In this document: one piece after another, positions 1 to 37,488 of the stretch
Layout of the letters: each line of letters begins with the position of its first letter
How positions within the stretch are numbered: position 1 is the first letter of the stretch
Source: Plantactinospora alkalitolerans
Lineage (GTDB): Bacteria > Actinomycetota > Actinomycetes > Mycobacteriales > Micromonosporaceae
Length of the DNA stretch: 37,488 nt
Assembly: GCF_015690345.1 (NCBI RefSeq)
Contig: NZ_JADPUN010000209.1
Coordinates: 1 to 37,488, forward strand
Direction: 5' to 3'
Program-made: the position numbers and the translations under genes
The notes under the pieces: generated by a model
Told to the model about the DNA's origin: nothing
Database searches by the model: none
What the model saw: only the letters and a program-made list of their open reading frames with translations

Positions 1-95
1 CCTCCCGCCTCCCGCCTCTCCCGCCTCGCACTTTCACCTATCCGGGCGACCGGCGGCACGCGAATGACGATTTCTGGCAGGAAGGAACGGAGCGG

Positions 96-1859
96 TTATC
101 CCACGTACTCCTGCCAGACCCGGAGCAGGGCGGCAAAATCGAGGGTGCTGTCGCCGACCGTGGTCAGGTCGCCGACCATCGCGGAATCGTCGTCGTCCCA
201 GTAGATCACCCGCTGGTCGGGCCCGAAGACGTACCGGACCTGGGTGCCGGAACGTGGTCGTTCACCGGTGAACTCCTTGCGGATGCCGTCGTACGCCTCG
301 ACCCGCTGGTCCCGGGAGAGGTCCCGCCCGGCCTGGCCGTCGAGGGCCCGGAACTGGACCTCCCAGCCGTCTCCGGCACAGGCGACGTACTCGGTCGCCC
401 GGCCGCCGTAGGTGTCCGGGGCGCGCTGTTCGCAGTCGGTGACGTGGTCGAGCCACGGCCGGGCGAACGCGCGGAGCGCCGGGGAGTGGATGACCTGTTC
501 GTTGGCCAGTCCCTGCGTGCTGAGCGGCGGTTGCCGGTTCGCCCGTATCACCACCGTCACCACCACGGCGGCGACGAGTACGAGGACGACGGCGGCACCG
601 ATCCAGGTGCCTCGCCGCCGGCGCCAGGTCACGGCGGGCGTGGCCGGCGGGTCGACCGGGGTCACCGGTTGCCCGGACGCCGGGGCGCGGTCGACCCGGG
701 CCGGGTGTGCGGGGACCGGGACGGGGTGTGCGGGGACCGGTACGTCGTCCGGCGGCGTGGCCACCGCCGAGCCCCGGCCCGTGCCGATCACCGTCGCGAG
801 CAGCGCTCCCTGGGCGACGACCAGCTCGGGCTGTTCGATGATGGTGGGTGCCAGACCGAGCCGGCGGTGCAGGCTGGTCGCCACCAGGGGAACCCGGCTG
901 GCCCCGCCGACCAGGAACAGCCCGGCTACCTGTCCCCGGTCGAGTCCGCTGGCGGACATCGTCGCGGCGGTCAGCGCCACGGTCCGCTCGATGGTGGCGT
1001 TCGCGGCGCTCTCGAACTCCTCCCGGGTGACGTGCACGTCCCGTTCGAAGATCGGCAGGTGCATCCCGGCCGTACTGCGCCGGGACAGCTGCTCCTTGGC
1101 CGCGCGGGCCTCCTCCCAGAGCGACTGCCGATTCCGTAGGTCCGCCTCGGTGCCGGGCTGGGTCAGCCGGCGCCAGCCCTGCACGTCCGAGGCCAGAGCG
1201 GCGGCCCGTACCCGCTCGACGACGATGCCGTCCAGGTCGAGGCCGCCCAGGTCGGCGAGGCCCTGGCTGTCGGCGACGTCCCAGCCACCGTCCGGCCGGC
1301 GGCGCAGGACCGCCACGTCGAAGGTGCCGGCGCCGAAGTCGTAGACGATCACGGCGGCGCCGGTACGCACGGACCTGGCCAGCACCGTGGTGAAGTAGGT
1401 GGCGGCCGCGACGGGCTCGGCCAGCAGGGCGGGCCGGGGCAGCCCGGCATGTCCGGCCGCGTCGACGAGGATCTCGCGGCGCCGGGGTCCCCAGGCCGCC
1501 GGATGGGTCAGCACGAGGTCGCCGATCGGGCGCCCCGCCACCCGGACCGCCTCGTCCGCGCAGCGGCGCAGGACGGCGGCGACCACCTCCACGACGGTCA
1601 CCTCCGTCCGGCCCAGCAGGATGCTGCCCTCGTCGATCCGACGTTTCGGGTACGGCTCCAGGCTGCCCGGATCGGTTCGGCCGGCGCGCACCGCGTCCCT
1701 ACCGACGAGCAACCGGCCGGCGGCGTCGGCGAGTACCGCGGAAGGAAGCAGGGGAGAGGCGTCGAAGAGCAGCGGCCGGCCCTCGCCCTCGCGCCACCGA
1801 CACACGGCGACGGTGTGCGAGGTGCCGAAGTCGATCGCTAGTCGAGGGGCACTGGCCAC
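96..1859 (-). CDS. Membrane-anchored Hsp70-like ATPase with extracytoplasmic C-terminal domain
   Basis: Predicted 587-residue protein starting at GTG 1859 (VASAPRLAIDFG...). The Hsp70/actin-fold ATPase signatures are visible: phosphate-1 loop LAIDFGTSHTVAV at about residues 6-18, phosphate-2 VIVYDFGAGTFDVAV, and adenosine motif FLVGGASRVP. After the ATPase comes a Pro/Val-rich linker instead of the usual substrate-binding domain. Then follow one membrane segment (about 418-440, WIGAAVVLVLVAAVVV) and a C-terminal domain of about 147 residues, presumably outside the cell, with two Cys that could pair. The reading frame stays open upstream to about 2645, but that stretch is antisense to another gene and lacks Hsp70 similarity. 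No Shine-Dalgarno precedes the GTG. A TATTGT hexamer ends 8 nt upstream, so a leaderless transcript is possible. Client and role are unknown. A TTG three codons upstream is an alternative start. Confidence 0.85.
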   Translation of the reverse strand: MASAPRLAIDFGTSHTVAVCRWREGEGRPLLFDASPLLPSAVLADAAGRLLVGRDAVRAGRTDPGSLEPYPKRRIDEGSILLGRTEVTVVEVVAAVLRRCADEAVRVAGRPIGDLVLTHPAAWGPRRREILVDAAGHAGLPRPALLAEPVAAATYFTTVLARSVRTGAAVIVYDFGAGTFDVAVLRRRPDGGWDVADSQGLADLGGLDLDGIVVERVRAAALASDVQGWRRLTQPGTEADLRNRQSLWEEARAAKEQLSRRSTAGMHLPIFERDVHVTREEFESAANATIERTVALTAATMSASGLDRGQVAGLFLVGGASRVPLVATSLHRRLGLAPTIIEQPELVVAQGALLATVIGTGRGSAVATPPDDVPVPAHPVPVPAHPARVDRAPASGQPVTPVDPPATPAVTWRRRRGTWIGAAVVLVLVAAVVVTVVIRANRQPPLSTQGLANEQVIHSPALRAFARPWLDHVTDCEQRAPDTYGGRATEYVACAGDGWEVQFRALDGQAGRDLSRDQRVEAYDGIRKEFTGERPRSGTQVRYVFGPDQRVIYWDDDDSAMVGDLTTVGDSTLDFAALLRVWQEYVG

Positions 1860-1981
1860 GGTGCAGAACAATAGCGAAGCCGGACCTCCGGAATCGGGAA
1901 CCGGCGATGGTACGGCGACGGCCGACCGACTCCGATGCCCGGATACCGGTCGACCGCTGGTGAGGTACGCCCACGCCGGAC

Positions 1982-2431
1982 CTACGCGCGGTTGTACTCC
2001 ATGACCCAGTTGGTCTCCCAGGTCTGTCCACCGTCGACGGAGAACCGCTGTTCCCACCGGGCGGAGGTCGGGGTGATGTCGGACCACCTGAAGTGCGCCC
2101 GGATCGGGGTGCCCTCGTGCGTGTCGTCGCCGTAGAAGTCCCCGCAGCCGTCGGTGAACGTGCCCACCACGGGCGGGTAGAGCAGTCCGGTACGGCTGCT
2201 CGCCCAGTAGAGCGACCACTCCTTGCGCTCGAGGTCGAACAGCCGCAGGGTCAGGCCACGGTTGCCCCGGTCGGTGAAGACGATCTCCTCGGTGTTGCCG
2301 CCACCCTCGAAGATTCGGTAGCAGGTGCTGGTGGAGGAGTAGGTCTCCCACTCGTCGCTGCCGACGAGCAGGGTCTTGAGCTGGCGGTTGGTTATGTTCC
2401 AGGAACCGATGAGGAAATCGAAGTCGTTCAT
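1982..2431 (-). CDS. DUF1579-like (lipocalin-fold) hypothetical protein
   Basis: 149-residue cytosolic protein beginning MNDFDFLIGSWNITNR and ending ETNWVMEYNRA. The FDFLIGSW opening, the many Trp/Tyr residues spaced along beta-rich sequence and the length resemble the DUF1579-type lipocalin-like family found widely in actinomycetes, whose function is not established. I chose ATG 2431 over an in-frame TTG at 2461 because family-like sequence starts at MNDFDF and the TTG lies inside a palindrome (2451-2475). The gene stands alone, divergent from the LCP gene and upstream of the Hsp70-like gene on the same strand, with about 120 bp between. The palindrome 20 bp upstream suggests control by a dimeric repressor. 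Confidence 0.75.
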   Translation of the reverse strand: MNDFDFLIGSWNITNRQLKTLLVGSDEWETYSSTSTCYRIFEGGGNTEEIVFTDRGNRGLTLRLFDLERKEWSLYWASSRTGLLYPPVVGTFTDGCGDFYGDDTHEGTPIRAHFRWSDITPTSARWEQRFSVDGGQTWETNWVMEYNRA

Positions 2432-2450
2432 GTCGCCGATCTTGCCATCC

Positions 2451-2475
2451 GTACCTGACAACGATCGTCAGGTAC
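2451..2475. promoter_or_regulatory. Perfect 9-7-9 palindrome, candidate operator
   Basis: The arms GTACCTGAC (2451-2459) and GTCAGGTAC (2467-2475) are perfect inverted repeats around a 7-nt centre. The site lies 20 bp upstream of ATG 2431 and about 88 bp upstream of the LCP start, in a divergent intergenic region. Arm length and spacing suit a TetR- or GntR-type dimer. No such regulator is encoded next to it, so the binding protein is unknown. Confidence 0.5.
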
Positions 2476-2563
2476 CCGGCCCATTCTGTCCGCGGACCCG
2501 GGGTGGCGGAGGCCACCGGAACCGGGGCAGCCGGCACGTTGCGGCCATCAGTAGCATCGAGCC

Positions 2564-3643
2564 ATGCCACACCAACCTCAACTCGCGGAGTCCGACTCCA
2601 CCGAGTCCAGCGGGGTGACCCCCGACGAGCAGCCGACCGGGGCACCGGCTCCGAAGCGAAGCCGCCGCACCAGGCGGATCCTCCTGATCACGCTGCTGGT
2701 GTTGGCACTGCTCGGCGCCGGTGGTGCGGTCGCGGCCGGCCTCTACGTGCGTTCGGTGGAGGGCAGCATCCCTCGGGTGGAGGCGTTCGGCGAGGTGCCC
2801 GAGGAGTCGCGCCCGGTCAAGGTGGCGCAGGATGCCAAGAACATCCTCATCCTCGGCAGCGACACCCGTGACCCGGCGAACACCTCCGGTTCACGAAGCG
2901 ACACCATCATCGTCGCCCACCTGCCGAAGGACCGGTCGAGCGCCCAGCTGGTGTCGATTCCCCGGGACACCTGGGTGAGCGTGCCCAAGAGCAAGAACGG
3001 CAAGCACGGCGGCCGGAACGCGAAAATCAACGCCGGATACGCCTGGGGTGGCCTTCCGCTGATGGTGCAGACGGTCGAGAAGTTCACCGGGGTCCGCATC
3101 GACCACGTCGCGATCGTCGACTTCGCCGGCTTCAAGGAGATCGTGGACGCGCTGGGCGGCGTGCAGGTCAACGTCGAGGAGAGCTTCACCTCGACCCACT
3201 CCCTGCTGCCGGGCGGACGACGGGAGTTCAGCAAGGGCCCGCAGACGATGGACGGTGCGAAGGCGCTGGACTACGCCCGGGAACGCTTCGCCTTCAAGGA
3301 CGGGGACTTCGCCCGGATCCGGCACCAGCAGCAGGTCATCAGGGCGATCCTGGACAAGGCAGCCTCCGGCGGCACGCTCGCCAACCCGGCGCGACTGAAC
3401 TCCTTCGTCAAGGCCTCCGCCGACGCCGTCTCGGTCGACAAGACCATGTCCATGCTCGACCTGGCGATGGAACTGCGTCACCTGCGCAGCGGCAACCTCA
3501 CCTTCATCACCAGCCCGACCCAGGGGACCGGCAACGTCGGCTCGGAGAGTGTGGTGTTCGCCAACACCGAGGGGGCCAAGAAGTTCTACGATGCGGTCCG
3601 CCGGGACGCCGTACCGGAGATCCTGAAGGCTGCGACGAAATAA
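2564..3643 (+). CDS. LCP (LytR-CpsA-Psr) family glycopolymer transferase
   Basis: 359-residue membrane protein. A basic, disordered cytosolic N-terminus (1-37, KRSRRTRR) precedes one membrane helix at about 38-62, then an extracellular LCP domain from about residue 90. LCP hallmarks visible are NILILGSDTRDP, RSDTIIVAHLPKD, the SIPRDTWV segment carrying the conserved Arg-Asp, KINAGYAWGG, and YARERFAFKDGDFARIRHQQQ. Family members move undecaprenyl-linked glycopolymers onto peptidoglycan or onto arabinogalactan-type acceptors. It lies directly upstream of a priming sugar-phosphate transferase, so it may attach the polymer made by this locus to the wall; that link is inference. The start is ATG 2564, where the RBS is weak. 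Confidence 0.9.
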   Translation: MPHQPQLAESDSTESSGVTPDEQPTGAPAPKRSRRTRRILLITLLVLALLGAGGAVAAGLYVRSVEGSIPRVEAFGEVPEESRPVKVAQDAKNILILGSDTRDPANTSGSRSDTIIVAHLPKDRSSAQLVSIPRDTWVSVPKSKNGKHGGRNAKINAGYAWGGLPLMVQTVEKFTGVRIDHVAIVDFAGFKEIVDALGGVQVNVEESFTSTHSLLPGGRREFSKGPQTMDGAKALDYARERFAFKDGDFARIRHQQQVIRAILDKAASGGTLANPARLNSFVKASADAVSVDKTMSMLDLAMELRHLRSGNLTFITSPTQGTGNVGSESVVFANTEGAKKFYDAVRRDAVPEILKAATK

Positions 3644-3813
3644 CCCGGGCCCGCCGTGGTGGCCCGCCCCTCCGCTCGCCGTCAGCCGGCCGACGGTCCG
3701 TCCGTCCTGAAGGGTGACGGTCCTGGCAATCCGGCTGCTCGGGCCACTATCCTGCTGGCGGCTGCTTCCGGCGCCATGTGCCGCGTCGGGGCGCCACGGG
3801 GGAGGTCATAGAA

Positions 3814-5373
3814 ATGTCGAGCTGGCCGGCGGTGCAGCACGGCCCGGCGGAACTGTCCGGTACCGACCCCGGTGGCCGACTGGCACCGGCCCCCGGGGCG
3901 GAGATCGGGGCGGCGGGCGAGGGCGACGGGCCGCGCGGCGTTCCCCGACCCCGGACGCCGTTCGGGCCGGACGCGCCGGTCCGACCCCGGTCCGACCTCG
4001 ACACCACCACCGTGCTGCCCTACGCCGGATCGGTCGCGTCGAAACGTACCCGGAGCCTGCGCGCCTGGATGCTGGCCGCCCCGGTCGACCTCGCCGCCCT
4101 GCTGGCGCCGCTGCTGTTGTCGGACCGCTACTGGCGCGGCACCCTGTTCGCGGCCGGTCTCACCGTGGCCATCTTCGCGACCGGCGGACTCTATCGTGGA
4201 CGTCGGCACATGAGTATCCTCGACGAGTTGCCCAATCTCGGCGGCCGGCTGCTCGCTACCGCGGCCATCGTGGCGATCATCGCCGCCATGCGGCACGGCT
4301 CGGTGGAGTACGTCGCCGGCTTCATGCGGGGAGTGGCTCTCTCCGCCGGCCTGGTCATCACGGGCCGGGCGATCACCCGGAGCATGGTCGTCCTGGCCCG
4401 ACGGCGGCGCTGGGTGGAGCACAACGCGATCATCATCGGCAGCGGCCCCATCGCCGGTGAACTCGCCCGGCTGCTGCGGCGCTATCCCCAGTACGGTCTC
4501 CGGTTCGTCGGCTGTGTCGACGTCGACGACGACCAGGCTCCCGGGGCACCCCCGCTGATCGGCACCCTCGACAACCTCGAACAACGGGTGGCGCTGGTCG
4601 AGTGTGACGTCCTCATCGTCGCGGACCCGCACTGCCTGGAACCCACGGTGATGGAACTCCTGGCCCGTCCGGCGTACGCCCACTGTGACCTGTGGACCGT
4701 GCCGAGGCTGTGGGGATCCCGCTCACCCGGCGGGCTGCCCGACCACATCGGTGCGATCCCGGTCGTCCAGATCCGCCACACCACCCTGTCCGGTCCGCGA
4801 TGGATGGTCAAACGCGCGTCCGACATCGTGCTGGCGTCGATCGCGCTGGTGGTGCTCAGCCCGGTCATCGCGATCTGCGCGCTGCTGACGCTCTGCGAAG
4901 GGGGCCGGGGCATCTTCTTCCGGCAGCAGCGGATCGGCCGGTACGGCGAGCCGTTCGACGTCATCAAATTCCGTACCATGCGGGCCCGGGACGAGCACGA
5001 GTCGCAGACGCGATGGTCGATAGCGGGCGACCTCCGGATCGGACCGATCGGCCGGTTCATGCGCCGCACGTCGCTGGACGAGTTGCCCCAACTCTGGAAC
5101 ATCCTCCGGGGCGACATGACGGTGGTCGGCCCCCGGCCGGAGCGGCCGTACTTCGTCGAGAAGTTCTCCGCCGAGCACCCGGACTACGCGATGCGGCACC
5201 GGGTCCCGGTGGGCCTCACCGGTCTGGCCCAGGTGAGCGGACTGCGCGGCGACACCCCGATCTCCGACCGGGCCCGGTTCGACAACTACTACATCGAGAA
5301 CTGGTCGCTCTGGCTGGACACCAAGGTGCTGCTCCGGACGGTCGCCGAGGTGTTTCGCGGCGGTGGTCGATGA
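3814..5373 (+). CDS. Exopolysaccharide polyprenyl glycosylphosphotransferase (priming transferase)
   Basis: 519-residue membrane enzyme of the WbaP/WcaJ-like class. Such enzymes transfer a sugar-1-phosphate from an NDP-sugar to undecaprenyl phosphate, the first step of repeat-unit assembly. Layout: a variable Pro/Ala-rich N-terminus of about 75 residues, several membrane helices, a nucleotide-binding-like middle (AIIIGSGPIAGELARLL), another helix (DIVLASIALVVLSPVIAICALL) and the catalytic domain. The catalytic domain shows FFRQQRIGRYGEPFDVIKFRTM, RRTSLDELPQLWNILRGDM and VVGPRPERP, with the conserved Asp-Glu pair and the PRP motif. ATG 3814 is chosen over an upstream GTG at 3778 because GGGGGAGG lies about 8 nt before it. 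The sugar donor cannot be read from sequence. Confidence 0.9.
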   Translation: MSSWPAVQHGPAELSGTDPGGRLAPAPGAEIGAAGEGDGPRGVPRPRTPFGPDAPVRPRSDLDTTTVLPYAGSVASKRTRSLRAWMLAAPVDLAALLAPLLLSDRYWRGTLFAAGLTVAIFATGGLYRGRRHMSILDELPNLGGRLLATAAIVAIIAAMRHGSVEYVAGFMRGVALSAGLVITGRAITRSMVVLARRRRWVEHNAIIIGSGPIAGELARLLRRYPQYGLRFVGCVDVDDDQAPGAPPLIGTLDNLEQRVALVECDVLIVADPHCLEPTVMELLARPAYAHCDLWTVPRLWGSRSPGGLPDHIGAIPVVQIRHTTLSGPRWMVKRASDIVLASIALVVLSPVIAICALLTLCEGGRGIFFRQQRIGRYGEPFDVIKFRTMRARDEHESQTRWSIAGDLRIGPIGRFMRRTSLDELPQLWNILRGDMTVVGPRPERPYFVEKFSAEHPDYAMRHRVPVGLTGLAQVSGLRGDTPISDRARFDNYYIENWSLWLDTKVLLRTVAEVFRGGGR

Positions 5374-5400
5374 CCGTCCGGGCGTGGAGCGTCGGACGGT
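5373..5400. terminator. Hairpin between convergent genes, candidate bidirectional terminator
   Basis: ACCGTCCG (5373-5380) and CGGACGGT (5393-5400) form a perfect 8-bp stem with a 12-nt loop, starting at the stop codon of the priming transferase and lying before the 3' end of the DUF1501 gene. There is no T-tract, so termination strength is uncertain. Confidence 0.4.
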
Positions 5401-5425
5401 ACGTGGGAGCCGGGCCGGTAGGCGT

Positions 5426-6685
5426 TCAGTCGGAGGGTACGAACGGCAGCAGTTCGCCCTGGTAGCCGTCCAGGTACTGGGCCGGGTCGGCGCCCAGCAC
5501 GGAGCCGAGGACCGTACCGACGACGTCCCGGAAGTCCACCGTGGCCTTGAGATCACCGTCGTCCAGATCGGTCAGGCTGGGCTGTTCCCCGTAGAACCCG
5601 CCGACCACCCGGGGACCCAGGACGAAGACCGGCCCGGCGGTGCCATGGTCGGTGCCGTCGGAGGCGTTCGCCCGCACCCGCCGGCCGAACTCGCTGTAGA
5701 CGACCACCACCACCTGCTGTCCGGCGTCGGTCTCGGCCATCCTGGTGACGAAGCTCGTCAGGGCCTCGTCGAGCTGCTTCAGCAGCACCTCGTGTCCGGC
5801 CCGTTCCTCGGCGTGCGTGTCGAACCCGCCCAGGCTCACCGAGTAGACCTGGGTCGGCACACCCACCTCGACGCAGCGGGCCACGAGCGCGAGCTGGGCG
5901 GTGAGGGCGTTCTCGCCACCGGTGCTGGTGGCCGGCACGACGCGTTCGTCACCGGCGTCGGGTGACTGGGTGGCCTGCCCGGCCCCGCGTACGACATCTC
6001 CCATGGTGAGCAGGTCCGCGAACGAGGCTGCGGCGCGGGCCTGCATCTCCGGCTCGTTCGGCTGACCGCGACCCAGCCCCGCGACCAGGTCCGGACTGAT
6101 CCAGTCGGGCAGGGTGAGGCCCCGGTAACTGACGCAGGCGCCGATCCGGGACCTGCCGACCAGCAGTGGTGGAAGTACCGGCTCGAAGCTCACGGCCGCC
6201 TCGACAGGTGCGTTCACGCCGTCCAGCCACCGTCCCACCCAGCCGGTCGGCGCCGGGTTGACCGGCGAAGCGGTCTGCCAGATGTCCATCGACCGGAAGT
6301 GGCTACGGTCCGGCTTCGGATACCCGACCCCGAGCACGATGCCGAGCCGTCCGGCGTCCCAGAGTCCCTTCAGGCCCCGCATCCTGGGGTTCAGCCCGAG
6401 CCTGTCGTCCAGGCGCAGCACCTTTCCGGGGCCGTACGCCAACTCGGGCCGGGCCGAGTGGTAGGCCCGGTCCGCATACGGGACGACCGTGTTCAGGCCG
6501 TCGTTGCCGCCGTACAGGGTGACCAGGACGACCTTGCTGGTCTGCCGGACCGGAACGACGGGAGCCGCCTTCGACGAGGTGCCGAGCAGCCGGTGCAGCC
6601 CGATCGCGCCGGCGCCGGCGGCCACCGCGCCGCCGCCCAGCACCCCGGAGGCGACGAGGAACCGACGTCGGGTGAGCGCGTCCAT
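5426..6685 (-). CDS. DUF1501 family protein, Tat-exported
   Basis: 419-residue protein with an evident twin-arginine signal (MDALTRRRFLVASGVLGGGAVAAGAGAIG), so it is probably exported folded. The mature part shows DUF1501 features of the alkaline-phosphatase/sulfatase-like fold: KVVLVTLYGGNDGLNTVVPYAD near the N-terminus, GGFDTHAEE in the middle, VVVVYSEFGRRVRAN, and a late DGTDHGTAGPVFVLG. Members are often annotated only as DUF1501; catalytic activity is not established. Its ATG follows the TGA of the upstream DUF1800 gene after one base, so the two are almost certainly translationally coupled. Such pairs are common across bacteria. Its place between priming transferase and glycosyltransferase genes, on the opposite strand, is unusual. 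Confidence 0.88.
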   Translation of the reverse strand: MDALTRRRFLVASGVLGGGAVAAGAGAIGLHRLLGTSSKAAPVVPVRQTSKVVLVTLYGGNDGLNTVVPYADRAYHSARPELAYGPGKVLRLDDRLGLNPRMRGLKGLWDAGRLGIVLGVGYPKPDRSHFRSMDIWQTASPVNPAPTGWVGRWLDGVNAPVEAAVSFEPVLPPLLVGRSRIGACVSYRGLTLPDWISPDLVAGLGRGQPNEPEMQARAAASFADLLTMGDVVRGAGQATQSPDAGDERVVPATSTGGENALTAQLALVARCVEVGVPTQVYSVSLGGFDTHAEERAGHEVLLKQLDEALTSFVTRMAETDAGQQVVVVVYSEFGRRVRANASDGTDHGTAGPVFVLGPRVVGGFYGEQPSLTDLDDGDLKATVDFRDVVGTVLGSVLGADPAQYLDGYQGELLPFVPSD

Positions 6686-6686
6686 C

Positions 6687-7955
6687 TCAGGTCACCAGGT
6701 ATTCGGGGCTGACGAGTCCGAGCGTCAGCAGCAGACGTGCGTTTCGTACGTCGCGCAGCACGGCATAGGTCCTGTCGGTCCACTTGTCGATGCAGAGAAT
6801 GTACGCGACGTCCTCCGGAGTCAGCCGACCCGGCGTGAGCTGGCTGGCGAGTTTGCCGGCCAGACTGAGCCTCAGTTGCGCGCCGGCCGACGTCAACCAG
6901 GTGGCGCCGGCCGGCCAGCCGCCGACGCTGGGCGGTGCGAACGGTCGCTGCCCGAGCCCGCCCAGCCCGTCGAGGAGCTGGGTCAGGGTCTCCGGAGGGA
7001 TCCTCGTAGGCCGCAACTCCAGCTGCCGCATCGCACCGACCAGCCACTCGATGGGCTGCTTCACCATCGTTCCGCGGGTGCTGGCGAACGCCTCGTCCGT
7101 GTAGAGGGATCGGAGCATCGACATCGGCGCCGGAAACGCCCCGGCCATCCGCTCGCTGGTCCGCTCCGGAATGGGCAGGGTCGAGGAGGCGTAGCGGAAC
7201 CACAACCTGGAGGCGATGAACTGCACACACTCGATCCGGCTCAGCAGCAGGTTCACCACGCTGGTGGCGGTGAATTTCTCGGTCGAGCCGAGGATCGTCT
7301 TCCGTCCGTCGTCGTGCTTCCGCCGGTCGAGGACCGATGTCGCCGACCCGAGGTTGATCCGCCAACCGGTGAGCGCCCGGCCCACCTCCTTCACGTCCCG
7401 CTCGGTGTACCGCCCGTGCCCCAGCAGGAACAGTTCGAGCAGCTCACGACCGAGGTTCTCGTTCGGCGCCTCCTTGGTGTTGAGGTGCCCGTCCAGCCAG
7501 TAGACCAGGGCGGGGTCGACGACCATCCGCCGCGCGGTCTCCGCGATGTCGCGGGACTCCCGCAGGGTGCGGTGCTGCGCCAGCATCAGCTGCGGACTCT
7601 TGACCTTCGTCACCGAGGTGGCCCAGTGTCCGTGCCAGAAGAACAGCAGCTTCTCGACGGCCTGGTGGTTCGCCACCACCATGCGTTCCAGCCACCACCG
7701 GGTGATCAGGTCCGTCTGCGTCTTCCGGATCCGGTCGGCCTCGGTGCGCTGCCGGGACGTCGGATTCGGGCGTTCGGCGTACGGGTCGAGGCCGAGGGCC
7801 GGGATGGGCGCGCTGCTCGCCCCGATGTCCGGCCCGAACGGAGCGACGAGAGTCGACACGGTGGCCTCGTAGCCGGCCTGCCGCGCTGCGGTCAGCTCTG
7901 CGGCGGTCGGCCCGAAGCCGGCCCGACGCAGCAGCAACCCGACGTCGTCGGTCAT
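6687..7955 (-). CDS. DUF1800 domain-containing protein
   Basis: 422-residue protein starting MTDDVGLLLRRAGFGPTAAELTAARQAGY. DUF1800 signatures are clear: LLRRAGFG at the N-terminus, LLFFWHGHWATSV, ENLGRELLELFLLGHGRYTERDVKEVGRALTGW in the middle, and VGGWPAGATWLTSA near the C-terminus. No signal peptide is seen. ATG 7955 is chosen because GGTGG precedes it by a few bases; an in-frame ATG about 8 codons upstream and longer readings up to 8219 are less likely. It is the first gene of a two-gene operon with the Tat-exported DUF1501 protein. The pair is conserved in many phyla but has no proven biochemical role. Confidence 0.88.
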   Translation of the reverse strand: MTDDVGLLLRRAGFGPTAAELTAARQAGYEATVSTLVAPFGPDIGASSAPIPALGLDPYAERPNPTSRQRTEADRIRKTQTDLITRWWLERMVVANHQAVEKLLFFWHGHWATSVTKVKSPQLMLAQHRTLRESRDIAETARRMVVDPALVYWLDGHLNTKEAPNENLGRELLELFLLGHGRYTERDVKEVGRALTGWRINLGSATSVLDRRKHDDGRKTILGSTEKFTATSVVNLLLSRIECVQFIASRLWFRYASSTLPIPERTSERMAGAFPAPMSMLRSLYTDEAFASTRGTMVKQPIEWLVGAMRQLELRPTRIPPETLTQLLDGLGGLGQRPFAPPSVGGWPAGATWLTSAGAQLRLSLAGKLASQLTPGRLTPEDVAYILCIDKWTDRTYAVLRDVRNARLLLTLGLVSPEYLVT

Positions 7956-8225
7956 GCTGCCACCATAGGTGCCGGGCATCCTGATCGGAACGCCGGGCCG
8001 AACCGTTCGGGCTCCATGCCCTGGCCAGGCTATCCGGCGAGGCGCCGACACCGGCCGGATGCCCGACGCGGCGGGGCACGCTGACGGCGGCAGGATGACA
8101 GGAAACTCGGCCGGACGAGTCCGTCTCCGCGACCGACGCCACTGACGGCCGGGGTCGGAACGCTGCGGTATCATCCCGGCCTGGAACTGGCTGGTTCGGG
8201 TACTTGCGGGAGAGTCCAAGTTGGC

Positions 8226-9425
8226 ATGTCATGGCGTCCGGCCCGCGAACCGTGCCCGCGCCGGTTGGTTCCCGTCGAAACTTCCGGCGACATGATCCCG
8301 GCCGGACGGCAGTCGGACCTCGGCAGCTCTCCCGGGTTGCGTCCGCTCCGTGATCGCTCGGTCGCGCTGGTGCACGAGTGGTACGGCGCGACGGGCGGGT
8401 CGGAGGAGGTGTTCCGACGCATCGCCGACCTGGTGCCGCACGCCGAACGCTTCGTCCTGTGGAAGGACCGGAACGTCTCCGAGCCCGGCCTGCGGGAGTC
8501 CTGGCTGGCCCGGACCCCGCTGACCCGCAGCAAGGCGCTTGCCCTACCGCTGATGCCACTCGTCTGGCGCACGCTCACCCGCGAGCGCTACGACGTCGTC
8601 ATCTCGTCCAGCCACGCGTTCGCGCACACGGTTCGGCTGGGCCCACCAGAGCAGACCAGGTACCTCAGCTACGTGCACGCCCCGGCGCGTTACCTCTGGA
8701 GCCCGACGTTCGACGGCCGCGGTTCGAACCCGCTACTGGCTCCACCCCGGCGGCTCCTGCGGGCCGTGGACGTACGGCTCAGCCGCCACGTGCACGGTTA
8801 CGCCGCGAACTCACGAGAGGTCCAGAACCGGATCAGGCGCTACTGGGGTCGCGACGCCACTGTGATCAATCCGCCGGTCGACACGGACTACTTCGCCGCA
8901 GCGCCACCGAACGACCGGCGGCAGGCCCGCGACTACCTGCTCGGGGTCGGCCGGTGGATTCCGTACAAGAACTTCGACCTCGTCATCGCGATCGCCGAGG
9001 CGGCCGGGCTGCCGCTCGTGCTCGCCGGCTCCGGACCCGAGGAGGCGAATCTGCGCCGCCTAGCGGGCCGGGTCGGCGTGCCCGTCACGTTCGAGGTCAT
9101 GCCCGGCAAGGAGAGGTTGCGGCAGCTCTACTGGGGGGCGCGGGCGTTGCTGTTCCCGGTGCACGAGGACTTCGGCATCATCCCCGTCGAGGCCCAGGCG
9201 TGCGGTACTCCCGTGCTGGGACTGCGCCGGGGCGGCCTGCTGGAGACGGTGACCGACGGGGAGGCCGGCTTCCTCGTCGACTCGCTGGACCCGGCGGAGT
9301 TCGGCCGGCTCGTCCGGCGGCTTCCCGAGCTGACGCCGGAACGGATCCAGGACCACGCCGGCGTCTTTTCCAAGCAGGAGTTCGCGGCGAGGATGTCGGC
9401 GTGGATCGACCATGAGTCGAACTGA
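8226..9425 (+). CDS. GT4-family glycosyltransferase
   Basis: 399-residue GT-B fold enzyme. The N-terminal acceptor domain contains SVALVHEWYGATGGSEEVFRRIA (the Gly-rich loop typical of GT4) and YLSYVHAPARYLWSP. The C-terminal donor domain has YLLGVGRWIPYKNFDLVIAIAE, LVLAGSGPEEANLR and the E-x7-E region FPVHEDFGIIPVEAQACGTPVLGLRRGG. It should add a sugar to a lipid-linked intermediate at the cytosolic membrane face; donor and linkage are unknown. Start ATG 8226 has GGGAGAG about 11 nt upstream; ATG 8292 is possible. A TATCAT hexamer at 8169-8174 could be the -10 of the glycosyltransferase operon. This is the first gene of a five-gene run in which neighbours overlap or nearly touch. Confidence 0.88.
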   Translation: MSWRPAREPCPRRLVPVETSGDMIPAGRQSDLGSSPGLRPLRDRSVALVHEWYGATGGSEEVFRRIADLVPHAERFVLWKDRNVSEPGLRESWLARTPLTRSKALALPLMPLVWRTLTRERYDVVISSSHAFAHTVRLGPPEQTRYLSYVHAPARYLWSPTFDGRGSNPLLAPPRRLLRAVDVRLSRHVHGYAANSREVQNRIRRYWGRDATVINPPVDTDYFAAAPPNDRRQARDYLLGVGRWIPYKNFDLVIAIAEAAGLPLVLAGSGPEEANLRRLAGRVGVPVTFEVMPGKERLRQLYWGARALLFPVHEDFGIIPVEAQACGTPVLGLRRGGLLETVTDGEAGFLVDSLDPAEFGRLVRRLPELTPERIQDHAGVFSKQEFAARMSAWIDHESN

Positions 9426-10650
9426 CGGCGACAGCCCGGTGCCGGACCAGTTGCTCACCCCGGGCGAGGGTGGCCCGGTCGAGGCGTCGGCGATGACGGT
9501 GCTGCACGTCAGCCACACCGCCCAGCCGGGCGGCGCCGAACTCGCCCTCGTCCGGCTGCTCACCCAGCAGCGGCGGCACTGGCGGGCCCGGCTGTGCGCG
9601 CCGGGCAACGGCACCGCGTTCGACGGGTTGGCCGCGCACGGCGTCGGACTGGAGCGGAACCTGCCGGCGTTGCCGACCGGCGGCACCCGGGGCGGAAGCC
9701 TGCTGCTCGCGGCGCGTTACCTGCGTGCCCTGCAGGCCGGGGCCGGTGTCCTGGCGCGCAGCCGGCTGTTCCGGGACGCCGATCTGGTGCACGCGAACAC
9801 GGCCGCCGCGGCGATCTGCTCCGCGTTCGCCGACCGGGGCGGGGCGAAACCGTTGGTGGTGCACCTTCGTGACCTCGTCACCACCGACAGCCTGGGCCGG
9901 TTCGGCTTCGGGGCGTTCACCAGGATCGCGCTGGGGCGGGCCGACGGCGTGATCGCCAACTCGCGGACGACACTGACATCGGCCGAGCGGTGGCTGCGGC
10001 CCGGACTGCCCAGAATGGTGATCCAGAGCCCGGTCGGCATCGACCGTCGGGTGACGGCCCCCCGCCTCGGCGCCGCCGTACGGCGGATCGGGATGGTCGG
10101 GCGGCTGCAGCGGTGGAAGGGGCAGCACGTCTTCCTCCGGGCGTTCGCACTGGCCTTCCGGGGCACCGACGTGCGGGCCCGGATCGCCGGAGCACCACTG
10201 TTCGCCGAGACGGCCTACGAGACCGAGATCCGTCGCCTCGTCGCCGAATTAGGCATCGCCGACCAGGTGGACCTGCTCGGCCACGTCGACGACGTACCGG
10301 GATTCCTCGACTCGGTCGATATCCTGGTACACGCCTCGACCAGACCGGAACCGCTGGGACAGACCGTCATCCAGGGGCTGGCCCGGGCGCTGCCGATCGT
10401 CGCGACCGAGGGAGGCGGCCCGGGGGAGTGGATCCGGTCGGGCGTCAACGGCCTCCTCGTACCCCCGAACGATCCCGAGGCGCTCGGCGGGGCGCTGCTG
10501 AGGCTGGCGGACTCCGCAGAACTCCGGGCCGGGCTGGCGGCGGGCGCGGCGGCGACGCCGGGAATCCGCACCGACGAGGAGTGCCAGGCACACCACGCAG
10601 GGTTCTTCCGGGCAGTCTGGCAGGCGCGACGCGACGCGGGCGGGAAGTGA
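9412..10650 (+). CDS. GT4-family glycosyltransferase
   Basis: 412-residue GT-B glycosyltransferase. It shows TVLHVSHTAQPGGAELALVRLL at the start of the Rossmann fold, ADLVHANTAAAAICSA, the donor-domain opener RIGMVGRLQRWKGQHVFLRAF, and TRPEPLGQTVIQGLARALPIVATEGGGPGEWI carrying the GT4 E-x7-E-like site (Gln-for-Glu variants occur). Its ATG lies inside the previous gene (14-bp overlap), which implies translational coupling. An internal ATG at 9494 starts exactly at the conserved fold and is an alternative. The role is presumably repeat-unit assembly with its neighbours. Confidence 0.85.
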   Translation: MSRTDGDSPVPDQLLTPGEGGPVEASAMTVLHVSHTAQPGGAELALVRLLTQQRRHWRARLCAPGNGTAFDGLAAHGVGLERNLPALPTGGTRGGSLLLAARYLRALQAGAGVLARSRLFRDADLVHANTAAAAICSAFADRGGAKPLVVHLRDLVTTDSLGRFGFGAFTRIALGRADGVIANSRTTLTSAERWLRPGLPRMVIQSPVGIDRRVTAPRLGAAVRRIGMVGRLQRWKGQHVFLRAFALAFRGTDVRARIAGAPLFAETAYETEIRRLVAELGIADQVDLLGHVDDVPGFLDSVDILVHASTRPEPLGQTVIQGLARALPIVATEGGGPGEWIRSGVNGLLVPPNDPEALGGALLRLADSAELRAGLAAGAAATPGIRTDEECQAHHAGFFRAVWQARRDAGGK

Positions 10651-10655
10651 GCCAG

Positions 10656-11861
10656 ATGACGGAGGGCCGAGCTGACCTGAGGGTCGCGTACATCCTGCTC
10701 CGCTCGCCGAGCTACAGCGAGACGTTCATCTCGTCGGAGATCCGGGCGGTCCGGGCCGCCGGCGCCACCGTCGAGGTTTTCGTCGCCCGCCCCGGCGGCC
10801 GGCGTGCCGAACTCGCCCGGGTCGTCCGTACGCTGTTCCGTCATCCGGTCCGACTGCTCGCCCAGGTACGCACGCTCGGCGGCACGGACGTCCGGCGGGC
10901 GCTGCTGGCCGGCAGCCACGCGCTCGCGCTCGCCGAGGAGGTCGCATCCTTCGCGCCGGACGTCGTGCACGCGCACTTCGTCAACCTGCCGACCGCGGTC
11001 GCGGCACTCGTGGCGAGAGAGCTCGGTAAGCCCGCGACCGCCGTCGCGCACGCCGCCGACTTCCTGCTGGACCGGAACCCGGTCGGGCTGGCCCGGCGGC
11101 TCGGTCTGCTCCGCCACCTGTTCGTCATCTCGGCCGCGACCGTCCGGCAGCTCGAGGCCCGAGGGGTGGCCATGTCGACGATCCCGCACGGCATCGTCCG
11201 GGCCGCGTTCGACGGTGAACTGCCCGAGCCGGCGCCGCCCGGTCCGGCCGGCCCGGTACGACTGGTCACGGTCGCCCGCCTGGTCGAGAAGAAGGGTGTC
11301 GGCACCAGCGTCGACGCGGTGGCCCGGCTCGCGGCCACGGGTCTCGACGTCCACTACGACGTCTACGGCGACGGACCACTGCGGGCCACCCTGGAGCGCC
11401 GGGCGCAGGAGTGTGGCGTCTCCGCCGCCGTGACGTTCCACGGCGCGGTGTCGCACGCGGTGGCGACCGAGGCGCTGGCCACCGCGGACGTCGCGGTGCT
11501 GGCCTGTACGCGCGGCACCGACGGGGACCTCGACGGCATTCCGGTCTTCCTGATGGAGGCAGCCAGCCGGCAGGTGCCGGTGGTGACCACCGCGGTCTCC
11601 GGCATCCCCGAGCTCGTCGAGGAGGGCGGTGGCTGGCTGGTCCCGCCCGACGACCCGGCGGCGCTGGCCGAGGCGGTGACGCAGGTGGTGCAGAACCGGG
11701 CGGAGGCGCGGCGCCGCGTGGACAGGCTCGTCGCCCGGCTGCGCACGGAGTTCCCTCCCGAGCGGCAGGCCGAACGGCTACTCGACACCTGGCACCGACT
11801 GGTCGATCCGGCCCGCCGGCAGCGGGCGGTCGACGACGCTGTCCCCCCGGTGAGGCGCTAG
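10656..11861 (+). CDS. GT4-family glycosyltransferase (WcaL/AmsK-like)
   Basis: 401-residue enzyme. LRVAYILLRSPSYSETFISSEIRAV matches the opening of exopolysaccharide transferases related to WcaL/AmsK. DVVHAHFVNLPTAVAALVARELGKPATAVAHAADF follows, then the donor domain RLVTVARLVEKKGVGTSVDAVARL, YGDGPLR, and GIPVFLMEAASRQVPVVTTAVSGIPELVEEGGGWLVPPDDP with the catalytic Glu pattern. ATG 10656 is chosen (GGGAAG 8 nt upstream); an in-frame GTG at 10647 overlapping the previous stop is an alternative. The next gene begins five bases after its stop. Substrate is unknown. Confidence 0.87.
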   Translation: MTEGRADLRVAYILLRSPSYSETFISSEIRAVRAAGATVEVFVARPGGRRAELARVVRTLFRHPVRLLAQVRTLGGTDVRRALLAGSHALALAEEVASFAPDVVHAHFVNLPTAVAALVARELGKPATAVAHAADFLLDRNPVGLARRLGLLRHLFVISAATVRQLEARGVAMSTIPHGIVRAAFDGELPEPAPPGPAGPVRLVTVARLVEKKGVGTSVDAVARLAATGLDVHYDVYGDGPLRATLERRAQECGVSAAVTFHGAVSHAVATEALATADVAVLACTRGTDGDLDGIPVFLMEAASRQVPVVTTAVSGIPELVEEGGGWLVPPDDPAALAEAVTQVVQNRAEARRRVDRLVARLRTEFPPERQAERLLDTWHRLVDPARRQRAVDDAVPPVRR

Positions 11862-11865
11862 ACAG

Positions 11866-13068
11866 ATGGGACTGACCGTCGTCTCCACGTTCTTTCCGCT
11901 GCCCCCGGACCGGGGCGACCCGGTCCGGGTACTCATGATGCTTCGGGCGATATCACGGATCCAGCCCTTCACCCTCGCGGTGGTGCGGCGGCCCGACACC
12001 ACCGGCGACCAGCTCGACCAGTTGGGCGGGATGCTGCCGGAGGTGGAGGTTCGGGACTATCCGGCGACGCCGTACCGACTGGACCGGCTGGGGCCGTTCG
12101 GTCGCTATCCGGAGGCGATGGCCGACGGACTGCCACCGTGGATCCGGAGCCGTTACAGCCAGCCGTTGCACGACGACCTGCGGACCCGTGACGGCGCGGG
12201 GATCGCCATCGGGGAGGCGGCAGCGGTGTATTTCCGGGGCACCCGGCTGCGCTGGCACTGGGACAAGGCCAACGTACTGGCCGGGAGTACCCGGGGGGAC
12301 ATCGCTGAGGCCGAGGACCTCGCACACCAGCTCCGGGCGCGGTACCTGGCCGGGATCTCGACCCGGTTCGAGTCGCGGGCGCTGTCGGAGTGCGAGACGG
12401 TCTCGGTGACCAGTGCCGAGGAAGCCACCCGGCTCGCCGAGCACCATCGCCGGAGGGCGGACTTCACGTTGCCGAGCTGCGTACCGATGCCGGTCGGACA
12501 TGTTCCGCGACCGCAGGAGCGCCACCTGGTGTGGCTCAGCAGCTTCTCGTACCGCGCCAACCTGGCCGGGCTGCGGCACTTTCTCGACCGGGGATGGCCG
12601 TCACTGCGCCGTGCGGGCTTCCGGCTGACCCTGGTCGGATCGGGCCTCACCGATCGGGTGCGGGCCAGTCTCGCCGCGATCGACGGTGTCGACGTGCCGG
12701 GCTACGTGGCGGATCTCCGTCCGGTGCTCGCGCGGGCCAGGGCCGCCGTGGTTCCGGTCTGGAGCGGCGCCGGGGTCAAGCTGAAGACCCTCACCCTGCT
12801 GGCCCACTCCGTCCCGGTCTTCACTACCCCGGTCGGCGCCGAGGGTGTTCCGGCGACGGAAGCCGTCCGGCTGGCGGACACCCCGGAGGCACTGGCGGCG
12901 GAGATCCTCGGGTCGTCGGCGGCCGAGTTGGACGCGATGGTCGCCGCCGGGGCTCGCCTGATCGAGGGCCAGTTCTCCGAGGACCGGTTCGCCGAGCGTC
13001 TGGTCGACGCGCTCGCCAGGCACGGCTATCTCGACGTCACCGGCACCTCGTTCCGCCAAGGAATCTGA
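11866..13068 (+). CDS. GT4-like glycosyltransferase
   Basis: 400-residue protein starting MGLTVVSTFFPLPPDRGDPVRVLMMLRAI, the usual N-terminal pattern of GT4-like enzymes. The donor half contains LVWLSSFSYRANLAGLRHFLDRGWP, FRLTLVGSGL, and VVPVWSGAGVKLKTLTLLAHSVPVFTTPVGAEGV, which is the G-x-K-hinge seen in this subgroup in place of the classic E-x7-E. It is more divergent than the three transferases before it. Its TGA overlaps the ATG of the flippase-polymerase gene by one base (TGATG), so the pair is translationally coupled. Confidence 0.82.
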   Translation: MGLTVVSTFFPLPPDRGDPVRVLMMLRAISRIQPFTLAVVRRPDTTGDQLDQLGGMLPEVEVRDYPATPYRLDRLGPFGRYPEAMADGLPPWIRSRYSQPLHDDLRTRDGAGIAIGEAAAVYFRGTRLRWHWDKANVLAGSTRGDIAEAEDLAHQLRARYLAGISTRFESRALSECETVSVTSAEEATRLAEHHRRRADFTLPSCVPMPVGHVPRPQERHLVWLSSFSYRANLAGLRHFLDRGWPSLRRAGFRLTLVGSGLTDRVRASLAAIDGVDVPGYVADLRPVLARARAAVVPVWSGAGVKLKTLTLLAHSVPVFTTPVGAEGVPATEAVRLADTPEALAAEILGSSAAELDAMVAAGARLIEGQFSEDRFAERLVDALARHGYLDVTGTSFRQGI

Positions 13069-15845
13069 TGTCGACGAGGAAACTGGTCTCCGCCTCCTTC
13101 GCGAACCTGCTCATCCCGATCAGCGGACTTCTCGTCAGCCCGTTCCTCTCCCGGGAACTGGGACCCGACGGTCGTGGTCTCTACGCCGCGCTCACCCTGC
13201 CGATCGTCGTCTGTGGCTGGATCGGCACGTACGGGCTACAGGACGCGCTCAGTTACCACCTGCGCACCGGCAGGCTGTCGAGACGGACCGCCGCCAAGGT
13301 CAGTCTGGTGGCCTCGGTGCCTCTCGGACTGCTCGGGATCGGGCTGCTCGCCGTGCTCGGGCGCTTCGTCTTTCCCGGCGGCGACGGGCACTACGGGCAG
13401 TTCCTTCTGCTGTCCCTGCTCGCACCGCTGCACATTCTCGCCAACCTGCTCATCGGCGCGCTGACCGGCGCCTCCGACATTCGCGGCGTCAACCTGGTGA
13501 AGGTCGTGCCCGCACTGCTCAGAACGGCACTTGTCGTCTTCGCCTGCCTGACGCTGGACCTGGGCGCCTACTGGGCCGGCCTGCTCTTCGTGGCCTCGGT
13601 GAGCGGTGGACTCGTCCTCGGACTCGTCCGGCTCCGCTCGGCACCGGAGCGGGTCGATTCGCCGGGGGAGGGCACCGGAGATCCGCCCGAGCCGCCGGAC
13701 GGGACCATACCCGCCCGCTCACTGCTGGCGTACTCGCTGACCTGCCTGCCCGGTGTCCTGGCAGCGATCTCCAGTGCGCGGCTCGACCAGATCGTCGGGC
13801 TGCCGGTCATCGGGGCGCGGGAACTCGGCTACTACGCGGTGGCGGTGAGTGTCGCGGAGATACCGATGGTGATCGCGACGGCGGCCCGGACGGTGCTGAT
13901 GGGCCGGCCGGGCAGTGACGACCGGCGTCGGGGCAGTGCCGTCGCCCGGCTCGCCGTGCTGGCGTCGACCGTCGCGAGCGGGGTACTGGCGGCGATCGCG
14001 GGCGTTGCCGTGCCGTGGGTGTTCGGTGCCGCGTTCGCCCCGGCCGTCGTGCCCACGGTCATCCTCTGCGCGGCGACGACGCTCTACACCAGCATGGTGA
14101 TTTTCAGCGCGGTCCTGCTGTCGAACGGCAGGGCGGCCTGGTCCTCCGGCGCACTGGTCGCCGGTTCCGTCCTCGGCATCGTGTTGCTGTTCCTGCTCGC
14201 GCCGATGGGTGCGGTGGGGGCGGCGATCGCCAGCCTGGCGGGTTACGGAGTGTCGGTGGTGGCCGCCGGCGCGATGGTGAGGAGAGTGCCGGAGTTGCCT
14301 TCCCTGCGGGAACTGACGGTGCCGTACCGGGAGGATCTGCGTTCCTTCGGCGGGTTGGCGGCCGGGTTCGTCGGCCGCTTCCGGAGGCGGGCCACGGCCG
14401 ATCCGGGTCCGGCCGATCCGGGTCGGGCCGATTCTGGTCGGGCCGGTGCCAGCCTGGCGGACCCGGCCGGGCCACCCGGGCCCGCGACCTCGCTCCGGTG
14501 GTCGGTCGGCACCCTTGCGCACCGGATCGACATCGGCACCTTCGGGACGGGCCTGCTGTTCGTCCTCGCCTGGCTCCGGTTGATGGTGCCGATGCTGATC
14601 CAGCTGTTCGACTCGGGGCGCCCGGAGTTCAACTCGAGACAGGACCTCGTCCCCCCGGTCAGCGACCTCCTCGGCAACGCCCTCAGCCTGGCGTTCATCC
14701 TGGTGGCGGCCGTTCTCGCGGCGCACGGCGGCTACCGGCACCGACCGGCGCGGCTGTGGTCGCTCGCCGCCGTCCTCGCCCCCTTCGTCGCGATCGAGGC
14801 GGCCGGGCTCCTCAACCACCAGCGGCCCGGCCTGGTGTCGCTGGCACTTCCACTCGCCGCGGTCGCGATCTGGCTCCAACCGGTCCGACGCGAGGTCCTG
14901 GGGGTGATCGGCATCCTGGGCGCCGCCACCGCAACCGGATCGATCCTGCTGGCGCTGGTCCGTCCCGACCTCGCCCTCATCTCCGGGACGGCGGCGGGAG
15001 ACAAGAGCGGACTTCTCGGCGGCCTGCTCGCCGGTCCCTTCCTGCACTCCAACGTGCTCGGCATCGCACTGGCCCTGAGCATTCCGTTCGTGTTCTGCGT
15101 CGGGCATCCGCTGATCCGCCGCGGCGGGCTGGTCGTCCTGCTCTTCGCGTTGTTCTGGACCGGTTCGCGCAGCAGTCAGCTGGCGGTCGCCGCCGTCCTC
15201 TTCACATACCTGCTGATCCGGCTGTTCCCGACCCGGATCTGGATGCTGTGGACCATGATGACGGCCGGAGTCGCGGCCGTCGTGTTCGTGCCGCTGCTCA
15301 CCACGGACCCGGAGGCGTTCACCCGCCGTGGCCGGATCTGGCACACGCTGCTGGACCAGTGGGCCGAGCATCCCCTGCTGGGTTACGGTCCCCGGTACTT
15401 CCAGCGCGAACCGGACCTGGCGGTGGAGCTGGGAGGTGAGTTCACCCACGCGCACAACGCCATGGTCCAGTTTCTCGTCGTCGGCGGCCTGGTCACCACG
15501 GCGGTGGTCGCTCTTCTTCTCGTGCTCACCTGGCGGCGCTCGATGGCCCTGGCGACGGCCGGCTTCCCGGCCGCGGCGCTCTTCCTGGTCGCGTTCCTGT
15601 ACGTCTCGTGGCTGGAGGCGTCGCACGTGCCGACCACACTGGCCGGGCACGCGACCTGGCTTCCGCTGATGGTGATCGCGCGGCTCGGTCTGCCGGCCGG
15701 CGGTGCACCGCCCGCCCCGGCCGGGGCGGACCGGGGCGGCCGGTCACGGGCCGGTGCCGCCGGCTGGCTGAACGGGACGGCGGGGGCGCTGCAACAGCGG
15801 CTGACGAAGGGGTCGCCTCAGAAGACGACTGTGTCGCGGATGTAG
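13068..15845 (+). CDS. Fused Wzx-type flippase and Wzy/O-antigen-ligase-type polymerase
   Basis: A single uninterrupted frame encodes 925 residues. Residues about 1-440 look like a polysaccharide flippase of the MOP/MVF superfamily (MSTRKLVSASFANLLIPISGLLVSPFLSRELG, then repeated paired helices and GYYAVAVSVAEIPMVI). Residues about 443-485 are a Pro/Ala/Asp/Gly linker that includes three 15-bp DNA repeats (14397-14441). Residues about 495-890 are a second polytopic module with O-antigen-ligase/polymerase features: a FWTGSRSSQLAVAA segment, a loop containing RIWHTLLDQWAEHPLLGYGP, and THAHNAMVQFLVVGG. Normally these are two proteins: Wzx moves the lipid-linked unit outward and Wzy polymerises it. 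The fusion would couple both steps. The C-terminus overlaps the convergent downstream gene by 28 bp. Confidence 0.85.
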   Translation: MSTRKLVSASFANLLIPISGLLVSPFLSRELGPDGRGLYAALTLPIVVCGWIGTYGLQDALSYHLRTGRLSRRTAAKVSLVASVPLGLLGIGLLAVLGRFVFPGGDGHYGQFLLLSLLAPLHILANLLIGALTGASDIRGVNLVKVVPALLRTALVVFACLTLDLGAYWAGLLFVASVSGGLVLGLVRLRSAPERVDSPGEGTGDPPEPPDGTIPARSLLAYSLTCLPGVLAAISSARLDQIVGLPVIGARELGYYAVAVSVAEIPMVIATAARTVLMGRPGSDDRRRGSAVARLAVLASTVASGVLAAIAGVAVPWVFGAAFAPAVVPTVILCAATTLYTSMVIFSAVLLSNGRAAWSSGALVAGSVLGIVLLFLLAPMGAVGAAIASLAGYGVSVVAAGAMVRRVPELPSLRELTVPYREDLRSFGGLAAGFVGRFRRRATADPGPADPGRADSGRAGASLADPAGPPGPATSLRWSVGTLAHRIDIGTFGTGLLFVLAWLRLMVPMLIQLFDSGRPEFNSRQDLVPPVSDLLGNALSLAFILVAAVLAAHGGYRHRPARLWSLAAVLAPFVAIEAAGLLNHQRPGLVSLALPLAAVAIWLQPVRREVLGVIGILGAATATGSILLALVRPDLALISGTAAGDKSGLLGGLLAGPFLHSNVLGIALALSIPFVFCVGHPLIRRGGLVVLLFALFWTGSRSSQLAVAAVLFTYLLIRLFPTRIWMLWTMMTAGVAAVVFVPLLTTDPEAFTRRGRIWHTLLDQWAEHPLLGYGPRYFQREPDLAVELGGEFTHAHNAMVQFLVVGGLVTTAVVALLLVLTWRRSMALATAGFPAAALFLVAFLYVSWLEASHVPTTLAGHATWLPLMVIARLGLPAGGAPPAPAGADRGGRSRAGAAGWLNGTAGALQQRLTKGSPQKTTVSRM
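14397..14441 (+). repeat. Three 15-bp tandem repeats in the fusion linker
   Basis: Unit GCCGATCCGGGTCCG at 14397-14411, repeated with one change at 14412-14426 and with further changes at 14427-14441. In frame it encodes five-residue units such as ADPGP/ADPGR/ADSGR in the hydrophilic linker between flippase and polymerase halves. Slippage at such repeats could vary linker length without breaking the frame. Confidence 0.85.
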
Positions 15846-17296
15846 TTGGCGATCCGCCGCAGCTGGTTCGCCCCGTCGGGCGGCGCCGTCATCCGGAACA
15901 CGACCTGACGATCGACCACGCCCTCGCTGCCGCCGCGCCAGTACGCAACGATGATCAGGACGTACCGCTCCTTGCCGTCGATGTTCAGCGAGCTTCGCTC
16001 GGCGTAGGTGCTGTAGCGTCCGGTACTCACCCACTGCAGGCCCCAGGCCTCTTCGGCGCGCCGCATGGAGTTCTGCTGGTCCTGGCCACACGGACTCGGG
16101 CAGTTCCGGACCACGATCTCGCCGCCGATCTCCGGGTTCTCGCCCGGAGAAACCCCGCAGTAGTGCTTGGCGTAGCCGTCCGCCTTGCCGCCGGGAATGC
16201 ACTGCCACTCCCGGGGCACCTTGACGGTGAAGCCCAGGCCGTCCAGGTCGGTCAGGGTGCGGACGCCGTCCGTGGCCCCGAACTTGGGCCACTGCGCCGG
16301 CCAGGTGCCCTGCCTCGGCGGCTCCAGGCCAGGATTGAGGGCCGACGCGGTCGGCAGCGGCGCCGGGGGCTGACTGGTCGCCGGCGCGCTCTCGGCCGGC
16401 GGGTTCGGGTCGTTGCCGCCCGACCGGTTCAGCGCGAGGACGGTTCCACCACCAGCGAGGACGAGTACGACGAGCACGGCGATCCCGATCCACAGTCGAC
16501 TTCGCGACGGCGCCGGTTCGGACGGCACGATGTGCCGAACGGGGGAGTAGAGCGGATCGTACGAAGACGGCGGATCGCCGGAGATTCCTCCGCTCGGTCC
16601 CGGTCGCGGCATCTCCGGCAGCGGCTGCGGCGGCCCGGAGATCGAGTCCGGTGGTACGGAGATCTGGTGCGGAGGCACCGAAACCTGGTAGGGCGGCCCG
16701 GAACTCTGGTGCGGCGGCACGGAGACCTGGTCCGGTGGCACGGAAACCTGGTCCGGTGGCACGGAAACCTGGTCGGGCGGTCCGGACACCTGGTGCGGCG
16801 GCGTGGACGTCGGCTCCCCGGTGACCAGCGGCTGCGGCGGTCCGGCCTGCCAGGGACCGGGCGGTGCCAGGCCCGGCGTCAGCCGCGTCGTCGGCGTGGC
16901 GAATTCGTCCTCGTCCGCCCCGGGCGGAGCACCGACGCTCGGCGTCTTGACGGTGACCGACTCGACTTCACCGGGTTCCGACTGGGTGGGTCGGCACTCC
17001 ATGCCGAGCGCAGCGAACAACTGCTCCGCCCCGGGGCCGTCGCCGCTGGCGTAGACGACCCAGGGTGCGGCGGCCGCGAAGTCGGCGTGTACGTAGCGTA
17101 GCCCGCCCGTTCCTGGCTGTGCCAGCCCGTGGGCCGTTCCGGCGAACGCGTCCCGCCAGCGTTGGTCGCCCGCCACGGTCGCGTCGAGTACGGCCACCGT
17201 GTACGAGTTTCCCTGCCCGTCGATAGCAGACCAGACGCTGCCCACCTGACACAGGCTGATCGCCTCGATGAACTGGTACGGACCCACTGGCTGCAT
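15818..17296 (-). CDS. Pseudokinase-like, Pro-rich single-pass membrane protein
   Basis: 492-residue protein. Residues 1-100 (VGPYQFIEAISLCQVGSVWSAID...YTVAVLD...WVVYAS) follow the N-lobe layout of actinobacterial Ser/Thr kinases, but the Gly-loop is degenerate and the VAVK lysine is missing. No HRD or DFG motif follows, so activity is very unlikely. Residues about 166-221 are eight heptads of the PPDQVSV type. One membrane helix (about 268-289, LWIGIAVLVVLVLAGGGTVLAL) leads to an extracytoplasmic domain of about 200 residues with four Cys (CIPGG, YCGV, RNCPSPC). ATG 17296 has a GGGAG/GGTTGGG upstream. It converges on the flippase-polymerase gene and overlaps its 3' end. It could sense or scaffold surface-polymer assembly; this is only inference from position and topology. 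Confidence 0.8.
   Translation of the reverse strand: MQPVGPYQFIEAISLCQVGSVWSAIDGQGNSYTVAVLDATVAGDQRWRDAFAGTAHGLAQPGTGGLRYVHADFAAAAPWVVYASGDGPGAEQLFAALGMECRPTQSEPGEVESVTVKTPSVGAPPGADEDEFATPTTRLTPGLAPPGPWQAGPPQPLVTGEPTSTPPHQVSGPPDQVSVPPDQVSVPPDQVSVPPHQSSGPPYQVSVPPHQISVPPDSISGPPQPLPEMPRPGPSGGISGDPPSSYDPLYSPVRHIVPSEPAPSRSRLWIGIAVLVVLVLAGGGTVLALNRSGGNDPNPPAESAPATSQPPAPLPTASALNPGLEPPRQGTWPAQWPKFGATDGVRTLTDLDGLGFTVKVPREWQCIPGGKADGYAKHYCGVSPGENPEIGGEIVVRNCPSPCGQDQQNSMRRAEEAWGLQWVSTGRYSTYAERSSLNIDGKERYVLIIVAYWRGGSEGVVDRQVVFRMTAPPDGANQLRRIANYIRDTVVF
16634..16801 (-). repeat. Eight 21-bp tandem repeats encoding a Pro-rich heptad
   Basis: Eight in-frame 21-bp units within the preceding gene encode PPHQVSG, PPDQVSV (three near-identical copies), PPHQSSG, PPYQVSV, PPHQISV and PPDSISG. 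The central three copies are almost identical at DNA level, which indicates recent duplication; outer copies have diverged. The repeats lie on the cytosolic side of the membrane helix. Confidence 0.9.
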
Positions 17297-17490
17297 CCCA
17301 ACCCACTCCCGCGTTGTTCTGTGCGGATCCTAACGAGGCGACACCAACCCACCCGAGGCCCCTCCGGCGGGCCCGCCGCCCGGTGGCCACCGTCGCCGCG
17401 GTAGTCCGGCGATAGTACATGTGCACTGACGGAGGGTGTTCGGGTTCGCTCGGTGAGCAATGTCGACGGTGGTGCCGGCCGGCCGGGTGC

Positions 17491-18042
17491 TCAGCCGGAC
17501 GTGCGGAGGAGTTCGGCGACCAGCCGTTCCCCGTCCGACCAGGGGCCGTACCCGCTGGCGGTCTCCAGGTGCCCGGCGTCGCCCGCGTCGAACAGTTCCG
17601 CGCCCCAGTCCTCGGCGTACTGCTCGAACTGCGCGAACGTCGTGTACGGATCGGTACGGCTGGCCACCAGGATCGTCCGGAACGGCAGTCGGGTCCGGGA
17701 AACCGGCCCCCAGACACCGTCGACCGGTGGATCGGCCGGATCGGGTTTCCAGGCCGGGTCGATGTACGGCGGAGTGACAAGCAGCGCCGCGTGGATCGGC
17801 CCGGTGTGCGCGGCGGCCCAGGCCGCGACGGTGAGGCAGCCGGCGCTGTGTGCGACCAGCAGTGCCGGCGTCGCATCGCTTTCGACGGCGGAGTGCAGTG
17901 CGGTGACCCGCTCGGACAGCACGAACGGGGGGCCCGGCGGCCGGGGCGCCCACTGGTACCCGGGATTCGCGTCGGCCCAGCGCTGCTGCCAGTGTTCGGG
18001 CCGGGGTCGTCCACGCCCCGGCACCAGCAATGTGCGGATCAT
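17491..18042 (-). CDS. RBBP9/YdeN-type alpha/beta hydrolase
   Basis: 183-residue serine hydrolase. The start MIRTLLVPGRGRPRPEHWQQRWADANP is the typical RBBP9/YdeN beginning (strand, PG.G, then H-W). The nucleophile elbow is LLVAHSAGCL with Ser66, the acid is in ASRTDPYT, and the His is in DAGHLETASGYGPW. The length is normal for the family. Members hydrolyse small esters or amides; physiological substrates are mostly unknown. It is monocistronic: about 190 bp separate it from the pseudokinase-like gene downstream, and it diverges from the DUF523 gene. Confidence 0.85.
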   Translation of the reverse strand: MIRTLLVPGRGRPRPEHWQQRWADANPGYQWAPRPPGPPFVLSERVTALHSAVESDATPALLVAHSAGCLTVAAWAAAHTGPIHAALLVTPPYIDPAWKPDPADPPVDGVWGPVSRTRLPFRTILVASRTDPYTTFAQFEQYAEDWGAELFDAGDAGHLETASGYGPWSDGERLVAELLRTSG

Positions 18043-18342
18043 CGGATCAGGTTACGGCGACCGCGCGTCGGTGAGGCTCCGGCTGCGGTGCGCGGACCGC
18101 CGGTTTCTGGTGACCCCGCGCTCGGGCCCGGCGCCAGGGACCGACGGGTCTTCGGCTGGGCCGATCGCCCCCTCGGCACGCTCTAGGATGTGGTTGCGTA
18201 CATCGGTGGACGAGCGGACAGTTCCGGCCACCTACCGTGGTGTCGGATCGGTCGCCTCGACGGCGGCGGCCGTCGTCACCTTCTCCGGCGAGAGGACCGC
18301 AGGGCATTGGGTGTGGACGGGGCGGGGAAGTCCGGGAACGAG
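18043..18342. other. Divergent intergenic region
   Basis: About 300 bp between the divergent RBBP9-like and DUF523 genes. I see no convincing gene in it. TAGGAT at 18184-18189 could be a -10 element for the DUF523 gene, but no -35 box stands at the right distance. The DUF523 frame is open through part of this region, so its true start could lie further left (GTG 18313 is one option). Confidence 0.4.
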
Positions 18343-18852
18343 GTGCCGACGCCGACCGGTGCCGGGTCGGCGGTGTTCCTGATGAGCGCCTGTCTCGCCG
18401 GCACCCGCTGCGCGTACGACGGTGGCGCCGCGAACCAGGAGGTGGCGGTCGGGGAGCGGGCCGCCGTGCGTCTCGTCTGCCCGGAGGTGATGGGCGGGCT
18501 GGGCACGCCCCGCGATCGTGCCGAGATCGTCGGCGGGGACGGCTTCGACGTCCTCGACGGTCGCGCGCGGGTGCTGACCCACAAGGGCGAGGACGTGACC
18601 GAGGCGTACCTCTCCGGTGCCCGGCAGGTGCTCCGGATCGCCCGGGCGACCGGGGCGGCCGGAGCCGTGCTCCAGGACTACAGCCCGTCCTGCGGTTGTC
18701 GGCAGATCAGTGACGGGTCGTTCCGGCGTAACCGGACGGCCGGGGCGGGCGTCACGGCGGCGCTGCTTCTCCGCAACGGATTCGAGGTCGTCGCTCATCA
18801 CGAGTACGACGCGTCGTCGTCCTTCCGAGCCGCGCCGGATCCGCCGGAGTGA
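18343..18852 (+). CDS. DUF523 family protein
   Basis: 169-residue cytosolic protein. It has the three Cys-containing motifs of DUF523: MSACLAGTRCAYDG near the N-terminus, RLVCPEVMGGLGTPRDRAEI, and LQDYSPSCGCRQISDGSF. The clustered Cys suggest metal or thiol chemistry, but the family function is not established; homologues often stand alone or fused to DUF1722. The start is uncertain. GTG 18343 is chosen because GGGGAAG/GGGAACGAG lies upstream; GTG 18373 or ATG 18382 would begin closer to the conserved SACL and is equally consistent with family length. About 250 bp separate it from araA. Confidence 0.8.
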   Translation: MPTPTGAGSAVFLMSACLAGTRCAYDGGAANQEVAVGERAAVRLVCPEVMGGLGTPRDRAEIVGGDGFDVLDGRARVLTHKGEDVTEAYLSGARQVLRIARATGAAGAVLQDYSPSCGCRQISDGSFRRNRTAGAGVTAALLLRNGFEVVAHHEYDASSSFRAAPDPPE

Positions 18853-19003
18853 ACGGGCGGCGCCGAGGTGCGTTGACTGTTCTGTTCTGTTCCGTACCGG
18901 TCCGGCGAGGATTTTCCGGGCGTCGGTCGGGGCGCATTGCGGTCAGTGGGTGGGAAGTCGTGGATGTCTGCTCTGCCGTTATTGAAGCGTTACGGTGTAC
19001 GGT

Positions 19004-19031
19004 TTGACTGCTCTAATGTTAGCGGTAACAC
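19004..19031 (+). promoter_or_regulatory. araA promoter with embedded LacI-type operator
   Basis: TTGACT (19004-19009) is followed 16 nt later by TAACAC (19026-19031), a plausible -35/-10 pair. The 14-bp near-palindrome TGTTAGCGGTAACA (19017-19030) has 5-bp perfect arms and a central CpG, as in operators of LacI-family sugar repressors, and it sits across the spacer and -10. A bound repressor would block RNA polymerase. The araA ATG is about 75 bp downstream. No LacI-type regulator gene is in the window. Confidence 0.55.
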
Positions 19032-19105
19032 TCGGCTCGCGAATCTGATCGCGACCACATCCGTCCGGGCAGGCGGGAGCCGCGCCCCCAGCAGGAGAGG
19101 TGGAC

Positions 19106-20623
19106 ATGCCGCCGGCCAAGCAACCGCAGATCTGGTTCCTCACCGGAAGCCAGCACCTGTACGGCCCGGAGACCCTCGACCAGGTCGCGAGTCAGTCGCA
19201 GCAGATCATGCGCACGCTCACCGGCTCCGGTCGGGTCGTCGCGGAGATCGTCTGGAAGCCCGTACTCACCGAGGCCTCGGCGATCCGCGCGGTCCTGCTG
19301 GAGGCGAACGCCGACCCGGCCTGCCTCGGTGTGATCGCCTGGATGCACACCTTCTCGCCGGCCAAGATGTGGATCAGCGGGCTCGACGCGCTCCGTAAGC
19401 CGCTGCTGCACCTGCACACCCAGCTCAACGAGGCGCTGCCCTGGGAGTCCATCGACATGGACTTCATGAATCTCAACCAGGCCGCGCACGGCGACCGGGA
19501 GTTCGGCTTCATCCAGACCCGGCTCGGGCTGGCCCGCAAGACCATCGCCGGGCACGCCTCCGATCCGACCGTGGTGTCCCGGATCGACGAGTGGGCCCGG
19601 GCCGCGCTCGGCTACGACCACCTGCGCAATCTCCGGCTGGCACGGTTCGGCGACAACATGAGGGACGTCGCCGTCACCGAGGGTGACAAGGTGGAGGCGG
19701 AACTCCGGTTCGGCGTCTCGGTGAACACCTACGGCGTCAACGACCTGGTCGACGTCGTGGACCGGGTCGCCGACGTGGAGATCGACCGGCTCGTCGCCGA
19801 GTACGCCGACACCTACCGACTCGCTCCGGAACTGGCCAAGGACGGCGACCGGCACGACTCGCTGCGCTACGCGGCCCGGATCGAGGCCGGCCTGCGGCAG
19901 TTCCTCACCGACGGCGGATTCGGGGCGTTCACCACCAACTTCCAGGACCTCGGCGGGCTTCGCCAACTACCCGGACTCGCCGTGCAACGGTTGATGGCCG
20001 ACGGCTACGGCTTCGGCGGCGAGGGCGACTGGAAGACCTCGACCCTGTTGGCGGCGGTGAAGGCGATGAGCGTCGGTACCGGCCGGGGTACCTCGTTCAT
20101 GGAGGACTACACGTACCACTTCGGGCCCGGCGAACCGAAGATCCTCGGCGCGCACATGCTGGAGGTCTGCCCCACCATCGCGGGCGGGCAGCCCTCGTGC
20201 GAGATCCATCCGCTCGGTATCGGCGACCGCGAGGACCCGGTCCGGCTCGTCTTCGACGCCACCTCCGGTCCCGCGGTGGTGATCGGTCTGGCCGACCTCG
20301 GCGAACGGTTCCGTCTCGTCGCCAACGAGATCGAGGTCGTGCCGCCGGACGAGCCGATGCCGAAACTGCCGGTCGCGCGCGCCGTATGGAAGCCGGCGCC
20401 GTCGCTGACCACGTCGGCCGAGTCCTGGCTGACCGCCGGAGGCCCGCACCACACCGTGCTGACCCAGGCGGTCGGTTCGGCGACCCTGCGGGACTTCGCC
20501 GACATGCTGCACACCGAGTTGGTACTCATCGACAAGAACACCACGACGGTGGACTTCCGGGACCGGTTGCGCTGGAACCAGGCGTACCACCGGCTCGCCC
20601 AGGGGCTGCCCGGCCGGAACTGA
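19106..20623 (+). CDS. araA: L-arabinose isomerase
   Basis: 505-residue enzyme converting L-arabinose to L-ribulose, the first step of bacterial arabinose use. The sequence begins [24 protein letters not shown]. Catalytic and Mn-binding residues sit where expected: E306 in GEGDWKT, E333 in [12 protein letters not shown]350 in [10 protein letters not shown]449 in GGPHHTV (E. coli numbering E306, E333, H350, H450). ATG 19106 is chosen over GTG 19100 because AGGAGAGG (19093-19100) is then spaced 5 nt away. It is preceded by a LacI-like operator and followed after about 195 bp by a sugar ABC importer on the same strand. Kinase and epimerase genes (araB, araD) are not adjacent. Confidence 0.97.
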
Positions 20624-20708
20624 CCCGACCGGGGCGGGGCCGGGCATGCCGACTCCATCGATCCATGGTGGAGTGACGATGGTCCGACGTACGTCACCGG
20701 CCGGCCCC

Positions 20709-20759
20709 GCGGGTCGCGTACCGCGCGACCCGCACCCGTTTCAGACCCAGCGGGTCGCG
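20709..20759 (+). promoter_or_regulatory. Alternative hairpins upstream of the sugar-binding protein gene
   Basis: GCGGGTCGCG occurs at 20709-20718 and again at 20750-20759. Its exact complement CGCGACCCGC lies between them at 20724-20733, so an RNA could form either an upstream hairpin (10-bp stem, 5-nt loop) or a downstream one (10-bp stem, 16-nt loop), but not both. It lies 60-110 nt upstream of ATG 20819. This could end readthrough from araA or tune the leader of the transporter operon. No T-tract follows either hairpin. Confidence 0.45.
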
Positions 20760-20818
20760 GCGCAAGCCCGTGTCCCGCAGCGGAGACCCGCACGCAGTAC
20801 CAGGAATTGGAGGAGCAC

Positions 20819-21943
20819 ATGAAATTTGCCCGGCTCGCCGCGGCGGCTGGCGCCATCACGCTCGCCGCCGCCCTCACCGCGTGTGGCTCGAGCGCCAAGA
20901 CGGGCGACGACGACAGCGGCACCGGTGACACCGCCGGTGCGCTCGTCGGCGTCACCATGCCGACGAAGTCCTCCGAGCGGTGGATCCACGACGGCAACAA
21001 CGTCAAGGCGGGGCTGGAGAAGCTCGGCTACCAGGTCGACCTCCAGTACGCCGAGAACGACATCCCGTCCCAGGTGAACCAGATCGAGAACCAGATCACC
21101 AAGGGTGCCAAGGTCCTCATCATCGCATCGATCGACGGCACCGCGATCACCAGCCAGTTGCAGAGCGCGGCGGACAACAAGATTCCGGTCATCGCGTACG
21201 ACCGCCTGATCCGGAACAGCCCGAACGTCGACTACTACGCCACCTTCGACAACTTCAAGGTCGGCGTCCAGCAGGCGACCTCGCTGCTGGTCGGGCTGAA
21301 GTTGAAGAAGGACGACGGCACCGACGGCGAGGCGAAGGGCCCGTTCAACGTCGAGCTGTTCGCCGGTTCGCCGGACGACAACAACGCCACCTTCTTCTTC
21401 AACGGTGCGATGTCGGTCCTTCAGCCGTACATCGACAAGGGCACCCTCGTGGTCAAGAGCGGGCAGAAGGACTTCAAGACCGTCGCCATCCTGCGCTGGG
21501 AGGCGGCTGCCGCGCAGCGCCGGATGGAGGACCTGCTGACCAAGACGTACGGCAGCGCGAAGGTCGACGGCGTGCTGTCCCCGTACGACGGACTGTCGAT
21601 CGGCATCCTGTCGGCGCTGAAGAGCAACGGCTACGGCACCGGCGGTCAGCCGTACCCGGTGGTGACCGGTCAGGACGCCGAGGTCGCCTCGGTGAAGTCC
21701 ATCATCGCGGGCGAGCAGTACTCGACCATCTACAAGGACACCCGGCAGCTCGCCGAGGTCGCGGTCAAGATGGCCGACGCGGTGCTCAAGGGCAGCAAGC
21801 CCGAGGTGAACAACGAGAAGGACTACGAGAACGGCAAGAAGGTCGTACCGTCCTTCCTGCTGCAGCCGGTGATCGTCAACAAGGCCAACTACAAGGAGTT
21901 GTTGCTCGACACCGGCTACTACAAGGAGGACCAGCTCAAGTAG
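20819..21943 (+). CDS. chvE: Monosaccharide ABC importer, substrate-binding lipoprotein (ChvE-like)
   Basis: 374-residue exported lipoprotein. The signal [22 protein letters not shown] ends in a lipobox with Cys22. The mature part matches periplasmic-binding protein type I of the ChvE/multiple-sugar class: [123 protein letters not shown] and a late [15 protein letters not shown]. It captures aldoses outside the membrane and delivers them to the ATPase/permease encoded downstream. Start ATG 20819 has GGAGGAG 4-5 nt upstream. Position behind araA suggests arabinose or a related pentose/hexose as ligand; this is inference. Confidence 0.93.
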
Positions 21944-21954
21944 TCGCTCCTTCG

Positions 21955-21987
21955 GCGGCGGTCGCGCGGGTTCCGTGCGACCGCCGC
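21955..21987 (+). repeat. Strong intergenic hairpin between binding-protein and ATPase genes
   Basis: GCGGCGGTCGC (21955-21965) pairs perfectly with GCGACCGCCGC (21977-21987). Four further pairs inside, one of them G-U, leave a 3-nt loop, giving a stem of about 15 bp. There is no T-tract. In other binding-protein-dependent ABC operons, hairpins at this position protect the upstream mRNA and partly terminate, giving more binding protein than ATPase and permease. Confidence 0.6.
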
Positions 21988-22027
21988 AGCACCACCGGCC
22001 ACCCCTCTCGCACGACGGAGGCTTCCG

Positions 22028-23623
22028 TTGGCAATGACCGACGACATTCTGCGGATGCATGACATCACCAAGACCTTCCCCGGGGTACGGGCTCTCCAGG
22101 AGGTCAACCTCTCGGTGGGCCGAGGGGAGATCCACGCGATCTGCGGCGAGAACGGCGCGGGAAAGTCGACCCTGATGAAGGTGCTGTCCGGGGTCTACCC
22201 GCACGGCTCGTACTCGGGGGAGATCTCCTTCGACGGCGAGGCGTGCGAGTTCTCCGACATCCGGGACAGCGAGCGGCGCGGGATCGTCATCATCCACCAG
22301 GAGTTGGCGCTCTGCCCCCAGCTCTCGATCGCCGAGAACATCTTCCTCGGCAACGAGCGGGCGGCCCGGGGCCTGATCGACTGGAACCGGACCAACCACG
22401 AGGCCGCCGAACTGCTCGCCCGGGTCGGCCTGCGGGAGAACCCGGTGACCACGGTCAGCGACATCGGGGTCGGCAAGCAGCAGCTCGTCGAGATCGCCAA
22501 GGCGTTGTCGAAGCGGGTCCGGCTGCTGATTCTCGACGAGCCGACGGCGGCGCTCAACGACCGGGACTCCGAACACCTGCTCGACCTGCTGCGCGGCCTG
22601 CGCGACCAGGGCATCACCTGTGTGATCATCTCGCACAAGCTGAACGAGATCGCGGCGATCGCCGACCGGATCAGCATCCTGCGGGACGGCCGGATGATCG
22701 AGACATTGGACATGAGGACCGACGAGGTGACCGAGGACCGGATCATCTCCGGCATGGTCGGCCGGGACCTCGACCACCGTTTCCCGCCCCGGGAGCCCCG
22801 GATCGGCACGGAGATCCTGCGGATCGAGGACTGGACGGTGCACAGCCCGACCCAGCACGGCCGGGTGGTGGTGTCGAACGCCAACCTCACGCTGCGGCGC
22901 GGCGAGATCGTCGGGCTCGCCGGGTTGATGGGCGCCGGGCGTACCGAGCTGGCGATGAGCGTCTTCGGCCGTGCCTACGGCACGAACATCACCGGCCGGC
23001 TGGTCAAGGACGGTACGGAGATCAGCGTACGGTCCGTTCGGGACGCCATCCGGCACGGCATCGCGTACGCCACGGAGGACCGTAAGCGGTACGGCCTCAA
23101 CCTCATCGAGGACATCAAACGCAACATCTCGGCGGCGGGACTGGGCAAGCTGGCCCGGCGCGGCTGGGTCGACGACAACCGCGAGTACCAGGTCGCCGAC
23201 GAGTTCCGTACCAGCATGAACATCAAGGCGCCCAGCGTGCTGAGTACGACCGGCAAGCTCAGCGGTGGTAACCAGCAGAAGGTCGTACTGTCGAAGTGGA
23301 TCTTCACGAACCCCGACGTGCTGATCCTCGACGAGCCGACCCGCGGTATCGACGTCGGCGCCAAGTACGAGATCTACTCGATCATCAACCGGCTCGCCGA
23401 CGAGGGCAAGGCGGTCCTGGTCATCTCGTCGGAACTGCCCGAACTGCTGGGCCTGTGCGACCGCATCTACACCCTCTCCGCCGGCCGGGTCACCGCCGAG
23501 GTGGCGCGGGAGGACGCGACCCAGGAGGGTCTGATGCGCTACATGACCAAGGGTCAGACCGACACCACCAACGGCCGGAGCACGGGGTCCGGCCGGAGCG
23601 ACACGACGAATGAACAGGAGTAG
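22028..23623 (+). CDS. mmsA: Monosaccharide ABC importer, ATP-binding protein
   Basis: 531-residue cytosolic ATPase with two fused ABC domains, the normal form for monosaccharide importers (XylG/GguA class). The N-domain has Walker [10 protein letters not shown], signature-like [15 protein letters not shown] and Walker [12 protein letters not shown]. The C-domain has the degenerate Walker [11 protein letters not shown] typical of this class, signature [15 protein letters not shown], and Walker [16 protein letters not shown] 22028 is preferred because GGAGG ends 6 nt upstream; ATG 22034 ([17 protein letters not shown]) would have a 12-nt gap but gives family-like length. It is the second gene of the importer operon, and its stop is 6 bp before the permease ATG. 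Confidence 0.93.
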
Positions 23624-23629
23624 ACCTCG

Positions 23630-24892
23630 ATGAGCGCCACCGCACCCACCAACGCCGATCTCGCGGTGAGCGGGCCTGGTCTCGGCGATCCGTCGCCATC
23701 GGCCGGCGGACCCGGTCGCCGGTTGTCGGTGAACCTGCGGCAGAGCGGCATCTACGTCGCCTTCGCGTTGATCGTTCTGCTGTTCTCGGTGCTCACCGAC
23801 GGTGCTCTGCTGCAACCGCAGAACATCTCAAACATCATCGTGCAGAACTCGTACATCCTGATCCTCGCGATCGGGATGATCCTGATCATCATCGCCGGGC
23901 ACATCGACCTGTCCGCCGGCTCGGTGGTGGCGGTCACCGGCGCCGTCGCCGCGGTGCTGATGGTCGAACACGACGTACCGTGGCCGCTGGCCCTGCTGAT
24001 CACCCTTGTCGTCGGCGGACTCATCGGCGCCTGGCAGGGCTTCTGGATCGCCTACTTCGGAATTCCGGCCTTCATCGTGACCCTGGCCGGCATGCTGCTG
24101 TTCCGGGCGCTCACCCTGACCGTGCTCGGCAACCAGGGCATCGGGCCGTTCCCGGACCCGGTCCGCACCCTGGCCAACGGCTTCACCGAGGGATATCTGG
24201 GCAACATCGGACTCGGGCCGCTGGGCGGCGCGGACCTGTTCAGCCTGCTGGTCGGGATCGCCGCGGTGGTCGGCTTCGCCGCGGTGCAGTGGCGCGGTCG
24301 GATGGCCCGGCTCGGCTACCACCAGACGGTCGAACCGCTGCCGCTGTTCGTGCTCAAGATCGTTGTGGCCGCCGTCGTGGTGATGACGGTGATCGTGCAG
24401 CTTGCCCGGTTCAAGAACCTGCCCTGGGTCCTGGTGCTGCTCGCGGCACTGATCCTGGCGTACTCGCTGGTCACCAGCCGTGCCGTGTTCGGCCGGCAGA
24501 TCTACGCGGTCGGTGGCAACCTACAGGCCGCGACCCTGAGCGGGGTCAAGGTCAAGTCGGTGATCTTCTGGATCTTCGTCAACATGGGTGTGCTGGCCGC
24601 GCTCGCCGGAGTCATCTTCGCCGGCCGGCTCAACCAGGCCGGACCGACCGCCGGCGGCTCCTTCGAACTCGACGCCATCGCCGCCGCCTTCATCGGCGGG
24701 GCCGCCGTACAGGGCGGCGTGGGCAAGGTGGTCGGTGCGATCACCGGCGGCCTGATCATGGGTGTGATCAACAACGGCATGTCGCTGATCGGTGCGCCGA
24801 GCGAGCAGGTGATGCTGGTCAAGGGTGTCGTGCTGCTGGCGGCGGTGGCCTTCGACGTGTGGACCAAGCGCCGCGCCGGCGCCTCCCGGTAA
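23630..24892 (+). CDS. mmsB: Monosaccharide ABC importer, permease
   Basis: 420-residue polytopic permease of the branched-chain-amino-acid/ribose type (BPD_transp_2). It has a hydrophilic N-terminus of about 35 residues, then roughly ten helices. Characteristic stretches are ILAIGMILIIIAGHIDLSAGSVVAVTGAVAA, WIAYFGIPAFIVTLAGMLLFRAL, FGRQIYAVGGNLQAATLSGVKV (the coupling loop to the ATPase) and AIAAAFIGGAAVQGGVGKVVGAITGGLIMGVINNGM. ATG 23630 has AGGAG 9 nt upstream. It is the last gene of the importer operon, followed by a strong terminator at 25016-25056. Confidence 0.93.
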   Translation: MSATAPTNADLAVSGPGLGDPSPSAGGPGRRLSVNLRQSGIYVAFALIVLLFSVLTDGALLQPQNISNIIVQNSYILILAIGMILIIIAGHIDLSAGSVVAVTGAVAAVLMVEHDVPWPLALLITLVVGGLIGAWQGFWIAYFGIPAFIVTLAGMLLFRALTLTVLGNQGIGPFPDPVRTLANGFTEGYLGNIGLGPLGGADLFSLLVGIAAVVGFAAVQWRGRMARLGYHQTVEPLPLFVLKIVVAAVVVMTVIVQLARFKNLPWVLVLLAALILAYSLVTSRAVFGRQIYAVGGNLQAATLSGVKVKSVIFWIFVNMGVLAALAGVIFAGRLNQAGPTAGGSFELDAIAAAFIGGAAVQGGVGKVVGAITGGLIMGVINNGMSLIGAPSEQVMLVKGVVLLAAVAFDVWTKRRAGASR

Positions 24893-24911
24893 CGGCGCCC
24901 GAGCCTGCGGG

Positions 24912-24954
24912 GGTAGGGCGCCCCGACCTCCGGTAGGGGCGCCCCCGGACCTCC
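24912..24954 (+). repeat. Short direct repeat after the permease gene
   Basis: GGTAGGGCGCCCCGACCTCC (24912-24931) is followed at once by a 23-bp near copy (24932-24954) differing by inserted G/C bases, then the start of a third unit (GGTAAAGG). The second unit contains the 10-bp palindrome GGGGCGCCCC (24936-24945). No coding role is seen. Confidence 0.6.
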
Positions 24955-25015
24955 GGTAAAGGTGTCGGCCGGGCGGCGATCCGCCTGACTTCCGGAGCCC
25001 AGGGGCATACGGTTG

Positions 25016-25056
25016 AAACCCGGACGAACCAGCGGGGTCGGGTTCGTCCGGGTTTT
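25016..25056 (+). terminator. Rho-independent terminator of the sugar importer operon
   Basis: AAACCCGGACGAACC (25016-25030) and GGTTCGTCCGGGTTT (25041-25055) make a perfect 15-bp stem with a 10-nt loop. The 3' arm ends in GGGTTTT, a short T-run. It lies about 125 bp past the permease stop. This is the best intrinsic terminator in the window. Confidence 0.85.
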
Positions 25057-25096
25057 CCCGTCCGACGGCCCCGCCCGAGAGCCGGGAGGAGGGCCG

Positions 25097-25177
25097 ATGA
25101 CCGGTCCGGGACCTGACCGGGCAAGCGCGGAACCCCGCTCGCCGGCCCGGACGCCCGCCCGCCGGCAGCCCGGCTGA
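25097..25177 (+). CDS. 26-codon leader ORF coupled to the membrane-protein gene
   Basis: ATG 25097 is preceded by GGGAGGAGGG (25084-25093), one of the strongest RBS-like sequences in the window. The frame runs MTGPGPDRASAEPRSPARTP and six more residues to TGA 25175-25177. One base later is the ATG of the next gene, which has no Shine-Dalgarno of its own. The peptide is Pro/Arg-rich with no recognisable domain. Its likely job is to load ribosomes for the downstream gene by termination-reinitiation. It could also be chance, since high-GC DNA is rich in open frames. Confidence 0.45.
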   Translation: MTGPGPDRASAEPRSPARTPARRQPG

Positions 25178-25178
25178 G

Positions 25179-25655
25179 ATGGACTGGGCCGGTTGGGCGC
25201 TGTTCGGCGTGGTGGCCACGGCCACGCTCACCGCAGCGATGATCACGGCGCAACTCGCCGGGTTGACCCGCGTCGACCTGCCGCTGATCCTCGGCACCAT
25301 GGTCACCGGGGACCCCGACCGGGCCCGGGTGGCCGGGTTCGGAATCCACCTCCTGACGGGTCAGGGGTTCGCGCTCGGCTACACCGCGGTGTTCGCCCTG
25401 CTGGGCCGCGCCACCTGGTGGCTCGGGGCGCTGCTCGGGGTACTGCACGTCGGCATCGCGCTGACGGTGCTGCTGCCTCTGCTTCCGGGCGTACACCCAC
25501 GGATGGCTTCGGCGCGGGCCGGTCCGTCCAGCACGGCGGTGCTCGAACCACCGGGCCTGCTCGCCCTCAACTACGGTGTACAGACTCCCGCGGTCACGGT
25601 GGCCGTACACATCCTCTACGGGACCGTCCTCGGACTGCTCCTGCAGGCCCGGTGA
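25179..25655 (+). CDS. Small multi-pass membrane protein, unknown function
   Basis: 158-residue hydrophobic protein with about four membrane helices: WALFGVVATATLTAAMITAQLAG, LLTGQGFALGYTAVFALLG, WWLGALLGVLHVGIALTVLLPLLPGV, and TPAVTVAVHILYGTVLGLLLQ. The His in HILYG and the DPDRARVAGFGIHL segment look conserved-like, but I cannot name the family. It has no good RBS and appears coupled to the leader ORF before it. Its stop overlaps the GTG of the GH15 gene by four bases (GTGA), so the two are co-translated. A partner role in membrane or carbohydrate processes is only suggested by that linkage. Confidence 0.75.
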   Translation: MDWAGWALFGVVATATLTAAMITAQLAGLTRVDLPLILGTMVTGDPDRARVAGFGIHLLTGQGFALGYTAVFALLGRATWWLGALLGVLHVGIALTVLLPLLPGVHPRMASARAGPSSTAVLEPPGLLALNYGVQTPAVTVAVHILYGTVLGLLLQAR

Positions 25656-27466
25656 GCCAGGTCCCGGCCCCCGAGCCCGGCGCGCCGCCGGCACCGATCG
25701 CGGACTACGGGCTGCTGGGGGACACCCGCACCGCCGCCCTGGTCTCCAGCACCGGCGCGATCGACTGGATGTGCGTACCCCGGTTCGACGGCGCGTCCCT
25801 GTTCGGTCGGCTCGTCGGCGGACCGGAGGCGGGCACGTACCGGATCGGTCCGGCCGGACCGGCCGAGGTCGTCGAACGGCGGTACCGGCAGCACACCGCC
25901 ACGCTGCGGACGACCTGGGTGGTCGGCGATCGGCGGCTCACCCTCACCGAAGGGATGGTCGCCGAGGTCGTCGGGCGGCTGCTGCCGTCGACCCTGCTCG
26001 TGCGGCGGCTGACGGCCGAAGGAGGCCCGATCGAGGCCGTCGTCGACTTCGATCCCCGACTCGGGCCCGGCCACCGGGCACCCCGGGTACGCCACCGCCG
26101 GTCCCTGCTCGTCTGCGAGTGGGGAGCCGTCGCGGTGTCGCTGGCCTGCGCTCCCGGATCGACCCTCGTCCCTGGACAGCCAACCCGGGTCACCGTCTCC
26201 CCGGACCGACCGCTCACCCTCGTGCTGGCCACGGCCCACCGCGAACCACTGATCGAGGTCGAACCGGACGCGGCCTGGGAACTCCTGTGCGCCGACGAGG
26301 CACACTGGCGCACCTGGATCGCCGAGGTGGACCCGGAACTGCCCTTCCGGGACGCCGTGACGCGGAGCCTGCTCACCCTGCGGCTGTTGACGTACTCGCC
26401 GTCCCAGGCCCCGGTCGCGGCGCCCACCAGTTCGCTGCCGGAGCAGCTCGGCGGCGGCCGGAACTGGGACTACCGCTACGTCTGGCCCCGCGACGCCAGC
26501 ATCGGGGTCGCCGCGTTCCTCGGCGTCGGCAAGCCCGACCAGGCACGCGGTTTCCTCGCCTGGCTGCTGCGTGCCAGTCGGTTGCAGCGGCCCCGCCTGC
26601 CGGCGCTGTTCACCCTCAACGGTCTGCGCGTGCCGGCGGAGCGGCAGCTCGACGGCTGGACCGGCTACGCCGGCAGCACGCCGGTACGGATCGGCAACGA
26701 CGCCGCCAACCAGCACCAGCTCGACGGCTACGGCTGGGTCGTCGACGCCGTCTGGGTGTACGTGCAGGCCGGACACCGTCTCGACGCGGAGACCTGGCGG
26801 GCGGTGCGGGGCTTCGCCGACGTGGTCATCCGTCGATGGCGGGAACCCGACGCCGGCATCTGGGAGCTGCGACAGTCCAGCCACCAGGTGCACTCCAAGC
26901 TGATGGGTTGGCTCGCCCTCGACCGGGCTCTGGGGATAGCGAAGACGCATCCGCTCTCGGGCCGGCAGCAACGACGCTGGCAGGCTGCCCGGCAGGCGAT
27001 CGCCGTCGACGTCCGTACGAACGGCTTCGATCCCGAACGGTCCAGTTATGTCCGCAACTACGGCTCGGCGGAACTCGACGCGGCGCTGCTGGTACTGCCA
27101 CTACTCGGCATCGAAGACGCCGGCTCGCCCCGTGTCGCCGGCACCATCGACGCGATCCGCACCGAACTCGGCGCGGGCGGTCCGCTGCTCTACCGCTACC
27201 CACCCGGACACGACGGGTTACCCGGCTCCGAAGGCGCCTTTCTGCCCTGCTCGTTCTGGCTCGTTCAGGCCCTCGCCAGCACGGGACGGCGGGCCGAGGC
27301 GGTCGAGCTGTTCCAGGCACTCCTGGACCGGGCCAGCCCGCTCGGCCTCTACGCCGAGGAGATGGATCCGGTCACCGGCGCCCACCTCGGCAACTATCCG
27401 CAGACCCTGACTCATGCGACGCTGGTCCAGGCCGCGCTCGCGATCCGGTCGGCCCCGTCCGGGTAG
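25652..27466 (+). CDS. GH15 family glycoside hydrolase (glucoamylase/trehalase-like)
   Basis: 604-residue cytosolic enzyme of the bacterial GH15 type. It has an N-terminal beta-sandwich (IADYGLLGDTRTAALVSSTGAIDWMCVPRFD, the usual opening) and an (alpha/alpha)6 barrel. Catalytic motifs are present: RNWDYRYVWPRDAS, GNDAANQHQLDGYGWVVDAVW, the general acid E405 in AGIWELR, and the base in LGLYAEEMDPVTGAHLGNYPQTLTHA (E569/E570). Actinobacterial relatives hydrolyse trehalose or short alpha-glucans, and sequence alone does not decide which. Start GTG 25652 overlaps the upstream TGA. No signal peptide is present, so the substrate is intracellular. Confidence 0.92.
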   Translation: MSQVPAPEPGAPPAPIADYGLLGDTRTAALVSSTGAIDWMCVPRFDGASLFGRLVGGPEAGTYRIGPAGPAEVVERRYRQHTATLRTTWVVGDRRLTLTEGMVAEVVGRLLPSTLLVRRLTAEGGPIEAVVDFDPRLGPGHRAPRVRHRRSLLVCEWGAVAVSLACAPGSTLVPGQPTRVTVSPDRPLTLVLATAHREPLIEVEPDAAWELLCADEAHWRTWIAEVDPELPFRDAVTRSLLTLRLLTYSPSQAPVAAPTSSLPEQLGGGRNWDYRYVWPRDASIGVAAFLGVGKPDQARGFLAWLLRASRLQRPRLPALFTLNGLRVPAERQLDGWTGYAGSTPVRIGNDAANQHQLDGYGWVVDAVWVYVQAGHRLDAETWRAVRGFADVVIRRWREPDAGIWELRQSSHQVHSKLMGWLALDRALGIAKTHPLSGRQQRRWQAARQAIAVDVRTNGFDPERSSYVRNYGSAELDAALLVLPLLGIEDAGSPRVAGTIDAIRTELGAGGPLLYRYPPGHDGLPGSEGAFLPCSFWLVQALASTGRRAEAVELFQALLDRASPLGLYAEEMDPVTGAHLGNYPQTLTHATLVQAALAIRSAPSG

Positions 27467-27469
27467 GTC

Positions 27470-27832
<363 letters not shown>

Positions 27833-28687
27833 GGATGGACCTCGAGGAGCGAAAGGATCGCGGTGCTGACCGCAACGGGGTCGACGGTCTGGTGCAGGTG
27901 ACGGCCGGGGACGGTCAACACCGGCCAGCCACGTTCGGCGGCCTCGTCGGCGAGCCGGTCGTACGGCGGCCCGAACGCCAGGTAACCGCAGGGATGGTCG
28001 TCCCAGCCCGGTGCCACCGGCACCGCCTGTTCGTAGTAGGCCAGCGGCAGCCGGGGCTGTTCCCCGACGATCAGGTGCCGGATCACCGGGTCGGAGAACA
28101 TCGGCGCGACGTCGGCCTCGTCGAACCAGTCGGTCCAGCGGGGCAGCCGGCCTGCCGGATCGGCCATGCCCCGAAGCAGTCTCAGATGTTGCTCCGGAAC
28201 CACCGGAGTTGCCCCGGTGCGGGCTGGCAAGGCGGCATCGACGAAAACCGATCCGAAGACCGGCTGCACCAGCCCGGTGCGGATCGCCGGCACGAACAAC
28301 CCGGCATTGCTGTGCACCACCAGCACCACCGGTCGGTCCGGCGCGGTCGCCGACAGCGCGTCCCGGACGGCGTACACCACCCGGGGCCAGTACGGCGGCT
28401 GTCCGACGCCGACGTCGAGCAGCGACGGAACGAGCACGTCCCGACCCCGGGCCCGCAGTTCGGCCGCGACCGGTTGCCAGGTGGCCGGCCCGACCGACGG
28501 GCTGTGCACCAGTACGACCAGCGGAGTGGCCTTCGCTCCGCCACGATCGTGGTCCGCTGCTCGCCGGCCCGGCGGATGATCCCGGTCCTGAAGATTCATG
28601 GTCTCCAGTCCGAGGTTGACGGGCCGATCCGGCGAGCGGTAGCGCTCGAGGTCGAGGTCGAGTTTCCGGAGGACCGTTCCGGTCCGG

Positions 28688-29455
28688 TCAGCGGGGCGGC
28701 GCGGTTTCGGCCAGGAACTCGGTGAGCAGGGCGGTGACCTCGGCGGGCCGTTCCAGGCTGGGCAGGTGACCGGCCCAGGGAAGTTCGAGGTGCCGGGCGT
28801 TGGGCAGCAGTTCGGGCAGCCGGGCGGCGATCTGCCGGAAGTCCGGGAGATCGTACCGGCCGGAGACGGCGAGGCACGGCGCGGAGATCTTTCCGAGGTC
28901 GACCTCGTCGCGCTCGGGTGCCGGAAACTCCTCGGTGGCGGCGAGCTGGACCTCGAAGGCGTGCCGCTGCATCTGGCGGACCCGGTCCCGGACCGCGTCG
29001 TCGGCCTCCGGGCCCAGCCAGGTCTTCACGTTGAGTTCGACGGCGCCGGCGATGTCGTCGGCCTCCAGTAGCACGTCCTCGCTTGCGCCGAAGGATCGAA
29101 GCTCCGCGCTGGGCTGGTGTCCGGGCATCCCGGCGCAGAGCAGCGCCAGCGTGCTCACCCGGTCCGGCCACCTGGCGGCCACCTCGAGCCCGACCTTCCC
29201 GCCGTAGGAGGCGGCGACCAGTGCCACCTGGTCGATCCGGAGTGTGTCCAGCAGGTCGCGTACGTCCTCGGCGTCGGTGTACGGGCGGTCGGCCATCGGG
29301 GTCTGGCCGTAGCCACGGAAGTCGCAGCGCAGTACCCGGTATCCGGCGTTCCGCAGGGCGGACCACTGTGGGTCCCACATCCGCCGGTCGCAGACCGAGG
29401 AGTGCAGCAGCAGGACGGCGGGGCCGTCACCTTCGTCATCATGTGCAAGTGTCAT
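28688..29455 (-). CDS. Alpha/beta-fold hydrolase
   Basis: 255-residue hydrolase of the large lactonase/esterase-like group. It shows PAVLLLHSSVCDRRMWDPQW, YRVLRCDFRGYGQTP, the nucleophile elbow ALVAASYGGKVGL (Ser83), acid in AVSGRYDLPDF, and His in LPWAGHLPSLERP. ATG 29455 is chosen because similarity starts at MTLAHDDEGDGPAVLL and GGTGGCG lies upstream; the open frame reaches 29620, but that part looks non-coding. The 6-bp inverted repeat GGCGGT-N5-ACCGCC (29470-29486) lies just upstream. Substrate is unknown. Confidence 0.85.
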   Translation of the reverse strand: MTLAHDDEGDGPAVLLLHSSVCDRRMWDPQWSALRNAGYRVLRCDFRGYGQTPMADRPYTDAEDVRDLLDTLRIDQVALVAASYGGKVGLEVAARWPDRVSTLALLCAGMPGHQPSAELRSFGASEDVLLEADDIAGAVELNVKTWLGPEADDAVRDRVRQMQRHAFEVQLAATEEFPAPERDEVDLGKISAPCLAVSGRYDLPDFRQIAARLPELLPNARHLELPWAGHLPSLERPAEVTALLTEFLAETAPPR

Positions 29456-29684
29456 CGGACGCCACCATAGGCGGTCCGGAACCGCCCTGACCACCGAATA
29501 TCGGCGCCGAGAATATCCGCATCCCTCCGCTGGGTCTGGACCGAGTCGATACGCTGAGCCAGGCGGGCAAATGCCACTTTTTTGCGCAATTGCCGGCGCG
29601 GCGGGAGGGGCTTCCGTCACAGCATGCCGCCGGTCGAGGCGACATCGTCCTTCCGGGCGAGCACACGGGGAAGAGGAGGGTCGG

Positions 29685-30536
29685 GTGCCCTATCTGACTG
29701 TCGGCGTGGAGAACTCCGCGCCCATCGATCTGCACTACGAGGATCATGGCACCGGGCAGCCGGTCGTGCTCATCCACGGCTTCCCGCTCAGCGCCGCAGC
29801 CTGGGAAAAGCAGGTCGCGGCCCTACTGAACGAGGGCTACCGGACGATCACCTACGACCGGCGGGGGTTCGGCACCTCCAGCCAGCCGGCGGTGGGCTAC
29901 GACTACGACACCTTCGCCGCCGACCTCAGCATCCTGATCAACGAGCTGGACCTCACCGACATCGTGCTGGTCGGACACTCGATGGGCACCGGCGAGGTGA
30001 CCCGGTACATCGCCAACTACGGGTCCGCCCGGGTGAGTCGGGCGATCTTCATCTCACCGATTCCGCCGTACCTGCTCAAGACCGAGGACAACCCGGAGGG
30101 CGTGGACCAGAGTCTCTTCGACGGCTTCATGAAGAGCGCGATGGCGGACCGGCCCGCGTACCTGACGTCGTTCATGAACGACTTCTACAACACCGACGAG
30201 AACCTCGGTAAGCGGGTCAGCGAGGAGGTCGTCCGGCTCGGCTGGAACGTTGCGGTCAACGCGTCGCCGACCGGCACCGTGGCCTGCATCCCCGCCTGGC
30301 TCACCGACTTCCGGTCGGACCTGCCCCGAATCGACGTACCGGCACTGATCATCCAGGGCGACGAGGACCGGGTCCTGCCGTACCCGGTGACCGGGCAGCG
30401 GATGCACGCGGCGATGCCGAGTAGCCAACTACGGACCCTGAAGGGCGCCCCGCACGGCATTCCGTGGACGCACGCCGACGAGGTCAACCAGGCGCTGCTC
30501 GAGTTCATCAAGACCCCGGTCGACGCGCTGACCTGA
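29685..30536 (+). CDS. Non-heme haloperoxidase-type alpha/beta hydrolase
   Basis: 283-residue enzyme of the cofactor-free chloroperoxidase/perhydrolase family. Motifs: VVLIHGFPLSAAAWEKQV, TITYDRRGFGTSSQP, nucleophile VLVGHSMGTGEVTRYI (Ser99), PPYLLKTEDNPEGVDQSLFDGF, acid in IIQGDEDRVLPY, and His in KGAPHGIPWTHADEVN. The DRRGFG.SS.P and PPYL/KT.DNP segments are diagnostic of this group. In vitro members form peracids that oxidise halides; the natural activity is often esterase or lactonase. GTG 29685 is chosen because AGAGGAGGG (29672-29680) is ideally spaced. The gene ends in a 17-bp-stem hairpin shared with the convergent ferredoxin gene. Confidence 0.92.
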   Translation: MPYLTVGVENSAPIDLHYEDHGTGQPVVLIHGFPLSAAAWEKQVAALLNEGYRTITYDRRGFGTSSQPAVGYDYDTFAADLSILINELDLTDIVLVGHSMGTGEVTRYIANYGSARVSRAIFISPIPPYLLKTEDNPEGVDQSLFDGFMKSAMADRPAYLTSFMNDFYNTDENLGKRVSEEVVRLGWNVAVNASPTGTVACIPAWLTDFRSDLPRIDVPALIIQGDEDRVLPYPVTGQRMHAAMPSSQLRTLKGAPHGIPWTHADEVNQALLEFIKTPVDALT

Positions 30537-30564
30537 CCGCCGGCCCGGCCGGCGGTCAGGTCAG
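30528..30564. terminator. 17-bp perfect hairpin between convergent genes
   Basis: Positions 30528-30544 pair without mismatch with 30548-30564 (arms begin CTGACCTGACC and end GGTCAGGTCAG) around a CCG loop. The left arm includes the stop codon of the haloperoxidase-type gene. The ferredoxin gene ends at 30596 from the other side, so it is placed to stop transcription both ways. There is no T-run, as is common in actinomycetes. Confidence 0.7.
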
Positions 30565-30595
30565 GACCGCTCCGCCGGCCCGGGTACGGCTCGGC

Positions 30596-30823
30596 TCACG
30601 GCTCGGGTGCGATGAGTCGTTGGTCGCTGGAGTCGTGCACCGTGATCGCCTCCACCGGGCAGGACTCCGCGGCGTCGATCACCGGGTCGGCCGGCGGGAC
30701 CGTCTCGGCCAGCGGCGTCGAGAGCCCTTCGACGAGTTGGAAGTGCTGCGGCGCGGTACCGGCGCAGATGCCCGCTCCGATGCAGCGGTGCGGATCGACG
30801 CTGACCCGCCAGTTGGCGCTCAC
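30596..30823 (-). CDS. [3Fe-4S] ferredoxin, P450 partner
   Basis: 75-residue ferredoxin. The cluster ligands are C14, C20 and C55 in CIGAGICAG and ESCPVEAI; Gly/Ala stands where a fourth Cys would be, as in 3Fe-4S ferredoxins that feed electrons to actinobacterial P450s. Start GTG 30823 overlaps the TGA of the P450 gene by four bases, so expression is translationally coupled and the partnership is near certain. No ferredoxin reductase gene is close by; a housekeeping one would be needed. Confidence 0.93.
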   Translation of the reverse strand: MSANWRVSVDPHRCIGAGICAGTAPQHFQLVEGLSTPLAETVPPADPVIDAAESCPVEAITVHDSSDQRLIAPEP

Positions 30824-32025
30824 CAGGTCACCGGTAGCGCGGCCAGGCCGCGTACGAGCAGTCCGCTCTTCCAGGTCAGCTCCGGTTCCGGAACCGCCAG
30901 CCGCAACCCGGGCAGCCGGGTGACCAGGGTGTGGATCGCGACCTGCAACTCCATTCGGGCGAGCTGCGCGCCGATGCAGTGGTGCGCCCCGTGGCCGAAG
31001 CCCACATGAGGGTTCGGGTCGCGACCCAGGTCGAGTCGGTCCGGGTCGGTGAACACCTCACCGTCCCGGTTCGCCGACCCGACCGACGGCAGCACCGGCT
31101 CGCCGGCCCGGACGAGGACGCCACCGAGTTCGATGTCCTCCGTCGCGTAACGGGGGAAGGCGGAGGCGGCGCCGAGCGGTACGTACCGGACCAGCTCCTC
31201 CACCGCGGACGGCACCAGCCCGGGATCGGCCCGCAGCCGGGCCAGCTCCGCCGGATGCTCCAGCAGCACGTAGACGAAGTTGGGGATCTGGGTCACCGTC
31301 GTCTCGTGTCCCGCCGCCAGCAGCCCGGCGGCGAGTTGCACCAGCTCCTCCTCGGTGAGCCGGTCCTCGTTCTCGTCCCGGGCCCGCACCATCGCGCCGA
31401 GCAGGTCGTCGATCGGCTCGCGGCGGCGCACCGCGACCAGCTCGCCGATGTAGCCCCAGAGGTTCTCCAGGTAGCTCTGGATCTGGTCCCCGCTCAGCGA
31501 CGTGGTCGAGACGATCGCCTCGGACCAGGTGTGGAAGTTGTGCCGGTCGGCGAACGGGACCCCGAGCAGTTCACAGATGACCTGGATCGGCAGCGGCGTG
31601 GCGAACTGCTCGACCAGGTCCGCCGGGGGACCGGCCTTCACCAGCTCGTCCACCAGCTCGTCGGCGATCTGCTGGGCACGGGCGCGGAGCAGCTCGACCC
31701 GGCGGGCGGTGAACGCCTTGGCCACCAACCGGCGCAGCCGGGTGTGGTCCGGTGGATCCATCGCGAGCATGCCGAGGTCCTGCTGCCGTGGGGTGGTCCG
31801 GGGCTCGTCGCGGCCCACGCTGAGAGCACGGCTGAACCGGGCGTCACCCAGCACGACCCGGACGTCCTCGTGCCGGGTGGCGAGCCAGGCCTCCTCGCCG
31901 AACGGCATCTGTACCCGGGACAGTGGCTGGTCCCGGCGCAGCTGCGCGTAGTGCGGGTCCAGGTGAAGTCGGTCGGGAGCGGCGAACGGGTACGGTCGAG
32001 CGGTCACCTGCCGGCTGTCCGTCAT
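30820..32025 (-). CDS. Cytochrome P450
   Basis: 401-residue soluble bacterial P450 (CYP105/CYP107-like by overall pattern, subfamily not assigned). Visible motifs are I-helix AGHETT (238-243, acid-alcohol replaced by Glu-Thr-Thr as usual), K-helix E277-x-x-R280 (EELVRY), and the heme loop FGHGAHHCIGAQLARME with Cys350 as thiolate ligand. HEDVRVVLGDARFSRAL and MDPPDHTRLRRLVAKAFTARRV mark the B/C-helix region. ATG 32025 has GGAGGG 8 nt upstream. It forms a two-gene operon with the ferredoxin. GGCGGT-G-ACCGCC (32075-32087), 50 bp upstream, could be an operator. The substrate is unknown and no biosynthetic core enzyme is nearby. Confidence 0.95.
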   Translation of the reverse strand: MTDSRQVTARPYPFAAPDRLHLDPHYAQLRRDQPLSRVQMPFGEEAWLATRHEDVRVVLGDARFSRALSVGRDEPRTTPRQQDLGMLAMDPPDHTRLRRLVAKAFTARRVELLRARAQQIADELVDELVKAGPPADLVEQFATPLPIQVICELLGVPFADRHNFHTWSEAIVSTTSLSGDQIQSYLENLWGYIGELVAVRRREPIDDLLGAMVRARDENEDRLTEEELVQLAAGLLAAGHETTVTQIPNFVYVLLEHPAELARLRADPGLVPSAVEELVRYVPLGAASAFPRYATEDIELGGVLVRAGEPVLPSVGSANRDGEVFTDPDRLDLGRDPNPHVGFGHGAHHCIGAQLARMELQVAIHTLVTRLPGLRLAVPEPELTWKSGLLVRGLAALPVTW

Positions 32026-32267
32026 CACGAATCCCTCCGTTCGAAGGTGGGCATGGTCGCCCGACGCGACGGTCGGCGGTGACCGCCACCAACCGATGAC
32101 GATCAGCCTCTCCGGACCATCTGCGCCGAGTGAGGCACTGATGGCGGATGGTAGCGAATTATGCTGATCAATACCATTGGGCACTGTGGATGATCGGTCG
32201 GACCGTCACCGGGTCAGCCTGCGACGGTCGACGCCTGCCGGGCATCCGGGTCTGTCGGGGCGGGCGG

Positions 32268-32912
32268 TCAGGCGTTGAGGTAGGTGAGGACGGCCAGGAC
32301 CCGCCGGTTGTCGTCGTCCGAGGGTGGCATGCCCAACTTGCTGAAGATTCCGTTGATGTGCTTGCTGATCGCCTTCTCGGTGACGAAGAGCCGGCTCGCG
32401 ATCGCCGCGTTCGAGCGGCCCTCCGCCATCAGCCCGAGGACCTCGCGTTCCCGCGCGGTGAGGGCGTGCAACGGCTGGACGCCGGCATTCTTGGCCAGCA
32501 GTTGACCGATCACCTCCGGGTCCATCACGGTGCCGCCGGCGGCGACCCGGCGTACCGCGTCGACGAACTGGGTGACGTTGGAGACCCGGTCCTTGAGCAG
32601 GTAGCCGATGGCGCCGCGGCGGTCGGCCAGCAACTCGCGGGCGTAGAGCTGTTCGACGTGTTGGGAGAGGACCAGGATCGGCAGTCCGGGAACCTGGACG
32701 CGGGCCTGGATCGCCGCCTGCAGACCCTCGTCGGTGAAGGTGGGCGGCAGCCGTACGTCGACCACCGCCACGTCGGGCCGTTGCTCGATCAGCGCCGGCA
32801 GCAGCGCCGGTCCGTTGTCGACGGCCGCGACGACCTCGAAGTCGAACGCCTGGAGCAGTCGGGTTATCCCGTCTCGAAGTAGGGCGAGGTCTTCGGCGAT
32901 GACAACTCGCAC
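32268..32912 (-). CDS. NarL/LuxR-family response regulator
   Basis: 214-residue DNA-binding regulator. The receiver domain has acidic pocket E7/D8, phospho-acceptor D52 (VAVVDVRLPP), S83 and K107 (YLLKDR). The C-terminal LuxR helix-turn-helix is at about 148-195 (LTAREREVLGLMAEGRSNAAIASRLFVTEKAISKHI). Start GTG 32912 lies inside the kinase gene (49-bp overlap), so both are made together. By position it probably controls the divergent MMPL exporter, which is not proven. Confidence 0.93.
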   Translation of the reverse strand: MRVVIAEDLALLRDGITRLLQAFDFEVVAAVDNGPALLPALIEQRPDVAVVDVRLPPTFTDEGLQAAIQARVQVPGLPILVLSQHVEQLYARELLADRRGAIGYLLKDRVSNVTQFVDAVRRVAAGGTVMDPEVIGQLLAKNAGVQPLHALTAREREVLGLMAEGRSNAAIASRLFVTEKAISKHINGIFSKLGMPPSDDDNRRVLAVLTYLNA

Positions 32913-34174
32913 GGCAGCTCCATGGTCACGGTCGTGGGCCCGCCGGGCGGGCTGGCCACGGACATCGTGCCATCAAAGGCGGCGAGCCGTCGCTCGATAC
33001 CCTGCAGGCCACCTCCGGCCGCCGGGTCGGCACCGCCGAGGCCGCTGTCCGCGACCACCACGACGAGCCGTCCCTCGCTGTGACCCAGCCGTACCCAGGC
33101 GTGTTCCGCGTGGCTGTGCTTGGCGACGTTGGCCAGCAGTTCGGCCACCGCGAAGTAGGCCGCCGACTCGACCGGGGCCTGCGGCCGCCCAGGCAGCTCG
33201 ACGTCGACCTCGATGCTGAGCGGCAGTTTCAGGGCGAGGGCCCGCACCGCGCCGTCCAGCCCGCGTTCGGCGAGCACCGGCGGATGAATGCCCCGGACGA
33301 GGTCCCGCAGCTCGCCCAGGGCCTCGCCGCTGGCCTCCCGGGCCTCCGCCATCAGCCGCTGGGCCGTCTCGGGATCCCGGTCCATCAGCGCCTCGGCCAG
33401 CCCGATGTTCATGCTCAGGGCCACCAGCCGGGCCTGGGCGCCGTCGTGCAGGTCACGTTCGATCCGGCGCAGCTCGGCGGCCTGGGCGTCCATCGCGTCG
33501 GAGCGGGTCTCGGTGAGCCGTCGCACCCGCTGGTTCAGCGTCTCCCTGGGGGTCGGGGCCAGCAGCGCCCGGATGAACCCGGCGTGCAGGTGCTGGACGC
33601 GCTGGCCCAGGAGTCCGCCGAGGAACAGCACCAACCCGCCCTGCGGCACCGCGAGCACCGCCTCGAAGACGTTGTCGATCGGCCAGGTCGCGCCGTACCC
33701 GTACCAGATGTCGAGTGACCAGAGCAGGACCGGCACCCCGATGAGGCCTTCCAGACCGTAGGCCAGCAGGCAGAGCGGGAGCAGTCCCAGCACCAGGCCG
33801 ACCGGGATCGACACCAGCAGCCAGAGCAGGTCCCGCCAGGTCGCCGGGTCGGTGATCACCCACCGGTAGTGGGCCCAGATGCCCGATCCGGCCGGTTCCG
33901 GTCGGTACGGGACTGGGATCTCCTCCCCGCTCCACCGCGTGGCGAGCCGCCGGTTGAGGTTGGCGAGATCGCGTACCGCGAGTGTCACCGCGGGAAAGGC
34001 GAACACTCCGACGCCGAGCACGGTGAAGACGAGCGCCAGTAACGACAGCACCAGCAGCACGATGTTGGCGCTGGTCGAGAGCACGGCCAGCAGCAGCGCC
34101 TGGCCGCCGTCGACAAGGCGGCGGCGGAGCCACGGTCGTAGCTGTCGTAGCCATTGCGCGGGCGAGCTGTCCAT
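32864..34174 (-). CDS. Sensor histidine kinase (HisKA_3 type)
   Basis: 436-residue membrane kinase. Residues about 1-205 are an N-terminal sensor module with two pairs of helices (ALLLAVLSTSANIVLLVLSL, and LLWLLVSIPVGLVLGLLPLC with its neighbours) and a short external part, like the PF13796 sensor. The HisKA_3 phospho-acceptor is H243 in ERDLHDGAQARLVALSM. The ATPase has N-box AELLANVAKHSHAEHAWVRL, G1 DSGLGGADP and G2 GGGLQGIERRLAAFDG. ATG 34174 is chosen as the first Met before the membrane region; the frame is open further to 34933, but antisense to the exporter. It phosphorylates the overlapping LuxR regulator. The signal is unknown. Confidence 0.92.
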   Translation of the reverse strand: MDSSPAQWLRQLRPWLRRRLVDGGQALLLAVLSTSANIVLLVLSLLALVFTVLGVGVFAFPAVTLAVRDLANLNRRLATRWSGEEIPVPYRPEPAGSGIWAHYRWVITDPATWRDLLWLLVSIPVGLVLGLLPLCLLAYGLEGLIGVPVLLWSLDIWYGYGATWPIDNVFEAVLAVPQGGLVLFLGGLLGQRVQHLHAGFIRALLAPTPRETLNQRVRRLTETRSDAMDAQAAELRRIERDLHDGAQARLVALSMNIGLAEALMDRDPETAQRLMAEAREASGEALGELRDLVRGIHPPVLAERGLDGAVRALALKLPLSIEVDVELPGRPQAPVESAAYFAVAELLANVAKHSHAEHAWVRLGHSEGRLVVVVADSGLGGADPAAGGGLQGIERRLAAFDGTMSVASPPGGPTTVTMELPCELSSPKTSPYFETG

Positions 34175-34290
34175 GGGCCCATTCTGGTGGATCTGCCGGC
34201 CCGGATCTGTGGTGCTACGACCACCCCTGTTGGGGACGTGCCACCCCTGCCGCCGGTGCCGCGAGGCCCTTGGATCGATGGCATGACCGT

Positions 34291-34304
34291 GGCCGTCGAC
34301 GGCC
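34291..34304. promoter_or_regulatory. 14-bp palindrome in the kinase/exporter divergent region
   Basis: GGCCGTCGACGGCC is a perfect palindrome about 55 bp before the exporter ATG and 117 bp before the kinase ATG. LuxR-type regulators bind imperfect palindromes of this size, so it could be the response regulator's site. GC-rich palindromes also arise by chance at this base composition. Confidence 0.3.
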
Positions 34305-34358
34305 GGAAGTTCCCGTCGGTCACCAAGCAGCCCTACCAGGTTCCGGGAGGAACGCGTC

Positions 34359-36473
34359 ATGTCCAGGCACCGATTGGCCGGAGTACCATCCGGCCGGCGC
34401 GCCAAGTTCGCGATGCTGGCCCTGTGGGTCGTTATCGCGGCACTGGCCGGCCCGCTCGCACTTCGGCTCACCGAGGTGCAGAACAACGACAACCTGGGCG
34501 CTCTGCCCGGTGGGGCCGAGACGAGCCGGGCGGCGGAGCGGGCCGCAGCGGCGTTCCCGGAGCCGGACGGTCTGGTGGCGGTCGTCGTGTACGCCAGGGA
34601 GGCGGGCCTCACCGTCGCGGACCGGACGAAGGTCGCGACCGACCGGGCGGTCTTCGCCCGGTACGCCGTCGGCGGCGTGGTACCGCCCGAGGCCCCCAGC
34701 GAGGACGGCCAGGCGCTGCTGCTCTCCTTTCCCCTCGCCGGGAGCGGCGACGAACAGTCGGCGGCCGCCGGCGAGGTCAAGGACCAGTTGGCGGACGGGG
34801 TGCCCGACGGGTTGCGGACCGCGCTGACCGGGTCGGCCGGGGCCGACGACGACATGTTCGACGCGTTCGGCGGAATGGACCACACCCTGCTGCTGGCCAC
34901 CATCGGCGCGGTCGCGCTGCTGCTGCTGATCACCTACCGCAGTCCGGTGCTCTGGTTGCTTCCGTTGATCACTGCCGGGGTGGCCAGCCAGGTGGCCAGC
35001 GCCGTGGTCTATCTGCTCGCCGAGCACGGCGGACTCGTCGTCGACCTGCAGAGCCAGAACATCCTGACAGTGCTGGTCTTCGGGGTCGGGGTGGACTACG
35101 CACTGTTGATCATTGCCCGGTACCGCGAGGAGTTGCGGCGGCACCGGGACCGCCACGAGGCGATGGGGTCGGCGCTGCGCCGGTCGTTCCCCGCGATCTG
35201 CGCCTCCGCAGCCACCGTGGTGGCCGGGCTGCTGTGCCTGCTCGCCGCGCAACTTCCCGCGACCCGGGGTCTCGGCCCGGTCGGCGCGCTCGGGATCGTC
35301 GCCACGCTGATCGCGATGACCACGCTGCTGCCGGCGGTGCTCGTACTCTTCGGCAGGTGGCTGTTCTGGCCCTTCGTGCCGCGGTACTCGGCGGACCGGG
35401 CCGCGCACGACGTGGCCGAGGACCACCGCGGCTGGGCCAGGGTGGCCGGCTTCGTCGGCCGGCGCCCCCGGACGACGTGGATCGGCACCGTCGTCGCGCT
35501 CGGCGCGCTCACCCTCGGCATCGGCAACCTCAGCATCGGCCTGCCCGGCGACGAGTTCTTCACCAAGGAGGTCGGCTCGGTCACCGGACAGCGCATGATC
35601 GAGACCCACTGGGCGGCCGGTACGATCGCCCCGGCCGAGATCCTGGCCAACGCCGGCAGCACCGACCAGGTGGTACGGGTGGCGGCCACGGTCGACGGGA
35701 TAGCGGAGGTCCGTGAGCCGGAACGCTCGGCCGACGGGCGGTGGGTACGGGTCCCGGCGGTCCTGGCCGACGACCCCGGCTCCCGGGCGGCGATGGAGAG
35801 CGTGGACCGGTTGCGCGACGCGCTCGCGACGGTGCCCGACGCCGACGCCCTGGTCGCCGGTGAGACGGCGTTCCAAGTGGACACCGAGGAGGTCACCAAT
35901 CGGGACAACCGGATGGTGATGCCGCTGATCCTGCTGGTCGTCCTCCTCATCCTGGTGGTGTTGCTCCGCGCGCTGGTCGCACCACTGCTGCTGATGATCA
36001 GCGTCGTGGTGTCGTACGTCGCCGCGTTGGGCGCCGCCGGCCTGGTCCTCGACGCGCTGGGTCATCCGAGGCTGTGGGTGGGCATTCCGTTGCAGGCGTT
36101 CCTGTTCCTGGTCGCCCTCGGGGTCGACTACACCATCTTCCTGATGACGCGGGCCCGGGAGGAGGTCGCCGTGCTGGGGCACCGGCGCGGTGTCCTGCAC
36201 GCGCTCACCGTCACCGGCGGAGTGATCACCAGCGCCGGCGTGGTGCTCGCGACCACGTTCGCCGCGCTCGGCGTACTTCCGCTGGTGCCGTCGGTGCAGA
36301 CCGGCGTCATCATCGCCGTCGGTGTCCTCATCGACACGTTCCTGGTGCGCAGCCTGTTGATCCCGGCCCTGGCCCTGCATGTCGGCCCCGCCACCTGGTG
36401 GCCCGGCAGGCCGGACCGGACGACGACCGAACCGGTGCCACCAACCCTCGCCCCGGCCGGGGCGGCACGCTGA
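34359..36473 (+). CDS. MMPL-family RND transporter
   Basis: 704-residue inner-membrane exporter. The fold has two similar halves, each with one helix, an extracytoplasmic domain and a five-helix bundle. MMPL signatures include FGVGVDYALLIIARYREEL in half one and LVALGVDYTIFLMTRAREEV in half two (Asp-Tyr pairs of the proton path), with a large external domain from about residue 40 (TEVQNNDNLGALPGGAETSRAAERAAAAFPEPDG). ATG 34359 has GGGAGG 8 nt upstream. Actinobacterial MMPL proteins export lipids, siderophores or drugs. The divergent two-component system suggests inducible export, perhaps of a toxic compound; this is inference. Confidence 0.93.
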   Translation: MSRHRLAGVPSGRRAKFAMLALWVVIAALAGPLALRLTEVQNNDNLGALPGGAETSRAAERAAAAFPEPDGLVAVVVYAREAGLTVADRTKVATDRAVFARYAVGGVVPPEAPSEDGQALLLSFPLAGSGDEQSAAAGEVKDQLADGVPDGLRTALTGSAGADDDMFDAFGGMDHTLLLATIGAVALLLLITYRSPVLWLLPLITAGVASQVASAVVYLLAEHGGLVVDLQSQNILTVLVFGVGVDYALLIIARYREELRRHRDRHEAMGSALRRSFPAICASAATVVAGLLCLLAAQLPATRGLGPVGALGIVATLIAMTTLLPAVLVLFGRWLFWPFVPRYSADRAAHDVAEDHRGWARVAGFVGRRPRTTWIGTVVALGALTLGIGNLSIGLPGDEFFTKEVGSVTGQRMIETHWAAGTIAPAEILANAGSTDQVVRVAATVDGIAEVREPERSADGRWVRVPAVLADDPGSRAAMESVDRLRDALATVPDADALVAGETAFQVDTEEVTNRDNRMVMPLILLVVLLILVVLLRALVAPLLLMISVVVSYVAALGAAGLVLDALGHPRLWVGIPLQAFLFLVALGVDYTIFLMTRAREEVAVLGHRRGVLHALTVTGGVITSAGVVLATTFAALGVLPLVPSVQTGVIIAVGVLIDTFLVRSLLIPALALHVGPATWWPGRPDRTTTEPVPPTLAPAGAAR

Positions 36474-36540
36474 CGAAGACGCGGTCCTCGTACCCGACCG
36501 TCGCCGCTCGGCCGACCGTTCCCCGCACCCGCCGGGGCGG

Positions 36541-37473
36541 TCAGCCGGGCGGCGACGGCCGGGTACGACGCTGCCGGGCCACCTCGTACAGCGCGACGGT
36601 GCCGGCGGTCGCGGCGTTGAGCGAACTCGCCGAACCGACGATCGGGATCCGGAGCATCCGGTCGCATGCCTGGCGCCACGCGCTGCTCAGCCCGTGTGTC
36701 TCGTTGCCGATCAGCAACAGCGTCGGCCCGGTGAGATCGTGTTCGGCGATCTCCACCGCACCGCTCTCGTCGGTACCGACGATCTGGACGGGCGACCCCT
36801 GCGCGCGCAGCGTCTCGACCCACTCGACGACCTCCCGGTGGGATCCGGTCCGGACCACGGGTACCGCGAAGAGCGAGCCGGTGCTGGCCCGGACCGCCCT
36901 CGGGTCGTACGGGTCGGCGGCGTGTCCGACCACGATCACCCCGGCGGCGCCGAAGGCGTCGGCCGAGCGGACCAGGGTGCCGATGTTGCCCGGTGCCGTG
37001 GGGCGGTCGAAGACGACCACCAGTGTCTCCGGCCCGGTCGGGATCCGGTCCAGCCGGTCCGGCGGCAGCCCGACGACGGCGACCAGCTCGGGCAGCCCGT
37101 CGTCCTTGCCGCCGAGCTCCGCGAGGAGTTCGGGTGCCATCCCGACCCGGGTGGTCGGCACCTGGTCGAGCAGTTCCGCCGCCCACCGGGACAGTGGGGC
37201 GTCGTCGGAGTGCAGCAGGGCGTGGATCGGCCAACCCTGTTGCACGGCCAGGGTGATCGGTCGGACCCCCTGGACGAGGAACTCACCGGCCCGCTGTCGT
37301 TTGGTGCGGTTGGTCAACAGGGCCAGCCACTGCTGGAAATTCGCGTTCCGGGTGCTGACCCGCAGGGTCTTCGTCGTCGCCCGGGCCGGGCCGCCGCGGT
37401 CGGCCGTACCCGCTCGTCCGGAGGATGCCCCGTACCGGCGTTCCGGGCCGCGGCTGGGGCTGTCCGCAGTCAC
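36541..37473 (-). CDS. SpoU/TrmH-family RNA 2'-O-methyltransferase
   Basis: 310-residue SPOUT enzyme using S-adenosylmethionine, likely acting on rRNA or tRNA ribose. The N-terminal substrate-binding part is RNANFQQWLALLTNRTKRQRAGEFLVQGVRPITLAVQQG. The knotted domain has motif 1 APGNIGTLVRSADAFGAAGVIVV, motif 2 TLLLIGNETHGLS, and motif 3 RIPIVGSASSLNAATAGTVALYE. The start is uncertain: GTG 37473 is the only start codon seen, no RBS is visible, and the frame stays open to the window end, so the protein could begin beyond 37488. The first 35 residues are low-complexity and may be non-conserved. It converges with the MMPL gene. Confidence 0.9.
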   Translation of the reverse strand: MTADSPSRGPERRYGASSGRAGTADRGGPARATTKTLRVSTRNANFQQWLALLTNRTKRQRAGEFLVQGVRPITLAVQQGWPIHALLHSDDAPLSRWAAELLDQVPTTRVGMAPELLAELGGKDDGLPELVAVVGLPPDRLDRIPTGPETLVVVFDRPTAPGNIGTLVRSADAFGAAGVIVVGHAADPYDPRAVRASTGSLFAVPVVRTGSHREVVEWVETLRAQGSPVQIVGTDESGAVEIAEHDLTGPTLLLIGNETHGLSSAWRQACDRMLRIPIVGSASSLNAATAGTVALYEVARQRRTRPSPPG

Positions 37474-37488
37474 CGGACGACGATATAC

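Follow-up and report, generated by a model that had tools for sequence, protein, structure and literature searches.

Here we describe a gene of Plantactinospora alkalitolerans whose single reading frame joins a predicted flippase to a Wzy-type module, and propose, with a probability of roughly 70%, that in some soil actinomycetes a single membrane protein performs two consecutive steps of the Wzx/Wzy pathway for a surface polysaccharide. The computed evidence comprises a conserved single frame, the family to which each half belongs, the topology predicted for the protein, selection acting on the two halves, and cluster context; given that flippase and polymerase are normally separate proteins and are made here as one chain, physical coupling of flipping and polymerization is suggested. 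A full-text search, in the portions of the literature that it reached, returned no natural Wzx-Wzy fusion. Features of the window (the whole stretch of 37,488 nucleotides that was analysed) are listed below with the basis of each assignment.

2564..3643, + strand: LytR-CpsA-Psr (LCP) family glycopolymer transferase (Pfam/NCBIfam profiles)
3778..5373, + strand: priming phosphoglycosyltransferase (EPS_sugtrans, Bac_transf; Pfam/NCBIfam profiles)
5426..6685, - strand: DUF1501 protein, accompanying the fusion in all three of the other fetched loci reaching that far
6687..8219, - strand: DUF1800 protein, also present alongside each of the five other fusions
8226..9425, + strand: GT1, GT4-type glycosyltransferase (profile)
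9412..10650, + strand: GT2, GT4-type glycosyltransferase (profile)
10656..11861, + strand: GT3, GT4-type glycosyltransferase, start inferred (ATG 10656; profile)
11866..13068, + strand: GT4, Glyco_trans_1_4, stop overlapping the fusion's start (profile, frame)
13068..15845, + strand: Wzx-Wzy fusion gene, 925 aa, stop included in the coordinates; present in five other assemblies
13068..14339, + strand: flippase module, residues 1-424, 12 predicted TM helices, N-in/C-in (TM and charge scan, Pfam Polysacc_synt in relatives, Foldseek WzxE)
14340..14543, + strand: linker, residues 425-492, predicted cytoplasmic, variable (TM/charge scan, alignment, dN/dS)
14396..14455, + strand: imperfect 15-base repeat of the linker, present in three units (sequence)
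14544..15692, + strand: Wzy/O-antigen-ligase-type module, residues 493-875, ~12 TM helices (Pfam Wzy_C, TM scan)
15300..15470, + strand: residues 745-801, predicted to form a large extracytoplasmic loop; R754, H794, H796 and N797 are invariant (alignment, TM scan)
15818..17296, - strand: proline-rich protein, probably single-TM, convergent, beside all six fusions

A preliminary description of this DNA had proposed one uninterrupted 925-codon frame at 13068-15845, which is indeed open in the window; a search for relatives of the same architecture recovered the fusion, in frame, in five further assemblies, with proteins 57-87% identical to that of the window. Since the G+C content of the DNA is ~70-73%, and a 643-aa antisense open frame is also present in the window, a long frame by itself is little proof. 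Judged by dN/dS (0.18 in the flippase module, 0.30 in the polymerase module), both modules are under purifying selection, and with values well below 1 in both, together with the five in-frame assemblies, the fusion is therefore more than a chance frame. That neighbouring genes were joined artificially, by an assembly error, a frameshift or a lost stop, is almost certainly wrong: the linker is repetitive and G+C-rich and the window genome consists of 441 contigs, but the same frame stands in the five other assemblies, including G003 (one contig) and G026 (an 8.1-Mb contig), and all six fusions start at TGATG, in which the fusion's ATG shares one base with the preceding gene's stop. A stop codon in the linker of close relatives, which would have marked the fusion as such an error, was seen in none of the five. 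Assembly error or a lost stop was thus rejected on the strength of the five assemblies, the purifying selection on both modules, and a linker devoid of start codons. The window protein had no match in the plasmid collection, and a PDB sequence search gave none apart from an irrelevant one at E 1.8.

The N-terminal half, earlier placed at residues 1-440 as a MOP-type flippase, retains that assignment with a boundary at ~424. The Pfam search of the window protein gave no match in this half, and NCBIfam matched it to a MOP flippase at E 0.0075, far below the cut-off; within the fusion family, Pfam Polysacc_synt matches three of the six members (best 2.7e-9) and Polysacc_synt_3 one of the six (1.1e-6). 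A model of residues 1-430, of modest confidence (pLDDT 59, pTM 0.61), contains 12 long helices, and its best PDB matches by Foldseek are WzxE crystal structures (E 2.0e-5); all 27 PDB matches at E <= 0.001 to this model (pLDDT only 59) are titled WzxE, MATE, MurJ or MOP. Summed K+R is higher in inner than in outer loops (TM/charge scan). Like WzxE (PDB 9G9N and others), which has 12 TM helices according to PMC11706664, the fused flippase has 12 TM helices, the best fold match, and relatives in the Polysacc_synt family; unlike free-standing WzxE, its C terminus continues into a second polytopic enzyme. Movement of lipid-linked repeat units is its predicted role, as judged from sequence and model. 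The full-length AlphaFold model (pLDDT 48.6) is unusable, so the interface between the halves is not visible; with it, WzxE and MATE proteins lead the Foldseek list and nothing usable was obtained for the polymerase half.

The C-terminal half, previously delimited at residues 495-890 and now at ~493-875, resembles Wzy/O-antigen ligase proteins as described: Pfam Wzy_C (PF04932) matches the window protein over residues 687-814 (E 2.1e-18; 67 bits against a cut-off of 31.7) and is found in 6/6 family members. Hydropathy gives ~12 helices, a count that includes one weak and one uncalled segment. R754, H794 and H796, invariant in the six fusions, lie within the outer loop 745-801. The half thus shares with Wzy/WaaL a Wzy_C match and a large outer loop that contains R and H-x-H-N; unlike the free proteins, the fused polymerase has no N terminus of its own and starts after the linker. 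The closest free-standing relative found is in genome G067, with a separate flippase gene on the far side of one glycosyltransferase gene.

The Wzy_C profile covers ligases (WaaL), polymerases (Wzy) and O-OTases alike, and the C half could instead be an en bloc ligase or O-oligosaccharyltransferase of the WaaL/PglL/TfpM type, which would transfer a flipped oligosaccharide to an acceptor, either a protein or the wall, with flipping coupled to transfer by the fusion. Two observations speak for this reading: there is an NCBIfam match to TfpM, though a weak one (E 0.018-0.044, far short of the cut-off), and in four genomes no Wzz was detected in the vicinity of the fusion. We nevertheless consider it unlikely: NCBIfam ranks the EpaQ family first (E 3.7e-5, likewise short of the cut-off), no protein other than the fusion reaches Wzy_C at E <= 1e-5 among the 29 candidates scored, out of 40, in the window's genome, which is 96% complete, and the cluster's own LCP transferase could perform attachment. 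With a single Wzy_C protein among the candidates scored and a transferase already present, the function that the cluster would otherwise lack is polymerization.

The linker was described as built partly from 15-bp repeats, and three imperfect units are present. Measured between fixed alignment columns (window residues 424-490), it spans 34-67 aa across the six fusions, with 52 aa in the nearest relative, G003, against 67 in the window, and residues 405-492 carry 12.8 K+R per sequence. It is near-neutral and fast-evolving (dN/dS 0.87 over 49 codons), which, with its length range, argues against a precise geometry. Such variability would also suit a fusion that merely fixes 1:1 expression, the linker being cut or the polymerase also started internally, so that two proteins work apart. 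Consistent with this, the Micromonospora qiuiae and M. endophytica fusions (2/6) contain an ATG accompanied by an AAGGAG site within the linker, and because of it these two species may additionally make a free polymerase. As a general account it appears quite improbable: the window gene has no in-frame ATG, GTG or TTG from residue 431 to 504, and the frame is open in 6/6 fusions.

Cluster context agrees with two-step function in one chain. A priming phosphoglycosyltransferase and glycosyltransferases lie beside Wzx and Wzy, as is characteristic of the Wzx/Wzy pathway; in place of a separate Wzx and a separate Wzy there is one frame with a start-free linker. Overlapping stops and starts had been claimed for all four preceding glycosyltransferases; with the GT3 start taken as ATG 10656, two of the four GT1-GT2-GT3-GT4-fusion junctions overlap (14 and 1 bases), but the other two are gaps (5 and 4 bases). 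The LCP, phosphoglycosyltransferase, GT1-4 and fusion genes are kept together in G003 and G026; the cluster is not fixed, as G034 has no match for GT1, phosphoglycosyltransferase or LCP within the 29 kb fetched. No Wzz co-polymerase was detected near the fusion in four genomes by Pfam profile PF02706, which does not extend to other co-polymerase types; the PF02706 matches of these genomes are on other contigs (G000, G034) or at a distance of at least ~1 Mb (G003, G026), the check in G000 covering a contig that is the window only. The proline-rich convergent gene, whose product has no Pfam match, shares 28 bases with the 3' end of the fusion.

In the proposed mechanism, the phosphoglycosyltransferase at 3778 would prime a repeat unit linked to undecaprenyl pyrophosphate; cytoplasmic glycosyltransferases would assemble this unit, and the 12-helix MOP flippase would turn it to the outer leaflet. 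The short cytoplasmic linker would hold the Wzy_C polymerase by the flippase exit for a direct hand-over of the unit, which the outer loop, with R754 and H794/H796 as putative catalytic residues, would join to the growing chain. We infer that the protein stays uncut and that the product is a polymer rather than an oligosaccharide moved en bloc; the polymer would then be attached to the cell wall, with the LCP protein at 2564 as the candidate. Wzc-type fusions, according to PMC12004946, unite a co-polymerase and a tyrosine kinase in one polypeptide. The window fusion likewise places two pathway parts in one polypeptide, but it joins a transporter to a polymerase, whereas the Wzc-type fusions join a co-polymerase to its kinase. 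A natural single chain fixes the stoichiometry and neighbourhood of Wzx and Wzy, offers one construct for cryo-EM, and makes their coupling testable by cutting the linker.

Two more distant relatives, Dactylosporangium sucinum and Planosporangium thailandense, have separate genes, though not the same two genes unfused, the Wzy being different. As in the window, both clusters carry GT1-GT4 and an orthologous flippase (67% and 54%) in the same order, and the natural occurrence of one set of glycosyltransferases with either a fusion or separate genes provides a ready control. Unlike the fused one, the split flippase ends after ~440 aa; it is followed by a pectate-lyase-like gene or a Wzz/kinase gene, and then by a Wzy of another Wzy_C branch. 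The D. sucinum flippase matches a Polysacc_synt-type profile (39 bits against a 28.2 cut-off), the P. thailandense flippase does not, and neither cluster has a match to the DUF1501 or DUF1800 protein. The split Wzy are Wzy_C proteins by profile with no BLAST match to the window's C half at E <= 10, and the D. sucinum protein had no HH match to the fusion family. Because the split relatives keep the glycosyltransferases and flippase and have a Wzy from another branch, the flippase of the cluster seems, on sequence comparison, to have acquired a different polymerase as its partner in the fusion. A simple read-through of the split clusters' neighbouring genes is unsupported, their Wzy lying elsewhere in the family. 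The split state of Dactylosporangium may be primitive or may reflect loss of the fusion. In the flippase tree, D. sucinum falls beside the Micromonospora pair (93/98); one clade of fusions was not rejected on the flippase (AU p 0.061, with two very long outgroup rows included) or on GT1-4 plus flippase (AU p 0.371, with G034 lacking GT1 and G026 having a partial GT4).

Among long Wzy_C frames (at least 810 aa) besides the window's, 18 of at least 19 listed were screened (G074:C61 left out). A second fusion (fusion B), in which a flippase-like N half precedes a Wzy_C half, is encoded by two genomes of another family (f18), G174 and G120. Like the window fusion, it has helices along the whole chain and a Wzy_C C half; unlike it, its N half has no significant BLAST match to the window's, and reaches Polysacc_synt at E 0.0011 in G174, below the cut-off, with no such match in G120. 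In a profile comparison with the window family, the Wzy part only aligns (probability 90.5, 26% identity, 225 columns). A single origin of fusions A and B is not favoured by the Wzy tree and not rejected (AU p 0.126), in an analysis for which the program warned that the two fusion B sequences join another long branch. It is possible, if doubtful, that Wzx-Wzy fusion arose more than once in actinomycetes and that the window lineage also lost a linked Wzz and replaced its original Wzy, giving a self-contained export-and-polymerize machine in which tethering, rather than a co-polymerase, sets supply and chain length; if true, it would provide direct evidence that in nature Wzx and Wzy work as one complex. 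The gene upstream of fusion B looks Wzc-like, with AAA/ParA-type matches that are all below the cut-off.

The fusion is encoded by a single unbroken frame of 925 amino acids at 13068-15845 on the forward strand, and its ATG overlaps the stop codon of the fourth glycosyltransferase gene by one base (TGATG). The window is one contig (C407) of a 9.2 Mb genome assembled in 441 contigs. The same fusion was found in other Micromonosporaceae, with 87% identity in a member of the same genus (G003, an assembly consisting of one contig), 69% and 63% in two further assemblies (G026 and G034), 58% in Micromonospora qiuiae, and 57% in M. endophytica. An assembly artefact is ruled out by the same fusion in these five assemblies, and the preliminary description of one uninterrupted 925-codon frame carrying two polytopic modules holds, given that all five share the same build. 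Nei-Gojobori dN/dS ratios, calculated by script for the window and G003 pair, were 0.181 for the flippase module, 0.302 for the polymerase module, and 0.872 for the linker (49 codons).

Pfam returned no match in the N-terminal half of the window protein itself; in the fusion family, Polysacc_synt matched three of the six members and Polysacc_synt_3 one of six. The free orthologous flippase of Dactylosporangium sucinum scored 39 bits in a Polysacc_synt-type profile search (cut-off 28.2), and that of Planosporangium thailandense gave no match in the same search. Hydropathy averaged over the six fusions reveals 12 transmembrane segments up to residue 404, and the flippase WzxE likewise has 12 helices, arranged in two lobes (PMC11706664). 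Lysine plus arginine counts per sequence in the six fusions were 4.2, 0.8, 3.0, 5.2, 1.3, and 12.8 for inner-side loops and 2.0, 0.7, 0, 1.7, 0.3, and 0 for outer-side loops, an excess from which both flippase ends and the linker are predicted to lie on the inner side. A structure model of residues 1-430 was of modest confidence (pLDDT 59, pTM 0.61). In Foldseek, WzxE structures ranked first against this pLDDT 59 model (2.0e-5), and each of the 27 matches with E <= 0.001 bore WzxE, MATE, MurJ or MOP in its title. The family-level Polysacc_synt matches and the WzxE fold match of this model bear out the earlier assignment of the N-terminal half as a MOP-type flippase.

The proposed O-antigen polymerase/ligase-type identity of the C-terminal half is likewise supported, as Wzy_C was detected in all six fusion-family members (residues 687-814 of the window protein, 2.1e-18), a profile which by itself does not tell polymerase from ligase. 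Of the 12 transmembrane segments scanned beyond the linker, that at 637-655 is weak; we read it as a loop and place an additional helix, missed by the scan, at approximately 686-700, giving a predicted total of about 12. The predicted outer loop 745-801 contains R754, H794, H796, and N797, invariant in the six fusions. Both the helix number and the placement of R754 resemble Wzy proteins, described in PMC12004945 as having 10-14 helices and outer loops containing arginine.

The linker varies from 34 to 67 amino acids between fixed alignment columns of the six fusions, and its near-neutral evolution fits a flexible tether better than a rigid joint. In the window, in-frame ATG, GTG, and TTG codons are all absent between residues 431 and 504. 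The linkers of M. qiuiae and M. endophytica contain an ATG with AAGGAG nine bases upstream; at these Micromonospora loci (L002 and L003) the ATG is in frame at about residues 460 and 458 of the fusion, the ribosome-binding site before it is strong, and these two species may make two products from the fusion gene.

The favoured reading of the fusion is a tethered flippase and polymerase that would hand the repeat unit on without release, and we infer that flipping and polymerisation are coupled in this way. A natural Wzx-Wzy fusion is not named in passages of PMC4594306, PMC9601211, PMC4182512, PMC7112194, PMC12004946, PMC12004945, and PMC11706664, nor was one found among the matches listed in full-text searches of the open literature; searching by fusion phrases brought up a single paper, which concerns another subject judging from its title and listing. 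Database entries with this architecture may well exist.

Whole-protein searches matched two of seven genomes in the genus and 4/61 in the family (3/44 genera), all four of the latter being fusions, while a profile built from six rows matched 5/98 genomes in the class; the window's own genome is included in each count, and the other four genomes in the class match one module only. Wzy_C occurred at E <= 1e-5 in 86 of 118 genomes of the class, and the one such match in the window's genome is the fusion (29 of 40 candidates scored). Among the matches listed, a transmembrane-pattern screen found helices throughout the chain in two of 18 long Wzy_C frames, in G174 and G120 (both of family f18), which represent a second kind of fusion:

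L065:3491-6289, reverse strand, flippase-like N-terminal half and Wzy_C C-terminal half
L068:3754-6714, reverse strand, flippase-like N-terminal half and Wzy_C C-terminal half

These two proteins share 64% identity. Wzy_C matched at 2.4e-15 in G174, together with Polysacc_synt under the cut-off (0.0011), and was the sole match in G120 (1.3e-13); the low-scoring Polysacc_synt match in G174, together with the arrangement of helices, hints at a flippase-like N-terminal half. Their C-terminal halves align with that of the window protein at profile level, and BLAST found no significant similarity between their N-terminal halves and its N-terminal half. Upstream of each lies a gene with AAA/ParA-type matches, every one under the cut-off, and no Wzz match, which we tentatively read as Wzc-like. 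A single clade of both kinds of fusion was not rejected by tree test (p 0.126); separate origins seem likely.

Wzz profile matches were present in all seven genomes examined, located on contigs other than the fusion's in the window's genome (where that contig is the window alone) and G034, and separated from the fusion by at least about 1 Mb in G003 and G026. Given that genus members without the fusion also carry Wzz matches, these proteins may serve other systems. A linked co-polymerase appears absent by the Wzz profile, provisionally so because co-polymerases beyond this profile would escape the search.

The window, G003, and G026 have in common genes for a LytR-CpsA-Psr family transferase (LCP), a priming phosphoglycosyltransferase (PGT), DUF1501, DUF1800, four glycosyltransferases (GT1-GT4), the fusion, and a convergent 492-aa protein. 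In the 29 kb fetched from G034, GT1, PGT, and LCP had no match over 90 bits, and the Micromonospora loci as fetched stop at DUF1800. D. sucinum and P. thailandense carry GT1-GT4 and a flippase gene in the same order, with PGT and LCP genes nearby; the 17 kb fetched gave no match for the fused Wzy, DUF1501, DUF1800 or the convergent protein. The flippase gene is followed by a pectate-lyase-like gene in D. sucinum and a Wzz/kinase gene in P. thailandense, and then, in each, by one encoding a Wzy_C protein. In the Wzy tree these two Wzys are sisters (100/99), apart from the fused Wzy, and the D. sucinum Wzy showed no match to the fusion family in an HH comparison. The nearest free Wzy found (G067) groups with the fused Wzy (97/92) and matches profile columns 478-835, the C-terminal half only (HH probability 97.8, E 8.1e-13); on one side a GT2-type gene lies between it and a separate flippase gene, and on the other side is a Wzz/kinase gene.

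The DUF1501-DUF1800 pair that accompanies the fusion is divergent and lies inside the polysaccharide cluster (5426-8219, reverse strand); this pair has been reported beside bacterial chitin synthases (PMC5122149). The proline-rich 492-aa protein (15818-17296, reverse strand), encoded beside all six fusions, overlaps the fusion gene tail-to-tail by 28 bases; it has no Pfam match, and its N-terminal start, judged by eye, resembles a kinase N-lobe. Further downstream (19100-24892, forward strand) are ordinary catabolic genes, encoding an L-arabinose isomerase and, after it, the binding protein, ATPase, and permease of a sugar ABC transporter.

Follow-up and report, generated by a model that had tools for sequence, protein, structure and literature searches.

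A hairpin between the gene of a sugar-binding protein and the gene of its ATPase raises the question of what such a structure does in the middle of an operon. Binding proteins tend to be required in excess of membrane pumps, and an intergenic stem is one possible way of achieving this. The case considered here lies in a 37,488-nucleotide stretch of DNA from Plantactinospora alkalitolerans (contig NZ_JADPUN010000209.1, hereafter the window), taken from an assembly of 9.2 Mb in 441 contigs. A preliminary description of this DNA proposed that the hairpin could stabilize the upstream mRNA and give the binding protein higher expression than the membrane components. Comparison with other genomes makes this differential-expression reading plausible: a 3'-end hairpin without a U-tract probably favours chvE mRNA over gguAB mRNA, whether it protects the message from decay, terminates part of the transcription, or does both.

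The hairpin is located between the binding-protein gene, chvE, and the co-directional ATPase gene, gguA, with araA further upstream, that is, inside a binding-protein operon (Table 1). The preliminary description was right to place it in this gap, although the gap length of 84 bp given there presumes that gguA starts at a TTG codon. An in-frame start 6 nt ahead of the gguA ATG is present in one genome of the genus (the sister genome G004) and absent in three others (G003, G006, and G001); as the TTG has no counterpart in these three, the ATG is the likelier start, and the gap then measures 90 nt.

Table 1. Features of the chvE-gguA locus (positions in the window).
Feature	Position	Strand	Basis
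araA, L-arabinose isomerase, upstream gene	19,106-20,623	+	NCBIfam NF002795, 789 bits (cut-off 622)
chvE, sugar-binding protein (SBP) of importer	20,825-21,943	+	NCBIfam NF040907 (ChvE), 557.5 bits (cut-off 460)
Hairpin	arms 21,955-21,969 and 21,973-21,987; loop 21,970-21,972 (GTT)	+	folding and sequence
8 nt 3' of the stem, no T, hence no U-tract	21,988-21,995	+	sequence
gguA, ATPase	22,034-23,623 (ATG preferred over TTG at 22,028)	+	NCBIfam NF040905 (GguA), 878.3 bits (cut-off 810)
gguB, permease, 6 nt past gguA	23,630-24,892	+	NCBIfam NF040906 (GguB), 519.5 bits (cut-off 450)

Other structures and genes surround the junction. A second hairpin, with 11 pairs and a 3-nt loop, sits at 20,702-20,738 between araA and chvE, so that stems flank chvE on either side. 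Five of six other genomes compared within the genus have an araA-chvE gap of at least 40 nt, and each of these gaps folds into some hairpin, the sequence differing from case to case and the energy ranging from -18.9 to -38.1 kcal/mol. On the 3' side of gguB, the gap at 24,893-25,178 contains a 15-pair helix near 25,016, possibly the operon's own end. An open reading frame of 1024 amino acids on the minus strand (20,741-23,815), opposite chvE and gguA, probably just shadows the coding strand, and a codon-usage caller chooses the plus-strand genes. Elsewhere in the window, four glycosyltransferase genes (Glycos_transf_1 / Glyco_trans_1_4) and the gene of an O-antigen-ligase-like Wzy_C protein stand in a row at 8337-15,845, likely a polysaccharide cluster.

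The hairpin itself was described with exact coordinates, and folding confirms the reported 11-bp perfect stem, extendable to 15 with a 3-nt loop. Its 15-nt arms form 15 pairs, of which the outer 11 are perfect, the 12th is a G-U pair, and the 13th to 15th are again perfect. Eleven nucleotides separate the stem from the stop codon of chvE, and the stem ends 44 nt past this stop. The minimum free energy is -32.8 kcal/mol at 37 °C. The longest stacked helix of the gap thus counts 15 pairs; among 2000 dinucleotide shuffles of the 84-nt gap, helices of at least 11 pairs were obtained in 27, of at least 13 in two, and of at least 15 in none. For the 93-nt stretch at 21,941-22,033, the folding z-score is -3.3, with none of 200 shuffles equally low. 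The energy of the hairpin alone is a weaker sign, as equally low values arise in 3 of 100 shuffled versions of the 90-nt gap. Together with the G-U bias of its relatives (see below), the helix length indicates a stable stem-loop on the sense RNA, beyond chance. No Rfam family matched the window at its gathering score. A canonical intrinsic terminator is ruled out by the eight T-free positions that follow the stem, and a terminator search reported no site here.

How unusual such a stem is depends on what other gaps contain. The background for the genus consisted of 400 kb of the sister genome (20 stretches) plus the window, with gaps of 40-300 nt between genes predicted by a home-made codon-usage caller; its 101 co-directional gaps include the chvE gaps of both genomes. 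Helices of at least 11 pairs are found in 23 of these 101 gaps, in 18 of 38 convergent gaps, and in 3 of 41 divergent ones, compared with 25 of 1087 coding 84-mers (sister genome alone). At 15 pairs or more, the counts are 10/101 (two of the ten being the chvE-gguA hairpin itself, in the window and in the sister genome), 11/38, 0/41, and 2/1087 (again, coding 84-mers of the sister genome alone). Energies of -32.8 kcal/mol or lower occur in 15 of 90 co-directional gaps (40-250 nt), 19 of 37 convergent gaps, 1 of 32 divergent gaps, and 8 of 286 coding 84-mers. With 11-pair helices in so many co-directional and convergent gaps, the hairpin's kind is therefore ordinary in the genus; equally strong hairpins follow many other genes, which counts against the favoured 3'-end reading. 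The frequencies by gap type indicate that such stems mark gene ends here, and the chvE-gguA stem is, therefore, an end-of-gene stem within an operon.

Other binding-protein genes of the sister genome were compared with the same background. Of 52 matches to PF01547, 30 had loci, from which three without a next gene, one with an opposite-strand neighbour, and 12 with gaps below 40 nt were removed. Among the 14 left, all followed by a same-strand gene at least 40 nt away, eight have a helix of 11 or more pairs, against the 23/101 of the background (p = 0.02), an enrichment in the expected direction but of modest size. The PF13407 paralogues (21 of 30 loci) are uncounted, because the 1.5-kb flanks cut the next gene and several 'next gene' calls are artefacts.

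Hairpins recur at the same junction in diverse bacteria. A genome set, in which 49 of 61 genomes matched, yielded 30 loci, and the 24 best-scoring were folded. Three lack the ATPase gene and one has a 2-nt gap; all 20 remaining gaps fold into a hairpin, with energies from -20.9 to -48.7 kcal/mol. In 15 of the 20, no more than 5 of 100 shuffles match this energy or go below it, while the other five are unremarkable by energy, which counts against reading the hairpin as a 3' end. A named collection contributed the best 80 of 586 loci; in 79 of them the next gene is recognizable as that of the ATPase, the exception being L092, at the end of its contig. Among these 79, the chvE-gguA gap is at least 40 nt long in 56 and shorter in 23, and the short gaps also count against the 3'-end reading. 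A helix of 11 or more pairs is present in 46 of the 56 long gaps versus 27 of 114 other co-directional gaps of the same loci (Fisher p = 3.9e-13, a nominal value because the case loci are related to one another), in a comparison where control genes come from a home-made codon-usage caller, case gaps end at a start picked by its distance from the Walker A motif and control gaps at called starts, and cases are GC-richer (median 0.69 vs. 0.63) and shorter (90.5 vs. 135.5 nt). Convergent gaps of these loci contain such a helix in 19 of 30 cases and divergent gaps in 1 of 29. By these frequencies, chvE-gguA gaps resemble gene ends. Helices of 10 or more pairs start at a median of 11 nt past the chvE stop. 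An earlier measure, based on the apical stem, misses stems with an apical mismatch and was given up in favour of the longest helix of the minimum-free-energy structure. It points in the same direction, with 11 or more pairs in 34 of 49 chvE gaps versus 17 of 114 other co-directional gaps (sum of three GC groups); of the 14 chvE gaps that scored below 10, nine contain hairpins of lower energy than -35 kcal/mol.

A 10-pair helix is absent in 8 of the 56 long gaps (L043, L048, L070, L084, L085, L086, L087, and L095), which is counted against the 3'-end reading; in L048, L070, and L095, an interrupted stem still forms a hairpin of lower energy than -31 kcal/mol. Gaps below 40 nt include those of six Amycolatopsis, two Rhodococcus, and four of seven Streptomyces loci, as well as single loci of Nonomuraea and Actinoplanes, genera whose other members have long gaps. 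Six of the seven Streptomyces junctions (L081, L085, L087, L090, L096, and L110) have gaps of 17-47 nt, four of which were too short and were left unfolded, and two of which fold weakly (-6.8 and -9.5 kcal/mol). Long gaps with strong stems are present in Streptomyces sp. ISL-66 (L077) and a Kitasatospora (L068). When the hairpin label is mapped onto a quick protein tree of 80 chvE rows, 13 changes are required; well-supported branches force at least seven of these, and likewise at least five changes of the 'short gap' label.

Between genera, the stems have no evident common sequence. Within the genus, six of seven genomes were aligned (G005, with a different stem in its gap, was omitted), and 21 of 22 stem-base columns are invariant versus 21 of 63 other ungapped columns, a count outside the stem that is lowered by the uneven placement of the stop codons of two rows in this alignment (A2). 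In the stem base, 98.5% of cells pair and 10 of the 11 pairs never vary. No compensatory change on both sides of the stem base was found among the six genomes; this is counted against the 3'-end reading, covariation being uninformative at this invariance. A G-U pair on the plus-strand RNA corresponds to an A-C mismatch on the RNA of the other strand. A strand-symmetric search covered 62 stems, after removal of three duplicate loci, of loci without the ATPase gene, and of gaps below 40 nt. Their non-Watson-Crick positions are 27 G-U, 7 A-C, and 12 others. Counted by genus (hand-collected), the vote is 16 for G-U and 2 for A-C, with one tie, or 15 to 2 if Micromonospora sp. HM5-17 (L045), counted apart, is merged with Plantactinospora; its apparent counterpart in the genome set, G005, is placed there in the window's genus. 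The excess of G-U over A-C thus suggests that what is preserved is the RNA of the chvE strand. The sequence that follows the stems varies with base composition: at loci of up to 63% GC, all 14 stems have three or more U in the next 8 nt (mean 4.5 vs. 1.8 before the stem), whereas above 63% GC only 10 of 48 do (mean 1.4 vs. 1.25), the window having none.

These comparisons suggest that hairpins of unrelated sequence, placed at one junction, serve the ChvE family's need for excess binding protein in Actinomycetota, Pseudomonadota, and Bacillota, mostly without a U-tract where the host is rich in GC. Tentatively, the ChvE-GguAB family may have two interchangeable layouts, between which lineages would have switched repeatedly: either a gap of about 40-240 nt that contains a rapidly changing 3'-end hairpin on the sense strand, or little or no gap and no such hairpin. 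As part of the same joint proposal, the hairpins would be U-tailed in lower-GC hosts and mostly U-poor in actinobacteria. If true, this would provide a natural series for asking whether hairpins without U-tracts terminate transcription in actinobacteria. The window hairpin is one ordinary instance, and the interest lies mainly in the recurrence across phyla and in the split between gapped and gapless junctions.

In the favoured reading, the palindrome would work at the RNA level, as a hairpin formed in the chvE transcript directly past the chvE stop, and would set the 3' end of a chvE-only (or araA-chvE) mRNA, with gguAB carried by the remaining read-through mRNA. This end could form in two ways, which may also combine: RNase cleavage downstream, after which a 3'-5' exonuclease stalls at the stem, and partial termination of the U-less, I-shaped type. 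Binding protein would then be made in excess of ATPase and permease. We infer 3'-end formation, mRNA excess, and protein excess at this hairpin from the comparison. The proposal of more binding-protein than transporter mRNA agrees with the position, the strand, the lack of a U-tract, and the recurrence across phyla; stabilization, as the preliminary description proposed, termination, or both may be at work, the two being inseparable by sequence.

Each route may also be considered alone. Protection from decay only, in which transcription is unimpeded and, once gguAB has been cleaved, 3'-5' exonucleases are blocked by the stem, as in the malE-malF mechanism, has a likelihood a little short of even. 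It accords with the absence of a U-tract after the stem and with Escherichia coli, where, in a passage of PMC5927463, 26 of 34 operon pairs with a stabilized first gene have a 3' end just past a stable hairpin lacking a U-tract, but the U-rich tails at the equivalent position in lower-GC relatives (14/14) suggest termination there. Partial internal termination only, in which a U-less I-shaped hairpin halts a fraction of the RNA polymerases, is a possible explanation, though clearly on the doubtful side. A long GC-rich stem less than 50 nt from the stop belongs to the class termed HS-U-lack in Streptomyces (passage of PMC8269248) or I-shaped in mycobacteria (passage of PMC12288462), similar stems stand at convergent gene ends of the genus (18/38 with 11 or more pairs), and stem-loops after clostridial binding-protein genes stopped 20.7-96.1% of transcripts in a reporter, according to a passage of PMC9045158. 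Nevertheless, no U is found in the 8 nt past the stem, and a title cited by PMC12288462 says that the mycobacterial polymerase requires a U-tract. A passage of that paper has U-less hairpins terminating, and its reference list contains titles on both sides; since passage and cited title conflict, the need of mycobacterial RNA polymerase for a U-tract is disputed, which is counted against the 3'-end reading.

It is improbable that the stem mainly uncouples gguA translation from that of chvE. Loci without a stem mostly have gguA adjoining chvE or close after it, and gap and hairpin do co-occur (a helix of 10 or more pairs in 48 of 56 long gaps, 23 of 79 gaps being below 40 nt), but a plain spacer would uncouple the genes without any stem, and both the stem length and the U-tails resemble those of gene ends. 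The inverted repeat is near-perfect, as a DNA palindrome (operator) or a dispersed repeat would be, yet the 27 to 7 bias of G-U over A-C in such stems and the lack of sequence conservation between genera make it very improbable that it is anything other than an RNA element. A search of the genome also speaks against a REP-like dispersed repeat: among the matches listed (40 of 151 candidates scored), the only full-length one is the site itself, and the others span at most 49 nt, with E-values of at least 0.0165.

The anatomy of a hairpin after the binding-protein gene of an operon is already known from malE-malF and from Clostridia. Literature searches on chvE-gguA terminators, araFGH, and malE-malF, the latter two very broad, returned nothing on the chvE-gguA hairpin by title or abstract opening among the matches listed, and a passage of an Agrobacterium ncRNA paper (PMC3738593) mentions ChvE as background only. 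In E. coli malEFG and four other ABC operons, the stabilized gene is always that of the binding protein, as stated in a passage of PMC5927463. Like malE-malF and the other ABC operons reshaped by decay in that passage, the window has a hairpin between binding-protein and translocator genes, without a U-tract. Unlike malE-malF, the hairpin is single and non-repeated, and belongs to another transporter family in a high-GC actinobacterium. With the clostridial stem-loops (passage of PMC9045158), it shares the equivalent operon position, a long GC-rich stem, and a poor U-tract, the window having no U at all in the 8 nt past the stem. The precedents are experimental: stabilized binding-protein mRNA at malE-malF (PMC5927463), reporter-tested clostridial examples (PMC9045158), and mapped transcript 3' ends for HS-U-lack in Streptomyces (PMC8269248); the 3' end at the window hairpin is a predicted one.

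Hairpins without U-tracts at actinobacterial 3' ends have been described in passages of PMC8269248 and PMC12288462, the former requiring an energy below -23 kcal/mol and fewer than three U in the next 8 nt, and the latter a distance of at most 50 bp from the stop. The window hairpin falls within these limits by its energy (calculated at 37 °C, while PMC8269248 folds 40 nt at 30 °C), its lack of U, and the distance of its stem end from the stop. It is thus like I-shaped and HS-U-lack ends in having a strong stem close past the stop with fewer than three U in the next 8 nt, and differs from them in that a co-directional operon gene follows. A comparable layout is offered by E. coli araF-araG, xylF-xylG, and mglB-mglA, where gaps of 60-77 nt contain a 9-11-pair helix past the binding-protein stop (in araF-araG, an 11-pair hairpin with a 3-nt loop at the equivalent site), although these stems are shorter, weaker, and of different sequence.
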